Assembly (NCBI RefSeq): GCF_002931555.1
Contig: NZ_PSTZ01000005.1
Span: 124,001 to 188,000, forward strand
Direction: 5' to 3'
DNA: 64,000 bases
From: Pseudoclavibacter sp. RFBB5
GTDB lineage: Bacteria; Actinomycetota; Actinomycetes; Actinomycetales; Microbacteriaceae
Both the position numbers and the translations under genes were made by a program. Every line of letters begins with the position of its first letter. Position 1 is the first letter of the stretch. This document shows positions 1 through 64,000 of this stretch, piece by piece. The notes under the pieces are model-generated. The model had not been told where the DNA came from and ran no database searches. It worked only from the letters and a program-made list of their open reading frames with translations.

Positions 1-392
1 GGGGCGAGTGCGACTTTCGGCACGACCTGGAAGAGCACGATCAGCGGGTAGACGGCGCGCTCGATCCAGGCGTAGCGGACGACGACGAGGGCGATGGCGA
101 TGCCCACGATGATGCTGATGAGGAAGCCCCAGAGCACTTCTTGGGTCGTGATCCAGGTTGCCTCGAGCAGCATCTCGGAGGACGTGAAGAGGGTGGTCGC
201 GATGTCGGAGGGCTTCGCGATGATGAAGCTCGAGACGCCGAAGACGATGACCGCGATCTCCCAGAGGGCGATGACGGCGACGCTCAGCAGTAGGGGCGGC
301 CAGAGCTTCGACCAGATGCGGCGTGCGGCGGCGGCTCGCAGCGCTTGCGGGGAGGGCTGGTCGAGGGGGAGGAGCAGGGCGGAGGTGGCCAT
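1..392 (-). CDS. ABC transporter permease, NitT/TauT type (3' part cut by window edge)
   Basis: The reading frame opens with ATG at 392 and stays open to the window edge, giving the first 130 or so residues of a membrane permease; the end lies outside. A hydrophobic segment follows a short cytoplasmic N-terminus (LLLSVAVIALWEIAVIVFG) and a second lies around FLISIIVGIAIALVVV. The visible part ends in YPLIVLFQVVPKVALAP, which closely matches YPLILFAQVIPKIAIAP in the permease at 51087-51938, so this is the same family (SsuC/TauC-like, binding-protein-dependent import of small organic ions or vitamin precursors). It begins two bases after the stop of the ATPase gene, so the two are one operon. 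The substrate cannot be told because the binding protein is not in the window. Confidence 0.85.
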   Translation of the reverse strand, partial: MATSALLLPLDQPSPQALRAAAARRIWSKLWPPLLLSVAVIALWEIAVIVFGVSSFIIAKPSDIATTLFTSSEMLLEATWITTQEVLWGFLISIIVGIAIALVVVRYAWIERAVYPLIVLFQVVPKVALA

Positions 393-394
393 GG

Positions 395-1180
395 TCACGC
401 TGCCTTCTCTGTGCGGGGGTGGAGTTCGTCGCGGAGGCGCGCGGCGTGCGCGGCGTGTTCGAGACCGCCGACGACGCGCTCGTCGCGGGGCCTGGCGAGC
501 TCGATGTCGAGGCTGTCGATCACGCGGCCAGGGTTGGCTCCCATGACGTGGATCGTGTCGGAGAGGTAGAGGGCTTCGGAGATCGAGTGGGTGACGAAGA
601 TGATGGTCTTGCCGGTGGCTTCCCAGATGTTCGCGAGGTGCTCGTTCATGGTGTCGCGGGTGATGGCGTCGAGGGCGCCGAAGGGTTCGTCCATGAGGAG
701 GATGCTCGGTTCCATGGCCAGGGCGCGGGCGATGGAGACGCGCTGGGCCATGCCGCCGGACAGTTCGTGGGGGAGGCGGTTGGCTGCGTGGGTGAGGCCT
801 ACGGTTTCGAGCGCGAGGTCTGCCGCCGACGCGGCGCTCTTCTTGCTGTTCCTGGCGATTTCGTGGAGGAGCATCACGTTCTGGCGGGCCGTCTTCCATG
901 GCAGGAGCGCGGGCCGCTGCAGGACGAGGCCGATCTGACGCTGGCGAACGGCCTCGCGGGCGGGGACGCCGCCGATGAGCACTTCGCCTGAGGTCGGCTC
1001 GAGGATTCCGCCGAGGATCTTGAGGAGTGTGCTCTTGCCGCAACCGGAGGGGCCGAGGAGCGTGACGAAGCTCCCAGGCGCCACATCGAGGGACAAGTTC
1101 TGGAGCACGTTGGCACGGGTTCCCGTGCGGCTCACGAACGTCATCTCGACGTCGGTGGCGGTGATTCCGGCTGAACCCAT
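395..1180 (-). CDS. ABC transporter ATP-binding protein, NitT/TauT (SsuB/TauB-like)
   Basis: A 261-residue ATPase that powers the importer whose permease gene starts just downstream. Walker A GPSGCGKST is at residues 43-51, the Q-loop near 88, the signature LSGGMAQ at 140-146, and Walker B with the D-loop (LLMDEPFGALDA) at about 161-172; an H-loop FVTHS follows. The stretch QRPALLPWKTARQNV is typical of the nitrate/sulfonate/taurine subfamily, and the same QRPALLPW motif recurs in the ATPase at 53055-53879. The ATG at 1180 is preceded by AAAGGA at a suitable distance. This is the first gene of the operon visible; the upstream 240 bases are non-coding and should hold the promoter. Confidence 0.93.
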   Translation of the reverse strand: MGSAGITATDVEMTFVSRTGTRANVLQNLSLDVAPGSFVTLLGPSGCGKSTLLKILGGILEPTSGEVLIGGVPAREAVRQRQIGLVLQRPALLPWKTARQNVMLLHEIARNSKKSAASAADLALETVGLTHAANRLPHELSGGMAQRVSIARALAMEPSILLMDEPFGALDAITRDTMNEHLANIWEATGKTIIFVTHSISEALYLSDTIHVMGANPGRVIDSLDIELARPRDERVVGGLEHAAHAARLRDELHPRTEKAA

Positions 1181-1420
1181 CGGCGCATCCTTTCTCAGAG
1201 GGTGGATGAATCTTCTTAGTGGTGAAGACTCGTCCTGTCTCGAGGCGGGGCCTAGCGAACGAAGGGGTTTTCTCAGCGAGTTAATCGTTCTGTAACCGTT
1301 GGTAACGCGAGCGGTCGCAATTGGGCGCCGCGCGTTTCAGGCAGATGTCCCGAAAAGCGGCGAGATTTCTCAGCACACGATAGGTCTCAGACAGATGCTG
1401 GAGCGGGTCGCGGGGTGGAA
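1181..1420 (-). promoter_or_regulatory. Non-coding leader and probable promoter of the NitT-type operon
   Basis: This stretch of 240 bases separates the MerR gene from the ATPase gene and holds no credible reading frame. On the minus strand the octamer CTGAGAAA occurs three times (complement at 1191-1198, 1268-1275 and 1366-1373), plus one CTGAGA at 1384-1389. The CTGAGA word recalls a TPP riboswitch core, but I could not find the other conserved helices, so I do not call a riboswitch. No convincing -35/-10 pair was found. Confidence 0.35.
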
Positions 1421-2176
1421 TTAGGCCGTCTGCCCCGCATCCAGCCGCTCGCTGACTATGGTCAGTGCCCGCACCTGCGTCGGGTTGAGCATTGACTCGG
1501 AGTACTCGTCGAAGAGGCCAACCGCGTCGGTGAGGTCGAGCTCGGGCGCATCCGCTCGCAGCGATCCGACGACCTGCGCAAACGTCGCGACGAACCGCTC
1601 GATGAAGCTGTCGAACGCCCGCTCGTTCGTCTCCTCGCCCAGTTCGTGGAACTCTGCGGTGATCTCGATGATCTGCGGCACGAGTACCGGGTCGCTGAGC
1701 TGTTCGTAGAACCCCACCAAGTGAGGCATGCCCTCCTCCCCAACGAGGTGCGCGAGGAGAACGGTCTGGTCTCGGTCCATCTGCTCGAGCTCGGGAGAGA
1801 GGTGGCCCGCGAGGGTGCTCATGTAGGCGGCGAGCTCCGGTGGGAGGTCGGGCGCCGTGGGCAGATTTCGCAGCTTGGCGATGAGCGCGCGCTGGGCGGT
1901 GAGCCGCTCGATCTGCGCGGCGAGCTCGGCGTCGAGCCTGTCGAGCAGCTCGGGAGCTTCCGGGCTCGCCTCATCGAGGAAGCGCGGCATCTCGTCCAGG
2001 GCAACTCCGAGGGCAGCCAGGCGGCGGATGCGCAGCACCCGGATCAGATGGTGCACGTCGTATTGCCGGTACCCGTTCGAGGTGCGGGGTGGCTCATCCA
2101 GCACCCCGACCTGGTGGTAGTGCCGCAGCGCGCGCACGGTGACGCCGGCGCGGCGGGCGAGCTCGCTGCTGTTCAT
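1421..2176 (-). CDS. MerR-family transcriptional regulator
   Basis: A 251-residue protein. The first 70 residues are a MerR winged helix: MNSSELARRAGVTVRALRHY, then GLVDEP-like VGVLDEPPRT with NGYRQYD. The remainder is a helical effector-binding region without a conserved Cys cluster, so an organic ligand or drug is more likely than a metal. The start at 2176 overlaps the stop of the MFS exporter gene by four bases (ATGA), which ties the regulator to the exporter. Family members bind DNA as dimers and distort promoters with long spacers. The ligand is unknown. Confidence 0.88.
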   Translation of the reverse strand: MNSSELARRAGVTVRALRHYHQVGVLDEPPRTSNGYRQYDVHHLIRVLRIRRLAALGVALDEMPRFLDEASPEAPELLDRLDAELAAQIERLTAQRALIAKLRNLPTAPDLPPELAAYMSTLAGHLSPELEQMDRDQTVLLAHLVGEEGMPHLVGFYEQLSDPVLVPQIIEITAEFHELGEETNERAFDSFIERFVATFAQVVGSLRADAPELDLTDAVGLFDEYSESMLNPTQVRALTIVSERLDAGQTA

Positions 2177-3417
2177 CGCACACCACCCGCGTTCACGCTG
2201 ACTGCCTGGGGTTCCAGTGTACGAAGCGGGCGGGCCGCGAGGCCGTAGGCAAACGCGCATCCCCACGCCCCGAGCAGCACAAGCGCGGCGATGTTGACGC
2301 TCGCGTATTCGGTGAGCACGGCGGCGAGCATGATGCCGACCGACGGGGCCGCCGTGGTGAGCGCGTTCTGGGTGCCCATGATGCGGCCGCGCAGCTGCTC
2401 TGGGATGCGCTCGATCATGAGCACGCCCATGAGGCTGCCGAAGAGGCCGCTTGCGAGACCCATGATGAAGGCGCCCGCGAACACGACCCACACGGAGGTG
2501 AGGAGGCTGATGAGTCCGATGCCGATGGTCGTGCCGATCATGCCGACCACGAACCAGGCGCGACGCGGGCCGCGGGTGCCGGCGATCGCGTAGGTGCCGC
2601 CGCCGACGAGCATGCCAAGTGCGAGCGCGCTGAGCACGAACCCGAGGAGCCCCGGCTGTTCGACCTGCGTGAAGTAGACGGGCAGCACGAGTCCCTGGAG
2701 TCCGGCGAGCACGAACACCGACACGAGGCTGAGCGCCGTGGTGGCGACGAGGAAGGGGCTGCGGAACAGGGCCCGCCAGCCGTCGCGCAGCTGCGACCAT
2801 CCGCTGCCGATCGGGGTGGATGCACGCGAACCGTCGTCGGCGACGATCTCGCCGACCGCCTTCGGGATGAGGAGCGTGATGAGGGCGGCGAGGAGAGAGG
2901 TGGCGGCCGTGATCCAGAGCACGGTGGAGCCGTCGAAGAGCACCATGAGGGTTCCGGCGGCGGCGGGGCCGATGAAGATGGCGACGGCGCTGAGACTCTC
3001 GCGCACGCCCATGAGGCGTTCGGCGCTGATGTCGCCGTGGCGCACGATGGCGGGGAGCAGGGCTTCGCGGGCGGTCATGCCTGGCACGTCGCCGAGGGAC
3101 CCGATGATGCCGAAGAGCACGAACCAGCCGAGGTCGAGACCGGAGACGAGGTCGATGATCGGCAGCGCCGCGATCGAGGCGGCCGAGATGAGGTCGGTGA
3201 CGACGGATGAGGTGCGCCGGTTGATGCGGTCGATGACGACCCCCATGAAGAGGCCGGCGAGCACGGCCGGGATGGCGGTGCCCGCCGCGACCGTGCCGGC
3301 GCCGAGAGCGCTGCCCGTCGTCGACAGCACGATGAGCGGGAGGGCGATGCCGGCGATCGAATTGCCGAGGAGGGACAGGACGTGCGAGGTGAGGTAGGTG
3401 ACCGGGAGGAGGTTCAT
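2173..3417 (-). CDS. MFS transporter, DHA3 (macrolide-efflux-like) type
   Basis: A 414-residue inner-membrane protein with about 12 hydrophobic segments and the N-terminal layout of the MefA/DHA3 group: first helix with LLGNSIAGIALPL, loop 2-3 motif GVVIDRINRR (the MFS motif A region, DRxxRR). It is most likely a proton-driven efflux pump for a drug or toxic metabolite. It starts 15 bases after the TetR stop and overlaps the MerR regulator that follows, so two different regulators flank it. No strong Shine-Dalgarno sequence precedes ATG 3417; translation may be coupled to the upstream gene. The substrate is not predictable. Confidence 0.85.
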   Translation of the reverse strand: MNLLPVTYLTSHVLSLLGNSIAGIALPLIVLSTTGSALGAGTVAAGTAIPAVLAGLFMGVVIDRINRRTSSVVTDLISAASIAALPIIDLVSGLDLGWFVLFGIIGSLGDVPGMTAREALLPAIVRHGDISAERLMGVRESLSAVAIFIGPAAAGTLMVLFDGSTVLWITAATSLLAALITLLIPKAVGEIVADDGSRASTPIGSGWSQLRDGWRALFRSPFLVATTALSLVSVFVLAGLQGLVLPVYFTQVEQPGLLGFVLSALALGMLVGGGTYAIAGTRGPRRAWFVVGMIGTTIGIGLISLLTSVWVVFAGAFIMGLASGLFGSLMGVLMIERIPEQLRGRIMGTQNALTTAAPSVGIMLAAVLTEYASVNIAALVLLGAWGCAFAYGLAARPLRTLEPQAVSVNAGGVR

Positions 3418-3432
3418 GCGATCAAGCAGAAA

Positions 3433-4143
3433 CTATGACGTTGGGGCGGGGTCAAGTGGGGCTTCCTGCACCTCCATCCCGCGCCACGCCACCTCGAGTC
3501 CCGCCCGGCACCGGGCGCGCGCTGCCGGGTCGTCGAAGCGGTCGCCGCGAACGACGAGCTGGTAGTAGAAGATGCCGACGATGAGGTCGAAGCACGCCTC
3601 GACGTCGAGGTCAGCCCGCAGTGACCCCTCGGCAACCCCGGCGCGCAGCGCGTCTTCGATCGGTCGGCGCCGCACGGAGACGTGCGACTCCCAGTAGGCC
3701 TCCTGCAGGGCCCGGTCGCTCATGACGAGGCGGATGCGCTGCCGGAACCGCTGGTCCGGGTAGCTCGTCTCGTCGAGTTCGGCGGATGCCCCCATCAGGA
3801 ACTCGAAGACGCGTGCCCGCAGGTCGCCGGGCTTGGCGAGGGGCGCGGGCACCGTGCGCCCGACGTCGAGGGCGTCCGCGATGAGGGTCGTCATCGACGG
3901 CCACCGTCGGTAGAGGGCCGCTCGGCTCACGCCGCTGCGCTCGACGACCCTCGACACCGTCACGGCCTCGTCGGCGTCGATGATCGCGAGCGTCGCCGCG
4001 AGGATCTGCCCGTCGAGTTCCTCGGTGCGGGGTCGACCGGGGCCGCGCCGCGTCTCGGCGTCCTCGCCGGCTGCCGGGTGCGCCTCGGCGCCCGCATCCA
4101 GTTCCGCGGATGCGGGCACCTCGGCCGTTGCGAGGGACGTCAC
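3433..4143 (-). CDS. TetR-family transcriptional regulator
   Basis: A 236-residue protein. After a poorly conserved N-terminal tail of about 35 residues (RRGPGRPRTEELDGQIL marks the start of the domain) comes a TetR helix-turn-helix, with the recognition part SGVSRAALYRRWPS, and a longer helical ligand-binding domain. GTG at 4143 overlaps the phosphatase stop (TGA 4140-4142) by four bases. It is inside the phn-type operon, between the phosphatase and the MFS exporter, and probably represses this operon. The effector is unknown. The start could also be further inside because the N-terminal tail is low complexity. Confidence 0.87.
   Translation of the reverse strand: MTSLATAEVPASAELDAGAEAHPAAGEDAETRRGPGRPRTEELDGQILAATLAIIDADEAVTVSRVVERSGVSRAALYRRWPSMTTLIADALDVGRTVPAPLAKPGDLRARVFEFLMGASAELDETSYPDQRFRQRIRLVMSDRALQEAYWESHVSVRRRPIEDALRAGVAEGSLRADLDVEACFDLIVGIFYYQLVVRGDRFDDPAARARCRAGLEVAWRGMEVQEAPLDPAPTS
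3436..3455 (-). promoter_or_regulatory. Possible MerR-type operator/promoter before the MFS gene
   Basis: On the minus strand the sequence reads TTGACC, then CCGCCCCAACGTCA, forming an inverted TGAC-N11-GTCA (3436-3439 and 3451-3454) with a -35-like TTGACC at 3450-3455. Such arrangements are typical of promoters activated by drug-sensing MerR proteins, and a MerR gene follows downstream. The site overlaps the TetR stop codon. No good -10 was found, so this is only a candidate. Confidence 0.25.
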
Positions 4144-4913
4144 GCGAGGGCCTTCGCCCGGAGCTGCGTGACGGTCGCGTCGGTGAGCCCTGCCGCGCGG
4201 AGCGGTGCGAGCGGGTCGCCGTGGCGCTCGCGGAGGCGCCCAAGGAGGATGCGCATCGACACATCCATGGGTTCGGCCCCGTCGAGGAGGGACCCGTTGA
4301 GCTTGGACACCTCCTCGAGATCCATGCCGAACTTCGCGAGCAGCACGCTCATCGTCGGCCCGATGCGGGTGAGGATGGCGCCCATGTTGGCGTCGGTCTT
4401 CGCGTAGTCGCGCACGATGTCGTCGTCCGCTGCGCCGAGCGCGAGGAGGAGCATCGCGGCGAGCACGCCCGTGCGATCACGCCCGGCCGCGCAGTGGAAG
4501 GCGGTGGCGCCGGGGGAGACGGCGATGATGCCGAGCGCCGTCGCGAGCTGCGGCGCGGCCGTCTCGACCATGAGCGCGTACATCTCGCCCATGCCGGCGT
4601 GCGCGCTCCCGTGCTCGTCGGCGGCGGGGATTCCTCCGCCGACGCTGCCCATAAGAGGCAGGTGGTGGTAGGCGACGGCATGCGCGGCGAGCGGACCTCG
4701 GCCCGTGAGCGCGACCTCGTCGGCGGTGCGCAGGTCGATGACGGAGGCGAGCCCGCCTGCGGTCAGCTCGCGCGCATCCGCTTCGGTGATGACGGACAGG
4801 TCGTCGGCGCGGATCGCGAGCCCGTCGCGGAGGGTGCCCCCGGCGATGGGGGTGCCGCCGAGGTCGCGCAGGTTGACGGGCGCGGAGAGGGTGATGTCGA
4901 GTGTGGTGGTCAT
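4140..4913 (-). CDS. Tyrosine-phosphatase-like (HCX5R) phosphatase in phosphonate-importer operon
   Basis: A 257-residue cytoplasmic protein of the DSP/PTP-like family Y_phosphatase3. The N-terminus has VNLRDLGG and the middle VIDLRT with a downstream DE, both typical of this family; the catalytic P-loop is HCAAGRDRTG with Cys141 and Arg147. Family members hydrolyse phosphate monoesters on Tyr, phosphoinositides or small molecules. Its gene overlaps both neighbours by four bases, after phnE and before tetR. Because no C-P lyase or phosphonatase gene is visible, it may be the enzyme that releases phosphate from whatever the importer brings in; this is inference. RBS and start were chosen by the overlap with the phnE stop. 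Confidence 0.85.
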   Translation of the reverse strand: MTTTLDITLSAPVNLRDLGGTPIAGGTLRDGLAIRADDLSVITEADARELTAGGLASVIDLRTADEVALTGRGPLAAHAVAYHHLPLMGSVGGGIPAADEHGSAHAGMGEMYALMVETAAPQLATALGIIAVSPGATAFHCAAGRDRTGVLAAMLLLALGAADDDIVRDYAKTDANMGAILTRIGPTMSVLLAKFGMDLEEVSKLNGSLLDGAEPMDVSMRILLGRLRERHGDPLAPLRAAGLTDATVTQLRAKALA

Positions 4914-5752
4914 GTGAGTCGCTTTCGGATGAGGGCGCTGCCCTGGTCGATCAGCGTGACGAGCACGATGATGCAGATGATGATGGCGCTGAGGTGTCCG
5001 TAGTCGTACATCTTCATCGCCGTGGTGAGCTCCAGGCCGATGCCGCCGGCCCCGACGAGGCCGAGGATCGTGGCGCCGCGCACGTTGCCCTCGAAGAGCA
5101 GCAGCGTGTAGGAGACGAGCAGCGGGGCAGCCTGCGGGAGCACCCCGTACTGGATGAGCTGCCGGCGTGATGCGCCGACGGCTTGCATGGCCGACATGGG
5201 GCCGCGGTCGACGGACTCCATAGCCTCGGCGTAGACCTTGCCGATGGAGCCGATCGAGCCGAGCGTCATGGCGAGGATCCCGGCGAACGGCCCGAGTCCG
5301 ACCGCGGAGACGAACATGAGCGCGAAGACGAGGTCGGGCACCGAGCGGATGATGTTCATCACCCAGCGGGCCGGGTAGTACATCCACTTCGGGGCGATGT
5401 TCGACGATGCGGCGAACGCCATGAACAGCGACAGCACGGCCCCGAGGACGGTGCCGACGATGGCCATCTGCAGCGTCTCGATGAGGAGCGAGAAGATGGT
5501 GCCGAACTTCGAGAAGTCGGGCGGGAACAGGCGCGAGAGGAACTCGCCCATGTTGATGGCCCCGTCGCCGAGCTTCGCGACGTTGAACTCGGCGCCCGCG
5601 AACGACCACAGCAGCACGATGACGGCGACCGGGATGCCGAGCATGAAGCGCGCTCGCGGGATCGAGAAGGCGCGTTCGAGGCGGTCGCGCTCGGCGGTCG
5701 TGAGGGTGGGGGTTGTGGATGCGCGGGGCGGCTTAGGCGCGGTGGTCGTCAT
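4910..5752 (-). CDS. phnE: Phosphonate/phosphite-type ABC transporter permease
   Basis: A 280-residue permease with about six membrane segments. The first is IPVAVIVLLWSFAGAEF. The region LVFALMFVSAVGLGPFAGILA followed by KVYAEAMESVDRGPMSAMQAVGA contains the EAA-like loop (AEAMES...G) that docks on the ATPase. Strings such as VRGATILGLVGAGGIG near the C-terminus are hallmarks of PhnE. I place the start at ATG 5752, 20 bases inside the end of the ATPase gene; an upstream in-frame start would need a much longer overlap. Neighbours phnC and phnD complete a PhnCDE importer. It acts in the cytoplasmic membrane. Confidence 0.9.
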   Translation of the reverse strand: MTTTAPKPPRASTTPTLTTAERDRLERAFSIPRARFMLGIPVAVIVLLWSFAGAEFNVAKLGDGAINMGEFLSRLFPPDFSKFGTIFSLLIETLQMAIVGTVLGAVLSLFMAFAASSNIAPKWMYYPARWVMNIIRSVPDLVFALMFVSAVGLGPFAGILAMTLGSIGSIGKVYAEAMESVDRGPMSAMQAVGASRRQLIQYGVLPQAAPLLVSYTLLLFEGNVRGATILGLVGAGGIGLELTTAMKMYDYGHLSAIIICIIVLVTLIDQGSALIRKRLT

Positions 5753-6584
5753 CGTGGGCCTCCTCGTCGTCGTAGAGCACGGAGAGCTTCTCAGCGTCGA
5801 GCGCACCGGTTGGCGCGGAGACGAGCATCTCGCCGTGGCGGAGGCCGATGATGCGGTCGGTGTGGCGCAGCGCGAGGGGCAGCACGTGGAGGCTGACGAG
5901 CACGGGGATGCCGTCTTGGGTGGCGATGTCGCGCAGCAGCTCGAGCACGGAGTCGGCGAGCTTCGGGTCGAGGGATGCGACGGGTTCGTCGGCGAGGATC
6001 ACTCGCGGCTGCTGCATGAGGGCGCGGGCGATGGCGACGCGCTGCTGCTGGCCGCCGCTCAGCGAACGGGCGGGGTCTTTCGCCTTGTGGGCGATGCCGA
6101 CGCGGTCGAGCAGCTCCATCGCGCGTTTGCGGTGCTCGCTGCTGAAGCCGCCGACGAGGTTGATGGGGCCCGCGCTGTGGAGGGTGCCGGTGAGCACGTT
6201 CGTGAGCACGCTGAGGCGGGGGATGAGGTTGAACTGCTGGAACACCTGCCCGACGCCTGCGCGCAGCTGCCGGAGCTCGCCCCGGCGGAGGTTGGTGACA
6301 TCGTGGCCGGCGACGCGGGCCGTCCCGCCCGTGATGGGCACGAAGCCGGTGAGGCTGCGCATGAGCGTCGACTTACCGGAGCCGGACGCGCCGAGGAGGG
6401 CGACCATCTCGCCGGGGTGCAGGTCGAGGTCGACGCCGTGGAGCACGGTCGTCTCGTCGTAGGCGACCCGCAGGCCGCGCACGGTGACGAGGGGGAGGCG
6501 GGTGAGGGCATCCATGTCGCTGGTCGTTGTGGTTGCTGGTGCGGGCGCGGTGTTAGCGCTGGGTGCTGGGGCGAGGTTCGTCAT
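5733..6584 (-). CDS. phnC: Phosphonate/phosphite-type ABC transporter ATP-binding protein
   Basis: A 283-residue ATPase. An N-terminal tail rich in Ala, Pro and Thr precedes the domain. Walker A GASGSGKS is at 65-72, signature LSGGQQQR at about 175-182, Walker B VILADEP at 195-201 with SLDP after it, and an H-loop SLHVLP. The string VGQVFQQFNLIPRLSVLTNV is typical of PhnC. It starts at ATG 6584, overlapping the phnD stop by four bases. It energises import through PhnE of the ligand captured by PhnD. Confidence 0.92.
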   Translation of the reverse strand: MTNLAPAPSANTAPAPATTTTSDMDALTRLPLVTVRGLRVAYDETTVLHGVDLDLHPGEMVALLGASGSGKSTLMRSLTGFVPITGGTARVAGHDVTNLRRGELRQLRAGVGQVFQQFNLIPRLSVLTNVLTGTLHSAGPINLVGGFSSEHRKRAMELLDRVGIAHKAKDPARSLSGGQQQRVAIARALMQQPRVILADEPVASLDPKLADSVLELLRDIATQDGIPVLVSLHVLPLALRHTDRIIGLRHGEMLVSAPTGALDAEKLSVLYDDEEAHDDDHRA

Positions 6585-7474
6585 TCGAGGTCCTCGAGCT
6601 GGACGCCCGCGACGCCGGCGATCTCGACGAAGCCGTCGAAGACGGAGGGCTCGGGGTCGACGGAGACGGGGAGGCCGATGAAGCCGGATCCGAGGGCGCC
6701 GAGGGCCTCGGCGTTCTCCTCGACGAACACGGCCTGGATCGCGTCCTGGATGACGGTGCGCTTCTCGTCGCTGAGCTCGGGGCTGCCGAGGACGCTGCCC
6801 ATGACCGGAATGGGTGCGCTCTCGCCGACGCCGCGCCACTCGCCGTCGGCGAAGGGGAACATGGGTGCGCCAAGCTCGGTGAGCATGATGGAGGTGCAGG
6901 CGGCGTCGACCTGGCCCTGTTCGAGGGCCGCGAAGGAGCCCTCGTGTCCGCCGGCGAAGATCGCCTCGTAGTCGGTGCCCTGCTCGAGGCCGGCCTCGTG
7001 GAGCATGTGGACGGGCATGAAGTACCCGGAGCTGGAGGCCTGGTCGGCGAAGGCGACGGTCTTGCCTTCGAGGTCGGTGAGCTCCTGCACGGGGGAGTCA
7101 TTCAAGACGACGCAGGTGGAGACGGGGTCTTCGCTGCCTTCCCAGGCGAGGAGCGCATCCACCTCGCCGGTGTTGACGGCGAGGGCGGAGGGGAAGCCGC
7201 TCATGATGCCCATGTCGACGTGGTCGGCGCGGATGGCTTCGACGACGCTGAGGTAGTCGGGAACGTCGGTGACCTCGACGGTGTAGCCGGTCTCGGCTTC
7301 GAGGAGCTCGACGAGGGCGTCGATGGGGTTGGCCTGGGTGGGGTCTTCGCCGAGGGGGATGGTGGCGATCGTGATCGTGGTGTCGTCGGCGGTGGCTTCG
7401 GCGGTCTGGCAGCCGGTGAGGGCGAGGGCGCTGACGCCCATGATGCCGAAGGCGAGGAGCGGTGAACGGCGCAT
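6581..7474 (-). CDS. phnD: Phosphonate/phosphite-type ABC transporter substrate-binding lipoprotein
   Basis: A 297-residue lipoprotein: positively charged start MRRSP, hydrophobic helix and lipobox ALTGC around residue 22. The mature part has PhnD-family strings: GYTVEVTDVPDYLSVVEAI, ALLAWEG, and GKTVAFADQASSSGYFMPV. PhnD-like proteins bind phosphonates, phosphite or phosphate esters outside the membrane. The start at 7474 is supported by GAAGGACC just upstream; a start further upstream would put charged residues ahead of the signal peptide. It is the first gene of the operon phnD-phnC-phnE-phosphatase-tetR-MFS-merR. The ligand is not known, and a phosphate ester is possible given the phosphatase partner. 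Confidence 0.9.
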   Translation of the reverse strand: MRRSPLLAFGIMGVSALALTGCQTAEATADDTTITIATIPLGEDPTQANPIDALVELLEAETGYTVEVTDVPDYLSVVEAIRADHVDMGIMSGFPSALAVNTGEVDALLAWEGSEDPVSTCVVLNDSPVQELTDLEGKTVAFADQASSSGYFMPVHMLHEAGLEQGTDYEAIFAGGHEGSFAALEQGQVDAACTSIMLTELGAPMFPFADGEWRGVGESAPIPVMGSVLGSPELSDEKRTVIQDAIQAVFVEENAEALGALGSGFIGLPVSVDPEPSVFDGFVEIAGVAGVQLEDLE

Positions 7475-7796
7475 GTTCGGGGTCCTTCCGAGGGATGCTC
7501 CCGGGATTTCGAGAACACCGGTATGCAAACTCGCGAAGGTGACCGGCAATTACGAGACCGGTGGACTGGAAATTGGCGCGGAGGTGAACAGTTGGGGCGG
7601 GGTTCGCGCGATGCTAGCCCTGAAGCTGAGGATCCGGGTGCGCTCGTTGTGTACAGGGATTGAGACGATCGAGCAGGCAGGTCATTCTGTCCGACGTTTC
7701 GTCTGCGCTGACGGATCTACGCGCATCGACAGTCCTGGCTGCTGTCACGGGCGATGGATCGATCGCCGTTGACGAAGTCTGCACTATCGATTGTCC
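7475..7796. promoter_or_regulatory. Non-coding spacer: phn operon promoter region and border of the low-GC cassette
   Basis: These 322 bases lie between the phnD start and the methyltransferase stop and hold no credible gene. Close to phnD the word ACCGG(T/C) recurs three times within about 45 bases (near 7517, 7542 and 7556), which could be operator half sites for the operon's TetR protein. The half nearer 7700-7796 is downstream of the methyltransferase gene; I found no clear hairpin terminator in it. The base composition shifts here from the high-GC operon to the lower-GC cassette. Confidence 0.4.
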
Positions 7797-8930
7797 CTAT
7801 TGCGAGCCGTAAATCACTCTCGTCTCTGCCGCGCACAAACATGGGGTGGGAGCTACTCCCGAGCGTGAGATTCTTGGCTGCCATCCGAGCTTCTGGAGGC
7901 ACTCGGTTAAAGCGCGAAGTGTTAGGTATTGGGCGCCCGTACCGCGTAGAGCGTCGAGGAATAAGCTCTCGTGCTCGACGATATCCTCGAAGAGGTCCGT
8001 TAAGTTTGGACGGTGTGTCGGTCGGATGGCGATCACGCAATCACTCAGGACAACCGGCCCGATCTCAAGGGTCCGTGGTGAGCGCCAGGAGCCCACGCGT
8101 GAAATCAGCACAAAAGGTGTCGTGTCACTCAGGACTAGATCACTGGACTGAGGGTGTTGGGCGGCTCCAATCGCGCTGGTGTGGATGAAAGGTACCGGGT
8201 CTTTAATCACCGATGTTCGCGCCTTATGTACCGGAACTCGACCTCGAACGATATCGACACAGCGACACGACCCGTTGTTCTTGCTCTGGAGGACCGCAGG
8301 CTCGTTTCGAATCGTCCGGCCAGACTTGAGGTGGATGATAGAAGTTGAGACCCGTGCCCCTGCGAACAGGCTCGTCCTGAGTTTCGCCAAAACACGCACC
8401 TCAAAAGACTTTTCGATCTCTGCCCATAGCTTCTCGTGTCGCTCCGCGCGCAGTGCGCCATCCGGTAGAATTGCATAGAAGCCGTGTCTGGGGTTGAGGT
8501 TCGATATAAGTTCGGTTAAGAAGTGTACGGCCGGAGCCACGTGCCCCGCGAAGTCCCCGAATTCTACCCAAGCTCCACCGCCTCCCCTGTGCGAGAACGG
8601 CGGGTTCATGACCACAACGTCGAGATCGGCGCGAGCGAGCCGCCAGGCTTTACTAGCCAGCCTAGATTCTGATTTCAGGCAGTCCGCCTGACTCAGGCAC
8701 CAATCGGGTCGTTCGCGCCGCAGGTTTCGCACAGTTTTTCCGTTGACGTCAATGCCGAGCAAGGTGACGGATTCTTCGTACCTGGAATGCACTGCACGTA
8801 ACAGGGCTCCATCGCCCACTGTTGGGTCCATTACAGCTCCAGTGACGCCTGCAGGTAAGTGGCTAACTAATTCGCGAGCAACTGCTTCAGGAGTGTAATA
8901 CGCATCGAGAATGCGTGGGTCAACCTTCAC
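7797..8930 (-). CDS. N6-adenine DNA methyltransferase of the putative defence cassette
   Basis: A 377-residue class I methyltransferase of the gamma-like type. Motif X is YYTPEAVA (residues 11-18), the SAM-binding motif I is VMDPTVGDGALL (33-44), an acidic turn follows in LLGIDVNG, and the catalytic motif IV is NPPF (109-112). The C-terminal half (about 220-377) is variable, as expected of a target recognition region. It should methylate adenine in a specific DNA sequence. GTG 8930 overlaps the stop of the preceding gene by four bases (GTGA), and it is the last gene of the four-gene unit. No endonuclease domain is visible in it. Composition is near 50-55% G+C, unlike the flanking operons, which points to transfer. 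Confidence 0.9.
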   Translation of the reverse strand: MKVDPRILDAYYTPEAVARELVSHLPAGVTGAVMDPTVGDGALLRAVHSRYEESVTLLGIDVNGKTVRNLRRERPDWCLSQADCLKSESRLASKAWRLARADLDVVVMNPPFSHRGGGGAWVEFGDFAGHVAPAVHFLTELISNLNPRHGFYAILPDGALRAERHEKLWAEIEKSFEVRVLAKLRTSLFAGARVSTSIIHLKSGRTIRNEPAVLQSKNNGSCRCVDIVRGRVPVHKARTSVIKDPVPFIHTSAIGAAQHPQSSDLVLSDTTPFVLISRVGSWRSPRTLEIGPVVLSDCVIAIRPTHRPNLTDLFEDIVEHESLFLDALRGTGAQYLTLRALTECLQKLGWQPRISRSGVAPTPCLCAAETRVIYGSQ

Positions 8931-9874
8931 GTGTTGCGTCGATTCAGAATGAACTCGCTCACTTGATATACGTACAGAGCGCGGTGTCCAGTGGACCGCC
9001 CCGGGCTTCGACGCGGGTGATCGTAGATCAGCTCCGTATTACCAGGGTGGCAAATGGCGTAAATTACAGCGCCAAGGGCGTGTGGTTTCGTGCCAATGGG
9101 GGCTATTCGCAGGTATGCATCATCGATGCGCTTATGAATTGCATGGAGAGCATCGAACGCGGAGAATGGGCACGAGGCAGTCGCGAACTCCATGCGATCT
9201 TCCATGCGATCCATCTCAAGGGTTGCGCGGTTGGCGACAAGAGCCAGTGCTGGGTACTCGATGCGGAACCCCGGGGCACCAAGAATGGGATACGTGCCCG
9301 TAGACTCGACCTCTTCTTGATCGAAAATATGGCTGAGTCGCGCACCCTCAAAGCCCAAGAGCGGCGCGAAATTCCCGCTCTCTTCCGGCCTACGGCTTAA
9401 CTTAGCAAACCCGGGCAGGGGTTCAATGCCGTGATGTGTACTCAAGTCGTATATAGATCCGAGAGAATGTTCAGCCCTTGTGTAGTCGTCCGGCTCTGCG
9501 TAAACAGCAACGAAGTGCTTATTTTGTGCAATCAGCGTCTTAACGAGCGGCGCCCAGACGCGATGCTCAAGGCTTGTTAAATCGATCGCGACACATTCGG
9601 TCAAGCTGGCCGTGAAGCCCGATATCCCTGCGTGGTCGTAGAGGGAGAAAACTTCGTGTGCGTCTAATTTCTCAGAAAATGGAGTGCAGAAAGAATCTGT
9701 ATCAACGCTTAGGCCGATTCTGAGGGTGCCTGCGGTCTCAGTCAGGGCGTCCGTGATTACATTTGCACGCTCTTCGTCGCTGCTGATTCCGTGGATGAAC
9801 GTACCAAGGTTCAGGGATTCTATTTCACTAATTTCGATACGACGAGTGTGTATCGATGAACCAAGATCAATCAT
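8927..9874 (-). CDS. Unknown 315-residue protein of the putative defence cassette
   Basis: I do not recognise this protein. It is soluble, without signal peptide or membrane segment. An N-terminal alpha/beta-looking part (IRIGLSVDTDSF, then FTASLTECVAIDLTSLEHRV) is followed by a middle with GFEGARL and PILGAPGFRIEYPALALV, and by a C-terminal block that looks most conserved in style: IAPIGTKPHALGAVIYA, NTELIYDHP and YVYQVSEFI. The last block recalls sensor-type alpha/beta domains that sit beside effector genes, but that is only impression. The gene overlaps the ATPase stop (ATGA at 9871-9874) and the methyltransferase start, so it is translated with both. Function: probably a dedicated partner of the ATPase. 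Confidence 0.8.
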   Translation of the reverse strand: MIDLGSSIHTRRIEISEIESLNLGTFIHGISSDEERANVITDALTETAGTLRIGLSVDTDSFCTPFSEKLDAHEVFSLYDHAGISGFTASLTECVAIDLTSLEHRVWAPLVKTLIAQNKHFVAVYAEPDDYTRAEHSLGSIYDLSTHHGIEPLPGFAKLSRRPEESGNFAPLLGFEGARLSHIFDQEEVESTGTYPILGAPGFRIEYPALALVANRATLEMDRMEDRMEFATASCPFSAFDALHAIHKRIDDAYLRIAPIGTKPHALGAVIYAICHPGNTELIYDHPRRSPGRSTGHRALYVYQVSEFILNRRNT

Positions 9875-11772
9875 TCGGACTGCCCAAAGTCGAGGGACAG
9901 TTGGTTGCTGCGGTCCGCGTCTTCCGGTGTGTGGCTTCGTTCTCTCGCAGGTTCGCTGCTACTGCTGCCTGAAACTTTTTGCACCAGTTTATCGCTTGGT
10001 TCTCGGCTCGCGAAATGTAACAAGTATGCCGCCGGCAACATCAGTCGCCGCTTACTCCGTGGGCTGTAGGTGAAGTATGCAGAAAGAACTGGGTGTAACT
10101 GGTAATCGAGTTGTCTTGTGGCGCCCGAATTTCTGGCGTTCTTATCGCCGTCGAATGAAATCAGGACTCCTTGCCCCTCGGCTTCAGAAAGCAGCTTTCC
10201 AACACTCTCTGTGGATTCATCCTCGACGCCCGTGTACTTTACTCGGAACTGTGACACCTCAGGTGTTGCGAGGGGTTTTTCTCGCGCTATCTCACGAAAA
10301 ACCGCCCCCAGGCTCTGCGTCAATCGCACCAGTTCGGCTCCACGTTTGGACCAGCCCTGGAGGTCTTTAATCGTGGATTCCCCTATCCGTTGAGCGGCAC
10401 GAGTTTGCATTTCTGGCGCAACGGATTCGGATAAGCTGCGGCCGGATTCAATGTGGAGCCTCAGGCACTCATGAACAAGGCGGACTAGGTATCGGATATT
10501 CCCGCTGGCCATTAAACAGTAGGTACTCCAGCCTGTGTAGTACTTTCTTATTCCTACACGTTTTTCTTTAATTGCATAGAGTGTTGCAGTGCCGTAGTTA
10601 TTCACGCGGTTCCGCCACTTTGTGCTGTCTTCCATGGCAAACTTCAGCACGTCGAGCGGAGTCTCTCGGTGGTGATCCGACCAGCGGACGACGAGGGCTT
10701 GTTCAAGAGGCGTTAATCTTGCGGCCTTTTCGATTTGCTCAGCATTGGCGCCTTCGAGTTCGAGGCGTGAACTTAGTTCTTCGAGTAGAATATCGGCCCC
10801 GAGGAGCAGTGCTTCTTCGTTCTTCTCGAGTGACGGCAGGAGCTCGGCCGGGGGCAGATGAGCCCCTGTTAAGCCTAGAAGACCCACGATGACTTTCTCC
10901 GCAAAAATCTCAAAAGCTACGCCTTCGAGGTCGGCCGCAATCTCCACTGTAGTGAAGTCTGAAGGGTCCTGGATCGGCTGCCCCTCGAGTTGCGTTTCCC
11001 GGTCTATAGATACCGTGTTCCGGACACCGATTTTGAAGGTGTACGTCGCAACGCCAACCTGTTTTATTAACGTATTAAGAATTCGCTGCTGCATGGCCGA
11101 CAGGTTTTCATATTCGTCCAAGCAAAACATGAAGGGACGCTCACGTGAATTGCCAAGGTTGCCGAGGGCCTGGAATAGATAGTTTAATGGTAGTCCGGCC
11201 ACGGACCAGCGGTGGTCCGTGAGGTGACGGATGCCGCCGTTAATCAAGGATTCGATCTCAACCAGCGCGAAGTCCAAGCTTTTGGATACATCTGAGAGGC
11301 CGCTCCGGTGTGGCAAGTTCATCGAGCGCTGGAATAGATCAAAGTGATGCTGAGAAACTGGTACTTCGCGCCCGTGAGTCATCAGATGCTCCGCGAATCT
11401 AACCACTTCTGAGCTAAGTTTCAGATTCAGATAGTGCTCAAAGACGCTCGTCCAAGTGCTATCCGAAACTCCTTTGCCGGAAAAGACAGAAACTAGGCTC
11501 GGTTCAAACTTCCAGTATACGCCTACTACATCCCAGTCTTCGGGCTCTCGGCTGTCGTGGATACGACGTTGGCCCGCATGTGACATGGAACGGAGCGTAG
11601 TTGTCTTGCCTGTTCCACGCCCGCCAACGAGAAACGACGGCGTAATTCCCAATAGTCGCTTGAAGTAGTTTGGCTGCGTGAAACGGTTATAGAGAGAGTC
11701 ATCGCCTTCATATTCAGCGCGAACCTGCCCGAAAATGGTGTTGATTCGGTCGGTTGTGACGAGCTCGTCCAT
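9871..11772 (-). CDS. ORC/CDC6-like P-loop ATPase of the putative defence cassette
   Basis: A 633-residue ATPase. Residues 1-50 carry a helical entry (YNRFTQPNYFKRLLG), Walker A GGRGTGKTT is at 50-58, Walker B FMFCLDEYENL at 214-224 (Asp219, Glu220), and a sensor-like strand FKIGVRNT follows near 246-253. The long insert between the Walker motifs and the helical and winged-helix-like region after it (about 430-580) resemble ORC/CDC6 or STAND-type AAA+ proteins. The polar tail SSSSEPARERSHTPEDAD and the end LSLDFGQSE look disordered. It starts one base after the PRTase-like gene, with GAGGGG as RBS, and overlaps the next gene by four bases. From memory, such ATPases beside PRTase-like proteins are listed as predicted conflict systems; I could not check this. 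Low G+C (30 of 60 in a nearby counted line). Confidence 0.85.
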   Translation of the reverse strand: MDELVTTDRINTIFGQVRAEYEGDDSLYNRFTQPNYFKRLLGITPSFLVGGRGTGKTTTLRSMSHAGQRRIHDSREPEDWDVVGVYWKFEPSLVSVFSGKGVSDSTWTSVFEHYLNLKLSSEVVRFAEHLMTHGREVPVSQHHFDLFQRSMNLPHRSGLSDVSKSLDFALVEIESLINGGIRHLTDHRWSVAGLPLNYLFQALGNLGNSRERPFMFCLDEYENLSAMQQRILNTLIKQVGVATYTFKIGVRNTVSIDRETQLEGQPIQDPSDFTTVEIAADLEGVAFEIFAEKVIVGLLGLTGAHLPPAELLPSLEKNEEALLLGADILLEELSSRLELEGANAEQIEKAARLTPLEQALVVRWSDHHRETPLDVLKFAMEDSTKWRNRVNNYGTATLYAIKEKRVGIRKYYTGWSTYCLMASGNIRYLVRLVHECLRLHIESGRSLSESVAPEMQTRAAQRIGESTIKDLQGWSKRGAELVRLTQSLGAVFREIAREKPLATPEVSQFRVKYTGVEDESTESVGKLLSEAEGQGVLISFDGDKNARNSGATRQLDYQLHPVLSAYFTYSPRSKRRLMLPAAYLLHFASREPSDKLVQKVSGSSSSEPARERSHTPEDADRSNQLSLDFGQSE

Positions 11773-11773
11773 G

Positions 11774-12649
11774 CTACATCCCCTCGGGGCTGATCAATGG
11801 GGTCCAAGTCGCGGTCGGTGTGCCCCACCGCATGATTGGGACAGTGTTGTCGGGGCAGCCGTGCTCGAACGAGAGGTTGAGGGCGACTTCGCCATGACCA
11901 AAGGGGCCGTGAGTGTCAAGTTCGGTCAGGGCAGCGTATTTCGCTAGAAAGTTGGAAAGATACGGTCGGTGCCTGCTCGGCACTAGCCTTGTATTCGGGC
12001 TCAAGGCTGAGTAGGTGTCATCGAGTTCGTATGTGGGCAACACTTTCACCTTGCACTTGTTCTCGATATTCCTGAGGCCATTTGACGTTGCGACCACGGG
12101 CAGGTAAAAGACGTCTTTCAGCATGCCTTTGTCTTTCATGTTCGCCGCAGACAAGCGCCCGTGTTGATTGTCTTGGTGTCGTTCCCAGGAGTTGATGAAT
12201 TGTTCGCCCGAGCCTGCTAAGTCGTCGAAGTAAATCAAATTTCTGGCCCGATCTCCACAATGACGATGAAGTCCGGAATTGCTTACGGTGTTCTCCTCGG
12301 GCAATCCGATGGTCTTCGCAAGTCTTGCAAAGATTGTTCCAGATCCAGTTATGTCTCCGTGGCGACCCTCAGGAATTGTGACAAGTGCTGTAGTGATGTA
12401 CTCGTCCCAGTCGAGTAGGCTGTCTCTCTGCAAGAGAAATGCGCGCAACCGAGCGAGGTTTGATATAACTGAGCGGCGCACGTGCAGGCCGTCCAGGTGA
12501 ACGTGCGACTCGAGTAGAGCCATGGCAATTTCTTGATCCCTGCCCGGCTCGAAGTTATCGATCCACTTGTCGAGACTCAGTCGACGTTGCGGAGGCCAGG
12601 CGCGTATGACCGAGAGGAAGGTCCTATCCTCTGCTAAGGGGTGACTCAC
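11774..12649 (-). CDS. Phosphoribosyltransferase-like protein (PRTase-CE type) of the putative defence cassette
   Basis: A 291-residue soluble protein and the first gene of the four-gene unit. The key motif is RNLIYFDDLAGSGEQFINSW (about 140-160), which has the shape of the PRPP-binding loop of phosphoribosyltransferases: a hydrophobic strand, two Asp, then a Gly/Ser/Gln phosphate loop. Regions around VTIPEGRHGDITGSGTIFARL and FYLPVVATSNGLRNIE would supply the other Rossmann-type strands. I infer that it binds PRPP or a nucleotide and either makes or senses a signal; whether it keeps catalytic activity is unknown. GTG 12649 has a weak AGGG upstream. Its stop (TAG 11774-11776) is one base from the ATPase start. 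Confidence 0.8.
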   Translation of the reverse strand: MSHPLAEDRTFLSVIRAWPPQRRLSLDKWIDNFEPGRDQEIAMALLESHVHLDGLHVRRSVISNLARLRAFLLQRDSLLDWDEYITTALVTIPEGRHGDITGSGTIFARLAKTIGLPEENTVSNSGLHRHCGDRARNLIYFDDLAGSGEQFINSWERHQDNQHGRLSAANMKDKGMLKDVFYLPVVATSNGLRNIENKCKVKVLPTYELDDTYSALSPNTRLVPSRHRPYLSNFLAKYAALTELDTHGPFGHGEVALNLSFEHGCPDNTVPIMRWGTPTATWTPLISPEGM

Positions 12650-12888
12650 TCGGCCCTGCTCTCGACGTGGTTAGGTTTCTGGGACGGAGCAATGAGCCCA
12701 CGGCTCTGCCGCTCTGGTCACGAAGTTGTGCCAGCAACGGCGCTTCGTTTCTAGACACCCTAGGGCAGAAACTACCGGGTCGTGGGGCACAACCGCGCTC
12801 ACCGTACAACTGTGATTCTCCGCATCAAATCGGCAGTCCGAGTGGGCCATGCAGGCCTTGCCACAATCGAGCGCTTTGAACTCTCGAG
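12650..12888. other. Non-coding upstream region of the putative defence cassette
   Basis: These 239 bases lie between the first cassette gene and the decayed permease copy. No reading frame looks real on either strand. The minus strand must carry the cassette promoter, but I found no good -35/-10 pair. The region has intermediate composition and marks the right border of the low-GC block. Confidence 0.4.
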
Positions 12889-13335
12889 CCCACTACAGTT
12901 CTCAGGTACCGCGCGAGTCTCGCCACCCCCTTCTTCGGCTCGCCCGAGAAGACGGCATCCCTCTGCCGCAGACACGCGCCCGCAAGCTCGGCGTGCCCCG
13001 TAATCGTGTTCATCGCGATAGCGGCCGCTGCGCCCACCTCCGTGGTCGCCGCGGACTTTCCATTCATCTTCGGCGTCCCTGGCGCCGTCGGGGCACCGCT
13101 CATGGTGCTTGTCGCCACCGCGATCCTGCTGCTCTTCTCGGTCGGCTACGCGTGGATGACCCCGCGAGAACGAGACTTTGGCGCCTTCTTGCTCGCACGT
13201 CGACCGCCGGCTTGGGCGCTGCCTGGGGCTGGTAACGCATCCATTGCGCTGCTCTTCTCCGTGCTGCTCACCGTGTCGATGACCTGCTACCTCTGTGTGC
13301 TCGTCTCCGGGCGCGAGCTCAAGACGCTTGTGGCA
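12889..13335 (+). pseudogene. Decayed, internally deleted copy of the APC amino-acid permease gene
   Basis: This stretch is an imperfect direct repeat of 14943-15560, the leader and 5' part of the intact permease. Shared words include CTCGCCCGAGAAGA, CGCAAGCTCGGCGTGCCC and GTGTCGATGACCTGCTACCT. The start codon position has become CTG (near 12963). One frame from about 13006 still reads IAAAAPTSVVAADFPFIFGV and GAPLMVLVATAILLLFSVGY like the intact protein (GAPLMVLVATAILLLFSVGY). About 70 residues are then missing: SMTCYLCV jumps to LVSGRELKTL, which matches ASGRELTTL far downstream in the intact gene. The rest is lost. It is a dead partial duplicate; the Fic gene lies between the two copies. 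Confidence 0.85.
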
Positions 13336-13512
13336 CACGGTCGCGACTTTGGCGCCAACCGTGGTGTCGATCACGGTTGGGTGCCTGCACCACCTCTGCG
13401 GTCAAGCGCCGTTGAGTCGCGAAACGCGGGGCGGACGCGGGTGCCCTGCCGACCATTGACCTGCGGCCGCCCGGACCTTCCCGAACGTAACCTTGAACAC
13501 AGTGTCGTGAGC

Positions 13513-13539
13513 TTTAACTTTAAATACTCTAAAGTTAAA
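13513..13539. promoter_or_regulatory. Perfect AT-rich palindrome before the Fic gene (operator candidate)
   Basis: TTTAACTTTA (13513-13522), spacer AATACTC, and TAAAGTTAAA (13530-13539) form a perfect 10-base inverted repeat in otherwise GC-rich DNA, ending 37 bases before the Fic start codon. Its position fits an operator overlapping the promoter. A similar long palindrome stands before the broken Fic gene at 61137-61170. The Fic protein has a C-terminal winged helix, so self-regulation is plausible. Confidence 0.65.
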
Positions 13540-13576
13540 AAACTACACGTGCGCCAAAGCGAGGAGAGGGGCCCCG

Positions 13577-14848
13577 ATGGTCTACATCGACCGCATCTGG
13601 GAGCCTCAGGACACCTTCGGCGTGAGCCGGAAGGACCGCGCGGGCGGCAAGTACCGCGCATTCGTCCCCGACGAGCTCAACCCCGATCTCGCTCCACTCT
13701 CCGCAGCAGCTGAACGCGCCGCGGAGGGCGCGCTCCAGGCGCTCACTCGCGCAGACGAGCGCGTAGGAACAAAGGGTCAATTCCTCAACCACCTGCTCAT
13801 TCGATCCGAGAGCATCTCCTCGTCCTGGATCGAAGGAAACCGCGTCACGCCCAAGCGTCTGGCGATCGCCGAGCTCTTGCGCCAAGGCAAGCCCGTCGCG
13901 CTCGACGTGGTCGCCAACGTGCGCGCCACGGAGGACGCGATCGCCGCCCTCGCCGACCACACGCGACCCATCCAGGTCGCCGACATCGAGGCGCTCCAGC
14001 ACACGATCGAACCGGGCCTCACGCTCGGCATCCGCACCGAGCAGAACTGGGTAGGCGGCCCGGGCTACTCACCTCTGCGCGCCGACTTCGTCCCGCCGCC
14101 CGAAAGTGAAGTGGGTCGCCTCATCGGCAACCTGGCCGAATTCGTGACCGCCACCGAAGGGAATCCCGTCGTGCGCGCCGCCATCGCGCACGCGCAGTTC
14201 GAGACGATTCACCCGTTCGTTGACGGCAACGGGCGCACCGGTCGTGCCCTCATCCACACCGTCCTCAAGCGTGCAGATGCCCTCCGCAACATCCTCATCC
14301 CCATCAGCACGGTCTTCGCAGGCGCAAAGAACGCGTACATCGACGGGCTCACCGAGTATCGATCAGGACGCGTCGACGAATGGGTCATCGCCTTCTCTGA
14401 AGCCGCGGAGCTTGCCGCCGCCAACGCAGTTCGTCTCGCGGACGACGTGCAACGACTCGACGCCGAGACCCTCGAGCAGCTCATCGAATGGCGCACGCAG
14501 CGGCGGCTATCGCCCGCGCGGCCCAGACGCGACGCTGTCGCGCTGCGCATCCTCGGTCGGCTGGCAATCGAACCTGTCCTCACTGCCGATTCTGTTGCCA
14601 CCGCCCACGGCGTCTCCAACGTCGCCGCCCATAAGGCGCTGACGCGGCTCGGCGAGGCCGGGGTGCTCTCCCGCAACACGGACCACAAGGGGCGCGTCGT
14701 CTGCTGGAGCGCAGACCGACACCTGGCACTCGTCGCGCTCACCGAACGCAGCAACCGGGTCGGCGGCGCCGACACCGCCGGACGGACTCCACCTCGCGGG
14801 CCGGACGCCCCGGATCGCAGTGTCCTCGGGAACCTCAGAGGCGACTAA
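13577..14848 (+). CDS. Fic-family protein adenylyltransferase with N-terminal inhibitory helix
   Basis: A 423-residue Fic enzyme that transfers AMP from ATP to protein hydroxyl groups. The active-site loop HPFVDGNGRTGR is at 212-223 with catalytic His212. The inhibitory motif S-x-x-x-E-G (SSWIEGN, Glu86) lies N-terminal to the Fic core, so it is a class II, self-restrained enzyme. The segment GPGYSPLRADFVPPPESEV is the usual ATP-side loop before the core. Residues from about 325 on look like a winged helix (DSVATAHGVSNVAAHKALTR), as in many actinobacterial Fic proteins. ATG 13577 is preceded by GAGGAGAGG. No separate antitoxin gene is next to it; the palindrome upstream suggests autoregulation. 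The target protein is unknown. Confidence 0.93.
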   Translation: MVYIDRIWEPQDTFGVSRKDRAGGKYRAFVPDELNPDLAPLSAAAERAAEGALQALTRADERVGTKGQFLNHLLIRSESISSSWIEGNRVTPKRLAIAELLRQGKPVALDVVANVRATEDAIAALADHTRPIQVADIEALQHTIEPGLTLGIRTEQNWVGGPGYSPLRADFVPPPESEVGRLIGNLAEFVTATEGNPVVRAAIAHAQFETIHPFVDGNGRTGRALIHTVLKRADALRNILIPISTVFAGAKNAYIDGLTEYRSGRVDEWVIAFSEAAELAAANAVRLADDVQRLDAETLEQLIEWRTQRRLSPARPRRDAVALRILGRLAIEPVLTADSVATAHGVSNVAAHKALTRLGEAGVLSRNTDHKGRVVCWSADRHLALVALTERSNRVGGADTAGRTPPRGPDAPDRSVLGNLRGD

Positions 14849-15014
14849 CGCGTCCTTTCTTTACTGCATCCGTGCGTCACGGTGTCGGAAGAGAACGAAC
14901 TCCAGCCCGGCTGCTCGGCTCCGGGCATCCGGGGGCCCGCCACCCCACTAAAGTTCAGGGGTACCCGCGCGAGCCCACCCCCTTCTCCGGCTCGCCCGAG
15001 AAGAGGACACCCCC

Positions 15015-16382
15015 TTGACGCAGACACTCACCCGCAAGCTCGGCGTGCCCGGAATCGTGTTCATGGTGATCGCGGCGGCCGCGCCCATCACCGTGGTCGC
15101 CGCGAACTTCCCGATCATCTTCGGCGTCTCCGGCTCCGTCGGGGCGCCGCTCATGGTGCTCGTCGCCACCGCGATCCTGCTGCTCTTCTCCGTCGGCTAC
15201 GCGTGGATGACCCCGCACGTGCCCGACGCTGGCGCCTTCTACTCCTACGTGGACCGCGGTCTCGGGCGGCGCCTCGGGCTGGGCACCGCATCCATCGCTC
15301 TGCTCTCCTACGTGCTGCTCACCGTGTCGATGACCTGCTACCTGGGCGTGCAGGCCGGCAACCTCTTCGAGCTGTGGACTGGGATGCAGGTGCCCTGGTG
15401 GCTCATCTCCGCCCTCATGATCGCGATCGTTGGGTTCCTCGGCTACCGCAACATCGACCTCTCCGCGAAGGTGCTCGGCGTCGTCCTCGTGCTCGAGGTC
15501 GTCGCGGTCATCGTCATCGACGTGGGCGTCCTCGCGTCCGGGCGCGAGCTCACGACGCTGCCGTTCAGCGTCAGCGAGGCCGTCTCCGGCACGCCCGGCC
15601 TCGGCCTGCTGTTCGCGTTCCTCGGCTTCTTCGGCTTCGAGGCGACGGCCGTCTTCCGCAACGAGGCTCGTGACCCGGAGCGCACCGTGCCCCGCGCCAC
15701 CTACATCGCCGTCATTGCGGTCGGCGCCCTCTACTTCGTGTCGTCGTGGCTCGTCATCGCCGGCCTCGGTGCCGACGACGCGGTCGCCCTCTCGAACGAG
15801 GACCCAGCAGGTGTCGTCGTCGGACTCGCAGGCGACGTGGTCGCACCGATCATGGCCGACATCGTGCAGGTGCTCGTCGTGACGAGCATGTTCGCGTGCA
15901 TGCTCGCGTTCCACAACATCGTCACCCGCTACCTGTTCACGCTGGGGGAGCGGGACGTGCTGCCGCGCACCCTCGCCGCCGTGCACCCGAAGCACTCTGC
16001 GCCGTCGCGCGCGTCCCTGTGGGTCACCATCATCACCGCAGTCGTGGTCGTCGTCTCCGCGCTCGCGCAGCTCGACCCGGTGCTGCAGATCTACACCTGG
16101 TACTCCGGAGCTGGCGCGGTGGGCGTCATCGTCATGATGACCCTCGCGAGCTTCGCCGTCGTCGCCTTCCGCGCTCGCCTGAAGCGGGATGCTGCCGAAG
16201 GGACGGCCTCGTCGTGGGTCACGGTCGCGTCGCTGGCCGGCGGCATCGGACTTGTCCTCGTGCTGGTGATCGCGATCTGGAACTTCCCCTTCCTCGTCGG
16301 CGGAGTGGTTGCGGCGATCATCTGGGGTGTCGTGCTGGCCGGGTTCTTCGCGGTCGGCACGCTGCTGCCGGGCAAGCGCTGA
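15015..16382 (+). CDS. APC-superfamily amino-acid/polyamine permease
   Basis: A 455-residue membrane protein with about 12 hydrophobic segments. The N-terminus has the APC pattern of helix 1 (VPGIVFMVIAAAAPITVVAA), and helix 6 FAFLGFFGFEATAVFRNEARDPERTVPRA contains the FEA...E...P..T.PR signature in pieces. It should import an amino acid or related amine by proton symport. It starts with TTG 15015, preceded by AGAGGA. The leader and first third are duplicated, in decayed form, at 12889-13335. It ends 31 bases from a convergent lipoprotein gene. The substrate cannot be predicted. Confidence 0.9.
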   Translation: MTQTLTRKLGVPGIVFMVIAAAAPITVVAANFPIIFGVSGSVGAPLMVLVATAILLLFSVGYAWMTPHVPDAGAFYSYVDRGLGRRLGLGTASIALLSYVLLTVSMTCYLGVQAGNLFELWTGMQVPWWLISALMIAIVGFLGYRNIDLSAKVLGVVLVLEVVAVIVIDVGVLASGRELTTLPFSVSEAVSGTPGLGLLFAFLGFFGFEATAVFRNEARDPERTVPRATYIAVIAVGALYFVSSWLVIAGLGADDAVALSNEDPAGVVVGLAGDVVAPIMADIVQVLVVTSMFACMLAFHNIVTRYLFTLGERDVLPRTLAAVHPKHSAPSRASLWVTIITAVVVVVSALAQLDPVLQIYTWYSGAGAVGVIVMMTLASFAVVAFRARLKRDAAEGTASSWVTVASLAGGIGLVLVLVIAIWNFPFLVGGVVAAIIWGVVLAGFFAVGTLLPGKR

Positions 16383-16413
16383 GGCTCGCCCGCGTAGCTG
16401 CTTGCTCTCCTGA

Positions 16414-16848
16414 CTACTCGCCCTCGTAGCGAACCGCAGAGTCGAGACACTCCGCAGTCGTGCCGACTCCCTCAAGCGCGCACCCGCCGTCGATGAGCGA
16501 GCGCGAACCGATCGGCTCCGTGAGCTGGACAGTGACCGGAACTGCGTTGTTGCCCGGGCATGTTTGAAGGCCTGAGATCGGGACAACGTCGACGCGAATG
16601 ATGATCTGCTCCGCCTCGTACGTGACCTGCGGTTCAAGAACCTCACCGGTCTCGCCCCCGGAGCAATCAAGTCGAGTGACCTCGATGTGCAGCTGCTCGC
16701 TGGAACTCGAGACCGCGGTCGGGTCGGAGAGGTGCCACGTCGCGGGATCACCCGTATTCGTGAGGAAGGCCAGCTGCTGGCAACCGGCAAGCACACCCAC
16801 GGCGGCACTCGCGAGGAGCAGGGAACCCACGATTCGGCACGGCGTCAT
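16414..16848 (-). CDS. Putative lipoprotein, function unknown
   Basis: A 144-residue protein with a lipoprotein signal peptide: MTPCRIVGSLLL, a hydrophobic stretch, then lipobox VLAGC. The mature part has three further Cys (DCSGG, TCPGNN, GCALEG and a CLDS), so disulfides are possible outside the cell. I do not recognise the family. ATG 16848 is used here; an in-frame ATG at 16854 adds two residues. No clear RBS is seen for either. It is on the opposite strand from the permease and in a zone of gene remnants. Confidence 0.65.
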   Translation of the reverse strand: MTPCRIVGSLLLASAAVGVLAGCQQLAFLTNTGDPATWHLSDPTAVSSSSEQLHIEVTRLDCSGGETGEVLEPQVTYEAEQIIIRVDVVPISGLQTCPGNNAVPVTVQLTEPIGSRSLIDGGCALEGVGTTAECLDSAVRYEGE

Positions 16849-16908
16849 GAACATATTCTGGCGGAAGCAGCCGGTTGCCGGGCCTGCCCCGCCCGGCTCT
16901 CGTTCTCG

Positions 16909-17373
16909 CTAGTGACCTTCAACGTGTGGCCAGAAACGGAGCCGCCACTCGAAGTTGGGCTCACTCGCCGACTCGACATCCCAGTCGGCGTTGGATTCGC
17001 GCCCGCAGACTTCGACGTTGTAGCCGACCTCCTCGAAGGCGAGGGGCAACGGCGTCGCGTCCACCGTGGCGGATTCCAACCAAACACCTGGTTCAGTCCG
17101 AACGTTCAACGCCTCAAGCGACACCTGGTCCCAGTCTCTTGAGTCCTGCGGCGGGACCCCCGACCAGATTTCCACGCGGAACTTCGCCTGGAAGTTCCAC
17201 TGCTGTGGGCTCACAACGACGATTGCATTGCCGTCTCCGGCGCAAGGAGGTTGCGAGAGCGCGGCCTCGAGCAACGGCATCGGGTCCAGGAACGGTGCGC
17301 AGCAGATGTAGAACTGGCCGTAGTCGATGGCTTGCGTCACCGTGGCGCACTGGAGTCTCTCGGATGTCTGCAC
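16909..17373 (-). CDS. Hypothetical soluble protein
   Basis: A 154-residue protein from GTG 17373. It has no signal peptide or membrane segment. Cys residues occur in YICCAPF and QPPCAGDGN; the middle reads AIVVVSPQQWNFQAKFRVEIW and the end FEWRLRFWPHVEGH. The pattern of alternating hydrophobic strands suggests a small beta-rich fold. I do not recognise it. It lies between a lipoprotein gene and an alcohol dehydrogenase remnant. Confidence 0.6.
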   Translation of the reverse strand: MQTSERLQCATVTQAIDYGQFYICCAPFLDPMPLLEAALSQPPCAGDGNAIVVVSPQQWNFQAKFRVEIWSGVPPQDSRDWDQVSLEALNVRTEPGVWLESATVDATPLPLAFEEVGYNVEVCGRESNADWDVESASEPNFEWRLRFWPHVEGH

Positions 17374-17390
17374 GCTAGGAGGCTAGGCGA

Positions 17391-17644
17391 AGGGCGTCGC
17401 CGCGGTCCTGCCCATCACGGGCGTAGGCGCCGATTCGGTCTTCGACTTCGTCGGCCTCGGCCCGGTCACGCAGCAGGCACTCCAGCTGGTCGCGCCCGGC
17501 GGAGGGTTCTACCTCTACCTGCAGGGTCGGTTCGAGCTCGACGCCCTCGTCTCCAGCGAGATCACACTCGCCGACGTGCAGGACGGATACGCGTCGCTCA
17601 AGAATCCAGAGATCGCGCGTGTCGTCGTCACCGGCCTGAGCTGA
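17391..17644 (+). pseudogene. 3' remnant of a zinc-type alcohol dehydrogenase gene
   Basis: An open frame without a start codon reads GVGADSVFDFVGLGPVTQQA, then LQLVAPGGGFYLYLQGR, then FELDALVSSEITLADVQDGY and SLKNPEIARVVVTGLS before TGA. The first part is the coenzyme-domain end of medium-chain dehydrogenases and the last part their usual C-terminus; some 15-25 residues between them seem missing. The catalytic domain and most of the Rossmann fold are gone. It is a relic and shows that this zone has lost DNA. Confidence 0.75.
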
Positions 17645-17651
17645 CGCGACT

Positions 17652-17683
17652 GCGGGCGGCGGGGCAACCCGCCCGCCGCCCGC
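17652..17683. terminator. Hairpin terminator after the fucose isomerase-like gene
   Basis: GCGGGCGGCGGG (17652-17663) and CCCGCCGCCCGC (17672-17683) form a perfect 12-base stem with an 8-base loop. It lies 14 bases beyond the minus-strand gene's stop and just after the dehydrogenase remnant, so it can serve both directions. There is no T run. Confidence 0.6.
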
Positions 17684-17697
17684 GCCCCGCGCCACCG

Positions 17698-19329
17698 CTA
17701 GAGATTCACCGCCCCTAGGACGTGCACCTTGATGCCCATGTCCGCGAACATTGCAGCCTTCGCGGTGAGCGCCTTGTCGGCGATCGCCGCGTCGGGGGCG
17801 TACGCCAACTGCACGTGGTTCGCCTTGTGGCGGGCCATGAACTGGTTCCGGGAGATGCCGTGCAGCACCACGTGAGCGATCGGCCACTCTGGGTTCGTCG
17901 CCTCCTTGCGGCGCTTCGTCTCCTCGGCTGGCAGCTCGACGACTGATCCGCGGAAGATATCGGCCTGCAGGATGCCCTCCGCGATGTAGACGCGACTCAG
18001 GACGACCTCGCCCGGCTTCGAGCATCCATTGATCGTCGCGCCACCGGCAGGGAAGAACACCGGATCCTGACGCCACGCCTCCGCGTTCGACCAGCCGCCC
18101 AAGTGCGAGCCAGGAACCGAGCCGGAGATCTCGTAGACCCACACGAACTGCCCGTCGAAGTCCTCGCCCCAACGCACATCGTGCAAGGTGTTGTCCGGCA
18201 GAAGATCCATTGCGCGCCACACCCGGTCAGTCACGAGCGCGTCGACGGCGACGCCTTCGTCTGCTTCGTTGAAGTGCGGGAACGCGCGCCCCTCGTGCAG
18301 CACGCGGGCACCGTTGCGCGAGCGCACGGGTGGCCGATCGGTCGAGTTCAGCAGCCCCTCCGCAAGGTCGGAGGCCGGCACCAGATCCTTCAATCCCTGC
18401 TGGTACTGGATGCCCAACGCGTCCAACCCGAAGTCATCCGCGATACGCAGCGCGGCGATGTACATCTTCAGCTGCCACTGCACCTGCTCCCGCGTCAGCT
18501 GCGTCGCGTCGTCAGCACCGAACCGGAAGTGGAGGCCCTGGTCTACGAGCCACGCGAACGCTTCGTCCGCATCCGCATCTCCGACCTTCAGCATCTCCGC
18601 GTACAGCGCCGACTGCGACAGTCGCTCCTTGTAGATGCCCGTCCTGTTGAGTAGCTCGTCGTCGATGATCGCGTTGTACATGCCCATGCAACCCTCGTCG
18701 AAGACGCCGATGATCGCCTTCTCCGAGGCGAGCTTCGCCGCCAGCGCCTCGCCAACAGCTCGCTCCGCGCTCACCGGCATGTCCCGCTGGGGATGCACGT
18801 GCGAGTCGTCGTGCGCGATCACCCCGGACTGGGTCCACGATCGCAGTCCATCCAGGAACCACTCGTCAGCGAAATCGACGGACCACAGCGTCGAGTATTC
18901 GGTGCCCATCTTCGTGAGCGACGCGTTCAGCCCTAGCAGCCCGACGAGTCCCGGCCACTCACCGCTGAAATTCGCGACCGTCAGAATCGGCCCCCGATGG
19001 GTGCGCAACCCCGCGAGCACATGATGCGAGTACTGCCAGACCGCTTCAGCGACGATCAGTGGGGCGTCCACTGGGATGTGTTTGAACACGTCGAGCCCCA
19101 TTCGCTGGCTCGAGATGAACCCGTGGCCGGTCTTCGGGTCGACTTCATTGGCCCGCTGCACGTGCCAGCCAAGGTTCTCCAGCGCGCGAGTCACGCCGTG
19201 CTCGAGTTCCAGTTGCGCCGGCCAGCCCGCGATGTTCGCGGACTCGCGCAGGTCGCCAGATGAGATGAGGTACGCGGTCTTCGGGGCCGTAGCTGGGCGG
19301 GGGGACAGAGTGGGAAGCGTGTAGGTCAC
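17698..19329 (-). CDS. L-fucose isomerase-like protein
   Basis: A 543-residue enzyme of the L-fucose/L-arabinose isomerase superfamily, close in length to FucI (about 590). Family features seen are VANFSGEWPGLVGLLGLNASL (metal-site region; N-terminal half), IGVFDEGCMGMYNAIIDDELL with the acidic residues that bind Mn, and the C-terminal IAHVVLHGISRNQFMARHKAN with the His-rich end where FucI has a metal-ligand His. It should interconvert an aldose and a ketose such as L-fucose and L-fuculose. GTG 19329 is preceded by GGAGA. It sits 33 bases after the sugar kinase, and the pair is likely co-transcribed from the operator at 20900. Another deoxy sugar, for example L-rhamnose-derived, cannot be excluded. 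Confidence 0.82.
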   Translation of the reverse strand: MTYTLPTLSPRPATAPKTAYLISSGDLRESANIAGWPAQLELEHGVTRALENLGWHVQRANEVDPKTGHGFISSQRMGLDVFKHIPVDAPLIVAEAVWQYSHHVLAGLRTHRGPILTVANFSGEWPGLVGLLGLNASLTKMGTEYSTLWSVDFADEWFLDGLRSWTQSGVIAHDDSHVHPQRDMPVSAERAVGEALAAKLASEKAIIGVFDEGCMGMYNAIIDDELLNRTGIYKERLSQSALYAEMLKVGDADADEAFAWLVDQGLHFRFGADDATQLTREQVQWQLKMYIAALRIADDFGLDALGIQYQQGLKDLVPASDLAEGLLNSTDRPPVRSRNGARVLHEGRAFPHFNEADEGVAVDALVTDRVWRAMDLLPDNTLHDVRWGEDFDGQFVWVYEISGSVPGSHLGGWSNAEAWRQDPVFFPAGGATINGCSKPGEVVLSRVYIAEGILQADIFRGSVVELPAEETKRRKEATNPEWPIAHVVLHGISRNQFMARHKANHVQLAYAPDAAIADKALTAKAAMFADMGIKVHVLGAVNL

Positions 19330-19362
19330 GGGTCTCCGATCAGAGGGGGGTGGATGCGGCGC

Positions 19363-20865
19363 TCAGCTGTGAGCGCCGCGGTGCAGTGCTGCGAGTTCGT
19401 GGACGACGGACTTCGAGTCCCCGTAGAAGCGCAGGTAGAGCTCGAAGAGTCCGTCGTAGAAGTCCTTCAGAGCCGGGTTCGGGGTGATCACCTCGGTGGG
19501 CGGATTCCAGTCAGTGATGCTGGGCAGGCCGTCTTCGCCCGCCGCACGGGCGAACGCGCGCGCCGCGAGGAACGCGGACCCGTAGCTGGCGCCGATCGTC
19601 GCCGATGGCACCTCCTGTGGAAGCCCGCAGACATCGGAGACGGTCTGCAGCCACAGCCGTCCCTGCGTTCCACCGCCCACGGCAACGATCCGCTGCAGGG
19701 CAGCGCCCGCCTCCCGCATCGTCTCGATGTTGTGGCGAACGCCGAAAGCTGTCGCCTCCAGTGCCGCGCGGTACAGGTCGCCGCGGGTGTGCTCGAGTGT
19801 CAGCCCGGCGATGACGCCGCGAGCTTGCGGGTCCTGGATGGGGGTACGCTCGCCCGCGAAGTAGGGGAGCGTCAGCAGCCCGTTCGCACCAGGGCCCGAG
19901 GCGGCCGCCTCCTCGAGGAGCTGCGGGTACTCGGCGCCCGTGAGGTTCCGCAGCCACGCCGTCAGCGCGCCTGAGGTTGCGAGCCCACCGGCGAGATTGC
20001 GAGTGCCAGGGACGGTGCCGACGGTGGTCCACATCGACGGTGAGCGGTGCGTCTCGTCCGTCGTGGCGATGAGGAACATCGTCGTGCCGTACATGACCAT
20101 CAAGTCGCCGACCTCGAGCGCGCCGACGCTGGCCGCCTCAGCCCAAGCGTCGATCGTGCCGGTGATGACCGGGATTCCCGGAGCGAGGTGCGTCTCGGCG
20201 GCCGCCTCGGCGGTGATGACTCCGGCGACGTCACCTGCCCACGCGAGCCGTGGCCGCTCGAGTGAGCCAGCGTAGCGGTCCCACCACTCCGCGTGCCAGC
20301 GCTCGGCCTCGATGTCATAGAGCGGTGACACCTGGCTCGCCGAATGGTGGTCGAGGCAGTACTCACCGGTCAGCTTTCGCACGAGCCATGAGGCAGGCAT
20401 GAACAGACGCCGCGCCCGCGACCAACGCTCCGGTTCCGACTCCGCTATCCACGCGATCTTCGGGCCGCCCGCCTGTGAGCTGAGCACCGAGCCGCCGACC
20501 GCGGTGATGGCCCCTTCCCCGAGCTCTCGCGTCATCCGGGCAACCTGTTCCGAGGCGCGGGTGTCGATGCCGTAGAGAATCGCCGGGCGCACCGGACGGT
20601 CGTCGTCGTCGGCGAGGAGCACGCACGGTCCCATGCCGCTGACGCCGACAGCGTCGACGACAACGCCGGGGAGGGAGGCGACCAGCTCCCGCGCTATGTC
20701 GGAGAACTCCGACCACCAGATGTCGGCGTCCATCTCAACCCACCCGGTGCGGGGTCGGTCGACCTCATGCTCGCGCACCGCCTGCGCGACGATGGTGCCG
20801 TCGCTGGCGACGAGCACGCCCTTGCTGCTCGACGTGCCGATGTCGACTCCGAGTGTGTAACCCAT
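19363..20865 (-). CDS. FGGY-family carbohydrate kinase
   Basis: A 500-residue sugar kinase. The N-terminal phosphate-binding motif is LGVDIGTSSSKGVLV; the second actin-fold part contains MYGTTMFLIATT and, near the C-terminus, AVGGGTQGRLWLQTVSDVCG, the FGGY signature region. WVEMDADIWW matches the usual substrate loop. It phosphorylates a ketose, probably the product of the isomerase encoded next. ATG 20865 follows GGAGGT at eight bases. The LacI-type operator at 20900-20913 lies 35 bases upstream, so it is probably repressed by the adjacent LacI protein. Confidence 0.9.
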   Translation of the reverse strand: MGYTLGVDIGTSSSKGVLVASDGTIVAQAVREHEVDRPRTGWVEMDADIWWSEFSDIARELVASLPGVVVDAVGVSGMGPCVLLADDDDRPVRPAILYGIDTRASEQVARMTRELGEGAITAVGGSVLSSQAGGPKIAWIAESEPERWSRARRLFMPASWLVRKLTGEYCLDHHSASQVSPLYDIEAERWHAEWWDRYAGSLERPRLAWAGDVAGVITAEAAAETHLAPGIPVITGTIDAWAEAASVGALEVGDLMVMYGTTMFLIATTDETHRSPSMWTTVGTVPGTRNLAGGLATSGALTAWLRNLTGAEYPQLLEEAAASGPGANGLLTLPYFAGERTPIQDPQARGVIAGLTLEHTRGDLYRAALEATAFGVRHNIETMREAGAALQRIVAVGGGTQGRLWLQTVSDVCGLPQEVPSATIGASYGSAFLAARAFARAAGEDGLPSITDWNPPTEVITPNPALKDFYDGLFELYLRFYGDSKSVVHELAALHRGAHS

Positions 20866-20899
20866 GGGCGGTACCTCCAGGTTTCGAAAGATGTGGCAG

Positions 20900-20913
20900 T
20901 GCAATCGATTACA
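20900..20913. promoter_or_regulatory. LacI-type operator before the sugar kinase gene
   Basis: TGCAATCGATTACA is a near-perfect palindrome of the form TGYAATCGATTRCA. The same motif occurs at 31112-31125 (TGCAACCGATTACA) and, weaker, at 21948-21961. All three stand in front of minus-strand units of the carbohydrate island, which contains one LacI gene. Confidence 0.7.
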
Positions 20914-20955
20914 AATTGGTGGGGAAAGAGAGGCGGGCAGGCCGTTGGTCGCAGG

Positions 20956-21939
20956 TCAGTCGCGAGCTGCGGCGGCCCGTTGGACGGTGTGAGGCAGCAC
21001 GACCGTCTGAATCGGGCGCTCATCTCCGGCGATCCGCTCGATGAGCAGGCGCGCGGCCACGCTGCCCATCTCCTGGGCGGCGAGCCGCACGATCGTCACG
21101 GCGCTGGGTGAGATCGTGCTGAACGGCAGCGAGCCGATGACGGCGACGCCGAAGGTCGGCGGCATGAGGCCTCTCTCGCCGAGCACCTGAAGCGCTCCGA
21201 CGCCGATGAGATTGTTGCCCGCGACGATTGCATCCGGTGGTTTCGGCAGATCGAGCAGCGCACTCATCGAGGCGCGGCCGCCGTCGACGTGGAACGTCGA
21301 GAACCGGAGGAGGTCCTCGTCGACCGATGACGGTGACGCCTCGAGTACGGCGCGCCAGCCCTCGGCCCGCTCGAACGCCGTATCGATGTCCTGCGGGCCG
21401 GCGATGTGCGCGATGCGCGAGAACCCCGCCGCGAGCAGCTCCTTCGTCGCGGCGGCCCCCGCTGCCCGGTTGTCCATCACGACGAGATCGAGATCGTGCG
21501 CCGTCCGTCGGTCGACGATCACGACAGGGCGGCTCGTGGAGAGGATCTCATCGAGCCTGGTCGACGCCGAGGCAGGGGCAATGATGACCCCCGCCATCGA
21601 CTCCCATCCGCTGACTTGCAGATAGCGCGCCTCCTTATCGAGGCGGCCGTCGGAATTGCAGAGCACGACGGAGTAGCCAGCCTCCGACGCGACGTCCTCG
21701 ACCCCACGGACCATCTCGGTGAAGTAGGGGTTCTGCACGTCAGGGATGATGAGCGCGATCGTCTCGGACTCCCGTCGGCGTAGGTTGCGCGCCACTCGAT
21801 TCGGCGTGAAGTTCAGTTCCTTCGCGGCGGACCTGACCGCTTCGGCTTTCGGTGTGGAGACGCTCGCTCCGTTGAACACACGCGAGACCGTGGCCGTCGA
21901 GACACCGGCGAGTTTCGCGACGTCATAGATCGTCGACAT
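20956..21939 (-). CDS. LacI-family transcriptional repressor of the carbohydrate island
   Basis: A 327-residue regulator. The LacI headpiece is intact: TIYDVAKLAGVSTATVSRVF, then NGASVSTPKAEAV and the hinge VARNLRRRES. A periplasmic-binding-like effector domain follows (TIALIIPDVQNPYF, then VVIVDRR and IAHIAGPQDI). It should bind a sugar and release DNA. ATG 21939; a weak copy of the operator motif sits eight bases upstream, suggesting autoregulation. The gene is between the sialidase-like gene, from which a hairpin separates it, and the kinase. Confidence 0.93.
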   Translation of the reverse strand: MSTIYDVAKLAGVSTATVSRVFNGASVSTPKAEAVRSAAKELNFTPNRVARNLRRRESETIALIIPDVQNPYFTEMVRGVEDVASEAGYSVVLCNSDGRLDKEARYLQVSGWESMAGVIIAPASASTRLDEILSTSRPVVIVDRRTAHDLDLVVMDNRAAGAAATKELLAAGFSRIAHIAGPQDIDTAFERAEGWRAVLEASPSSVDEDLLRFSTFHVDGGRASMSALLDLPKPPDAIVAGNNLIGVGALQVLGERGLMPPTFGVAVIGSLPFSTISPSAVTIVRLAAQEMGSVAARLLIERIAGDERPIQTVVLPHTVQRAAAARD

Positions 21940-21947
21940 GTCAGCAC

Positions 21948-21961
21948 AGTAATCGATTTCG
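21948..21961. promoter_or_regulatory. Weak LacI-type operator before lacI-like gene
   Basis: AGTAATCGATTTCG matches 11 of 14 positions of the palindrome TGTAATCGATTGCA found at the other two sites of the island. It lies 8 bases upstream of the LacI start codon, a position that would block early transcription or translation of the repressor gene. Confidence 0.5.
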
Positions 21962-22008
21962 CGAGGGTGGCACGAAGACAGCGGACGCGGCGTTCGAGTT
22001 CGCCGGGC

Positions 22009-22045
22009 CGGCCTGCGCACCCAAGAGGTGCGCGTGCGCAGGCCG
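22009..22045. terminator. Hairpin terminator after the sialidase-like gene
   Basis: CGGCCTGCGCAC (22009-22020) and GTGCGCAGGCCG (22034-22045) make a perfect 12-base stem with a 13-base loop, 35 bases beyond the sialidase-like stop codon. It separates the upstream operon from lacI and the kinase. There is no T run. Confidence 0.6.
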
Positions 22046-22080
22046 CCCGACTCCATGTGTTCCGCTCCTCGTCGTTCCGG

Positions 22081-23619
22081 TTACTCGCTGCTCGCGGCCT
22101 TGCGGCGGCGGAGCAAGAGCGCCGCAGCGCCGATGAGGACAAGAGCGAGCGCGGAGGCGGCTCCCAGCCAGGGAACCTCGCCGCCGGTCGTCGCGAGCGA
22201 GTCGGTCCCGCCGGCTGTCGCGCTGCCGGTCGACGAGGGCGTGGCCGTCGTCACGGGCGCAGCGGTAGCTGACGTGGTGGCCGTCGGCGTGGCCGTCGCC
22301 TCAGCGTCGGTCGGGACGGGGACAACCGGAGTATCCGTGGGGGTCGTCGTCGGTGCCGTGGTCGCCGATGCCGTCGGCGTGGGAGTGACACCCGGGGTCG
22401 CACCGAGCTCGAGGTCGGCAAGCGGGATGCGCGAGAACTCGACGTCCTCCTTGTTGGTGCCATAGGAGACGTAGAGCGAGTCGCCCCAGACGAGGCTCTT
22501 CTGGTAGCTGTAGCCCGGGTTCTTGGACTTGCCCTCATAGCGCTTCGGCTGCAGGTCGGCCGAGTCGCGGATCACGAAGCCCTGGTCGAAGGTCACACCG
22601 TCGGCGCTCAGCACGATGACGAGCGGGTAGCGGGTCTTCGTGCCGGTCAGGCTCCCCGTCAGGTACGCGGTGCCGTCGGGCAGGTTGCCCGCGCTCTGCT
22701 TCGTTCGCGAATCAGGCACGTTCGTGACGACGGCCTGAGACCACGTCTCGCCGTTGTCCTCGCTCTTCGAGGCGAGCTTGAACATCGTGCTGCCGCCCTG
22801 GTCGCGGAAGGTCATGAAGATGGATCCGTCTGCCGCGACGTGCCAGCTCGGCTCCAGCTCGCGCGACATCTCGTTCTCGAGGTAGGGCTGGTTCTCGAAC
22901 TCACCCTGAGTCCAGCCGCTCACGCCGGTGGGGTCGTCCGTGTAGTACGGCTTCACGTGGAGGCCTGGCTGGACATGGAATGCGGTCAGCAGGCGGCCGC
23001 TCGGCAGGGCTTTGACGTCCTGCTCGATGATGCCGAGCACCGGCTCGCCGGCCTCGTCCGTCACACGCTTCGGCTCCGACCAGGTGACACCGTCGGTGCT
23101 GGAGACGTACTCGGTGTACCCGCCGCGAGGTTCGAGCGCTGCCGGCCAGACGTTCAGGTACGCGATGAGCGTCTCTCCGTCTGTCCACCAGCCGCCGTTC
23201 GACGTGTACCCGTCGTCGCGGGGTTCGGTGAGGGGGATCGGTGCGGACCACTCGCTGCCGTTGTCGCTCACGCTGTACGTGACGATCGTCTCGGGGGCGT
23301 CCTCGTCGAGCGCCGACGACTGCCACTGCGCGTAGAGGCGGTCCTTGAACGGCATGAGCACCGTCCCGTGGTTGAACTTCGCGTCGTCGTCGCCAGGCTC
23401 GAAGATGGTCACGGTCTCGGCGTTCTCTGCCTGGGGGAGGCCGAGCGCATTCAGATCCGTGGTGTCGATCAGGCCTTCGGTGACGCCGATCGTGGTCGGT
23501 GGCTCGGTGGTGTCCGCGAGGGCTGGGCCCACGGCGATACCTGCGGTGAGCGCGAACGCGCTGAGCAGAGAGCCGCCGATCAAGACAGGGGCGCGGTGCC
23601 GGGTTTGGGGGAGCGTCAT
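22081..23619 (-). CDS. Wall-anchored BNR-repeat exo-sialidase-like protein
   Basis: A 512-residue exported protein. The signal peptide ends near ALADTTE (about residue 36). The body is a six-bladed-propeller-type BNR protein with Asp-box-like repeats: SVSDNGSEW, SSTDGVTW and KSEDNGETW. A Thr/Pro/Ala-rich linker (about 400-470) reaches the sortase motif LATTG near 475, followed by a hydrophobic helix and RRRKAASSE, so it is bound to the cell wall. Family members cleave terminal sialic acids, but many BNR proteins act on other sugars, and its operon holds a rhamnosidase; the substrate is open. It is last in the operon that begins with GntR, 33 bases after the aldolase gene. Confidence 0.82.
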   Translation of the reverse strand: MTLPQTRHRAPVLIGGSLLSAFALTAGIAVGPALADTTEPPTTIGVTEGLIDTTDLNALGLPQAENAETVTIFEPGDDDAKFNHGTVLMPFKDRLYAQWQSSALDEDAPETIVTYSVSDNGSEWSAPIPLTEPRDDGYTSNGGWWTDGETLIAYLNVWPAALEPRGGYTEYVSSTDGVTWSEPKRVTDEAGEPVLGIIEQDVKALPSGRLLTAFHVQPGLHVKPYYTDDPTGVSGWTQGEFENQPYLENEMSRELEPSWHVAADGSIFMTFRDQGGSTMFKLASKSEDNGETWSQAVVTNVPDSRTKQSAGNLPDGTAYLTGSLTGTKTRYPLVIVLSADGVTFDQGFVIRDSADLQPKRYEGKSKNPGYSYQKSLVWGDSLYVSYGTNKEDVEFSRIPLADLELGATPGVTPTPTASATTAPTTTPTDTPVVPVPTDAEATATPTATTSATAAPVTTATPSSTGSATAGGTDSLATTGGEVPWLGAASALALVLIGAAALLLRRRKAASSE

Positions 23620-23652
23620 TGCAACCTTCCTTTCGGTGTGGGGATCGTGCTT

Positions 23653-24519
23653 CTAGTGGAACCGCGCGACTGCGCGGCGGAGGCGTGCGACGGTGACCTC
23701 ATCCGGTTCCTGGATGGGCATGCGTCGACCACCTACGTTGTGGCCCGCAAGGCGATGCACTGCACGCATCCGGGCTGGAGAGCCGTCAATCGCCGCGACG
23801 GCTTCGTCGATGTCGGGTTGGATGCTCGCAATGCGTGCCTCGTCTCCGTCGATCAGCGCGTCCCGCATCCGCACGAACGGGCGGGAGAAGGCGGAGGCCA
23901 CCCCGGAGATGACACCGTCGGCACCGGCGGCACCCGCGCGCGCGAAGTCGCCGTCGGAGCCCGTGTAGATCCGGAACTCCTCGGGAAGCTCGCTTCGGAA
24001 CGAGGTGATGAGCCCGAGCGCCTCACCGCTCACCTTGACGCCGACTACCCCGGGCAGGGTGCTGAGGCGAAGCAGCAGCTCCTGGTCGACGGGGATCCCG
24101 GTCCGCGCCTCGAACATGTACACGTAGACGTCGAGCCCGTCGGCCTCGGTGACCACATCGCGGAAGAAGCTGTACACCTCGTCTGGGTGGGCGGGCAGGT
24201 AATACGGCGTCAGGACTGCGATTTCCTTGGCGCCCGCCGCACGCGCGCCGGCGATGAGCTGCGTGACCTCATAACGGCTCGCTGCTCCGACGTGCACGAT
24301 GACGCGGATATCGGTCAGCACTTCGACCGAGAGTCGCGCGACGGCGTTGCGCTCCTCGATCGAGAGCGCCGGGAACTCTCCCGTCGTGCCGAGTACAAGC
24401 GCACCCTGTACGCCGGATGCTGCGACGTAGTCGAGGATGCGTCGGCACGCGGCGAGATCGAGCCCGTCGCTTTCGTCGAAGGCGAGGGGGACTGCGGTGA
24501 TGATGTCGTGCGAGGACAT
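23653..24519 (-). CDS. DapA/NanA-family aldolase (dihydrodipicolinate synthase-like)
   Basis: A 288-residue TIM-barrel Schiff-base aldolase. The motif GTTGEFPALS (about 47-56), the Tyr/Arg pair in YMFEARTG and the Schiff-base Lys in GVKVSG are present; IYTGSDGDF and GADGVISG are typical of the family. The RTG triad resembles DHDPS and keto-deoxy-sugar aldolases more than N-acetylneuraminate lyase. In this context it probably cleaves a 2-keto-3-deoxy sugar acid to pyruvate and an aldehyde, or, less likely, sialic acid. ATG 24519; a strong hairpin lies between it and the upstream binding-protein gene. Confidence 0.85.
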   Translation of the reverse strand: MSSHDIITAVPLAFDESDGLDLAACRRILDYVAASGVQGALVLGTTGEFPALSIEERNAVARLSVEVLTDIRVIVHVGAASRYEVTQLIAGARAAGAKEIAVLTPYYLPAHPDEVYSFFRDVVTEADGLDVYVYMFEARTGIPVDQELLLRLSTLPGVVGVKVSGEALGLITSFRSELPEEFRIYTGSDGDFARAGAAGADGVISGVASAFSRPFVRMRDALIDGDEARIASIQPDIDEAVAAIDGSPARMRAVHRLAGHNVGGRRMPIQEPDEVTVARLRRAVARFH

Positions 24520-24551
24520 GGGTCGCTTTCTGCTGAGGGGGTATGGCCGGG

Positions 24552-24582
24552 CTCCGGACGCGATCGCTGATCGCGTCCGGAG
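24552..24582. terminator. Strong intra-operon hairpin between binding-protein and aldolase genes
   Basis: CTCCGGACGCGATC (24552-24565), loop GCT, GATCGCGTCCGGAG (24569-24582): a perfect 14-base stem with a three-base loop, nine bases past the stop of the sugar-binding lipoprotein gene. Such hairpins often protect the 3' end of binding-protein transcripts and lower downstream expression. No T run follows. Confidence 0.6.
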
Positions 24583-24590
24583 TCTTGGGG

Positions 24591-25853
24591 TCAACTGGAG
24601 TACGCCTGATCCATCGACTGGAGCACCGCGTCGGGGTCGGCCTGGCCGGAGAACAGCTGCTGGGTGCCGATGAACAGCGCCGACTGCGCCTTGGCGTTCG
24701 GCCAGCCCTGGTCTGGCATCGGTGCGGTCTCGCCCGAATCGATGACATCGGCGGCGCCCTGGAGCACGGGGTCGAGCTCGACATCGGTGTTCGTCACGGC
24801 GGGGAGGCCGGGTGCTGTGTCGAACCAGACGCTTGTTGCCTCCGGCGTCGCAAGCCAGTCGACGAACTCCAGCGCGTTCGCCTTGTTGGCTGCTCCCTCG
24901 TTGACGGCGAAGGCGACACCGATGCCGCGCGGGATGGCCGTCGTGCCCGAGTCATCGCCGGGGAGGGCGAAGAAGCCGAACTCGGTGCCCTCCGGTGACG
25001 CGGATGCGAGCTGCGGGTACGAGGCGAGCACCTGCACGACACCGACCGCTTCGCCGGTGGCCACGAGGTTGTACGAGGCGGTGACGTCGGTGCCGAGGGG
25101 ATCCTCGTTGAAGCAGCCGGCCTCATCCATCTCGAGGTACTTGTCGAAGGCGGACTTCCAGCCGGAATCCGCGAAGGTGGCGGAGCCGTCTGCGAGGCTC
25201 GCATCGAATTCGGGAGTCTCGCCGTAGACCGTGTTCGCGACGAGTGCGTACGGGATGAGCTGCGTCACCCAATCGGTCTGGATGCCCAGCGCGAACGCGA
25301 CCTTGCCTTGCGCCTTCACATCCGCGCAGTAGTCGAGCAGCTCCGTATAGGTCGTCGGAGCTTCGAGGCCGAGCTCGCTCAAGGTCGCGGTGTTGTAGAT
25401 CGCCCCGACGGCGTCGAGCTTCGACGGAAGGCCGTAGGTGCCTCCATCGATCTGCAGCGTCTCAGCCGTGCCCGGGTCGACGGTGCCCACCCAGTCGCGA
25501 TCGGAGAGATCCGCGAGGTAGCCGGCGCCCTGCAGGACATCGATGGCGCCGGGGTTTCCGCCACCGGCCCAGACGGTGAAGACGTCAGGAGCGGTTCCGC
25601 TAGAGAGCTGCGTTCGCAACGTCGTCTGGTACTGCGAGGTGTCGGCGACCGTGACGTTGACTTCGATTCCGGTCTTCTCCTCGTAGGCGGCGACAACCGC
25701 CTCCATGGGAGCTTGGTTATTCGAGGTGGTGGCGATGTTGAGAGCGTCAGTTGGCTCCATCGAACCCTCGGCGGGTGCGGAGTTCGAGCAGCCCGCGAGG
25801 ACGAGGGCAGCGATGCTGACACCGGCGACAGCGGCGATGTTGCGCATTTTCAT
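24591..25853 (-). CDS. CUT1-type ABC sugar-binding lipoprotein
   Basis: A 420-residue extracellular solute-binding protein of family 1. The signal peptide ends in lipobox VLAGC, followed by a Ser/Ala linker. Typical segments are VVAAYEEKTGIEVNV, TAPDVFTVWAGGG and YGLPSKLDAVGAIYNTATL, and the C-terminal part ALEFVDWLATPEA. It captures an oligosaccharide for the two permeases encoded upstream in the same operon (28601-30387), with the rhamnosidase gene between them. No ATPase is encoded here; such CUT1 systems usually share an MsmK/MalK-like ATPase made elsewhere. Confidence 0.92.
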   Translation of the reverse strand: MKMRNIAAVAGVSIAALVLAGCSNSAPAEGSMEPTDALNIATTSNNQAPMEAVVAAYEEKTGIEVNVTVADTSQYQTTLRTQLSSGTAPDVFTVWAGGGNPGAIDVLQGAGYLADLSDRDWVGTVDPGTAETLQIDGGTYGLPSKLDAVGAIYNTATLSELGLEAPTTYTELLDYCADVKAQGKVAFALGIQTDWVTQLIPYALVANTVYGETPEFDASLADGSATFADSGWKSAFDKYLEMDEAGCFNEDPLGTDVTASYNLVATGEAVGVVQVLASYPQLASASPEGTEFGFFALPGDDSGTTAIPRGIGVAFAVNEGAANKANALEFVDWLATPEATSVWFDTAPGLPAVTNTDVELDPVLQGAADVIDSGETAPMPDQGWPNAKAQSALFIGTQQLFSGQADPDAVLQSMDQAYSS

Positions 25854-25919
25854 GGTTATGGGTCTCCAGAGAAGGCCGAAACGAAATCAGCCTGAGAGGG
25901 GGAGGGGAGGGGGCCGACG

Positions 25920-28604
25920 TCAGTCGACGGGGAACTGCAATGAGTAGGTGCCCGGTTCGAGCTGCAGCGTCGTGCACGCCGAGCCGAGCTCGGTCACGGT
26001 GATGCCCGTGGACCGGCTGATCTCGATACCTCCTTCCGTGATCGTCGAATCGGATGTGCAGGGAAGCTGTGCGGTAGCGGCGGGCCCCGGCGGAACCGTG
26101 ACCTGCCAGGTGATCCCGTTCGAATCCCGTTTCCAGGAGCTCTCGACTCGACCTCGTGGTGTCTCGAGGGCACCGGTCGCGTGATCAAGATGGGGGTCGA
26201 ATCGTGGCGCGAGCGCCAGCTGCCGGAACCCGGCCGAGGTCTCGGACTGGCGTATGCCGAGGATCCCGGAGAGGAACCACTCGCCGACCGAGCCGAGCGA
26301 GTAGTGGTTGAAGCTGTTCATCCGTGCCGATTGGAAGCCACCTTCTGAGCTCCAGCCGTCCCAGCGTTCCCAGATCGTGGTCGCCCCGTTCTTGACGGAG
26401 TAGAGCCAGGACGGGTACTGCTCGTTGTGCAGCAGCTGGAAGGCGAGATCCTCACGGCCGATCTCGGCGAGGATCGGACAGAGCAGGCCAACCGTGACGA
26501 ACCCCGCCGTCAGCGTCGTGCCCGCGCGGACGACAGCTTCCACGAGCCTGTTTGCGATGCGCGCACGCTCGGCCTCGTCGGCGTGGAGGTCGAAGGCGAG
26601 CGTCAGGAGATAGGCACCCTGAGTGTCGCCGGCGACGGTTCCGTCGGCTTCGACGAACTCGTTCCGGTAGGCCTCGACGATGCGGGCGTGCAGCGACTCG
26701 AGCTCATCGGCCTCTTCCGTCCGGCCGAGCACTCGCAGGGAGCGCGCCGTCAGATCTGTGCTGTACGCGAAGTACGCCGTGGCCAGGAGATCCTTGCGAG
26801 TCTCCGCCCCGACCTGCAGCCAGTCGCCGTAGTTGTTGCCTACCTGGTTTCGCCAGATGAGGTCCGTGTTGTGCCGCTCGATGTGCCGGACCCAGGCGAT
26901 CATCGACTCTGCCGATTCCCGCAGGATGACGTCGTCGCCGGTCGCCCGGTAGATGTTCCAGGGAATGGTGACGCCGCCGTCACCCCAAGCGGGGGCTCCT
27001 TCCCGGAGGTGGATGAGGTGCGGCGCGATGTCGGGGAACGCCCCGTCGTCGCTCTGCGCGCTCCGCACATCCCGCATCCATCGGCGAAGCAGAGGCGCGA
27101 CATCGGCGATGGCGAGAGCTGTCGGCGCGAAGACCTGCGCGTCTGCGAGCCAGCCGAGGCGTTCGTCGCGTTGCGGGCAGTCGGTGGGAATGGAGACGAA
27201 GTTGCCGCGCAGCCCCCATTCGATGTTCCGGAAGAGCCTGTCCAGGGCCGGGCTCGACGAGGCGAACTCGCCGATGATGTCGAAGCCGTTGTGGAGGACG
27301 ACAGCCGAGATGTCGGCAGGATCGAGGTCGCCGTCCAGGCCTTGGACTTCGGCGAACCGGAAGCCGTGGAGTGTGAAGCGTGGCTCGAACGTCTGCTCAG
27401 CGGCCCCGTTGGTCCAGAACACGTCGACTGGCTCCGCGGTTCGGAGATTGGCCGTGTACAGCTCCCCGGCGTCCAGGACTTCGGCGTGGTTCAGCTGGAT
27501 GCGCGTGCCGGCAGCCTGTCCTCGCACGGTCAGTGACACGCGGCCGACCAGATTCTGTCCGAAGTCGACGATGTGCCGCCTCGGCTCACGTTCCGTGACC
27601 GACACTGCCGGCAGCGTCAGGGTCCGCCGGACCCCGGGGTCGACCTCCGGCGTGAGCTTCGAGTGGTCGTGGTCGACGACGACAGCATTCGACCACCCCT
27701 CGAGATCGCTTCCGGGAAGATGCCAGTCAGGTTCTTCATGCCTTGAGTCCTCGTACTGGCCCATGAGCTGGTCCGCGTAGATGATCTCGCTCGGAGCCTC
27801 GCGCCAGGAGTCGTCGGTGGCGATGACACTGCGGCCGCCGTCCTCGGCATCGAGCATGAGCTGCACGAGCAGCGCAGGCTCCTTGCCGTAGTGCTGAGCC
27901 TGGTGTCGGCGATCTGTGCCGATGAAGCCGACGTACCAGCCGTCGCCGAGGAGGGCGGCGATGCTGTTCTGGCCGACTCGGAGCAGTCCAGAGACGTCCC
28001 AGGATTGGTACGTGATGCGGTCGCGGTACTCGGTCCAGCCGGGCGCGAGCTCGTCGGTGCCGACTCTCGTGCCGTTCACGTAGAGACGGTAGATGCCGCG
28101 GGCTGACGCGTGAACTCTTGCGGACTCTGGAACCGCGTCGAGCTGGAAGTGGCGGACGAAGCGCCGAACCTGCTGCAGCTTGTTGACGGTGAAGCTGATG
28201 TCCGTGTCCTGCGGCGGCACGGCGGTCTTCCGGAACACAGGGTTCTTGCCGATCCAGGCGGCGCTCCACTCATCCGGATGCACGATGCCGGTGGCGAAGC
28301 GACTCGTCGTCGTGGAGGTCTCGCCCGTCGCATCCTCGATGTCGAGCGTCCATTCGTAGGCGGCGGAGCTTGACAGCGGGTAACCGCGATACCGAGCCGC
28401 GGTCGTCTCGATCGTCTCGACGCGCCCCGATTCCCAGACTCGCACCCGCCCACCGGGCAGCAGTGCGTCGACACGGATGCGGTAGGCCAGCTGCCGCGAG
28501 CCGCGGTCGGCCGAGCGGAGTCGCCACGAGAATGTGGGGGAGGTGACGATGCCCTGCGGCTCGCGCTGGCCGTCGACGCTGAGGTCGTACGCTGCCACGC
28601 TCAT
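25920..28604 (-). CDS. Alpha-L-rhamnosidase, glycoside hydrolase family 78
   Basis: An 894-residue enzyme without signal peptide, so probably intracellular, removing terminal L-rhamnose from imported glycosides. N-terminal beta domains (TFSWRLRSADRGSRQLAYRI; then RGIYRLYVNGTRVG, the bacterial rhamnosidase N-domain) precede the (alpha/alpha)6 barrel. The general-acid region CPQRDERLGWLADAQ is at about 475-490 and the likely base lies in TTIWERWDGW near 745; GSVGEWFLSGILGI is a typical C-terminal barrel motif. ATG 28604 overlaps the permease stop by four bases. It follows the two permeases and precedes the binding protein in the operon. Confidence 0.94.
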   Translation of the reverse strand: MSVAAYDLSVDGQREPQGIVTSPTFSWRLRSADRGSRQLAYRIRVDALLPGGRVRVWESGRVETIETTAARYRGYPLSSSAAYEWTLDIEDATGETSTTTSRFATGIVHPDEWSAAWIGKNPVFRKTAVPPQDTDISFTVNKLQQVRRFVRHFQLDAVPESARVHASARGIYRLYVNGTRVGTDELAPGWTEYRDRITYQSWDVSGLLRVGQNSIAALLGDGWYVGFIGTDRRHQAQHYGKEPALLVQLMLDAEDGGRSVIATDDSWREAPSEIIYADQLMGQYEDSRHEEPDWHLPGSDLEGWSNAVVVDHDHSKLTPEVDPGVRRTLTLPAVSVTEREPRRHIVDFGQNLVGRVSLTVRGQAAGTRIQLNHAEVLDAGELYTANLRTAEPVDVFWTNGAAEQTFEPRFTLHGFRFAEVQGLDGDLDPADISAVVLHNGFDIIGEFASSSPALDRLFRNIEWGLRGNFVSIPTDCPQRDERLGWLADAQVFAPTALAIADVAPLLRRWMRDVRSAQSDDGAFPDIAPHLIHLREGAPAWGDGGVTIPWNIYRATGDDVILRESAESMIAWVRHIERHNTDLIWRNQVGNNYGDWLQVGAETRKDLLATAYFAYSTDLTARSLRVLGRTEEADELESLHARIVEAYRNEFVEADGTVAGDTQGAYLLTLAFDLHADEAERARIANRLVEAVVRAGTTLTAGFVTVGLLCPILAEIGREDLAFQLLHNEQYPSWLYSVKNGATTIWERWDGWSSEGGFQSARMNSFNHYSLGSVGEWFLSGILGIRQSETSAGFRQLALAPRFDPHLDHATGALETPRGRVESSWKRDSNGITWQVTVPPGPAATAQLPCTSDSTITEGGIEISRSTGITVTELGSACTTLQLEPGTYSLQFPVD

Positions 28605-29422
28605 CCCTTCAGCCCTCCTGCGAAGCCCTTGATGATCTGCTTCTGCATGAGGAAGTAGACCGTCAGCACGGGCAGGACGCTGATGATGAGGCCCGCGAAG
28701 ACGACGGGCCAGTTGGAGACGAACTGCCCGACGAACGCGAAGAGCGCGACGGGGACTGTCTGCTGGGGCGTGCCGCTGAGGTACAGGAGCGGCACCAAGA
28801 AGTCGTTCCAGATGGTGATGGCGTTGAGGATGATCACGGTGCCGGTGATCGGGCGGAGCAAGGGGAAGACGATGCTCACGAAGGTGCGAACTGGGCCGGC
28901 CCCGTCGATGGCGGCGGCCTCCTCATAGTCTCGATCAAGGGTTCGGAGGAAGCCCGTGTAGAGGAAGACGGAGAACGGCACCTGGCTGCCCGTGTAGAAG
29001 AGGATGAGCGAGAAGAGAGAGCCGAGCAGGCCGAGGTCCCTCATCGTCTGGTAGAGCGGAATCAGCGCCACCTGGAACGGGATCATCATGCCGACGAGGA
29101 CCACCCAGAAGAGGGCAGTGGAGAGCTTGGACAGCACTCGTGCGAGCGGGTACGCGGCCATGGCGGAGATCGCGACGATGAGCACGACGCTCGTGACCGT
29201 CACGATCGCACTGTTGAGCAGCGCCGACGCGAGTCCCGCCTGGTTCCAGGCCTCGATGAAGTTCCCGAACGTGGGCTGGGTTGGTGGGAGCAGCGGAGAT
29301 GATGTGTCGCCGGATGGGCGGAGCGCCATGTTGACGAGGATGTAGACGGGGAAGACGAAGACCACCGCGAGGGCGAGCATGACGACTTCACGGGCGAAGG
29401 TCGCCTTGGAGTATCGGAACAT
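28601..29422 (-). CDS. CUT1-type sugar ABC transporter permease (MalG-like)
   Basis: A 273-residue permease with about six membrane segments. The EAA loop is EEAAAIDGAGPVRTFVSIVF, which couples to an ATPase, and the protein ends in QKQIIKGFAGGLKG, the usual MalG-type tail. ATG 29422 shares one base with the stop of the other permease (TGATG). It works with the MalF-like partner and the binding protein at 24591-25853. Confidence 0.93.
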   Translation of the reverse strand: MFRYSKATFAREVVMLALAVVFVFPVYILVNMALRPSGDTSSPLLPPTQPTFGNFIEAWNQAGLASALLNSAIVTVTSVVLIVAISAMAAYPLARVLSKLSTALFWVVLVGMMIPFQVALIPLYQTMRDLGLLGSLFSLILFYTGSQVPFSVFLYTGFLRTLDRDYEEAAAIDGAGPVRTFVSIVFPLLRPITGTVIILNAITIWNDFLVPLLYLSGTPQQTVPVALFAFVGQFVSNWPVVFAGLIISVLPVLTVYFLMQKQIIKGFAGGLKG

Positions 29423-30387
29423 CAGCTGTTCGCCTTCCTGGACAGACGCTGCTGGCCGACGGAGAAGATCGCGACGACGACGGCGAGCACAAGCGCCATG
29501 GAGATGCCGTAGCCGAACTCGTTGAACTGGAAGGCCGACTTGTAGAGCAACGTCGACAGAGTCTCGGTCGACCCACCCGGGCCGCCGGCGGTCAGCACGA
29601 ACACCTCGGTGAACATCTTGAGCCCGCCGATGATCGTCAGCATGATGTTGATGGCGAGCGCCGGACCGAGCAGGGGACGAGTGACGTACCAGAAGCGCTG
29701 CCAGGCGCCGGCGCCGTCGATCGCGGCTGCCTCGTTGACCTCCTGGGGGATGGACTGCAGGCCAGCCAGGTAGATCACCATCGAGTAGCCGGCGTGCTGC
29801 CACACGATCATCCCGATGACCGAGACGGACGCCCAGAAGGGATCGCCGAGCCAGCTCGGGGCACTTTCTCCGAGGCCCACCCCGCCGAGCAGGGCGTTGA
29901 CGGCCCCGTCGGGTGCCAGGAGGAACTTCCAGAGGTAGGCGACGACAACTGGTGTGATGACGACGGGTGCGAAGAAGAGGACGCGGAGGAAGTTCTGCGA
30001 CTTGAGTCCGCTGTTGACGCCGAGCGCGAGCAGGAGGCCGATCAGGTTCTGCAGTACCGTGACCGCGAGGGCGAAGATCAGCGTCATCTTCAGCGCATCG
30101 AGTGAACTCTGCGTCGTGAAGATGCGCACGAAGTTGTCGATGCCCACGAAGTCGTAGGACTGGGAGAGGCCGTCCCAGTTGGTGAACGCGAGGACGGCGC
30201 CGCGGAGCGAAGGTGCCACGACGGCGAACCCGTAGAAGACCAGCGCCGGGATGGCGAAGACGAGCAGCGTCTTCGAGCGACCGACCGCCACGAACTTCCG
30301 CTTGGGGGCGCTCGCGGGCAGGGGCTCAGCCACGGTATCGGGGGTGCTCGCCGGGAGCGTCGCCACCGTGGTGTCGGGGGCGCTCAC
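29422..30387 (-). CDS. CUT1-type sugar ABC transporter permease (MalF-like)
   Basis: A 321-residue permease. A polar N-terminal tail of about 40 residues precedes the first helix (LLVFAIPALVFYGFAVVAPS). The EAA loop reads NEAAAIDGAGAWQRFWYVT, followed by the MalF-type string LTIIGGLKMFTEVFVLTAGG. GTG 30387 overlaps the GntR stop by four bases, so regulator and transporter are one transcript. Confidence 0.93.
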   Translation of the reverse strand: MSAPDTTVATLPASTPDTVAEPLPASAPKRKFVAVGRSKTLLVFAIPALVFYGFAVVAPSLRGAVLAFTNWDGLSQSYDFVGIDNFVRIFTTQSSLDALKMTLIFALAVTVLQNLIGLLLALGVNSGLKSQNFLRVLFFAPVVITPVVVAYLWKFLLAPDGAVNALLGGVGLGESAPSWLGDPFWASVSVIGMIVWQHAGYSMVIYLAGLQSIPQEVNEAAAIDGAGAWQRFWYVTRPLLGPALAINIMLTIIGGLKMFTEVFVLTAGGPGGSTETLSTLLYKSAFQFNEFGYGISMALVLAVVVAIFSVGQQRLSRKANS

Positions 30388-31070
30388 GACGCGATCTCGT
30401 TCTGAGGTCCGTCTGCGAGCAGTCGCACTGCGTGCGCCATGCGTGTGCGTGCGCCATCGAGGTGTTCGCGCAGCTCGGACTCGAGTTCCTTCGAATCCCC
30501 CAGCTCGATCAGGTCGACGAGTCGGCCGTGGTCGAGTGCTGATGGACGCAGGTCCACGTCCTCCTCCACGGTGAGCTGCATGAGGCTCGCGAAGACGGAC
30601 TCGTGAGCGACCCAGACGTCCTGGAGACGGCGGTTGCCGCCCATGACGTAGAGCAGCGCATGGAAGCGCATGTCGGCTTCCGCGAAATCATCCGCCGCCG
30701 ATTTCTCGGCGTGGTTCACCATCTCGGCCACGATCTCCCGGGCCTCCGCGATCTGCGTGGGGGTGACGTGCTCGATCGCGCGGAGGCAGGCCGTGATCTC
30801 GATCGATTCGCGCAGCTCATAGAGGTCGTTGATGTCGTCCTGGGTGAGGCCGACGACGAAGAAACCGCGGCGACGCGACTCGACCAACCCCTGGGCTTCG
30901 AGGAGTCGAAGGGCATCTCTCACCGGTCCGCGACTCACGTCGTGTTCCTGCGCGAGCGCATCCTCAACGAGGTGCGTACCTGGCTGTCGCTGGCGGCGCA
31001 CGATCTGGTCGCGCAGCACTGCAGCGAGCTGTTCGCCGAGGGCTGGCGCTCGGGTGGGCTTCATCGTCAC
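30384..31070 (-). CDS. GntR-family (FadR-type) regulator, first gene of the rhamnosidase operon
   Basis: A 228-residue regulator. The winged helix is in residues 10-75: LGEQLAAVLRDQIVRRQRQ, then SRGPVRDALRLLEAQGLVES. The C-terminal part is an FCD-type all-helical domain (LYELRESIEITACLRAIEH), which usually binds a sugar acid or carboxylate with a metal. GTG 31070 has AAGGAG seven bases upstream; an in-frame ATG at 31064 is the alternative. It leads the operon GntR-permease-permease-rhamnosidase-binding protein-aldolase-sialidase and probably controls it together with LacI. Confidence 0.92.
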   Translation of the reverse strand: MTMKPTRAPALGEQLAAVLRDQIVRRQRQPGTHLVEDALAQEHDVSRGPVRDALRLLEAQGLVESRRRGFFVVGLTQDDINDLYELRESIEITACLRAIEHVTPTQIAEAREIVAEMVNHAEKSAADDFAEADMRFHALLYVMGGNRRLQDVWVAHESVFASLMQLTVEEDVDLRPSALDHGRLVDLIELGDSKELESELREHLDGARTRMAHAVRLLADGPQNEIAS

Positions 31071-31091
31071 AACGTCACTCCTTCATGGACC

Positions 31092-31133
31092 GTTAACGAT
31101 TGACAGTTAACTGCAACCGATTACAAGAGTCAA
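31092..31133 (-). promoter_or_regulatory. Promoter of the rhamnosidase operon with LacI-type and GntR-type operators
   Basis: On the minus strand a -35 TTGACT (31128-31133) and a -10-like TTAACT (31105-31110) are 17 bases apart. The spacer contains TGTAATCGGTTGCA (31112-31125), a copy of the LacI operator motif at 20900. Next to it, GTTAACGATTGACAGTTAAC (31092-31111) has two GTTAAC palindromes eight bases apart and overlaps the -10, a possible GntR site. The layout suggests double repression. Confidence 0.6.
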
Positions 31134-31205
31134 GAGGCTCGAGCAAACGAGAGCCAAGACGCCTCGGTTCAGCGTCGGACGTGCCGGAGGGGGCAGACTT
31201 CGGGC

Positions 31206-32159
31206 ATGCCCTTCACCCCGCCCCAGCTCGACCGCGCACGCGGCGCCGTCCTCGCATCCGCCGTCGGCGACGCCCTCGGCTCGCAGTACGAGTTCGGGCC
31301 GCCGCTCTCGGATGCGACGCCCGTCTCCTACGGCGTCGGCGTGTTTGGCCACGGGGTCGGCGAGTGGACCGACGACACCTCCATGGCCATGCCGATCCTT
31401 CAGGCCCTCGCCGCGGGGGAGTCGCTGAACGACGCTCACGTGCTCGCGCAGATCGTCGTCGCCTGGCGCGAGTGGGCCCGGGATGCGAAAGACGTCGGAG
31501 CGCAGACGCGCACCGTGCTGTCCGCCCTCGAAGGCGACGTCACAGAAGACCGAGCCCGCGACGCGGCGCGCGACGTCCACACGCGCGCTGGTCGAAGCGG
31601 CGGCAACGGCGCCCTCATGCGCACCGGCCCCGTCGCCCTCGGCTACCTCGCCGACGGCCAAGAGCGTGACCTCGTCGACGCCGCCACCCGCATCGCGCAG
31701 CTCACCCACTGGGAAGGCGACAACGCCGACGCCTGCGTGCTCTGGTGCCTCAGCATCCGCCACGCCATCCTCACCGGCGAACTCGACGTCCTCGGCCAGC
31801 TCAACGCCATCCCCGGCGAACGCCGCGACCGGTGGCGCGGGTTCACCGGGCAAGCGCTCGCGCCCGGCGCGCACCCGCGCGACTTCTCCGAACAGAACGG
31901 CTGGGTCGTCCGCGCCTTCCAGGGCGCACTCGCCGCGATCGCCGGCGCGACCTCCGCAGTGGATGCACTCGAACGCGCCGTCCGCGGAGGCAACGACACC
32001 GACACCGTAGCCGCCATCGCCGGATCGCTCGCCGGGGCCGTCTTTGGCGCGGACGCCTTGCCGCCAGCCCTCGTCGACCCCGTGCACGGCTGGCCGCGGC
32101 TGCACGCCGTCGACCTCATCACGCTCTCCGACTCAGCCGTCACAAAACGGGGCGCCTGA
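31206..32159 (+). CDS. ADP-ribosylglycohydrolase family protein
   Basis: A 317-residue all-helical hydrolase that removes ADP-ribose from proteins or small molecules. The family motifs are GDALGSQYEF (21-30), the metal-binding EWTDDTSM (53-60) and GGNDTDTVAAIAG in the C-terminal third, whose Asp residues complete the two-Mg site. It is near the usual length. ATG 31206 follows GGAGGGGG. It is divergent from the GntR operon and not obviously tied to a neighbour. A role in reversing ADP-ribosylation or in handling ADP-ribosyl compounds is inferred from family. Confidence 0.9.
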   Translation: MPFTPPQLDRARGAVLASAVGDALGSQYEFGPPLSDATPVSYGVGVFGHGVGEWTDDTSMAMPILQALAAGESLNDAHVLAQIVVAWREWARDAKDVGAQTRTVLSALEGDVTEDRARDAARDVHTRAGRSGGNGALMRTGPVALGYLADGQERDLVDAATRIAQLTHWEGDNADACVLWCLSIRHAILTGELDVLGQLNAIPGERRDRWRGFTGQALAPGAHPRDFSEQNGWVVRAFQGALAAIAGATSAVDALERAVRGGNDTDTVAAIAGSLAGAVFGADALPPALVDPVHGWPRLHAVDLITLSDSAVTKRGA

Positions 32160-32296
32160 CGCATCCGCGTCTCAGCGCACGCGTACGGGGTGCGTCCGCT
32201 TGCTGCCGGACATGCGAGCCGACTCCTCGTCCTAGCTGCGCCTGCCGATCGGCCTCGTGGCCGACCGGCTACGAGGCCGACCCGTAGCCTGTCGCC

Positions 32297-32881
32297 ATGT
32301 TCTCTGCGCATCCACGACGCCCGGCGGCACTCGCGACCGCGCTGGTCGCCTGCACCGTGCTCAGCGGATGCGGGCCCGCCTACCCGGAGATCCCTCGCGA
32401 CGCCGAGACCGGCGGGCAGACGCTCGCCGAGCTTGAGGACACCCTCGACGCCATCGAAGGGCTCACCTTCTCCGACGTCGGCGGGTCGGCCCCCAACGTC
32501 AAGGGCAACACCGGGTTCGGTGTGAATGTGACCCTGGAGGAGGGGTACCAGCTCGCCGACCCTGGCGCGCTCCTCGTCTTTCTCACCGAATCGGCGTGGT
32601 CGGTGCGCGACGACCACATGCCGAACATCGCCATCGAGATCCGCTTCACGGGACCCGCGGACGACGGTATCGACATGACCGCCGTCGGCATCGAGACCGG
32701 GTGGGTGCCGAGCGCCTCCTCGACTCCTGGAGTTGCCGACAACGGCTTCACCAGCGTGTCCGTTCCCGTCGCCGACTACGCCACCGAGAAGGGTGTGCCC
32801 GAGAACGCGGTGCGACTCGGGCCGTGGCCCGGCGACGTACCCGAGGTCCCGGCCGGGATGGTCGTCGAACGCCGAGACTGA
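32297..32881 (+). CDS. Putative lipoprotein, function unknown
   Basis: A 194-residue protein with an Arg-containing N-terminus, a hydrophobic stretch and lipobox VLSGC near residue 25, so it is likely attached to the outer face of the membrane. The mature part has short beta-strand-like pieces (GNTGFGVNVTLEEGYQL, IAIEIRFTGPADDGIDM) and no recognised domain. ATG 32297 is used because the signal peptide starts there. It lies between the ADP-ribosylglycohydrolase gene and the PLP enzyme gene with gaps of 137 and 63 bases. Confidence 0.7.
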   Translation: MFSAHPRRPAALATALVACTVLSGCGPAYPEIPRDAETGGQTLAELEDTLDAIEGLTFSDVGGSAPNVKGNTGFGVNVTLEEGYQLADPGALLVFLTESAWSVRDDHMPNIAIEIRFTGPADDGIDMTAVGIETGWVPSASSTPGVADNGFTSVSVPVADYATEKGVPENAVRLGPWPGDVPEVPAGMVVERRD

Positions 32882-32944
32882 CCGACGCGCCGACCCCGCA
32901 GGCCGCGGGGAAGCATCCGGCCGCTCGCGTCGCATACTGGATCG

Positions 32945-34033
32945 GTGGCACACGCAACCGAGACCCCAGACCGACGCCAGTGGATTCGCGAGGCGATCCG
33001 CGTGCTCGAGGCCGACGCCAACCGCAGCGCCGACACGCACCTCCACGTCTTCCCGCTTCCGCCGGAGTGGGGCATCGACCTGTATCTGAAGGACGAGTCG
33101 GTGCACCCGACGGGCTCGCTGAAGCACCGCCTGGCTCGCTCCCTCATCCTCTACGCCATCGTGAACGGGCAGGTCGGCCCGAGCACGACGCTCGTCGAGG
33201 CGTCGAGCGGGTCGACCGCCGTGTCGGAGTCGTACTTCGCGCGGATGCTCGGGCTGCCGTTCGTCACCGTCGTGCCCCGCACCACGAGCCCCGAGAAGAT
33301 CGAGCTCATCGAGTTCTACGGCGGCCGCTGCCACATGGTCGACGAGCCCCTCCACGTGTACTCCGAGGCGGAACGGCTCGCCGACGAGCTCGACGGGCAC
33401 TACCTCGACCAGTTCACCAACGCCGAACGTGCCACCGACTGGCGAGGCAACAACAACATCGCGAAGAGCGTCTACTCGCAGATGACGCTGGAACGCTTCC
33501 CTGTCCCCAGCTGGATCGTGGTCAGCGCCGGCACCGGCGGCACCTCCGCGACCTTCGGCCGCTACGCCAGGTACTGCGGGCACGACACCCGTCTGGCCGT
33601 CGTGGACCCGGAAGGCTCGGCGTTCTACGAGGCCTGGAAGACCGGAGACCGCAGCCACGCGACCGGTCGGGGCTCGAAGATCGAGGGCATCGGCCGCCCG
33701 CGCGTCGAGCCTTCGTTCATCGAGACGGTCATCGACGACATGATCCAGGTGCCGGACGCCGCCTCCGTCGCCGCGATCCGCGTCCTCCGTGAGCGCACCC
33801 AGCACTGGGCGGGCGGATCCACCGGGACGAACCTCGTGGGCGCCTTCCAGATCATCGCGCGGATGCTCGCCGCCGGTGAGAAGGGCAGTGTCGTCACCCT
33901 CATCTGCGACGGGGGAGCCCGCTACGCGAACACCTACTACGACGACGCCTGGGTTGCGGCGCGGGGTTGGGACCTCGAACCCCACCTCGACCGGATGCAT
34001 TCGTTCCTCGACACGGGCAAGTGGAACGACTGA
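32945..34033 (+). CDS. PLP-dependent cysteine synthase-family enzyme, L-cysteine desulfhydrase-like
   Basis: A 362-residue fold-type II PLP enzyme. Lys60 in [11 protein letters not shown] is the Schiff-base Lys; the substrate loop is [12 protein letters not shown] and the phosphate loop [14 protein letters not shown]. The size and the motif details (SGSTAVSES, ending [16 protein letters not shown]) resemble the mycobacterial cysteine desulfhydrase Cds1 more than CysK or CysM. It would convert cysteine to pyruvate, ammonia and sulfide. GTG 32945 is the start. The gene stands alone, followed by the TetR-SDR pair. The exact reaction is inference from resemblance. Confidence 0.85.
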
Positions 34034-34070
34034 GGCCAACTCGAACCTGCACCACACGTCGTCCACTTTC

Positions 34071-34098
34071 TGGACAACAGTCCGAAACTTGCTAGGCT
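34071..34098 (+). promoter_or_regulatory. Promoter of the TetR-SDR pair, probably leaderless
   Basis: TGGACA (34071-34076) and TAGGCT (34093-34098) form a -35/-10 pair with a 16-base spacer. The GTG start at 34105 is only six bases past the -10, so the transcript would begin at or near the start codon. The imperfect inverted repeat TTTCTGGAC / GTCCGAAA (34067-34088) overlaps the promoter and may be the TetR operator. Confidence 0.55.
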
Positions 34099-34104
34099 CG
34101 TCGT

Positions 34105-34698
34105 GTGCCAACGACCGCCACGCCCCGCTCGCCTGACCCTCGCCCCGCCCGGACGCAGGCCGCGATCGTCGCCGCCGTCGAGGAGCTCTCAGCTCGTGGC
34201 GAAGAGGTCACGGTGCCGGCGATCGTCGCCGAAGCCGGCGTCAGCCGCTCAACCTTCTACGCGCAGTTCCGCGACCTCGACGCGCTCGCCGTCCGCATCC
34301 TCACCGAGGTCTTCACGCAGATCGAGGAACTCGACCTGAGTTTGCGCGCGTCCGCGACCCCCATCGAGACCGCCCGGGCGACGACCTCGCAGCTCGTCGC
34401 CGAATTCGCGAAGCGCCGCACGCTCTACGCAGGGGTGTTCGGCAGCCGCACGACCACGGAAGCGGCCCGGGCCGTCCGCGCGGCCTTCGCCGAGCAGGCC
34501 CTCGGCACGATGCGGCTCACCGTTCCCGTAGGCCTCGACCCGGAGGTCGCCGCCGAGTACGTCGCGGGCGGCAGCCTCGCCGTCATCACGGCCTGGCTGC
34601 TCAGCGACACCCCAGAACCCACCGAACGCGTGCAGCAACAGCTGCTCGCGCTTCTCCCCGCCTGGCTCATCAACGACGATAAGGACACCTCCTCATGA
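34105..34698 (+). CDS. TetR-family transcriptional regulator
   Basis: A 197-residue regulator with the TetR headpiece RTQAAIVAAVEELSARG, then EAGVSRSTFYAQFRDLDALA. The rest is a helical ligand-binding domain. GTG 34105 is probably the first codon of a leaderless mRNA. Its stop overlaps the SDR start by four bases (ATGA), so it very likely controls the dehydrogenase with which it is co-transcribed. Confidence 0.9.
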   Translation: MPTTATPRSPDPRPARTQAAIVAAVEELSARGEEVTVPAIVAEAGVSRSTFYAQFRDLDALAVRILTEVFTQIEELDLSLRASATPIETARATTSQLVAEFAKRRTLYAGVFGSRTTTEAARAVRAAFAEQALGTMRLTVPVGLDPEVAAEYVAGGSLAVITAWLLSDTPEPTERVQQQLLALLPAWLINDDKDTSS

Positions 34699-35480
34699 CC
34701 CGCACCTACGTAGTCACCGGCTCCGCCTCCGGCATCGGGAAGGTCACCGCCGAGAAGCTCCGTGCCGACGGGCACACCGTGATCGGCGTCGACCTCAAGA
34801 ACGCCGACATCAACGCCGACCTCACCACCGCCGAGGGCCGGGCCGAGCTTGTCACCCGCGCCGAGGAGCTCAGCGGCGGCGTGGTCGATGGCGTGCTCGC
34901 CATCGCGGGCCTCGTCATCCCGGCTCCGGTCACCGTCGCTGTGAACCATTTCGGCGCCGTCGCCACACTTGAGGGCCTCCGCCCGCTGCTCGCGAAGTCC
35001 GACGCGCCCCGCGCAGCCGTCGTCGCATCCCTCGCCGCCCTCGAGGAGGTCGACCAGCAGCTCCTCGACCTCATCGAGTCGGGCGACGAAGCTGCCGCGC
35101 TCGCCTACGCCGACTCGCTCGGTGCCACCGCCAACGCGGCGGGCTCTTCGGTGCTCTACACAACCTCGAAGCTGTCGATCGCCCGCTGGGTTCGGAAGAA
35201 CGCCCCCACCGCCGAGTGGGCGAAAGCTGGCATCGCGCTCAACGCCGTCGCGCCCGGCGTCATCCTCACCCCGATGACCGCGGCCGCACTCGATACCGAG
35301 GAAGGCCGCGCGGCAATGGATGCGGGTGCCCCGGCACCATACGGCGGCCCGGCCGCCGACCCCATCCAGGTCTCGAACCTGCTCGCGTGGCTCACCAGCG
35401 TGGACAACGGCTGCGTCACCGGGCAGATCATCTTCATCGACGGGGGAGCGGAGAGCATCCGCCGGCCCGAGCAGGTCTAG
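34695..35480 (+). CDS. Short-chain dehydrogenase/reductase (SDR)
   Basis: A 261-residue NAD(P)-dependent oxidoreductase. The cofactor motif TGSASGIG is at residues 8-15, the Asp in VIGVDLKNADI suggests NAD use, and the catalytic YTTSK lies near 155-159 with a Ser in AGSSVLYT. The end TGQIIFIDGGAES is the common SDR tail. The NNAG motif is replaced by AIAGLV, and an insertion-like segment (EEVDQQLLDLIESGDEAAAL) near 115-135 resembles hydroxysteroid-dehydrogenase-like SDRs. Substrate unknown. Co-transcribed with tetR. Confidence 0.9.
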   Translation: MTRTYVVTGSASGIGKVTAEKLRADGHTVIGVDLKNADINADLTTAEGRAELVTRAEELSGGVVDGVLAIAGLVIPAPVTVAVNHFGAVATLEGLRPLLAKSDAPRAAVVASLAALEEVDQQLLDLIESGDEAAALAYADSLGATANAAGSSVLYTTSKLSIARWVRKNAPTAEWAKAGIALNAVAPGVILTPMTAAALDTEEGRAAMDAGAPAPYGGPAADPIQVSNLLAWLTSVDNGCVTGQIIFIDGGAESIRRPEQV

Positions 35481-35882
35481 CGAGCCGGGCCGTCTCTTCG
35501 GAGTATGCCGGCCGGCGGCGGAGTCTTGCCGTCGGTCGGTCCGTAGGTCCTCGGTGTCATACGACCTTCTTGACCACGCTCGACTTCAGCTGCATCTGCC
35601 CGAACGCTTCGGACTCTGGTGATGCGGCGCAAAGTATCGCGTCACCGAGGTAATAGGTATCGAGCTTTAGGCGCGGTGGCTATCCTCGCTAGCAAATACC
35701 GTGGCTCCTGCTTCAGAGAGCGCGGAAAGTGAGGCGCTCGGTCCGTGGCGAGCTTTCCGTGGGTAATTTCAATGACATTGACGGTGGAGTCGCCAATCTG
35801 ACCAGTTCGATTTCTTCGGAAAGAGTCCGCGCGGCCAAGATCGGAAGGCTGCAACAGGGCAGCGAAGTAACTGGGGGAGAAC
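35481..35882. other. Non-coding stretch with a duplicated 3' end of the PhnA-like gene
   Basis: No gene is seen in these 402 bases. Positions 35563-35604 repeat 36577-36618 with one mismatch (see repeat entries); weaker similarity extends about ten bases to the left. To the right of the repeat the DNA becomes clearly lower in G+C and runs into the hypothetical gene at 35883. GGGGGAGAAC just before 35883 is that gene's RBS. Confidence 0.6.
35563..35604 (-). repeat. Direct repeat copy A: duplicated 3' end of the PhnA-like gene
   Basis: A 42-base copy, one mismatch from 36577-36618. On the minus strand it still reads FGQMQLKSSVVKK followed by VV and a TGA stop at 35560, the C-terminus of the PhnA-like protein, but nothing upstream of it is homologous. 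Together with copy B it brackets about 970 bases with a low-GC gene, as expected after insertion of foreign DNA into the 3' end of a gene that restores that end. Confidence 0.75.
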
Positions 35883-36380
35883 ATGGGATTCTGGGGCGAC
35901 CTTCCGACTTGGATCACGACTGTGGCCGTTGGCCTCGCGGTCTGGCAGTTCTGGCACGAGCGGCAAAGGCGGCGAGCAGAGGTGGACCTTGATCGCCGCG
36001 CGCAGCCTTCGCGCCTCACCACATGGGTCGTGGCCAGAATCGGAGACCAGCCGTACCCCATTTCTCGTGGGGTGGTCGTGAATAACCACTCCGGTACGTC
36101 GTTCAACAGTGTGCAGATCTCAGTGAAGTTCGATAATCAGGAGATGAAGCCAATCAATATCAGCGTACTGCCGCCAGGGGAATTCTTCGTCGAGTTTGAT
36201 GCCAATTCGAAGAGGTGGAATTTTGCTGAGCGTTGCGAAGATGCCAAGGCTGATGGCACCTGGTTGCGTCCCGTGATGCAGACAGAGAAGTACACCGTGG
36301 AATCAGTTGAGTTCTCTGACAACAAAGCTCAACGTTGGCGGACGAACGACCGAGCGATTCTTGAGCTCGTCGCCACGTGA
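35883..36380 (+). CDS. Hypothetical membrane-anchored protein in low-GC insertion
   Basis: A 165-residue protein from ATG 35883, preceded by GGGGGAGA. One N-terminal hydrophobic segment (WITTVAVGLAVWQFW) is followed by a basic stretch HERQRRRAEVDLDRR, so the rest (about 130 residues) probably lies in the cytoplasm. It contains VVVNNHSGTSFNSVQISVKF and looks beta-rich. I do not recognise it. A counted line (36121-36180) has 30 G/C of 60, well below its neighbours, and the gene sits between two copies of the 3' end of the PhnA-like gene, so it is likely acquired. Confidence 0.65.
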   Translation: MGFWGDLPTWITTVAVGLAVWQFWHERQRRRAEVDLDRRAQPSRLTTWVVARIGDQPYPISRGVVVNNHSGTSFNSVQISVKFDNQEMKPINISVLPPGEFFVEFDANSKRWNFAERCEDAKADGTWLRPVMQTEKYTVESVEFSDNKAQRWRTNDRAILELVAT

Positions 36381-36570
36381 GCCCCGGGCATGGCAACTTG
36401 TGCGCGGAACGTCAGCTGAACGGAGCCGGGGGCTCGCGCAGACTCGCGCTGGCCTTGGTCAGTCGTAGGTCGAACGAGTAAGCGGGGCGCGGTGCGTGGC
36501 GTCTCCTCGACGCCGTTCTGTCACGGAAAGGCGCCCGGCGGATCGATTTCGAGGGGCGGTCCGCCGGTCG

Positions 36571-36927
36571 TCAGACGATCTTCTTGACCACGCTCGACTT
36601 CAGCTGCATCTGCCCGAAGCCTGGCACCTTCGCGTCGATGTCGTGGTCGCCGACGCCGTCCGTGATCAGGCGGATGCCGTTGACCTTCGTGCCCACCTTG
36701 ACCGTTCCGCCGCCTGCGCCCTTGACCTTGAGGTCCTTCGCGATCGTGACGGAGTCGCCGTCGGCCAGCACGTTCCCGACCGAGTCCCGAACCTCGACGT
36801 GTGCCTCGGCACCGTCGGCGTCACCGGGCGCCCACTCGTGGCCGCACATCGGGCACACCAGCAGCGCACCCATCTCGTAGGCGAGCTCGCTCGCGCACTC
36901 GGGACACGGGGGAAGCTGATCAGGCAT
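36571..36927 (-). CDS. yjdM: PhnA/YjdM-family zinc-ribbon protein
   Basis: A 118-residue protein. The N-terminal zinc ribbon has CPECASE and CPMCGHEW, and the C-terminal PhnA domain has VRDSVGNVLADGDSVT and DLKVKGAGGGTVKVGT; it ends in GQMQLKSSVVKKIV. The family was named for its place beside the E. coli phn genes, but its role in phosphonate use is not established. Its 3' end is duplicated about 1 kb away at 35563-35604. It is not near the phnCDE genes of this window. Confidence 0.92.
   Translation of the reverse strand: MPDQLPPCPECASELAYEMGALLVCPMCGHEWAPGDADGAEAHVEVRDSVGNVLADGDSVTIAKDLKVKGAGGGTVKVGTKVNGIRLITDGVGDHDIDAKVPGFGQMQLKSSVVKKIV
36577..36618 (-). repeat. Direct repeat copy B: native 3' end of the PhnA-like gene
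   Basis: The 42 bases encode the last residues (FGQMQLKSSVVKKI) of the PhnA-like protein. Copy A at 35563-35604 differs by one base. The copies are in the same orientation, 1014 bases apart, and flank the low-GC hypothetical gene. Confidence 0.75.
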
Positions 36928-37054
36928 CGAGGCTGACCTCCAGGAAATCTTGCCGAACTCGGAACGTCGACAACGCTAGGGCACGAGGCGTCGCCGCATC
37001 GAACGATGGCGTCGGAAACCCGAGAGGGAACGCGACGACGGCCTGCTCCGTACG

Positions 37055-37435
37055 ATGGTGCAGATGGATACCCCCTTTGCCGTTCGAATCGTTCTGGCAA
37101 TCGTCATGGCCGGATCCGGGCTCCTCACCATGTGGATGGCCCAGGCCGCCGCCTCGGGCCAGCTGAAGCGGAACGACATCGCCGGCATCCGCACGCCGAG
37201 CACGATGTCGAGCGACGTCGCCTGGCTTGCGGCGCACGTGCGGTCGAAGCGCGCCACGATGACCGCCGGCATCCTGGCGCTCGTGACCGGCCTGGTGGTG
37301 ATGATCCCGATGCCCAACCCGGTCATGATCGGGGTTGTCTTGGCGGGATGCGCGGCCCTGCTCGGGTTCGTCCTCTACGGCGCCCGCGTTGGCGTCCGAG
37401 CGGCGAAGGCGGTCGGAAGAAGCTCGCAGAGCTGA
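37055..37435 (+). CDS. SdpI-family membrane protein
   Basis: A 126-residue protein with three hydrophobic segments: VLAIVMAGSGLLTMWMA, MTAGILALVTGLVVMIP and VVLAGCAALLGFVLYGA. Between the first two lies GIRTPSTMSSDVAWLAAH, which matches the SdpI signature (GxRTxxTxxxxxAWxxAN-like). SdpI in Bacillus gives immunity to the toxin SDP; most actinobacterial homologues have unknown function. ATG 37055 is used; ATG 37064 is an alternative. Divergent from the PhnA-like gene. Confidence 0.75.
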   Translation: MVQMDTPFAVRIVLAIVMAGSGLLTMWMAQAAASGQLKRNDIAGIRTPSTMSSDVAWLAAHVRSKRATMTAGILALVTGLVVMIPMPNPVMIGVVLAGCAALLGFVLYGARVGVRAAKAVGRSSQS

Positions 37436-37568
37436 GGCTCTCACTTAATGCATCGAGATGTTCGCGGTCTTCATCGGGTTGGCAATCCGGGGACTGCCCG
37501 GGGATACGCATCGTGAGTATTTTCCCTAGCCTTCAGGCAACTCCCAGTTTCCGTCAGAAGGTTTCCGA

Positions 37569-38537
37569 ATGTCCCTTCCTCCAGCAGCACCCAACTTCGG
37601 TGCGCAGTCGCAACCTCAGCCTCCGCAGAACGGGTACGGCCAGCAACAGAATCACCACAGCTTTCTCCCGGCTCAATCAGTTGGGAGGAAGCTCAAGGGG
37701 CTCGCGGTGACGGCCCTTGTAGTCGGCATCGTCGCTTTCCTGATCGGGCTCGTTCCGGTTCTTGGATTGCTCGTCGGGTTCGTGGCGATCGTGTTCGGTG
37801 TTCTCGCTCTCAGCAAGGGGCAGAGCCGGCCCATGGCGGTCGTTGGAATCGTCCTCGCGTCGTTGGCTGTGGTCGCGTCGATCGGCACCACGATCGGACT
37901 GGGCGGTTCGGGAGATGCAGACGAGCCGGTAGCGGCCGTTGCGACGACGGAAGCGACCGCTGCCGCAGAAGTAGAAGCTGTCGTCGAAGTGCCCGCTGAA
38001 CCCGTTGAGGAGGCCCCCGCGGTTACTCCCACGCAAGCGCCGGCGGAGCCGGTTCCAGCTGACGCCTACGGTGGTTACCCCGACCAGCAATTGTCATTTG
38101 TCACGGTCGCTGATCAGCACCTGGACGCTTACGACGCAGCGTCTACAGAACTTCAGGAATCGGAAGCCATCCGTTCGAGAGATGCAGCGCTCTGCGAAAC
38201 CGTCCCTGGCGGTGCTACCCAGCAGTGGGTGGGCAAGATCATTGAGATCGGGGCCAACGATGAGGGCAAGGCGCACGTTCGCATCGAAATTGCGGAGAAC
38301 ATGGTCTTCCAGACCTGGAACAATGCGTTCTCGGACATTGGCGACAACACTCTGATCGAGCCTGGGACTCCGATGTTCACCGCCCTGACCTCAATGGAGG
38401 AAGGGCAGCTCGTCACCTTCTCTGGGACGCTCCTGACCGGTACCGACTCGTGCCTCAAGAAGGCGAACCTGACGGACGCCTTCTATGCCGTCGACCCGAA
38501 CTGGCTCATGGTCTTCTCCGACATCCGCGCACAGTAA
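37569..38537 (+). CDS. DUF4190-type membrane protein with extracellular domain
   Basis: A 322-residue protein. A Pro/Gln-rich cytoplasmic tail (residues 1-35) leads to two hydrophobic hairpin segments, LAVTALVVGIVAFLIGLVPV with LGLLVGFVAIVFGVLAL, and PMAVVGIVLASLAVVASIG. This is the DUF4190 pattern. An Ala/Glu/Pro-rich linker (110-165) connects to an outside domain of about 150 residues with two Cys (ALCETV, DSCLKK). The function is unknown; such proteins are common in actinobacteria. A hairpin follows the stop. Confidence 0.75.
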   Translation: MSLPPAAPNFGAQSQPQPPQNGYGQQQNHHSFLPAQSVGRKLKGLAVTALVVGIVAFLIGLVPVLGLLVGFVAIVFGVLALSKGQSRPMAVVGIVLASLAVVASIGTTIGLGGSGDADEPVAAVATTEATAAAEVEAVVEVPAEPVEEAPAVTPTQAPAEPVPADAYGGYPDQQLSFVTVADQHLDAYDAASTELQESEAIRSRDAALCETVPGGATQQWVGKIIEIGANDEGKAHVRIEIAENMVFQTWNNAFSDIGDNTLIEPGTPMFTALTSMEEGQLVTFSGTLLTGTDSCLKKANLTDAFYAVDPNWLMVFSDIRAQ

Positions 38538-38551
38538 GACTTCGAGTGAAC

Positions 38552-38595
38552 TGAACCGTCGTGGCTGCTGCCAGAGCAGTGGCGACGACGGTTCA
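38552..38595. terminator. Hairpin between convergent genes
   Basis: TGAACCGTCGT (38552-38562) pairs with ACGACGGTTCA (38585-38595), and CTGCT/AGCAG pair inside the loop. The hairpin starts 15 bases past the DUF4190 gene stop and overlaps the stop codon of the minus-strand gene that ends at 38593. Confidence 0.55.
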
Positions 38596-38982
38596 TCCGC
38601 GTCCGAACGACTCCACCTGAGTGCGCTCGCCGGCGCTGAACTCCTCCAAGGCACGATCGAACGTGTACGACGAGGCGCGGAACATGACGGACTCGTCGTC
38701 CCCGACGAGGATCATGCCGCCGACGCGAACCGCGCGGAACACCGCGACCCCGCCCTCGAATGGCACCGCGCGCAACGGGTGAGGGGACTCCTGACCGGCC
38801 TTTGCCGCCATCACGCCGAACAATCGTCCGGCGGTCAGCGCGAGCCGCCGCTCATCTGGCGTCAGCGCCACGAACGAAGGGTCGGTCTCAAGGTTCTGCT
38901 CAGTCCCGGGCTCCTCGGGGTCTCGTTCGGGAACCGCGTCGGAATCTCCGGAACCGGAGTCGACGCTGTTTGCGTCCCTCAC
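38593..38982 (-). CDS. Hypothetical protein
   Basis: A 129-residue soluble protein. The first 40 residues are acidic and disordered-looking (DSGSGDSDAVPERDPEEPG); the rest reads LTPDERRLALTAGRLFGVMA and VAVFRAVRVGGMILVGDDES. I do not recognise it. GTG 38982 overlaps the cupin stop by four bases, which decides the start; a longer frame upstream would run inside the cupin gene. Probably co-transcribed with the cupin. Confidence 0.6.
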   Translation of the reverse strand: MRDANSVDSGSGDSDAVPERDPEEPGTEQNLETDPSFVALTPDERRLALTAGRLFGVMAAKAGQESPHPLRAVPFEGGVAVFRAVRVGGMILVGDDESVMFRASSYTFDRALEEFSAGERTQVESFGRG

Positions 38983-39278
38983 GCGACGGAGCCCTTCGCC
39001 TCGACCTCCACGAACGTGAACTGCTCGTCGCGGTCGTTGACGATGTTGTGGTGCGCGCCGGCCTCGCGGCTGTAGCTGACGCCCGCCGTGCACTCCATCG
39101 CGAACGGATCGGCGGTCTTGGTCTCCACGGTCAGGGTCCCCGTCGTCTGCGGCACGACGACGTACGGCATCGTGTGCGTATGCCAGCCGGTCTCAGCACC
39201 GGGAGGGAAGTGCCACTCGGTGACGCGGAATCGGTCGTCATCGACCTGGACGGTTGGGGTGGCGGCGGGGCGGGTCAT
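38979..39278 (-). CDS. Small cupin-domain protein
   Basis: A 99-residue single-domain cupin. The first motif is WHFPPGAETGWHTHTMPYVV (G-x5-HxH-x4-E-like, with His-x-His) and the second contains GVSYSREAGAHHNIVN with a metal-ligand His. It should form a metal-binding beta barrel; enzyme or binding role unknown. It is followed by a hypothetical gene with a four-base overlap. Confidence 0.85.
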   Translation of the reverse strand: MTRPAATPTVQVDDDRFRVTEWHFPPGAETGWHTHTMPYVVVPQTTGTLTVETKTADPFAMECTAGVSYSREAGAHHNIVNDRDEQFTFVEVEAKGSVA

Positions 39279-39321
39279 GACACGACGCTAGCGGTCGCGA
39301 TCGCCGGGCGTGCCCGTCCGC

Positions 39322-39522
39322 CTAGTTCTGCTCCTCAGCAGGGTCCTCTGCTTCCTGCTGCGTCTCCTCGGTGCGGTCGCGGAGCTTGTCGGCCATCGCG
39401 GCCGCGCCGTCACGGCCGTGCTCGCCCTCGACCTCCTCGATGATGTCGCGCAGGTTCTCGTCGCCGGTCGAGGAGTCGCTCGAATCGTCGGACGCGGGGG
39501 ATACGTTCTGTGGGGTGGTCAT
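39322..39522 (-). CDS. Small acidic protein, function unknown
   Basis: A 66-residue, highly acidic, probably disordered protein (SPASDDSSDSSTGDENLRDI, then VEGEHGRDGAAAMADKLRDR and EETQQEAEDPAEEQN). The helix-forming centre could bind a partner. ATG 39522 is used. I have no family for it. It stands alone between the cupin and the flavin oxidoreductase genes. Confidence 0.5.
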   Translation of the reverse strand: MTTPQNVSPASDDSSDSSTGDENLRDIIEEVEGEHGRDGAAAMADKLRDRTEETQQEAEDPAEEQN

Positions 39523-39559
39523 GGCGCGACCGTACGCACCGAGGCTGGGCGGCCGCAGA

Positions 39560-40702
39560 TCATCGCCTGACTGCCGGCTCCCGTGGTCCCACGGTGTGCT
39601 CGCTCCGCCCCAGCTCGAGCTTCTCGATCGCTCGCGCCGCATCCCGTCCCGCCCGGTTCGCGCCGACCGTCGACTGAGACGGCCCGAACCCGATGAGGTG
39701 GATGCGCGGCTCGTCGGCGACCTGCGTGCCCCGCATCGTGATGCCGCCGCGCTCGTTGCGCAGCCCCAGCGTGTCGAGGTGCGCGAGGTCGGCGCGGAAG
39801 CCGGTCGCCCAGAGGATCACATCCACGGGCGTGAAGGTGCCGTCGGCCTCGCGCACCCCGCCCGGTTCGATCGCGGTGAACATGGGCCGCCGCACGAGCG
39901 CCCCGCGGTCGCGCGCGGCGATCGCGTACGACGACCAGCCGAGACCCGTATACGAGACGACGCTGCTCGCCGGCTCGCCCGCCTCGACGTCGGCGATGAC
40001 CTTCGCGATCGTGGTCCGCCCCTCAACCTCCGGGTCGAAGCCGCCCTCCAGGAACACCGGCTCGCGCCGCGTGTACCAGAACGTCTGGGCCGTGCGCGAG
40101 ATCTCCTCCAGCTGCTGCACGGCTGAGATGCCGCCGCCCACGACAGCCACCCGCTGACCCGCGAACTCCTCCGCCGACACGTAGTCGCGCGTATGCAGCT
40201 GGTGCCCCGCGAAGGTCTCCTGGCCCGGGATGCTCGGCAGCAGCGGGTTGTTCCAGGTGCCGGTCGCGTTGATGATCGCGCTCGCCCGCCACACGCCGGC
40301 CGTATCGGTGCGCACGAGTAGCTCACCGCGGGGGTCGTCGTCGACGCGCGAGACGTCGAGCACCCGAACCGGTCGCACGATGGGCAGCGGATGCGCCCGC
40401 TCGAACGCAGCGAAGTACCGCGGCACCGCATCCCGGCTCGGCTCATCGTCGCTGCCGGGCGTGCGCGCGAACGTCGGCAGGTCGAAGATGCCGTTCACGG
40501 TCGCCATCGTCAGCGACTCCCACCGGTGCTGCCACGCGCCGCCAGGCTCGGGGTTCGCGTCGAGTATCACGAAGGTGCGTTCCGCTCCAGGCTCGTCCAG
40601 GGCACTCACGAAGCCGCGCCGCTGCAGGTGGAACCCCGCTGAGAGCCCGGCCTGCCCGGCGCCGATCACCACGACCGTCGCGGAGCGGGCGTTGTCAGCC
40701 AA
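39560..40702 (-). CDS. FAD-dependent oxidoreductase, flavin-containing monooxygenase-like
   Basis: A 380-residue two-dinucleotide-domain flavoenzyme. FAD is bound at VVIGAGQAGLSAGFHL (residues 11-26) and NAD(P)H at VAVVGGGISAVQQLEEI near 190. The third motif VDVILWATGFRADLAHL is the ATG motif of flavin monooxygenases. It probably oxidises a small molecule. TTG 40702 overlaps the end of the MarR gene by eight bases, so it is probably controlled by that regulator; the operators at 41224-41267 lie upstream of marR. Confidence 0.87.
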   Translation of the reverse strand: MADNARSATVVVIGAGQAGLSAGFHLQRRGFVSALDEPGAERTFVILDANPEPGGAWQHRWESLTMATVNGIFDLPTFARTPGSDDEPSRDAVPRYFAAFERAHPLPIVRPVRVLDVSRVDDDPRGELLVRTDTAGVWRASAIINATGTWNNPLLPSIPGQETFAGHQLHTRDYVSAEEFAGQRVAVVGGGISAVQQLEEISRTAQTFWYTRREPVFLEGGFDPEVEGRTTIAKVIADVEAGEPASSVVSYTGLGWSSYAIAARDRGALVRRPMFTAIEPGGVREADGTFTPVDVILWATGFRADLAHLDTLGLRNERGGITMRGTQVADEPRIHLIGFGPSQSTVGANRAGRDAARAIEKLELGRSEHTVGPREPAVRR

Positions 40703-41186
40703 GATCGGACCCGCCCTCCGACTCGTCGAGTCCCAGATGCCCGCGAAGCGTGTCCGTCAGCGCCTCGACCTGAGCGAGCTGTTCGGGGGAGAGGGCGTCG
40801 AGGAACAGCTCCTGCACGGCCTTGAGGTGCGGGACCGAGCCGCGGCGGAAGGCGGTCGCCCCTTCTTCGGTGAGGCTGACCACCGACCCGCGCGTGTCCT
40901 CGGGGCACGGGTCGCGGCGCAGCAGCCCGCGCTTCTCCATGCGGCCGAGCTGATGCGAGAGGCGGCTGCGCTCCCAGCCGATTGACGCCGCGAGCTCGGA
41001 GGAGCGCAGTGAGCGCCCCGGCGCCTCGCGCAAGGCGAGCAGCACACCGTAGTCGCCCGTCGACAGTGCGGACTCGCTCTGCATGCGGCTCGCGAGGCGG
41101 GAGTTGAGCACGCCCGTCGTCTCGATGAACCCGCGCCAGACGCGCAGCTCCTCGGCGCTGATCTGCGTTCTCGGCGATGCGTTCAT
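40695..41186 (-). CDS. MarR-family transcriptional regulator
   Basis: A 163-residue winged-helix regulator. The DNA-binding part reads LRSSELAASIGWERSRLSHQ, then LGRMEKRGLLRRDPCPEDTR with the wing Asp-x-Arg, and SVVSLTEEG. A Cys in the wing (DPCPED) could make it redox sensitive, though this is inference. ATG 41186 follows GGAGG. It is divergent from the LLM oxidoreductase gene; two palindromes in the shared promoter region fit its operators. Confidence 0.92.
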   Translation of the reverse strand: MNASPRTQISAEELRVWRGFIETTGVLNSRLASRMQSESALSTGDYGVLLALREAPGRSLRSSELAASIGWERSRLSHQLGRMEKRGLLRRDPCPEDTRGSVVSLTEEGATAFRRGSVPHLKAVQELFLDALSPEQLAQVEALTDTLRGHLGLDESEGGSDLG

Positions 41187-41223
41187 GAGGCCTCCAGGGT
41201 TCGGAATGCCTCCATCATGCCAT

Positions 41224-41243
41224 GTAGTTGACATATCAACTAC
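41224..41243. promoter_or_regulatory. MarR operator 1
   Basis: GTAGTTGACATATCAACTAC: 8-base arms GTAGTTGA and TCAACTAC around CATA. It lies between the divergent marR and LLM oxidoreductase genes and has the TTGA-N4-TCAA core usual for MarR proteins. Confidence 0.75.
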
Positions 41244-41255
41244 CCTGGCGCATGA

Positions 41256-41267
41256 TTGACGCGTCAA
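41256..41267. promoter_or_regulatory. MarR operator 2
   Basis: TTGACGCGTCAA is a perfect palindrome with the same TTGA-N4-TCAA core as operator 1, continued by CTAC on the right as in operator 1. It is 16 bases before the LLM oxidoreductase start codon and overlaps its RBS region. Confidence 0.7.
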
Positions 41268-41282
41268 CTACTTGGAGGAGCC

Positions 41283-42371
41283 ATGAGCACGCAGCAGGGA
41301 ACGCAGATGAGCGCAGTGGATGCAGGCCGGTTCCCGTTCGAGATCGGCCTCAACTCGTTCGGCGACGTGCCGAACGTCAACGGCACGCCCCTGTCGGATG
41401 CCGAGACGGTTCGCCTCCTCGTCGACGAGGCCCGCCTCGCCGAGCAGGTCGGCCTCGACGTCTTCAGCATCGGCGAGCACTACCGCGAGGGCTTCGTCGA
41501 CTCCGCGACCCCCGTGATCCTGGCCGGCATCGCGACCGCGACCGAGCGCATCCGCCTCGGCTCTGCCGTCACCGTGCTCAGCACCAATGACCCCGTTCGC
41601 CTCTACAACGAGTTCTCCACCCTCGACGCGCTCTCGAACGGGCGCGCGCAGATGGTCGTGGGCCGCGCATCCCAGACCCAGTCGTTCCCGCTCTTCGGCT
41701 ACGACATCGCCGACTACGAGCAGCTCTTCGAGGAGAAGCTCGACCTCTTCATGCAGCTGCAGCGCAGCGACTCGGTCACCTGGTCGGGCAGCGTGCGCGC
41801 GCCGCTCGTGAACCAGACGCTGCACCCCACCATGCGCCCCGGCGGCATCCCCACCTGGGTGGGCGTCGGCGGCAGCCCGGACTCGGTCGTGCGCGCCGCC
41901 CGCTACGGCCTGCCGCTCATGCTCGCCATCATCGGCGGGCAGCCCGAGCGCTTCGCCGGCAACGTCGACCTCTACTTCCGGGCGCTCGAGAAGTTCGGGA
42001 TGCCCGCGAACCGGGTCGGCCAGCACGCCCTCGGCCTCGTCGCCGAGACGGACGAGGAAGCCGCCGAGACCTGGTGGGAGTCGTGGAAGCCCATGGTCGA
42101 GATGATGGGGAAGGAGCGCGGCTTCTACCCGCCAACCAAGGAGCGCTACCTCATGGAGCTCGAATCCGGCGCCCTCTTCGTCGGCTCGCCCGACACGGTC
42201 GCCGCGAAGATCGCGCGCATGGTGGAGGTTCTCCGCATCAGCCGCTTCGACCTCAAGTACGACGTCATCGGCCTGCCGACGGAGGCACGCGCCCAGACCA
42301 TCAGCCTGCTCGGCACCGAAGTCGCACCCCGAGTGCGCCGACTGCTCGCGAAGGAGTCCATCAATGTCTGA
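41283..42371 (+). CDS. LLM-class (luciferase-like) flavin-dependent oxidoreductase
   Basis: A 362-residue TIM-barrel flavoprotein. Family strings are VDEARLAEQVGLDVFSIGEH, IRLGSAVTVLSTNDPVRLYN and VGVGGSPDSVVRAARYGLPL. Such enzymes use reduced FMN or F420 to oxidise or reduce small organics. ATG 41283 follows GGAGGAG; upstream in-frame codons run through the operator and are unlikely to be translated. It overlaps the next gene by eight bases and is probably repressed by the divergent MarR protein. Confidence 0.9.
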   Translation: MSTQQGTQMSAVDAGRFPFEIGLNSFGDVPNVNGTPLSDAETVRLLVDEARLAEQVGLDVFSIGEHYREGFVDSATPVILAGIATATERIRLGSAVTVLSTNDPVRLYNEFSTLDALSNGRAQMVVGRASQTQSFPLFGYDIADYEQLFEEKLDLFMQLQRSDSVTWSGSVRAPLVNQTLHPTMRPGGIPTWVGVGGSPDSVVRAARYGLPLMLAIIGGQPERFAGNVDLYFRALEKFGMPANRVGQHALGLVAETDEEAAETWWESWKPMVEMMGKERGFYPPTKERYLMELESGALFVGSPDTVAAKIARMVEVLRISRFDLKYDVIGLPTEARAQTISLLGTEVAPRVRRLLAKESINV

Positions 42372-43134
42372 CCTGCAGCTCGACCCGAGCGACCGCAGCG
42401 AGGCCCTGCCCACCATCGGTATCCTCGGCGCCGGCAAGGTCGGCACCGTGCTCGCCCGCCTCCTCATCGGCAACGGCTACCGGGTGCTCATCTCGGGTTC
42501 CGGGGCGCCGAGCAAGATCGACCTCATCATCGACGTCCTCGTGCCGGGCGCGACCACGGGCACGAGCGCTGAGGTGGCGGCCGCGGCCGACGTCGTCATC
42601 CTGGCCCTGCCACTTGGCAAGGCGCTCCCGCTCGGCGAGCGCGAGACGCTCCCGCTCGACGAGCTGCGGGGCAAGCTCGTCATCGACGCCATGAACTACT
42701 GGTGGGAGATCGACGGCGTGCGCGACGACCTCAACGACCCGACCGTCGCGACGAGCGAGCTCGTGCAGCGGCTCCTCTCCGACTCGCACGTCGTGAAGGC
42801 CTTCAACCACATGGGCTACCACGACCTCGACGAAGGGCCGAAGCCGACCGATGCCCCCGGCAGGCGGGGGATCGGCATCGCGGGTGATGACGATGCCGAC
42901 CTCGCGGCAGCGGCAGCGCTCGTGGATGCGGCCGGCTTCGACCCCGTGCGCGTCGGCACCCTGCACGAGAGCTTCCTGCTGCAACCGGGCAGCGAGCTCT
43001 TCGGCGCGAACTTCCCCGCCGACGAGGTTCGTGCCGCCGCCGCGCGCTTCCCGACCACCGAACGCGGCCTCGAGCTCGCCGCGCAGCGGGCCGAGAACGA
43101 CCGGACGGTACCAGCGGACACCGTGCGAGTCTGA
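42364..43134 (+). CDS. NADPH-dependent F420 reductase-like NAD(P)-binding protein
   Basis: A 256-residue Rossmann protein: IGILGAGKVGTVLARLLIGN (residues 18-37), VVILALPLGKALPL and VVKAFNHMGYHDLDEG. The layout matches the Fno/F420-reductase group, in which VKAFN is conserved. It may supply reduced cofactor to the LLM enzyme encoded just upstream, from which it is translated by overlap. Whether the cofactor is F420 is inference. Confidence 0.82.
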   Translation: MSDLQLDPSDRSEALPTIGILGAGKVGTVLARLLIGNGYRVLISGSGAPSKIDLIIDVLVPGATTGTSAEVAAAADVVILALPLGKALPLGERETLPLDELRGKLVIDAMNYWWEIDGVRDDLNDPTVATSELVQRLLSDSHVVKAFNHMGYHDLDEGPKPTDAPGRRGIGIAGDDDADLAAAAALVDAAGFDPVRVGTLHESFLLQPGSELFGANFPADEVRAAAARFPTTERGLELAAQRAENDRTVPADTVRV

Positions 43135-43230
43135 CCGGACATCAAGCTCCCGCACACCCCGCATCCACGTGCGGATGCTCAACTCGATGCAACGCAATCG
43201 CGTTGATCCGACGAAGCGAAGGAGACCACC

Positions 43231-43413
43231 ATGGTGTTCGAGAACATCGGCGACAAGGCAGCCCAGGCAGCGAACAGCGAGCAGGGCGAGCAGCTCACCG
43301 ACCACGCCTTCGACGCGGCCGGCGACCACGCGGAGACCGCGATCGGCAACCAGCACGACGAGCACATCCAGAAGATGCGTGACGGCGCTGACGCGGCAGT
43401 CGGCAACGAGTAG
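43231..43413 (+). CDS. Rv0909/MT0933-like small protein (antitoxin-type family)
   Basis: A 60-residue, charged, helical protein: FENIGDKAAQAANSEQGEQL, then HAFDAAGDHAETAIGN and KMRDGADAAVGNE. The repeated K/D-A-A pattern resembles the MT0933-type family named as antitoxin of a mycobacterial module. No partner toxin gene is adjacent, so it is a solitary member and an antitoxin role is doubtful. ATG 43231 has AAGGAG upstream. A strong terminator follows. Confidence 0.65.
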   Translation: MVFENIGDKAAQAANSEQGEQLTDHAFDAAGDHAETAIGNQHDEHIQKMRDGADAAVGNE

Positions 43414-43439
43414 CGACGAGCCACTAGCTCGCGCGACAG

Positions 43440-43476
43440 CACAGGAAAGGCCCGCCACCGGCGGGCCTTTCCTGTG
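43440..43476. terminator. Strong bidirectional hairpin terminator
   Basis: A perfect 17-base stem: CACAGGAAAGGCCCGCC (43440-43456), loop ACC, GGCGGGCCTTTCCTGTG (43460-43476). It is 26 bases beyond the small-protein stop at 43413. Confidence 0.8.
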
Positions 43477-43531
43477 TCAGGGCCGCTTCCTGAACGAAGC
43501 ATCCATGATCCTGGGCGTCCCGTGAATCCAT

Positions 43532-43562
43532 TTGACTGACCCCAGACCCAGCCTCATAGGGT
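43532..43562 (+). promoter_or_regulatory. Candidate promoter of the small secreted protein gene
   Basis: TTGACT (43532-43537) is followed after 17 bases by CATAGG, or after 19 by TAGGGT (43557-43562). It is about 70 bases before the ATG at 43630, which has GGAGGAAAC as RBS. Confidence 0.45.
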
Positions 43563-43629
43563 CGAAGACGTCGGGCCACAACCGGCACTCACGCAACATG
43601 CACTCGATGAGCACACTCACGGAGGAAAC

Positions 43630-44157
43630 ATGAAGCTGAAGAACACCGTCACCCTGGCCACATCCATCGTCGTCGCTGGAGCCCTCGGCGTCGCAGGCAG
43701 CACCGCCGCGAACGCCGCCCAAGCACCTGTCGTCACCGCAGCGTCCGCCACCGCCGACAGCGGGGGCTACTCGCAGGAAGCATTCGCCGCAGAAGTCGAA
43801 TACACCGCCTCCCTGAGTGCCGAGGAGCAGGACGCTCGCGTTCAGCAGCTCATGGCAGAGGCGAGCGCCGAAGCAGAGGCCGTCGAAGGCCGCGCCGCGC
43901 TGCCGCTCATCCCGTTCGCGGTCGTCGCGGCCTGCATCGGCTCCGCCGGATACGGCGCCTACTCGACGTACAAGTCCGGCGACCCCGTCGACTTCATCGC
44001 GCAGACCGTGATCGGCTGCATCCCCTTCGGCGCCGCAGCCAAGCCCGTCGTCGTGACCCTCATCAACGCCAACAAGCCGCTCGTCATCTCCGGCCTCAAG
44101 GCGCTCGGCCTCGGCGCGAACTCCGCCATCATCCTGGCCCTCGGCGGCGACAGCTGA
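43630..44157 (+). CDS. Small secreted protein, possibly bacteriocin-like
   Basis: A 175-residue exported protein. A Sec signal peptide (KLKNTVTLATSIVVAGALGV) ends near AANAAQA (about 31). An Ala/Glu-rich helical propeptide-like part (45-92) is followed by a hydrophobic Gly/Ala-rich C-terminal region of about 80 residues with two Cys (VVAACIGSAGYG and TVIGCIPFG), which could form one disulfide, and the end LGLGANSAIILALGGDS. The layout, acidic leader plus amphipathic Gly-rich C-terminus, and a small membrane protein gene 62 bases downstream, is what precursor-plus-immunity pairs look like. I recognise no family, so this is a guess. Confidence 0.7.
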   Translation: MKLKNTVTLATSIVVAGALGVAGSTAANAAQAPVVTAASATADSGGYSQEAFAAEVEYTASLSAEEQDARVQQLMAEASAEAEAVEGRAALPLIPFAVVAACIGSAGYGAYSTYKSGDPVDFIAQTVIGCIPFGAAAKPVVVTLINANKPLVISGLKALGLGANSAIILALGGDS

Positions 44158-44219
44158 GGCAGGTCAGCTGAGAACACGTCCACGTCCGCAGGCGACAACC
44201 ACGAACAGGAGTCCCACTC

Positions 44220-44612
44220 ATGAGCAGCAGCACTGAACAGCGAGACGGCAGCCGACTGGCCGTCACGGCGTCGGCGGTCTTCTTCGGCGGCACCGCCGCC
44301 ACATCCGCCGTGCACAGCACGGCAGGGTGGGCGGATGCGCTCCTCGCGGGTCCGGTCGTGCTCGCGCTGATCCTGCTCGCCGCGACAGCGTGGGTGGCGC
44401 GATCCCGTCCGGCCGCCGCCAGCCGCCGCGCATCCGCGACCTACCTCGGCGTCGCCCTCGTGGCCAGCATCGGGATCGCGGTCGTGCTCGCGCTCACGGG
44501 CGCCGAAGCTGGCCTCCTGCTCTACGCGCTCCCGCTCGGCTCGGCGCTGCAGCTCGCGCAGCTGGCACGCTCCCTCACCGAGGGCCGGGCAGGCCGACCC
44601 GTGAACGGCTGA
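44220..44612 (+). CDS. Small integral membrane protein
   Basis: A 130-residue protein with about four hydrophobic segments: RLAVTASAVFFGGTAATSAV, ALLAGPVVLALILLAATAWV, TYLGVALVASIGIAVVLALT and LLLYALPLGSALQLAQLA. Short Arg-rich loops (ARSRPAAASRRASA) lie between. ATG 44220 follows ACAGGAG. It is probably co-transcribed with the secreted protein gene upstream and could be its partner or immunity protein; there is no direct evidence. Confidence 0.65.
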   Translation: MSSSTEQRDGSRLAVTASAVFFGGTAATSAVHSTAGWADALLAGPVVLALILLAATAWVARSRPAAASRRASATYLGVALVASIGIAVVLALTGAEAGLLLYALPLGSALQLAQLARSLTEGRAGRPVNG

Positions 44613-44642
44613 CGGGCGCGCAGCGGCACGTCGCACGCCCCG

Positions 44643-44696
44643 AACGACAGACTGCGGGCGGTGGAACAGAGGTTCCACCGCCCGCAGTCTGTCGTT
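44643..44696. terminator. Very long perfect hairpin between convergent genes
   Basis: A 25-base stem without mismatch (44643-44667 with 44672-44696, loop AGAG), centred on GCGGGCGGTGGAAC/GTTCCACCGCCCGC. It lies between the membrane protein gene ending at 44612 and the minus-strand surface protein gene ending at 44752, so it terminates both. Confidence 0.85.
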
Positions 44697-44751
44697 GTCT
44701 CCGCGCCAGCTCGTCGCTGTCAGCGAGACGCTGTCAGCGAGACGTTGCCTG

Positions 44752-47700
44752 CTAAACGTTGCCTGCGCGACCTCGCCGGATGAGCGTGAGTGCGGCGCCT
44801 CCTGCGAGGAGCGCGAGCGCCCCGAGGACCCAGGCCAGCGTCGATCCGTCGGCGCCCGTCGCAGCGAGCTCGTCGCCAGCGGCTTCGGATGCATCCGGGC
44901 CGTGCGCCTCACCCGTGCCGTCAGCCTCACCAGAGCCATCAGGGGAGTCGCTCTGCTCAGGATCCGATGGTCCCTCCGTCTCGGAAGGGCCTCCCGGAGC
45001 AGACGTCTCGCCGGGCTCACCGGGCACGCCAGGCTCGCTCGGCCCCGGCGTCTCTCCGGGCCCCGTCGCTTCGATGACCGTCAGCTCGGACACCCGCGAC
45101 AGGCTCACCGCACCGAACGGGTCCGCGGTGCGCACGTACCAGCCGAGCTCGCCGAGGGGCGCATCCGCCCAGCTTGCCGTGAGGGTGGTGCCGCTCGCCA
45201 CGTCCTGGAACGACGCGATCTCGTCGCCCGTGAGGATCTCCGCGGAGAAGGAATCCGTGCCGAGCGTTCGCTCGCCGGGTTCGATCCCCAGGTCCGCGTA
45301 GGCAAGCTCGAACTCCTGCGGCGCATCCGCGAGGCTCGGGTCGTCCGAGTTGTGCACATCCAGCGACGGCGAGTAGGTGCGCACGATCATGCGCTCGCCC
45401 TCGTTGTCGAAGTGCATGAGGCGCAGGAAGCCGAGGCCGCCCTCCGGCAGGCCCTGGTAGTCGAAGAGCATCGAGTGCACCTTGCGGTCCGGGGTTCCGT
45501 CGCCGTTGTCGTCGAACTCGTCGACCCGCGTGAACGCGTCGTGGTAGTGCCCCGAGATGACCATCTTGACGTTCGGGTTCGGCGCGACGATCTCATCCAT
45601 GACGCGCTGGGGGATCTCACCGAGACCGCCGGTCGTCAGCATGAACTCGTGCTGCGCGATCACCGCGACCCGGTCGGGGTGCTCGGCGAGCACCTCGTTC
45701 ATCCACGCGATGCTGTCGTCGTTCGGCAGCCATCCCGTGTAGAGCATGAGGAAGTCGATGCCGCCAGCCGACACCAGGTCGAAGTGGCCGCGGTTGTCCT
45801 CGTAGGAGCCGCCGTACCAGGGGTTGCCCGCGAAGCGCTCCTCCCCGAAGTACTCGCCGTAGTACGAGTAGTCCTCGAGGTCGTTGCCCACGTCGTGGTT
45901 CCCGGCCAGCACGCCGTACGGCAGGCCGGCGTCGTCGAGGCGCTGGTACTCGGGGTCGGCGTTCTCCCACTGGTAGCGCTGGTCGTAGTCGTCGATGATG
46001 TCGCCCGTGTGGAACAGGTACTGCAGGTTCAGCTCCTCGCGCTGCTCCAGCAGGTAGGAGTGCATCGCCTGCTGGTGCTTGTACGGCTCGCCCTCCATCG
46101 TGTTCTCGTTGTAGTACTGCGTGTCCGACTCCCAGGCGAGCGTGAAGTCGTACTCCGAGCGGGGCGTGTCCGCCTCGTTGTTGGGGGTCACGGGCGTCGT
46201 GCGGTCGCTGAGGTTCTCTCCGGCGAAGCCCTCCGAGTGCTGCACGAGCACCTGCACGCTCCCGTCGCGGGCGTACGAGGCCGCAGCCACGGTGCCTTCG
46301 AGGGAGATCTTCTCGTCGTCGGCGGATGCGGTGTGCCGGGTCACCTCGTCCCAGCCGCTCCCGTCCGCTCGCAGGGCGGAGAGGATGACGGTGCCGTCGG
46401 CGTTCGCGGTGCCGTCCCAGCTGACGCGCACCTCCGCATCCTGCTCGCCGTCCCGCAGCGCGACGTCGAAGAGCTGATACGGGAACTCGGCGTTCGAGGT
46501 CACCTCCGCGGTCAGGCCATCGACGCTCGCGAGCTGCTCGAGGGGCTGCCCGGTCGCGACGCTCGTCGGGTCGCGGTCGACGCTGGCCGCGTCGTTCACG
46601 GTTCCAGCTGCCGTCGTGACGCCGCCATCAGCGAGGTCCGCCCGGCGACCCTCGAGGAACGTCACGTCGAGCGCGTCACCGGTCGGGTCCTCGACCTTGG
46701 CCTGCAGCTCCACGCCGCCCGCCTCGACCTCGGCTCCCTCGGCTGGCCAGATCGACGACGAGGAGGGGTGCTCCTCGGGGGTCGTGAACTTGGTGCGCCA
46801 CGTCTCGGCGTTGCCGAGCGCATCCGTCGCCGTCACCTCGACCTCGTGGCCGCCCGCGGGCAGCGTCACCGAGGAGGTGGTGTGCGGCAGCGCGATCGGC
46901 GCGCCGTCGAGGGTCGCGGTGACCTCGCGGACCCCGGACCCGGCGTCGCTCACCTGGGCCTCGATGACGAACTCGCCCTGGTACTCGCCGCCGTCGCGGA
47001 GCTCGGAGGAGACGGTGGGGGCGGTGTTGTCGACCAGCACCTGCCTGGTGACGCTGTCGGTGCCGTCGGTCGCCGAGATCTCGACGGGGCCATCCGCCGC
47101 GCTCGTCGTGTCCCACTGCGTCGAGGCCGCGGCGAACGCGTCGTCCGGCAGGGCGAAGCGCGCGTCGTAGAAGTCGTACTTCCCGGCGCTGTCGCCCATG
47201 GCCAGGCGCAGAGCTGGGTCGTCGTAGCCGATGGGGCGCAGCGTGCGGCCGTCGGGCAGCACGAGGCGCAGGTCCCAGACCGTGAAGTCGTCGTTGTTCT
47301 CGGCCTCGTCGATTTCCGGCGCCTTCTTCGAGCCGGCCCAGATGCTCACCACGAGCTCGTCGCCGAGCTTCGTGTACTCGAGCGGCACGGGCGTGACGAT
47401 GGTCTCCGACCCCTCGTAGATGCCCTGGTCGAAGATCGTGAGCACGTCGTCGCCCACTCGCACGCCGTTCTTGAAGTAGTAGTCGACCCCGGTCGCCTCG
47501 AAGGCGAAGACGGGAGCCCCCTCGAGCGACGGCGACGTCTGCTGCCGCTGCCCGCCGATCGACAGCTCGATCGGGCTCGGGTACCGGTCACCCGCAGCGG
47601 CGATCGTCGTGGTGCCGCCCACGTACTGGCCTTCGTCGACGTTCAACCGCACGGGGGCCGAGCTCGCGCCGGCCACCTGCACCCGCCGCGGCTCAGTGAC

Positions 47701-49344
47701 GACACGGTTGGTGCCGTCCGAGACCGTGACCGTGTACTCGTACCAGCTCTTGCCCGTCAGGTCGGCGACGTTCACCGAGGTCGTGAACATGCCGTCGCCC
47801 GCGTCCGTCAGGTTCAGCTGCACCGGGGTCGCGTCGACGTCGTTGCGGAGCTCGACGGCGACGGTGCGCAGCTGCGTCTCTTCGCTCGCAGCGAAGCGCA
47901 GCTCGAAGTCGGCGGCCGGGTCGATCTCGGCCGCGGTGCGGTCCTCGATGGTGGGCGGCGTCGCATCCGCCGGGACGATCGTGAGCCCGGCCGGCACCTG
48001 GTCGGCCTGCACCGAGCCCGGGGTCGCCGGAGCGAGGTCGAGGAGGTCCTGCTTCGTGAGGTCCGCGGCCGACGTCGTGTAGCGGATGCCCTGATCCGCC
48101 TGCGTGTCATCGGTGCCGGGGGTCACGTTGTAGAACGCCTGGTTGACGGTGTGCCCCGTGTTGGTGGCGATCTCCATGCCGCGGGCTCCGCTGTTCGCCA
48201 TGCCGCCGGAGAAGACCTCGACGAGGTTCTCGCCGAGCGTCAGCTCGGTGCCGAACGTGGCGTTGAACTCGGCATCGCCGAGGTCGTCGTTCTGGCCGTT
48301 CTTCACCCACAGCACGAGGGTCTCGCCGGCGGGGATGCTGACCTCCGCCGGGGTGGCGGGCCAGAGCGCGGACGTGCCGCTGTCCGGGTACAGGTAGGTG
48401 AGGGCATAGTCGCCGAAGCCGATCGCCTCGCTCGACGCGTTGTACACCTCGATGAACTCGTAGCCGTCGCCCGTGCCGACGTTGCTCGAGTCGGGGAGCA
48501 GCTCGGTGATCTGCAGCGGCGACGTCACGACGCTCGCGTCCGGCTGCGGGTCGAAGCCCGGTTCTGGTGGGAGCGTGGGCGTCGGCTCCGTGGGCGTCGG
48601 CTCGGTGGGTTCCGGCTCGGCGGGTTCCTCCTCGCCGTCCTCGGGCGCGCCGGGCTGGAGCGCTTCCGGCACGACCACGCCGGGGGAGCGCTCGGCCTGC
48701 TGCCCGAAGACGTCGAGGCTCAGCTTCGAGGCTTCCTCAGGCACCCGGAAGTGCACGGCGAGGTCCTCGCCCATGGAGTCCTTGGGTGCATGCGACCACG
48801 AGGTCAGCGCCTCGCCGCGGAGCACGCGGATGCCGCGGTCGCCACCGTTCGCCATGCCGGCCTGGCCGGTCACGCGCGCGACCTGGACGCCCGCATCCAC
48901 CCCGTGGTGGTCGCGGAACTCGTCGACGGTGCGGGCCGACGAGTCGACGGCCCCGTTCGCGCTCGTGTAGCTGAGCCAGAGCACGGCGGTCTCGCCCGGC
49001 GCGAGGACAAGCGGCTCCTCGACGCTGAGGGGGACGTCTCGCGACCGGTCGTCCGAGTCGACGTACGAGTACGCGAACGAGTAGCCCTCGGCCGCGAGGT
49101 CGACGGGGGCCGCCGACGTGTTGTGCACTTCGAAGTACTCGAAGTTGTCATCGCCGACGTTGTTCGCGACGATCTCGGTGACGATGATGGCGGACTGGCC
49201 CGCGTCTGCGGGCGACGAGACGGGCGCCGCTGGCAGCCGGCCTGAGACGGCGGCGGACGCGGCGGGGGCCACCGTGAGGACGGCGGCCGCGACGCAGGCG
49301 GTGGTCAGCGCCGCGAGCGGGGCCCTGACGTGGTGGCGTGGCAT
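44752..49344 (-). CDS. Giant wall-anchored metallophosphoesterase with lamin-tail and Ig-like domains
   Basis: A 1530-residue surface protein. A signal peptide ends near APAASAA (about 32). Two lamin-tail domains follow (ITEIVANNVGDDNFEYFEVH near 50; ITELLPDSSNVGTGDGYEFI near 278), then beta-sandwich repeats (STQWDTTSAADGPVEISATD and others, about 650-950). The calcineurin-like phosphoesterase spans about 1080-1300 with HTGDIID, GVLAGNHDVGND, AQHEFML and VISGHYHD; the first metal motif is DTQ in place of DxH, as in some LTD-phosphoesterases. An Ig-like domain and a Pro/Gly/Glu linker lead to sortase motif LAATG (about 1491), a helix and RRGRAGNV. ATG 49344 has GGAGGTG. It probably cleaves extracellular phosphate esters or nucleotides. 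Confidence 0.9.
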   Translation of the reverse strand: MPRHHVRAPLAALTTACVAAAVLTVAPAASAAVSGRLPAAPVSSPADAGQSAIIVTEIVANNVGDDNFEYFEVHNTSAAPVDLAAEGYSFAYSYVDSDDRSRDVPLSVEEPLVLAPGETAVLWLSYTSANGAVDSSARTVDEFRDHHGVDAGVQVARVTGQAGMANGGDRGIRVLRGEALTSWSHAPKDSMGEDLAVHFRVPEEASKLSLDVFGQQAERSPGVVVPEALQPGAPEDGEEEPAEPEPTEPTPTEPTPTLPPEPGFDPQPDASVVTSPLQITELLPDSSNVGTGDGYEFIEVYNASSEAIGFGDYALTYLYPDSGTSALWPATPAEVSIPAGETLVLWVKNGQNDDLGDAEFNATFGTELTLGENLVEVFSGGMANSGARGMEIATNTGHTVNQAFYNVTPGTDDTQADQGIRYTTSAADLTKQDLLDLAPATPGSVQADQVPAGLTIVPADATPPTIEDRTAAEIDPAADFELRFAASEETQLRTVAVELRNDVDATPVQLNLTDAGDGMFTTSVNVADLTGKSWYEYTVTVSDGTNRVVTEPRRVQVAGASSAPVRLNVDEGQYVGGTTTIAAAGDRYPSPIELSIGGQRQQTSPSLEGAPVFAFEATGVDYYFKNGVRVGDDVLTIFDQGIYEGSETIVTPVPLEYTKLGDELVVSIWAGSKKAPEIDEAENNDDFTVWDLRLVLPDGRTLRPIGYDDPALRLAMGDSAGKYDFYDARFALPDDAFAAASTQWDTTSAADGPVEISATDGTDSVTRQVLVDNTAPTVSSELRDGGEYQGEFVIEAQVSDAGSGVREVTATLDGAPIALPHTTSSVTLPAGGHEVEVTATDALGNAETWRTKFTTPEEHPSSSSIWPAEGAEVEAGGVELQAKVEDPTGDALDVTFLEGRRADLADGGVTTAAGTVNDAASVDRDPTSVATGQPLEQLASVDGLTAEVTSNAEFPYQLFDVALRDGEQDAEVRVSWDGTANADGTVILSALRADGSGWDEVTRHTASADDEKISLEGTVAAASYARDGSVQVLVQHSEGFAGENLSDRTTPVTPNNEADTPRSEYDFTLAWESDTQYYNENTMEGEPYKHQQAMHSYLLEQREELNLQYLFHTGDIIDDYDQRYQWENADPEYQRLDDAGLPYGVLAGNHDVGNDLEDYSYYGEYFGEERFAGNPWYGGSYEDNRGHFDLVSAGGIDFLMLYTGWLPNDDSIAWMNEVLAEHPDRVAVIAQHEFMLTTGGLGEIPQRVMDEIVAPNPNVKMVISGHYHDAFTRVDEFDDNGDGTPDRKVHSMLFDYQGLPEGGLGFLRLMHFDNEGERMIVRTYSPSLDVHNSDDPSLADAPQEFELAYADLGIEPGERTLGTDSFSAEILTGDEIASFQDVASGTTLTASWADAPLGELGWYVRTADPFGAVSLSRVSELTVIEATGPGETPGPSEPGVPGEPGETSAPGGPSETEGPSDPEQSDSPDGSGEADGTGEAHGPDASEAAGDELAATGADGSTLAWVLGALALLAGGAALTLIRRGRAGNV

Positions 49345-49480
49345 GGGGGAATGCACCTCCGGGAGCATGTGGGGGACCCGGGGAACCGTATGACTCGCGA
49401 GCAACCGGCCGGTGACCTGAGGTCGATGGCAGGTGACGGGGAGGTTGCCGACCACGTTACCGACGTCTGCTACCGCGCGA

Positions 49481-49518
49481 GGCGGGGCGGGGTCGCCGAC
49501 TGGTGACCCCGCCCCGCC
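49481..49518. terminator. Hairpin terminator after the ferredoxin reductase-like gene
   Basis: GGCGGGGCGGGGTCGCC (49481-49497) pairs with GGTGACCCCGCCCCGCC (49502-49518) with one wobble and a four-base loop. It lies 17 bases past the minus-strand stop at 49535. Confidence 0.75.
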
Positions 49519-49534
49519 TCCGTACATCAGGTGG

Positions 49535-50863
49535 TCAGCGGATGCGCGTGCGCAGTGCTTCCGTCGACGTCACGCCCTCGTCGATGACCGCGCGCGCGGC
49601 GTCGCGCAGTGCCTCATCCTCGCCGACGTCCCAGAGCAGCACGCCAACCGGGGCACCCGAGTCGTCGCGGTAGTAGAAGACGCGGCTCGCGTCGGACTCG
49701 CCCGATTCGGGCAGCTCCGCCTCGAGCACGTCGAGGTCGGGATCGAGCGTGCCGACCGCCTCCCACCGCGTGCCGAAGACCATCGAGTAGAAGTACGGGG
49801 TGTGCGAGTAGGGGTCAGTGGCGCCTGCCATCGAGCGGCCTACGGCGGTGCCCATCTCGGTGGCGTTGTCGACGTGCTCGACACGCGTCTGCCCGAGCAC
49901 AGGGTCGGGGTAGACGGCGATGTCGCCGGCCGCCCAGATGAACGGGTCGCTGGTGCGCAGCTGCTCGTCGACGACCACGCCACCCTCGTCCACGACGAGG
50001 CCTGCCTCCTCCGCGAGGTCGACGACGGGGGTCACACCCAGCCCGAACACCACGAAGTCGGCCTCCGTCTCAGCGCCGTTGTCGAAGACGACCGTGACAC
50101 CCGTGGTGGCGGTCGGCGATGCTCGCACCTCGGCGGCGGCGGCTTCCGCCGCGACCCCGTCGGCGGCCTGCGCGGACGCATCCTCGAGCGTGTGCGCATC
50201 CGCGGCCACCTCGAAGTCGGCACGCACCTCGTCGCGCACCGCCTCGACGCGGCGGCCCGGGATGAGGCCGACGCCGTGCTCGACGTAGAGCTCCTGGAAT
50301 CGCGACGCGAGGGCGGGCGGGAAGGTCGACGCGCCAAGCACGTCGTCAGGGAACACCAGGTCGACCTCGACGTCGTTCTGGGCGAGGGCGGCGGCGATCT
50401 CGGTGCCGATGTAGCCCCCGCCGACGACGACGGCGTGCGAGCCATGGGCCGCCAGCGCGCGGAGGCGTCGGTAGTCGCTCGCCGAGCGGAAGAAGAAGAT
50501 GCGGTCGCTCTCGGGGGCGGCCACCTCGACGGGCTTCGAACCGGTCGCGATCAGCAGCCTCCCGTAGGTGATGGTCTCACCGCCGCCCGTCGTCACCGTC
50601 TTCGCTGCACGATCGATGCCGGTCGCGAGGGTCCCGAGCATGATCTCCGCGCCTGTCGCCTCGCTCGTGCCGAGCGGCGTCTGGTCCCAGGTGAAGTCGG
50701 GGTCGACCCAGAGCTTCTTCGACAGCGCGGGCCGCGCGTAGGGTTCGTCGACGTCGGCGCTGAGGATGCCGATGGTCCCCGCCTCGTCTCGTTCCCGGAT
50801 GCCGCGGGCCGCCGCATCCGCCACCATTCCGCCGCCGATGATCAGGTAGTCGTAAGCGCTCAT
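49535..50863 (-). CDS. Ferredoxin/rubredoxin reductase-like FAD-dependent oxidoreductase
   Basis: A 442-residue flavoenzyme. FAD binding at YLIIGGGMVADAAARGI (residues 6-22), NAD(P) binding at HAVVVGGGYIGTEIAAAL near 155, and the FAD-ribityl motif IWAAGDIAVYPDP near 320. An Ala/Glu/Asp-rich insert (about 222-262) enlarges the NAD domain compared with relatives. It may transfer electrons from NAD(P)H to a ferredoxin or act as a nitrite-reductase- or AIF-like reductase. ATG 50863 is the start. It stands alone, divergent from the NitT-type importer. Confidence 0.85.
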   Translation of the reverse strand: MSAYDYLIIGGGMVADAAARGIRERDEAGTIGILSADVDEPYARPALSKKLWVDPDFTWDQTPLGTSEATGAEIMLGTLATGIDRAAKTVTTGGGETITYGRLLIATGSKPVEVAAPESDRIFFFRSASDYRRLRALAAHGSHAVVVGGGYIGTEIAAALAQNDVEVDLVFPDDVLGASTFPPALASRFQELYVEHGVGLIPGRRVEAVRDEVRADFEVAADAHTLEDASAQAADGVAAEAAAAEVRASPTATTGVTVVFDNGAETEADFVVFGLGVTPVVDLAEEAGLVVDEGGVVVDEQLRTSDPFIWAAGDIAVYPDPVLGQTRVEHVDNATEMGTAVGRSMAGATDPYSHTPYFYSMVFGTRWEAVGTLDPDLDVLEAELPESGESDASRVFYYRDDSGAPVGVLLWDVGEDEALRDAARAVIDEGVTSTEALRTRIR

Positions 50864-50952
50864 GCCATCGAGGCTACGAACCGCGCTCGGGTGGTGGCTG
50901 GGAAGACCCGCGCCACGCGGATGCGTTCGGGAACCCCGGGGCCCACCGCCAC

Positions 50953-50965
50953 GGAAAGCGCTCCC
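50953..50965. promoter_or_regulatory. LacI-type operator (motif 2), upstream site before importer operon
   Basis: GGAAAGCGCTCCC shares the GGAAAGCGCT core with the site at 57361-57378. It lies 134 bases before the permease ATG and 65 bases upstream of a better site at 51018. Confidence 0.45.
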
Positions 50966-50979
50966 TGCATCACTGACGG

Positions 50980-51007
50980 TTGTCTCGCGGATCATTCCGC
51001 GTTATGT
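50980..51007 (+). promoter_or_regulatory. Candidate promoter of the second NitT-type importer operon
   Basis: TTGTCT (50980-50985) and TTATGT (51002-51007) are 16 bases apart. Transcription would begin near 51014, just before the LacI-type operator at 51018-51033. Confidence 0.5.
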
Positions 51008-51017
51008 TTGAGCCATC

Positions 51018-51033
51018 GGGAAAGCGGTTACCG
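51018..51033. promoter_or_regulatory. LacI-type operator (motif 2) before importer operon
   Basis: GGGAAAGCGGTTACCG matches 13 of 16 positions of TGGAAAGCGCTTACCA, the core of the operator at 57361-57378. It sits directly after the expected transcription start, a usual repressor position. Confidence 0.55.
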
Positions 51034-51086
51034 CCAGTCGCTCCCTCACCCGAATCCAACTCTTACAACGCTGTAAGGAGCTCCGC

Positions 51087-51938
51087 ATGACGAGCGCTAC
51101 CACCAACACCCCGGTCATCGGCTCGCCGAGCGATGCCACCCGACCCGTCCCCGCGAAGCGACGCTCCATCGCCAAGGGGCTCTCCGGCTACACCTACCCG
51201 GCCATCTTCCTGATCGTCGCCTTCGCGGCCTGGTGGGCCGTGACCGAAACCGGAACCGTCGCCTCCTACATCCTGCCCTCGCCGGCCGACACGCTCGCGG
51301 CGTTCACCGACAACCCGCAGTACCTCTGGGACAACACGTGGGTGACCACGGTCGAGACCGTCATCGGCTTCGCACTCTCCGTGGTCCTCGGCATCGCCGT
51401 CGCCGTCATCATGGTCTACTCGCGCACCCTCGAGCGCACCTTCTACCCGCTCATCCTCTTCGCGCAGGTCATCCCCAAGATCGCCATCGCGCCGCTCTTC
51501 ATCGTGTGGATGGGGTTCGGGCCCGAGCCCAAGATCCTCGTCGCCGTGCTCATGGCGTTCTTCCCGATCGTGATCGCCGGCATCAGCGGCCTCCGCACGA
51601 TCGACCCGGAGATCCTGGAACTCACGAGCACCATGGGCGCCTCCCGGTGGAAGACCTTCGTGAAGGTGCGCTTCCCGGCCGCCCTCCCGGAACTGCTCTC
51701 CGGGATGAAGGTCGCCGCGACCCTCGCCGTCACCGGTGCCGTGGTCGGCGAGTTCGTCGGCGCCAACGCGGGCCTCGGCTACGTCATCCTGCAGGCAAAC
51801 GGCAACGTCGACACGGCCATGCTCTTCGCAGCCCTCATCATCATGTCGCTGCTCGGCATCCTGCTCTTCGCCGTCATCCTCGTCGCCGAGCGCTTCCTGG
51901 TGCCCTGGCACGCCTCACGCCGCAACCTCGAAAGCTGA
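51087..51938 (+). CDS. ABC transporter permease, NitT/TauT type
   Basis: A 283-residue permease with about six membrane segments (YPAIFLIVAFAAWWAVTE first). The EAA-type loop is DPEILELTSTMGASRWKTFV, followed by KVRFPAALPELLSGMKVAAT. It is the same family as the partial permease at 1-392. ATG 51087 follows GTAAGGAG. It is first in the order permease, binding protein, ATPase. The presence of LacI-type sites upstream suggests the substrate is linked to the sugar catabolic genes further down. Confidence 0.92.
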   Translation: MTSATTNTPVIGSPSDATRPVPAKRRSIAKGLSGYTYPAIFLIVAFAAWWAVTETGTVASYILPSPADTLAAFTDNPQYLWDNTWVTTVETVIGFALSVVLGIAVAVIMVYSRTLERTFYPLILFAQVIPKIAIAPLFIVWMGFGPEPKILVAVLMAFFPIVIAGISGLRTIDPEILELTSTMGASRWKTFVKVRFPAALPELLSGMKVAATLAVTGAVVGEFVGANAGLGYVILQANGNVDTAMLFAALIIMSLLGILLFAVILVAERFLVPWHASRRNLES

Positions 51939-52002
51939 CCCGCGCCCCGCGCTGCAGCGTCCACCCACCCAAGACCCCGTACCGAACTACGAAAGGCCCC
52001 TC

Positions 52003-53058
52003 ATGTCAAAGAAGACAATCCGCACCGGGCTCGTCGCCGCCGTCGCCGCCAGCGCCTTGCTGCTGACCGCCTGCTCGGGCAACGCATCCACCGAGCCCGC
52101 AGCCGGAGGAGGTGACGCAGGAGGCGAAGGTGGCCTCACCGACGTGACCCTCATGCTCAACTGGTACCCGTACGGCGAGCACGCGCCGTTCTACTACGGG
52201 GTCGAGCAGGGCATCTTCGAAGAGCACGGCATCAACCTCACGATCCAGGCAGGTCAAGGGTCGACCAAGACGGCACAGGCCGTCGGCCAGGGGCAGGTCG
52301 ACTTCGGCTGGGCCGACACCCCCGCCGTGCTCGCGAACATCGACAAGGGCGTGAGCATCCGCAGCGTCGGCGTCTTCCTCCAGACCACCCCGTCCGCAGT
52401 GCAGGTGTTCACCGACTCCGGCATCGCCACGCCCGCCGACCTCAAGGGCAAGACGATCGCGACCTCGGCCGGTGACGCGCCGACGACGACCTTCCCGCTC
52501 TTCCTCGAAGCCGCCGGCCTCGAAGAAGGCGACGTCACGCAGCAGAACCTCGACGCCGCCGGGAAGATGGCGGCCATGATCAACGAGCAGGTCGACGGCC
52601 TCATCGGCTTCGCGCACGACCAGGGCCCGACCATCGCCGCCCAGAGCGGCAAGGATGTCACCTACCTCAAGTACTCCGATGTCGGCCTGAACTTCTTCAG
52701 CAACGGCCTCATCGCCAACACCGACCTCATCGAGAGCGACCCCGATCTCGTCGAGAACATGGTCGCGGCCACGTCCGAGGCGTACGCGGCCGCCACTGAG
52801 GCCCCAGAAGACGCGGTCGCCGCGATGGATGGCAAGGACCCGCAGATGCCCGCCGCCGAGGTGCTCATCGAACAGTGGAACAACACCATCCCGCTGCTCA
52901 CCTCGCCAGAGAGCGACGGCAACGCCCCCGGCGTCAACACGACCGCCGACTGGGAAGCGACCATCGACGTCCTCTCCACCGCGGGGCTCATCGACGAGGC
53001 CAAGCCCGTCGAGGAGTACTTCGACGCGAGCTTCGAGCCAAGCGGAGCGGCAGAATGA
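52003..53058 (+). CDS. NMT1/ThiY-like ABC transporter substrate-binding lipoprotein
   Basis: A 351-residue lipoprotein: signal peptide with lipobox LLTAC, then a Gly/Ala linker. The mature start VTLMLNWYPYGEHAPFYYGV resembles NMT1/THI5-like binding proteins of pyrimidine precursors and related compounds, and GQGQVDFGWADTPAVLANI and GKTIATSAGDAPTTTFPLFL are common to SsuA/ThiY proteins. The ligand is not certain. ATG 52003 follows GAAAGG. It overlaps the ATPase start by four bases. Confidence 0.9.
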   Translation: MSKKTIRTGLVAAVAASALLLTACSGNASTEPAAGGGDAGGEGGLTDVTLMLNWYPYGEHAPFYYGVEQGIFEEHGINLTIQAGQGSTKTAQAVGQGQVDFGWADTPAVLANIDKGVSIRSVGVFLQTTPSAVQVFTDSGIATPADLKGKTIATSAGDAPTTTFPLFLEAAGLEEGDVTQQNLDAAGKMAAMINEQVDGLIGFAHDQGPTIAAQSGKDVTYLKYSDVGLNFFSNGLIANTDLIESDPDLVENMVAATSEAYAAATEAPEDAVAAMDGKDPQMPAAEVLIEQWNNTIPLLTSPESDGNAPGVNTTADWEATIDVLSTAGLIDEAKPVEEYFDASFEPSGAAE

Positions 53059-53879
53059 GCATGACGATCAACGAGCGCACCGCCCCCGCCTCGACCGGCG
53101 GCAGCCAGGACTACCTCCTCGGCATCTACGACGTCGGCATCCGCTTCGAGACGAAGCGCCGCAGCGTGCAGGCGCTCCGCGACGTCGACCTGCACGTCCG
53201 CAAGGGCGAGTTCGTCTCCATCGTCGGGCCATCCGGATGCGGCAAGTCGACGCTCCTCCGAGCCGTCGCCGGGCTCACGATCCCGACCGAGGGCACCATC
53301 GAGCTTCGCGGCTCCCGCGTCACCTCGCCGAGACAAGATGTCGGGTTCGTGTTCCAGCGCCCCGCGCTGCTGCCGTGGCGCGACGTGCGCGGCAACATCA
53401 TGCTGCAGGCCGAGATGCGAAACCTCGACAAGGCCGCGGCGTCCAAGCGCTGCGACGAGCTCCTGGAGCTCACGAGCCTCTCCGACTTCGCCAAAGCGCT
53501 CCCGCACGAGCTATCCGGCGGCATGCAGCAGCGTGTCTCGCTCTGCCGCGCTCTGCTGCATGACCCCGATGTGCTCCTCATGGACGAGCCCTTCGGAGCG
53601 TTGGATGCGCTCACCAGGGAGCACCTCAACGTCGAGCTCCAGCGCCTCTGGGCGCAGACCGACCTGACCGTGCTCCTCGTCACGCACTCCGTGCCTGAGG
53701 CGGTCTACCTCGCGAGCAGGGTCGTCCTCATGGGGCCGCGTCCCGGCACGATCATCCAGGAGTTCGACGTCGATCTTCCTCGCGAGCGCGAGTACGAGCC
53801 GACCCTCGAGGACCCGCGGTTCCACAAGGTCGCCGGCCGCATCCGCGAGCTGCTCGGCAGCCCCATGGGTGGTGACTGA
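53055..53879 (+). CDS. ABC transporter ATP-binding protein, NitT/TauT type
   Basis: A 274-residue ATPase: Walker A GPSGCGKST near 58-66, QRPALLPWRDVRGNI, signature LSGGMQQR and Walker B LLMDEPFGALDALT, then LLVTHSVPEAVYLA. ATG 53055 overlaps the binding-protein stop. It is closely related to the ATPase at 395-1180. A terminator follows the stop. Confidence 0.93.
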   Translation: MSMTINERTAPASTGGSQDYLLGIYDVGIRFETKRRSVQALRDVDLHVRKGEFVSIVGPSGCGKSTLLRAVAGLTIPTEGTIELRGSRVTSPRQDVGFVFQRPALLPWRDVRGNIMLQAEMRNLDKAAASKRCDELLELTSLSDFAKALPHELSGGMQQRVSLCRALLHDPDVLLMDEPFGALDALTREHLNVELQRLWAQTDLTVLLVTHSVPEAVYLASRVVLMGPRPGTIIQEFDVDLPREREYEPTLEDPRFHKVAGRIRELLGSPMGGD

Positions 53880-53910
53880 CAGCCCCCGAACCGGCGACAG
53901 CCACGCGCCG

Positions 53911-53938
53911 GGCCCGCTCACCCCACGGTGGGCGGGCC
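53911..53938. terminator. Hairpin terminator after importer operon
   Basis: GGCCCGCTCACC (53911-53922), loop CCAC, GGTGGGCGGGCC (53927-53938), with one wobble pair, then TCTTC. It is 31 bases past the ATPase stop. Confidence 0.75.
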
Positions 53939-54023
53939 TCTTCGCGCGCGAGAGTCTCTCGCCAGACTCGATAGCGGCGGCACGAGCGGTCAGGACGCAG
54001 AGAAGCAGATCGGAACGGACATA

Positions 54024-54059
54024 GCAGAGCGCCTGCCCCGGTTGGGGCAGGCGCTCTGC
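54024..54059. terminator. Hairpin terminator after the sugar isomerase gene (minus strand)
   Basis: A perfect 16-base stem, GCAGAGCGCCTGCCCC (54024-54039) with GGGGCAGGCGCTCTGC (54044-54059), loop GGTT. It ends 19 bases from the minus-strand stop at 54079. Confidence 0.8.
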
Positions 54060-54078
54060 GGTCTCGCGGTGTGGCGGT

Positions 54079-54957
54079 TCAGCCGTGGACGGGCACAGCG
54101 AGGTGGGTGCCGACGTGCGCGTCGAACGCCGCCACCGTGTCTGAGACGGCCTCGTCGTAGCCCTTCGCCCACAGCTCGGCGTTGAAGACCTCGACCTCCA
54201 CGTCGCCGCTGTAGCCGGCAGCGTTCACCCACGCCGTGAGCTGCGTGAAGTCGATCACGCCCGCACCCGGGAGGTGCCGGCTCAGCAGCACGTCAGCGGG
54301 CAGAGGCGTCGCCCAGTCGCACACCTGGTAGGACGCGATGCGACCGGCGCGACCGGCGCGCGCGATCTGCTCCTCGGCCTCCGGATCCCACCAGACGTGG
54401 AAGGAATCGATGACCACGCCGACAGCGGGACTGCCGACGCGGTCGGCGAGGTCGAGCGCCTGCTTGAGCGTCGAGAGCACCGCGCGGTCGGACGCGTACA
54501 TCGGGTGCAGCGGCTCGAGCACGAGCGTCACACCGGCGGCGTGCGCCTCGGGGGCCAGCTCGGCGATGGCTTCCTCGAGGCGGCCTCGGGCGCCGGCGAG
54601 GTCGCGGCTGCCCTCGGGGATGCCGCCCGCGACGATGATGAGCGACGCCGATGACCCGTCGGCGCCGGCGGCCGCGAGGGTCGCCGCCTCCTCGATGGCC
54701 CTGCGGTTGTCGTCGATCGCGGCACGTCGCTCGGCGCCTTCCGTCATCGTCACGAAACCGCCGCGGCAGTGGCTCGAGAAGCGCAGCCCGGAGTCGGCGA
54801 GCATGCGCGCCGACTCGGCGAGGCCGGCCTCGGCGACCGGCTCACGCCAGAGCCCGATGCTCTGCACGCCCTGGCGGACGGTCGCGTCGATGGCGTCGCG
54901 GAGCGAGGCGTGCTTGATGGTGGCCTGGTTGATCGACAGGCGTGGATGCGGGCTCAC
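54079..54957 (-). CDS. Sugar phosphate isomerase/epimerase-type TIM-barrel protein
   Basis: A 292-residue protein of the AP endonuclease family 2 / xylose isomerase-like fold. Metal-site Glu in VLVEPLHP-like TLVLEPLHPMYASDRAVL, Asp/His in GVVIDSFHVWWDPEAEEQ, and the end DVEVEVFNAELWAKGYDEAV are family marks. It likely isomerises or epimerises a keto sugar or cyclitol made by the dehydrogenase of this operon. GTG 54957 overlaps the DUF993 gene stop. Third and last gene of the operon. Confidence 0.87.
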   Translation of the reverse strand: MSPHPRLSINQATIKHASLRDAIDATVRQGVQSIGLWREPVAEAGLAESARMLADSGLRFSSHCRGGFVTMTEGAERRAAIDDNRRAIEEAATLAAAGADGSSASLIIVAGGIPEGSRDLAGARGRLEEAIAELAPEAHAAGVTLVLEPLHPMYASDRAVLSTLKQALDLADRVGSPAVGVVIDSFHVWWDPEAEEQIARAGRAGRIASYQVCDWATPLPADVLLSRHLPGAGVIDFTQLTAWVNAAGYSGDVEVEVFNAELWAKGYDEAVSDTVAAFDAHVGTHLAVPVHG

Positions 54958-56159
54958 GCGTCGACTCCGTTCAGGCGCAGCATCGAGTGCCAGCGGTCGG
55001 CGGCGAGCTCGGGGCGTTCGAGCGCCCCGGACGCGTTCGCGAGTTCCACGATGCGGGAGAGGTGCGGGAGGCTGCGGGCCGCGTGCAGGCCGCCCACCAT
55101 CTGGAACGCATCCTGATGCCCGTTGAGCCAGCTCAGGAACGCGACGCCCGTCTTGTAGTAGAACGTGGGTGCCGCGAACACCTGACGCGAGAGCTCCTGG
55201 GTGGGCTCGAGGATGCGCCGGAACTCCGCGGGGTCGCCCGCGTCCAGTGCCTGCACGGCAGCGGAGGCGTTCGGCGCGAGCACGCTGAAGGCCCCGAGCA
55301 GCGCGTCCGAGTGGATGCCCCTGGCGTCGTCCTCGATGAGCTCGACGTAGTTGAAGTCGTCGCCGGTGAACATCGTGACGCCCTGGGGGAGTCGTGCCCG
55401 CACGTCCCGCTCGGCGTCAGCGTCCAGCAGGCTCATCTTGATGCCGCTGACCTTGTCGGCGTGCTCCTCGATGAGGGCGATGACGGTGTCGGACGCCCGC
55501 TGCCAGGCGTCGGCCCCGAAGTAGCCGCGCAGGGACGGGTCGAAGGCGGTGCCGAGCCAGTGCAGCACCGCCTTCGACGAGACTGCTCCGAGCACGCGGT
55601 TGTAGACGCGGAGGTAGTCGGCGGGGGATTGCGCCGCGCGTGCGAGGTGCCGGCTCGCCATGATGACGGGAAGCGCGCCCTGTGCCTCCGCGAACTCCAG
55701 CTGCTCCAGGTACGCGCGCTCGATCTCGTCGAGCGTCAGCACCTCCTCGGTGCGGGAATCCGTGTTGACACCGACGGCGATGCTGCCACCGGCCTCGTTC
55801 GCTGCCGCCGCGCTTCGGGCGATGAGCTCGCGCGTCGCGGCGGCGTCGAGACCCATGTTGCGCTGCGCCGTGTCCATGGCGTCCGCGACGCCGAGCCCCC
55901 ACGACCACAGCTGCCTGCGGTAGTCGAGCGTCGCATCCCAGTCGATGTCGGCCGGCGCGCCCGGCACGTTGTCCGCCGTCACCCGCGGGATGACGTGTGC
56001 CGCCGCATAGAGCTCGCGCGAGCGGAGCGGACCCACAGGTCGCTGGAACTCCGGTGCCTCGAGCAACCCGACGCGTGACGCGGCGCCTTCGGGGGACAGC
56101 AGTGCGAGGCGGGTGCCGGTCGCTTGGCGCATCCCGTCGATCAGCTGCGTCGTGGTCAC
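54954..56159 (-). CDS. DUF993-family protein (aldolase-like TIM barrel)
   Basis: A 401-residue protein. The strings ADIDWDATLDYRRQLWSWGL, GVADAMDTAQRNMGLDA and YVELIEDDARGIHSDALLGA fit the DUF993 family, whose fold resembles dihydrodipicolinate synthase. A Lys in KVSGIKMSLLDA stands where DapA-type aldolases have the Schiff-base Lys. The reaction is not known; in this operon it may cleave a sugar-derived keto acid. GTG 56159 overlaps the dehydrogenase stop by four bases. Confidence 0.85.
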   Translation of the reverse strand: MTTTQLIDGMRQATGTRLALLSPEGAASRVGLLEAPEFQRPVGPLRSRELYAAAHVIPRVTADNVPGAPADIDWDATLDYRRQLWSWGLGVADAMDTAQRNMGLDAAATRELIARSAAAANEAGGSIAVGVNTDSRTEEVLTLDEIERAYLEQLEFAEAQGALPVIMASRHLARAAQSPADYLRVYNRVLGAVSSKAVLHWLGTAFDPSLRGYFGADAWQRASDTVIALIEEHADKVSGIKMSLLDADAERDVRARLPQGVTMFTGDDFNYVELIEDDARGIHSDALLGAFSVLAPNASAAVQALDAGDPAEFRRILEPTQELSRQVFAAPTFYYKTGVAFLSWLNGHQDAFQMVGGLHAARSLPHLSRIVELANASGALERPELAADRWHSMLRLNGVDA

Positions 56160-57319
56160 TTTGCGCCACCCTGATCAGCCAGCGACACCCGGCGGCCCGA
56201 GGCGTTCGACTCGAGAGCGGCCTCGGCGAGCAGCATGCCCTTGGCGCCTGAGCGGAAGTCGTAGTCGTGCGTGCCGTCGTCGAGCACGTAGCGGAGGAAC
56301 TCGATCCACTGCAGCTTGAAGCCGTTGTCGACGGCGTCGTTCTGCGGCACCTCGACCCAATCGGCTGAGTAGTCGTGCTCATCACGCAGATCGGGGTTCC
56401 AGGTGGGCTTCGGCGTCACATTCCGCGGCTGCACCTTCGCGCCGAACAGGCCGACGACGGCGCTGCCGTGCGTGCCGTCGACGTGGATCTCGACGAGCTC
56501 GTCACGGTTGACGCGCACAGTCCAGCTCGAGTTGAACTGCACGATCGGGCCGTCGGCGAGGTCGAAGATCGCGTAGGCGGCGTCATCGGCGGTGGCCGTG
56601 TAGCGCTTTCCTGACTCGTCGACGCGCTCCGGGATGTGCGTGCGCGTCTCTGCGTAGACGGACGAGATCTCACCGAAGAGGTTCTCGATGACGTAGTTCC
56701 AATGCGGGAACATGTCGACGACGATCCCGCCGCCGTCTTCGGAGCGGTAGTTCCAGCTCGGACGCTGCGACGGCTGCCAGTCGCCCTCGAAGACCCAGTA
56801 GCCGAATTCGCCGCGCACCGAGAGGATCTCGCCGAAGAAGCCGCTCTCGATGAGGCGGCGCAGCTTCAGGAGGCCCGGCAGGTAGAGCTTGTCGTGCACG
56901 ACGCCGTTCTTGACGCCAGCGGCTTCGGCCTCCTCGGCGAGCGCCAGCGCATCCGCGTAGCTCTCGGCGGTGGGCTTCTCGGTGTAGATGGCCTTGCCGG
57001 CCGCGATGGCCTTGTGGATCGCGGGCACCCGCAGGCGGGTGATGAGGGCGTCGAAGTAGACGGGGAAGTCGTCGTCGGCGAGCGCCACGTCGAGGTCGGT
57101 CGTGTACTTCTCGATGCCGTGCTTCGCTGCCAGCTCGCGAAGTCGTTCCTCGTTGCGGGCAACCAGGTAGAGCTCGATCGGGCGGCGTGTCCCGTCCGAG
57201 AGCGGGATGCCGCCTTCGTCGCGAAGCGCCAGCAGCGAGCGGACGAGGTGCTGGCGGTAGCCCATGCGCCCCGTCGCGCCATTGACGATGATCCCGAGCT
57301 TGTCCGTGGTCATATTCAT
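56156..57319 (-). CDS. Gfo/Idh/MocA-family oxidoreductase
   Basis: A 387-residue NAD(P)-dependent sugar or cyclitol dehydrogenase and first gene of the operon. The Rossmann start is LGIIVNGATGRMGYRQH; the EKP motif is AIYTEKPTAES with the catalytic-type Lys. GGGIVVDMFPHWNYVIENLF carries the D-x3-H pair (Asp, His) of the substrate site. N-terminal Met may be 57319 or 57313. The promoter with a LacI operator in its spacer lies at 57355-57383. Substrate unknown. Confidence 0.9.
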   Translation of the reverse strand: MNMTTDKLGIIVNGATGRMGYRQHLVRSLLALRDEGGIPLSDGTRRPIELYLVARNEERLRELAAKHGIEKYTTDLDVALADDDFPVYFDALITRLRVPAIHKAIAAGKAIYTEKPTAESYADALALAEEAEAAGVKNGVVHDKLYLPGLLKLRRLIESGFFGEILSVRGEFGYWVFEGDWQPSQRPSWNYRSEDGGGIVVDMFPHWNYVIENLFGEISSVYAETRTHIPERVDESGKRYTATADDAAYAIFDLADGPIVQFNSSWTVRVNRDELVEIHVDGTHGSAVVGLFGAKVQPRNVTPKPTWNPDLRDEHDYSADWVEVPQNDAVDNGFKLQWIEFLRYVLDDGTHDYDFRSGAKGMLLAEAALESNASGRRVSLADQGGAK

Positions 57320-57354
57320 CCTCTCGTCTGAGCCTCGGCGTTGAGGCTCTGATC

Positions 57355-57383
57355 AGCGTATTGGAAAGCGCTTACCAAGACAA
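57355..57383 (-). promoter_or_regulatory. Promoter with LacI operator in the spacer (sugar dehydrogenase operon)
   Basis: On the minus strand TTGTCT (57378-57383), a 17-base spacer and TACGCT (57355-57360) make a good promoter. The spacer is taken up by the palindromic operator TTGGAAAGCGCTTACCAA (57361-57378 on the plus strand). The LacI gene that probably makes the repressor starts at 58459. Confidence 0.7.
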
Positions 57384-57421
57384 GCAGAACGAACAAGATC
57401 GAACGTCGGAGCATGCTGCCG

Positions 57422-58459
57422 TCAGCTGCGCCGCGGCGTGCTCTCCCGGATGACGACGGCCGTGTTGACGGGGAGTACGACCGGCCCGTCCTCACCGCGT
57501 TCGGCGAGAGCGAGCCGAACCGCGCGATAGCCCATGTCGCTCAACGGCGCGACGACGGTGGTCAGCGGGGGCGTGACGTCGCGGACGAGCGCGATGTCGT
57601 CGAAGCCCGCGACCGACACATCCCGACCCGGTTCCCGGCCGAGGTCCCGGAGCGCGGTGAGGACGCCGGTGGCCATGAGATCGCTGGTCGCGAAGATCGT
57701 GTCGGTGTCCGGAAACCGGGAGAGGAGCGTGCGAAGGGCCTCGTAGCCGCCATCGCGCGTGAAGGCCGCCGAGATGACGGCGTCGTCGTCGACGCTGAGG
57801 TCCGCCTCGTCGAGGCCCGCACGGAACCCATCCACGCGGTCGCGGTTCGTGAGCAGGTCGAGCGGGCCCGTGATGATCCCGAACTCGCGTCCGCCCTGCC
57901 CCACGAGCTGGCGGGCGAGTTCCTGCGCGCCTGCCCGGTTGCGAAGCTCGACGACGTCGAACGGCGACGGAGCCTGAGCGACCAGCACGACTCGTCCACC
58001 GGAAGCCGCGTAGGCGAGCAGCTGCTCTTCGAGCGCCGACTGCTGGGGGTCGTCGATGCGACGCGAGCCGGTCAGGATGATGGCGCGGGGGCGCTGCCCG
58101 CGCAGGGTTCGCACGATCTCGAGTTCATTCGTGACGCTGCGCTCGGCCGCGGCGATCGTCACGATGAGGTTCGCCTCCTCGGCTCCGCGCATGACGCCGG
58201 CGGCGATGGCGCTGAAGTAGGGGTCGGCGATGTCGCTGACGACGACGGCGATGGTCGAGGAAGCACCGCGTGCGACGGCCTGCGCGCTGAGGTTCGGCGA
58301 GTAGCCGAGTCGATCCGCGGTCTCCTGGACGCGCTTGCGGATCTCCTCGTTCACGCGCCTGCCAGCGCTGCCGTTGATGGCGCGCGAGGCCGTGGCGATG
58401 GAGACGCCCGCAGCCTGCGCGACCTCCCCGAGCGTGACGTGATTTCCGTGCCGACTCAC
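57422..58459 (-). CDS. LacI-family transcriptional regulator of the sugar dehydrogenase operon
   Basis: A 345-residue regulator. Headpiece VTLGEVAQAAGVSIATASRA, then INGSAGRRVNEEI and SAQAVARGASS (hinge). The effector domain begins TIAVVVSDIADPYF. GTG 58459 has GGAGGAG five bases upstream. Operators of one motif, GGAAA(G/C)CG(C)TTNCC, occur before the dehydrogenase operon, between this gene and glycerate kinase, and before the importer at 51087. Confidence 0.93.
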   Translation of the reverse strand: MSRHGNHVTLGEVAQAAGVSIATASRAINGSAGRRVNEEIRKRVQETADRLGYSPNLSAQAVARGASSTIAVVVSDIADPYFSAIAAGVMRGAEEANLIVTIAAAERSVTNELEIVRTLRGQRPRAIILTGSRRIDDPQQSALEEQLLAYAASGGRVVLVAQAPSPFDVVELRNRAGAQELARQLVGQGGREFGIITGPLDLLTNRDRVDGFRAGLDEADLSVDDDAVISAAFTRDGGYEALRTLLSRFPDTDTIFATSDLMATGVLTALRDLGREPGRDVSVAGFDDIALVRDVTPPLTTVVAPLSDMGYRAVRLALAERGEDGPVVLPVNTAVVIRESTPRRS

Positions 58460-58515
58460 GGGTCTCCTCCCCGGCGTGCAGCGTTGCGCGCCACTCTGAC
58501 GAGAAGGAGCCTAGT

Positions 58516-58530
58516 GGGAAACGCTTTCCT
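58516..58530. promoter_or_regulatory. LacI-type operator between lacI and glycerate kinase genes
   Basis: GGGAAACGCTTTCCT is a palindrome of the same motif as 57361-57378. It lies between the two divergent genes, 57 bases from the LacI start and 30 bases from the glycerate kinase start, and could control both. Confidence 0.65.
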
Positions 58531-58559
58531 CGCGCTGGGCTCCTCGGTAGATTGGCGGC

Positions 58560-59711
58560 ATGCAGCGTCGAATCGTCATCGCACCGGACTCGTTCAAGGG
58601 CACCGCTTCGGCGGCGGAGGTCGCCGCGGCGATCAGGCGGGGTTGGCAGCGCGCGAGGCCGGATGACGGGTGCGTCGAGGTGCCGATGGCTGACGGAGGT
58701 GAGGGCACGACGGCTGCGATCGCAGGTTCGGTGCCTGGGGCGCGAGTTGTCGTCGTGCCGGTCGAGGGGCCGCTCGGCGACCCGGTGGATGCTGCGCTCG
58801 TCGAGCTGCCCGACGGCACGTGGGTGGTCGAGCTCGCCGAGACGAGCGGGATCGCCCTCCTCGAGCGGGTCGACCGGGACTCCTGCTTCCGCGCGTCGAC
58901 CGTCGGGCTCGGGCAGGCCATCCGGTACGCGACCGAGCACGGCGCGAGGCGCGTGCTGGTCGGGCTGGGCAGCAGCGCGTCGACGGACGGCGGGGCCGGC
59001 TTGCTCACGGGGCTCGGGGTTCGACTCCTCGACGGCGGCGGGGCGAGCATCCCGCCAGGAAACGGCGGGCTGCACGCGCTCGAGACGCTGGACGTGTCCG
59101 GCCTCGCGCCGCTCCCCGTGGACGGCGTCGTCGCCCTGACGGACGTCGTGAATCCGCTGTTCGGCGAGCTCGGGGCCGCGTCCGTCTTCGGACCGCAGAA
59201 GGGTGCAGCCGTCGATGACGTGCCGACGCTCGAGGCGGGGCTCGCTCGATTCGCCGAGGTGCTCGGCGGTGCGCCGGAGACGAGCGGGGACGTCGCCGCG
59301 CTCACCGCCCGGGCGGGGTCCGGAGCCGCAGGTGGCACGGGATTCGGGGTGCTCGCCATCGGCGGGGAGATCTCGGCAGGGGCCATCGCCGTCGCTGACG
59401 CGATCGGCCTGCCGGCCCTCGTACGCGGGGCGGACCTCGTCATCACAGGGGAGGGCAGCTTCGACGCGCAGTCCGAGGCGGGCAAGGTGCCGTCGCTCGT
59501 CCGCGCGCTCGCGGAAGAGGAGGGCGCGCGCTTCGGAGTGATCGCAGGGCGGGTCGGGCTCGACGCGGAGCAGCGCGAGACCCTGGCGCTCGCCGGGGTC
59601 AGCATCCTGTCGCTGTCGGAGCTCGCCGGCTCGGGGCAACGCGCCATGGAGGAGACCCTGCACTGGGTCGAGGTCGCAGGGGAGCGGATGGCGCGGGCGT
59701 TCGAGTTCTAG
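58560..59711 (+). CDS. glxK: Glycerate kinase
   Basis: A 383-residue class II-type glycerate kinase. It starts RIVIAPDSFKGTASAAEVAA, has the family motif VPMADGGEGTT at about 41-51, and carries GLGSSASTDGGAGLL, PLFGELGAASVFGPQKGA and LVITGEGSFDAQSEAGKVP. It converts glycerate to 2- or 3-phosphoglycerate, the last step of many sugar-acid breakdown routes. TAGATT at 58548-58553 is a likely -10 and lies six bases from the ATG, and no RBS is visible, so the mRNA is probably leaderless. The LacI operator upstream links it to the sugar operon. Confidence 0.94.
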   Translation: MQRRIVIAPDSFKGTASAAEVAAAIRRGWQRARPDDGCVEVPMADGGEGTTAAIAGSVPGARVVVVPVEGPLGDPVDAALVELPDGTWVVELAETSGIALLERVDRDSCFRASTVGLGQAIRYATEHGARRVLVGLGSSASTDGGAGLLTGLGVRLLDGGGASIPPGNGGLHALETLDVSGLAPLPVDGVVALTDVVNPLFGELGAASVFGPQKGAAVDDVPTLEAGLARFAEVLGGAPETSGDVAALTARAGSGAAGGTGFGVLAIGGEISAGAIAVADAIGLPALVRGADLVITGEGSFDAQSEAGKVPSLVRALAEEEGARFGVIAGRVGLDAEQRETLALAGVSILSLSELAGSGQRAMEETLHWVEVAGERMARAFEF

Positions 59712-59729
59712 GCGGCGGGCTGGCGGGGC

Positions 59730-60245
59730 TCAGCTGCCGAGGCCTCGAGCGCTGAGCGCACGCTCGACGTCCGCGAAGATCTGCTGGTCGCGTGCCACGA
59801 GGCGCACCTCATCGACGCGGGTCCCCGATCCCGCGATGGTGTCGGCGGCCGCGGCGATCGCATCGTCGAGCGGCCACGCGTAGATGCCGGCACTGATGAG
59901 CGGAAACGCGATCGTAGTCGCGCCCAGCTCGTCGGCGACCTCGAGCGAGCGCCGGTAGCAGGAGGTGAGGAGCGAGCGGTCGCGCTGGCCCGAGCCGTAA
60001 TCCGGCCCAACCGTGTGGATGACCCACCGAGCCGGCAGGTCGCCGGCCGTCGTGTATCCGGCGTCCCCTGTCGCGAGGCCGTGGGGAAAGCGGGCGATGC
60101 AGTCGCGCAGCACGGCTGGCCCGCCCGCGCGGTGGATGGCTCCGTCGACGCCGCCACCTCCGCGCATGCCGTTGTTGGCGGCGTTCACCACCGCGTCGAC
60201 CTCCTGCTGGGTGATGTCGCCGAGAACCGGCACGATGCGCGTCAT
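59730..60245 (-). CDS. Macrodomain protein (O-acetyl-ADP-ribose deacetylase-like)
   Basis: A 171-residue single macrodomain. The ADP-ribose-binding motifs are QEVDAVVNAANNGMRGGGGV (17-36), IHRAGG and IAFPLISAGIYAWPLDDA (about 112-129). It removes acetyl groups from O-acetyl-ADP-ribose or ADP-ribose from acidic residues, by family. ATG 60245 was chosen because the domain begins there (MTRIVPVLGDITQ). Convergent with glycerate kinase. Confidence 0.92.
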   Translation of the reverse strand: MTRIVPVLGDITQQEVDAVVNAANNGMRGGGGVDGAIHRAGGPAVLRDCIARFPHGLATGDAGYTTAGDLPARWVIHTVGPDYGSGQRDRSLLTSCYRRSLEVADELGATTIAFPLISAGIYAWPLDDAIAAAADTIAGSGTRVDEVRLVARDQQIFADVERALSARGLGS

Positions 60246-60298
60246 GCGAGCAGTCTCGCGCAGCAGCGTCAACGGAACCGGTGAATGCGACGCGGAGA

Positions 60299-61136
60299 TC
60301 AACGACGGGCGCGCCGGATGCCCGCGGCGAAGTCCTCCAGGGCGTCGAGGATCCCAGAGTGCTGCCACACCTTCCCTCGGCGCCTGCCGGTTCGCTCCGT
60401 GAGGACGCCGCGTTCCGTCAGCAGAGACAGTGCACGGTTCGCGGTCACGGCATCGACAGCGAGTGCACGCTGCACGAAGGCCGAATCGACGATCGGCTGC
60501 CCTACCAGCAACGGCAGCAGTCGCAGCCCGGTCGCCTGGGGGCGCACGCCCGCGAGGAGCTCGCGTGATTCGTCGAGTGCCGACCGCAGCGCATCCACGA
60601 GGTCCCCACCTGCTGCTGCCGCGAACCTCGCGGCCCCCGCGAAGGTACGCACGATCGGCTCGGCGTCCCCGGCCCTGAATGCACCGAGGGCATCGAAATA
60701 GCGATCAAGATCGGTCAGCAGCCCTGCGGAAAGCGGCACGGTGGTGTGCGAGGCGATGCCGCTGGCGCGCAGCATGATCTGCACGAGGGCGCGGCCCGTT
60801 CGTCCGTTCCCATCGATGAACGGATGGATCGTCTCGAACTGCGCGTGCGCGACAGCGATCTGCAGCATGGCCGGCAGGTCCACGCGATCCGCGAACGCAA
60901 GCAGATCGGCGAGCGCCGAGGTGATGATGTCGGGTTGGGGGGGCGACGAAGTCGGCATCGCGTGGACCCGCATTCCCCTTCCCGATCCAGACGAGTTCCC
61001 CGCGGAGCTGACCGGCATGCTCTTCCATGCCCGGCTGGTGCGCGAGCAGCTCACGGTGCATGGACAGGATGGCCGAGACGGACAGACGCTCCGTCAGCGC
61101 GACTGCGGCTTCCTGCCGATGTCATCATCTTCCGAG
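60299..61136 (-). pseudogene. Broken Fic-family gene: frameshifted and missing its N-terminal inhibitory part
   Basis: The 3' part (about 60299-60945) encodes a Fic core, IHPFIDGNGRTGRALVQIML, and a C-terminal winged-helix part ending GIRRARR. The preceding part lies in another frame: LSVSAILSMHRELLAHQPGM, then ELVWIGKGNAGPRDADFVAP. The frames meet at a run of seven C on the minus strand (60937-60943); six or nine C would join them. Upstream of LSVSAIL the frame soon meets a stop, and the region that should hold the S-x-x-x-E-G inhibitory helix is absent. So the gene is damaged twice, unless the C run is phase variable. Confidence 0.8.
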
Positions 61137-61170
61137 CTTAGTAACACTTCTCGCGGAAAGTGTTACTAAG
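61137..61170. promoter_or_regulatory. Long perfect palindrome before the broken Fic gene
   Basis: CTTAGTAACACTT (61137-61149) and AAGTGTTACTAAG (61158-61170) are perfect 13-base arms around an 8-base spacer. It resembles in position and style the palindrome before the intact Fic gene (13513-13539) and is probably an operator. It also lies upstream of the permease gene on the other strand. Confidence 0.65.
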
Positions 61171-61282
61171 CAAGTGTTGGAGGGAAACGCTCGCATGCCG
61201 GCACCCGCGCCCGCTACTGTGACGAGCAGAGCTGAGCGCGCTCTCCCCGATGCGCTCCGCCTCGCAGCGAACGGAGCCTCCC

Positions 61283-62908
61283 GTGGTCACTGAAGCACTG
61301 TGGATGCAGGACATCGACCCGTTCGGGAACCCGTGGCTGTCGGCGCTCGTCGCCGTGATCCCCATCGCCATCTTCCTCATCTGCCTCACGGCGCTGAAGA
61401 TGAAGGGCATCCTCGCGGCGAGCATCGCGGTCGTCGCAGAGATCCTCGTCGCCCTCATCGCGTTCGGGATGCCGGGCACCGCCGTCGCAGGGTCCGGACT
61501 CCTCGGCATCCTCACCGCCATCTGGCCCATCGCCTACATCATCGTCATGGCCGTGTGGCTCTACCGCCTCGCCGTCGCCAGCGGACGCTTCGACGTGATC
61601 CGCGCATCCATCTCCGGCATCTCACCCGACCAGCGCATCCAGGTGCTGCTCATCAGCTTCGCCTTCGGCGCGTTCCTCGAAGGCGCGGCAGGCTTCGGCG
61701 TGCCCATCGCGATCTGTGCCGCCCTGCTCGTGCAGCTCGGCTTCAAGCCCGTGAAAGCCGCCATGCTGTCGCTCGTCGCGAACGTCGCCGCCGGCGCCTA
61801 CGGAGCCATCGGCATCCCGGTCATCGTGGGCGCGCAGGTCGCTGGCGTCGAAGTGCTCGAGATGTCCCGCACGATGATGCTGCTCCTGCAGCCCCTCACG
61901 TTCCTCGTCCCGTTCCTGCTCGTCATCATCCTCGACGGATGGCGCGGACTCCGCGAGACCTGGCCGGCGACCCTCCTGGTCAGCGTCGTCTTCAGCGGGG
62001 TGCAGGCAAGCGTCCTCTGGTTCCTCGGCCCCGAGCTGGCCGACCTCGGCTCCGGCCTCGCCGCCATGCTCGCCCTCTTCGCCTTCGGCCGCGTGTGGCA
62101 GCCGAAGCGCATCTTCCGCGAGAGCGGGGAAGCGGCACCCGCCGTCGAGCGACACAGCGTCCGCGAGATCGCCGTCGCCTGGAGCCCGTTCTACATCCTC
62201 ACCGCCCTCATCCTGGTGTGGAGCATCCCCGCGTTCAAGCAGCTCTTCGCCGCCGACGGTCCCCTCGCCGCCGCGGTCATCAAGCTCCCCATCCCGGGAC
62301 TCACCGGCCAGATCGCCCTCCCGAGCGACGACCCCGTCGCCAGCACCTGGGACTTCGCGCCCATCAGCGCCACCGGCACCGCCATCCTGCTCGCCGTCAT
62401 CGTGTCGTTCCTCACGACGCCGAGCCTCAGGGCAGCCGACCTCTGGCACGAGCTCGTCGCAACCCTCCGCGAGCTCTGGCAGGCGCTCGTCCTGATCGCG
62501 CTCATCCTCGTGCTCGCGAACATCGCCAACTACTCCGGCGGGTCGGCCAGCATCGGCAGCGCCCTCGCCGCCGTCGGCCCCGTCTTCCCGCTTCTCGCAC
62601 CCATCATCGGGTGGCTCGGCGTGTTCCTCACGGGGTCCGTCGTCAACAACAACACCCTCTTCGGCCCCCTGCAGGTCGCGACGGCGGGACGCATCGGCGT
62701 CTCGCCCGAACTGCTTGTCGCCGCGAACACGGCGGGCGGCACGACCGCGAAGGTCATCTCACCGCAGTCCATCGCGATCGCGGCCGGTGCCGTCGGGCTC
62801 TCAGGGCGGGAGGGCGAGATACTGCGCACGTCCATCGGCTACAGCCTCGGGATGCTCGCCTTCATCTGCGTGTGGAGCTTCACGCTGTCGGTGCTGCTGC
62901 CGGTGTAG
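61283..62908 (+). CDS. lldP: L-lactate/glycolate permease family protein
   Basis: A 541-residue membrane protein with 12 or more hydrophobic segments. Family strings are FGAFLEGAAGFGVPIAICAA and VANVAAGAYGAIGIPV, and near the C-terminus GVFLTGSVVNNNTLFGPLQV and TAGGTTAKVISPQSIAIAAG. LldP proteins import lactate, and glycolate, with protons. GTG 61283 has GGAG upstream; the in-frame ATG at 61250 is less likely. It stands alone; no lactate dehydrogenase gene is in the window. Confidence 0.92.
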   Translation: MVTEALWMQDIDPFGNPWLSALVAVIPIAIFLICLTALKMKGILAASIAVVAEILVALIAFGMPGTAVAGSGLLGILTAIWPIAYIIVMAVWLYRLAVASGRFDVIRASISGISPDQRIQVLLISFAFGAFLEGAAGFGVPIAICAALLVQLGFKPVKAAMLSLVANVAAGAYGAIGIPVIVGAQVAGVEVLEMSRTMMLLLQPLTFLVPFLLVIILDGWRGLRETWPATLLVSVVFSGVQASVLWFLGPELADLGSGLAAMLALFAFGRVWQPKRIFRESGEAAPAVERHSVREIAVAWSPFYILTALILVWSIPAFKQLFAADGPLAAAVIKLPIPGLTGQIALPSDDPVASTWDFAPISATGTAILLAVIVSFLTTPSLRAADLWHELVATLRELWQALVLIALILVLANIANYSGGSASIGSALAAVGPVFPLLAPIIGWLGVFLTGSVVNNNTLFGPLQVATAGRIGVSPELLVAANTAGGTTAKVISPQSIAIAAGAVGLSGREGEILRTSIGYSLGMLAFICVWSFTLSVLLPV

Positions 62909-63019
62909 CCCGCGCAGCCGCTGGTCCCGGCTCGCTTCAGGGGCGCAGCGTTGTGGCGTAGTGCGGTTCCGAGCGCGGCGACCAGCGCTCTGCCACAACT
63001 CCGCGGGAGGACGCGGGCC

Positions 63020-63412
63020 TCACTTCGAGACGAAGAACTCCAGCGCGATCTGGTCGGGGTCCTTGAAGCTCAGCGCGTAGCCGTACGGAGCCTCGACGAT
63101 GCCGCCGTGCTCGATGCCGCGCGCGGTCAGGTGCTGCGCCCAGGCCTCGAGCTCATCCTGGTTCTCTACCTCGAACCCGAGGTGGTCGAGCCCCGGAGAG
63201 AAGGGGGAGAACCCGGCGTCGTCGCCGCGATCGTGCTGTGTCAGGCCGAGGTTCGTGCCGCCGGGCAGCGCGAACAGCTTGCGGTGCAGGGTCGCGTCGT
63301 CGATCTCGGTCGCTGGCTCGAAGCCGAACACCTGCTCGTAGAAGGCGACGCTCGCTTGGAGGTCGCGCACGGTGACCGCGACGTGGTGGAGGTTCGTGAA
63401 GGTGGGCATCAT
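63020..63412 (-). CDS. VOC-family (glyoxalase-like) protein
   Basis: A 130-residue protein with two beta-alpha-beta-beta-beta units. Metal-type residues appear in LHHVAVTVRDLQASVAFYEQ (His), GLDHLGFEVENQDELEAWAQ (His) and DPDQIALEFF (Glu), as in glyoxalase I-type and dioxygenase-like enzymes. The substrate is unknown. Start ATG 63412 or 63409. It lies between lldP and the alpha-mannosidase gene. Confidence 0.85.
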   Translation of the reverse strand: MMPTFTNLHHVAVTVRDLQASVAFYEQVFGFEPATEIDDATLHRKLFALPGGTNLGLTQHDRGDDAGFSPFSPGLDHLGFEVENQDELEAWAQHLTARGIEHGGIVEAPYGYALSFKDPDQIALEFFVSK

Positions 63413-63499
63413 CGCTCATTCCTGCGCGCCTCGGGGGATGCGCGCTCCGCTCACCGTCTCACGCCGCCCCCGTGAGATCCCGGGGCGCGGCGTGAAAAA

Positions 63500-63548
63500 G
63501 CTGTGGCGAACCTGCACCCCAGGAGCGGGAGGTGCGGTTCGCCACAGC
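63500..63548 (-). terminator. Rho-independent terminator of the alpha-mannosidase gene
   Basis: GGTTCGCCACAGC pairs with GCTGTGGCGAACC (63500-63512 and 63536-63548), and the stem extends inward with one bulge (GCACC/GGTGC). On the minus strand the hairpin is followed by TTTTT. It lies 50 bases past the stop at 63598. Confidence 0.85.
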
Positions 63549-63597
63549 GTCGGACCGGGCGGGCAGCGCAGTCTGCGCCGCCCGGTCTCCCCAGATG

Positions 63598-64000
63598 TCA
63601 GCGCAGCGCTGACACCCCACGGAAGCGCAGCGTGACCAGCTGGAACGGGCGCACCGACAGCGCCAGCGCGCCCTCAGCATCCACGATCGCCGTCTGGTCG
63701 ACGTCACGCTCGAGCAGGTCGGTCTCAGCGACCGACTCGAACGCGAACCCGGGCGTCACGACTGCCCGAGCCTTCGCACCGCGAGCCTCATAGAAGCGGA
63801 CGACCACGTCGCCGCTCCTGTCCTCCGCCAGCTTCACGGCCTCGACGACAACCGCGGGGTTGTCGACCGTGAGCAGCGGCTCGATCGGCGCCGAACCCGT
63901 CACCGGGCGCGGGCCGACGTTCAGCCGGTAGCCCTCAGCGGCCGCATCCAGCACATCCGCGCCCACGCGCACCGAGGTCCGCAGCACATGCCGTCCCTGA
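63598..64000 (-). CDS. Alpha-mannosidase, GH38, C-terminal end (5' part cut by window edge)
   Basis: The frame is open to the window edge; only the last 133 or so residues are visible. They read NPAVVVEAVKLAEDRSGDVV, then VRFYEARGAKARAVVTPGFA, and close with SVRPFQLVTLRFR. These match the C-terminal beta domain of family 38 alpha-mannosidases, where xxxVVLEAVKxAEDGxGxVVRLYE and RPFEIxTLRL are characteristic. The catalytic domain lies outside. A good terminator follows. Confidence 0.8.
   Translation of the reverse strand, partial: QGRHVLRTSVRVGADVLDAAAEGYRLNVGPRPVTGSAPIEPLLTVDNPAVVVEAVKLAEDRSGDVVVRFYEARGAKARAVVTPGFAFESVAETDLLERDVDQTAIVDAEGALALSVRPFQLVTLRFRGVSALR

Follow-up and report, generated by a model that had tools for sequence, protein, structure and literature searches.

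A four-gene cassette of a PRTase, an ORC-CDC6-like ATPase, a tandem-CARF protein and a DNA methyltransferase in Pseudoclavibacter sp. RFBB5, predicted to act in defence

Background

Pairs of a PRTase-like protein and an ORC/CDC6-like ATPase have been predicted to form conflict systems. The CARF6 family, which is said to stem from work by Makarova et al. in 2020, is represented in PADLOC by the protein alone. Retrons of type III-A combine a PRTase effector with a reverse transcriptase, an ncRNA and a wHTH protein (PMC12548924). A system of DprA and a PRTase, which occurs in hotspots of P2-like phages, confers protection from T7 and lambda, and the PRTase has been proposed as an effector activated by its DNA-sensing partner (Rousset et al. 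2022, PMC9122126). In BREX, the proteins BrxC and BrxD are placed in the ORC-CDC6-type ATPase class (PMC12839542). The cassette described here has features in common with each of these systems; no description of its four-gene set was recognised in the openly licensed literature, among the matches listed.

Results and discussion

The cassette and its insertion site

The window analysed here is the whole 64,000-nt stretch of contig NZ_PSTZ01000005.1 (positions 124,001 to 188,000) of Pseudoclavibacter sp. RFBB5. Between positions 7797 and 12649 of the window, on the minus strand, four genes follow one another at spacings of +1, −4 and −4 bases; they encode, in order, a PRTase-CE protein, an ORC-CDC6-like ATPase, a tandem-CARF protein and an N6-adenine DNA methyltransferase. 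The four minus-strand ORFs, their spacing and the 315-residue length of the third protein are as given in a preliminary description of the locus, and all of the motifs listed there (DDLAGSGEQ, GGRGTGKTT, FCLDEYEN, YYTPEAVA and NPPF) were found in the ORF translations. Pfam matches to PRTase-CE (E 3e-34), the ORC-CDC6-like family (E 3e-103) and N6_Mtase (E 2e-8) indicate that the cassette is more than a product of chance. Its G+C content is 54.3%, versus 68.9% in bases 1–7600 and 68.2% in bases 15165–64000. This contrast is real, as stretches of equal length that avoid the cassette all lie between 64.6 and 71.2%; the 50% versus 75% first reported for it was an overstatement drawn from counts of single lines.

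Together with a Fic gene, the cassette lies in a variable insertion at 7603..14941 (58.0% G+C), of which the left edge is sharp and the right edge approximate. All four of the genus-mates compared match the window at 95–96% up to positions 7601–7603; the match resumes at window position 14942 or 15164 in two of them, and in the other two it does not resume within the 16 kb compared. At the same site, each of the four carries other cargo with PADLOC matches to predicted defence genes, namely PDC-S28, a UvrD helicase (a weaker match at 4e-27, partly Gabija-like), PDC-M11 with a DUF262-type gene, and type I R-M. The insertion showed no conspicuous long terminal repeats. The comparison supports a variable site for the cassette, at which relatives have predicted defence genes, and a predicted role in defence is well supported by this site and by the kinship of the effector.

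Conservation of the gene set across bacteria

When 84,980 species genomes were searched with CARF patterns, 64 loci were returned from about eleven phyla, assigned by record title; this number comes from two exact peptide patterns and is thus a lower bound that is biased to close relatives. Neighbours of the CARF gene were counted with profiles built from the window and nine plasmid, phage and genome loci, none of which belong to the 64. The ATPase was present in 64/64, the PRTase in 61/64 and an adjacent methyltransferase in 59/64, the last being a less specific association than the other three because its profile picks up N6 methylases of other kinds as well. The three loci that lack the PRTase are cut by contig ends, leaving the PRTase-ATPase-CARF triple in the remaining 61 of 64, and distant phyla share the gene order. 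Conservation of the four-gene order, on which the preliminary proposal depended, was therefore found. The pairing of PRTase-like and ORC-CDC6-like proteins, which had been put forward as a predicted conflict system, agrees with the Pfam family names and is here part of a conserved cassette with a DNA methyltransferase.

Among records labelled as plasmid or phage, PRTase, ATPase and CARF were recognisable in 8/8 inspected, although the L035 ATPase and the L038 CARF gene each lie in two pieces. Four of the seven plasmid loci inspected were typed conjugative, and a scan of viral contigs found one relative (L107). The CARF profile, run against 396 phylum genomes, missed a distant branch (G106/L041), so the prevalence figures are lower bounds.

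Pairwise distances were compared over 61 sequences, which comprise the window, 54 of the 64 loci and L032, L033, L034, L037, L039 and L107. Left out of this set were L052 (no methyltransferase), L059, L065, L090, L100 and L101 (cut), L106 (split), L088 and L104 (near-duplicates) and, needlessly, L044 as a copy of L040. Correlations of 0.91–0.92 were obtained among PRTase, ATPase and CARF, and of 0.83–0.86 between these and the methyltransferase, with shared phylogeny still included in the values; the largest of 500 permutations was 0.25. The four proteins diverge in a correlated manner, and in the same alignments their predicted catalytic residues are near invariant.

A PRTase of the retron III-A effector family

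The first gene (11774..12649, minus strand; 291 aa, GTG start) encodes the proposed catalytic effector or signal maker. It matches Pfam PRTase-CE (PF24390) at 119.4 bits with a curated cut-off of 27, and like the ATPase in PF24389 it is a clear member of its family. In its PRPP-binding loop, DDLAGSGEQ (12200..12226, minus strand), both D residues and the Q are present in 61/61 sequences, as is S or T at position 146, and G145 in 58/61; retention of the loop throughout argues for small-molecule chemistry. In a fold comparison uracil PRTase came out on top, with PRPP synthetases and orotate and purine PRTases within 1–2 Z units, so that uracil is not singled out as the substrate.

The PADLOC profile PRTase_III-A was matched by 57/57 cassette PRTases tested, and by this profile evidence the cassette PRTase is of the same family as the retron III-A effector. 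Its partners differ from those of the retron, however. A search with PF00078 gave no reverse transcriptase match in the window's genome (the control was positive in 3/14), an Rfam search of the window gave no match, and identification of the cassette as a retron was rejected on both counts. The system of DprA and a PRTase differs in that its partner is DprA and not an ATPase, CARF protein and methyltransferase, and the two PRTases are likened by description rather than by sequence. Variants of the gene include a PRTase-CE without the remaining partners (L142, 14 kb examined) and one spread over two frames (L106).

The ATPase and the methyltransferase

The ORC-CDC6-like ATPase (9871..11772, minus strand; 633 aa) matches PF24389 over residues 13–579 at 347 bits, with a cut-off of 27. 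Both nucleotide-binding motifs are intact in 61/61 sequences: Walker A, GGRGTGKTT (11599..11625, minus strand; G50, G53, G55, K56 and T57), and Walker B, LDEYEN (11104..11121, minus strand; D219, E220 and E222). In the divergent ATPase of L041, which lies outside the 61, the Walker A lysine is replaced by R. The family is also present outside the cassette, as in a fragment (G140) with no PRTase-CE upstream on its 5.1-kb contig.

The N6-adenine DNA methyltransferase (7797..8930, minus strand; 377 aa, GTG start) matches N6_Mtase over residues 11–208 at 34.3 bits (cut-off 20.4), and its NPP motif, followed by F or Y, is present in 61/61. The C-terminal half contains conserved blocks in A6 and may be TRD-like. 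No adjoining methyltransferase was found at L052, and at L097–L099 the gene lies ~2.6 kb off, behind a second ATPase. The L041 branch carries a different methyltransferase of N6_N4 type (a weak Pfam match, 5e-6 over 54 residues), as if methylation itself were required.

A DNA methyltransferase beside an ATPase of the class that includes BrxC and BrxD recalls BREX, and the cassette methyltransferase has a weak PglX match (6e-4). On such a reading, methylation would protect self, the ATPase complex would block or modify unmethylated DNA in the manner of BREX or R-M, and the PRTase would act on DNA bases or serve as a scaffold; that the cassettes employ methyltransferases of differing types is in keeping with this. 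However, Pfam and PADLOC searches of the four cassette proteins revealed no PglZ-, BrxB- or BrxL-like match, no restriction endonuclease and no nuclease family, and the invariant PRPP loop points instead to small-molecule chemistry. CARF and PRTase proteins are not known to be parts of BREX. We regard exclusion of this kind as unlikely.

A tandem-CARF protein and the source of its ligand

The third protein (8927..9874, minus strand) had been listed as unknown; the length given for it was right, but its fold is recognisable. It is a tandem CARF that stands on its own, with the fold that serves as sensor in type III CRISPR effectors; no fused effector domain was seen, and the protein is the proposed nucleotide-ligand sensor. 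Fold comparison indicates a Rossmann-like CARF fold with the type III CRISPR effectors Csm6, Cam1 and Can1 nearest. It matches PADLOC CARF6 profiles at 2e-82, and four more members from different branches match the same profile group; the present loci add to this family a constant context of PRTase, ATPase and methyltransferase. Profiles of the CARF protein, the PRTase and the ATPase picked up no substantial relative among the sequences of solved structures. The motif GFEGAR (9338..9355, minus strand), which follows a strand of the C-terminal CARF half, retains G174, E176 and R179 in 61/61 each, and the motif GTKPH with its pocket-type Lys (9080..9094, minus strand) retains G261 and P264 in 61/61 and K263 in 60/61. 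The tandem-CARF fold makes the involvement of a nucleotide-like ligand probable.

The enzymes that make the ligands in type III CRISPR and CBASS modules were sought in 33 of the genomes of the 64 loci and in the window's genome. A Cas10 palm match was strong in one of these 34 and stood at 27–37 bits (cut-off 27) in seven more, and CD-NTase exceeded the cut-off in five; the window's own genome had no match to PF22335 or PF18144. Neither family was present in 28/34 genomes counted strictly or in 22/34 counted leniently, which makes a known cyclic oligonucleotide an improbable ligand for the CARF protein. Cas10 or CD-NTase as the general source of the ligand was rejected, since at least 22/34 genomes have neither. 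Detection by the CARF protein of cyclic oligoadenylate that Cas10 or CBASS cyclases supply in trans, with the cassette as an auxiliary effector module, would suit the nearest folds of the protein and the 6 to 12 genomes (by strictness) that do have a match, but against these counts, and with neither family in the window's genome, it is very improbable.

The cassette has a predicted ligand sensor yet no cyclase, and within its core set no enzyme other than the PRTase is likely to make nucleotides. The PRTase may accordingly be a signal maker, producing on infection a nucleotide or nucleoside-phosphate that the CARF protein binds, whereupon CARF and ATPase would execute, for example, a replication block. 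The near-invariant pocket-type residues and the scarcity of cyclase genes are consistent with this possibility, which we hold only tentatively: apart from the ATPase no executor domain is visible, a PRTase-CE occurs without other partners (L142), and in retron III-A and the DprA-PRTase system, as these have been described, the PRTase functions without a CARF partner, a feature that favours a toxic effector.

Accessory genes of the dTMP pathway

Thirteen of the 64 cassettes also carry a gene for a dUTPase, a dCTP deaminase-like protein or ThyX, and the ThyX motif is present in 3/3. This linkage is new here, and all three activities lie on one pathway, from dCTP to dTMP. The flank scan covered 99 of 216 flanking ORFs (longest-ORF rule) and listed the 25 most frequent families. 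The profiles for dUTPase, ThyX and the dCTP deaminase-like protein derive from genes next to cassettes and so favour such copies. Pfam profiles served as the fairer control, applied to 39/64 loci and the window genome (chosen after most of the accessory genes had been seen), with one applied to 13/64 and the window genome; the genome-wide control covered dUTPase and ThyX. No gene of the pathway was found at 51/64 loci or next to the cassette of the window, which makes these genes accessory and perhaps incidental to the core mechanism.

In the SaPI Stl system, a phage dUTPase reportedly acts as a protein trigger. For the accessory genes of the cassette, a common metabolite would be a better explanation than a common protein contact of that kind, because one and the same role is taken by dUTPases of unrelated folds, by ThyX and by a dCTP deaminase-like protein. 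It is conceivable, though doubtful, that the cassette has its own novel nucleotide messenger, a PRTase product (from PRPP and a pyrimidine, or the dUMP/dTMP pool) read by CARF without a cyclase; methylation would then decide when the ATPase starts the reaction, and the accessory enzymes would set the level of precursor or dTMP.

The linkage to these accessory genes, together with the seven plasmid loci, could be taken to indicate a module of nucleotide metabolism and DNA modification that serves the mobile elements' own replication and has no part in defence. The window cassette, however, lies in a site of a chromosomal contig where relatives keep other predicted defence genes, and its core effector family is common to defence systems, making this quite improbable.

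Proposed mechanism and implications

We favour a reading of the cassette as a mobile, methylation-licensed anti-phage (or anti-plasmid) system in which the PRTase either attacks the nucleotide pool or uses it for signalling, and assign it a probability of roughly 0.45; the mechanism itself is inferred. Host DNA would be marked by the methyltransferase, as its conserved catalytic motifs and near-constant linkage suggest. The ORC-CDC6-like ATPase would assemble on, or monitor, unmarked incoming or replicating DNA and switch on the PRTase, which with its intact PRPP site may act on the nucleotide pool. Most likely the outcome would be a lower pyrimidine or thymidylate supply, leading to stalled phage DNA synthesis or dormancy. 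The tandem CARF would bind a nucleotide ligand and gate the complex, either setting a threshold or turning it off. In about one-fifth of cassettes, the dCTP deaminase-like protein, dUTPase or ThyX, pushing toward dTMP, may tune or protect host thymidylate.

The cassette gives the effector family of retron III-A a constant four-gene context that includes a predicted ligand sensor. The linkage to the dTMP pathway in a fifth of the loci offers a concrete and cheap handle on PRTase function. If the CARF protein binds the product of the PRTase, the cassette would represent second-messenger immunity without a cyclase.

Layout and family assignments

The four cassette genes run from 12649 to 7797 on the minus strand in the order PRTase, ATPase, 315-aa protein and methyltransferase, with gaps of +1, −4 and −4 bases, confirming the tight run reported in the preliminary description. 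The low G+C content reported there also holds: the cassette has 54.3% G+C against 68–69% on either side, and non-overlapping windows of the same length across the 64 kb never fall below 64.6%. Pfam searches agree with three of the proposed protein identities, identifying the first protein as PRTase-CE (3e-34), the second as ORC-CDC6-like (3e-103) and the fourth as N6_Mtase (2e-8). The third had no family match in the Pfam scan, but the label "unknown" does not stand, since PADLOC identifies this protein as CARF6 (2e-82). PADLOC also matches the PRTase to the retron III-A PRTase (1e-17).

Conservation of the four-gene set

The 315-aa CARF family was sought in 84,980 species genomes with two peptide patterns, and 64 loci were recovered. 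Going by record titles, these fall in Pseudomonadota (22), Bacteroidota (17), Planctomycetota (9), Actinomycetota (7), Myxococcota and Acidobacteriota (2 each), and Desulfobacterota, Nitrospirota, Ignavibacteriales, Verrucomicrobiota and Bacillota (1 each). The ATPase, whole or as the part present on the contig, adjoins the CARF gene in all 64 loci, and the PRTase precedes this pair in 61, the remaining three beginning at a contig edge; for one locus, L065, a PRTase gene and the first part of an ATPase gene were found at the beginning of another contig of the same genome. The methyltransferase is adjacent in 59 of 64 (53 downstream, three upstream, three downstream on the opposite strand) and farther away in three; one contig ends first, and at locus L052 no methyltransferase was found. 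The gene order is thus conserved in other genomes, contrary to the refuting condition named in the preliminary description, and the CARF gene, and nearly as often the methyltransferase gene, belongs to the system no less than the known pair does. Pairwise distances of the PRTase, the ATPase and the CARF protein correlate with one another at 0.91–0.92, and those of the methyltransferase with the other three at 0.83–0.86, values that still include shared phylogeny.

PRTase, ATPase and CARF also occur in eight plasmid or phage-labelled records, among which the ATPase of L035 and the CARF gene of L038 are in two pieces. The phage label of another, L039, is doubtful because efp, cstA and other common bacterial genes lie on the same contig. 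L038 is the Klebsiella pneumoniae resistance plasmid OW969611.1; a search of 5426 E. coli genomes found its methyltransferase-PRTase-ATPase part in four, each time on a plasmid and in a strain called C600 or J53.

Two variants depart from the common arrangement. In a divergent branch (L041:6489-13259; also L035 and L036), the gene before the PRTase in L041 weakly matches a different, N6_N4-type methyltransferase (Pfam 5e-6); the L036 record annotates a DNA methyltransferase at this position, and in L035 the ATPase, ThyX and methyltransferase genes are each split over two frames. In the second variant (L097:8626-12242; also L098 and L099) the CARF gene is followed by a shorter, second ORC-CDC6-like ATPase, with a zinc-ribbon match in L097, then by a 282–286-aa protein, which in L097 had no family match, and the methyltransferase. 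This arrangement may be a hybrid or represent a second system.

The families are rare. Among 396 genomes of the phylum the CARF profile matches only the window's own, and PRTase-CE passes the cut-off in three. ORC-CDC6-like passes in 10 of 394 class genomes, with a long match in only four: the window's own, two with PRTase and CARF, and a contig-end fragment (L042, genome G140) preceded by a 431-aa gene that is not PRTase-CE and matches none of the cassette profiles. One of the three PRTase-CE genes (L142:6745-7551) had no cassette partners within 14 kb. Both the ATPase and PRTase families thus also exist outside the cassette, the G140 contig end being another context for the former.

Insertion site

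A search of nine further genomes of the genus found the left flank, at 95–96% identity, in four, and in all of these identity ends at window position 7601–7603, just upstream of a gene identified by reading only as a phosphonate-type transporter. Identity resumes near 14942–15164 in two of them, and not within 16 kb in the other two. Ten chosen ORFs of the cargo beyond the break were scanned (PADLOC, Pfam): one genome carries a Schlafen-type helicase and a PDC-S28 helicase, one a UvrD helicase (PADLOC 4e-27, partly Gabija-like), one GmrSD-like and PDC-M11 genes, and one type I R-M genes. The site looks like a defence hotspot. The same insertion holds a Fic/DOC gene on the plus strand (13577-14848; PADLOC SoFic, 2e-67), opposite to the cassette; at locus L078 a Fic gene likewise lies 128 bases upstream of the cassette. 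The stretches 12889-13300 (77–84%) and 14942-15350 (90–93%) match one and the same place in the genus-mates; the former is likely to be an incomplete copy of the latter, which suggests a duplication linked to the insertion.

dCTP-to-dTMP enzymes beside cassettes

A scan of 99 flanking proteins gave dUTPase_2 most often (5) of all Pfam families. Next came several families with two each, among them Thy1 (ThyX) and DCD (dCTP deaminase-like); a trimeric dUTPase accounts for one of the DCD pair. In total, 13 of the 64 loci bear such a gene: an all-alpha dUTPase at L065, L067, L068, L069, L072, L075 and L102, a trimeric dUTPase at L045, L056, L058 (divergent strand) and L060, a dCTP deaminase-like protein at L074, and ThyX at L050 and L058. 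In nine of the 13 such a gene shares the cassette's strand and lies no more than 60 bases away; at L045, L060 and L075 its ORF and one of the cassette overlap as drawn, and at L065, on the other contig, 9 bases separate it from the PRTase. Elsewhere in the flanks of 75 loci the only further profile match was a second, weak DCD match (1e-4) one gene farther out at L074. Outside the 64, dUTPase_2 adjoins the cassette in L033 and L039, and ThyX, separated from it by a methyltransferase, lies near in L036 and in L035, where ThyX is split into two pieces. Downstream of the cassette in L033, a Moraxella osloensis plasmid, 13234-16518 is annotated with a PfkB kinase, 7-cyano-7-deazaguanine synthase and anti-phage dGTPase, another nucleotide-related set.

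In a genome-wide control of 40 genomes (39 hosts and the window's), only eight genes exceeded 90 bits for dUTPase_2; six are cassette copies by contig coordinates and two lie away from cassettes, one of them near a contig end. The weaker L102 gene (50 bits) is likewise at the cassette. The genomes of L050 and L058 gave no ThyX match apart from the cassette gene, while ThyX matches at a distance from the cassette occur in six other genomes and, in a two-part frame, in one more. For L045, L056, L058 and L060 the genome has a further PF00692 match elsewhere, so their cassette dUTPase is an extra copy. The dUTPases, the dCTP deaminase-like protein and ThyX lie on one line, dCTP to dUTP to dUMP to dTMP, and all lead toward dTMP; from this common direction we infer that the system threatens thymidylate supply or draws on the dCTP-to-dTMP pool.

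Relation to known systems

The PRTase-CE/ORC-CDC6 pair and CARF6 are already catalogued families. The cassette PRTases share their family with the effector of retron III-A (PMC12548924), and a PRTase is one half of the DprA-PRTase system, for which the source gives the mode of action as unknown (PMC9122126). A PRTase abbreviation, which may or may not denote a relative, also stands in a figure legend on validated DefensePredictor systems (PMC13092281). Among the openly licensed papers listed, the literature search returned no description of the four-gene set or of a link to dUTP enzymes.

CARF ligand and proposed mechanism

A CARF protein requires a ligand. The window genome matches neither Cas10 palm nor CD-NTase; among 34 genomes tested, CD-NTase passes the cut-off in five, and Cas10 palm matches strongly in one. 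Seven more Cas10 matches pass the cut-off at 27–37 bits but are probably not Cas10, since the profile also matches in the E. coli control. Neither cyclase is thus present in 28 of 34 genomes by strict or 22 by lenient count, and the ligand is therefore probably a nucleotide made by the cassette or altered by infection. The main rival explanation holds that the PRTase itself makes this ligand. That explanation and the best-supported reading alike predict loss of function in PRPP-loop, Walker A and CARF-pocket mutants, and differ on whether the PRTase alone is harmful. In the best-supported reading, DNA methylation would license the defence, the PRTase would attack the nucleotide pool, and the CARF protein would gate its action.
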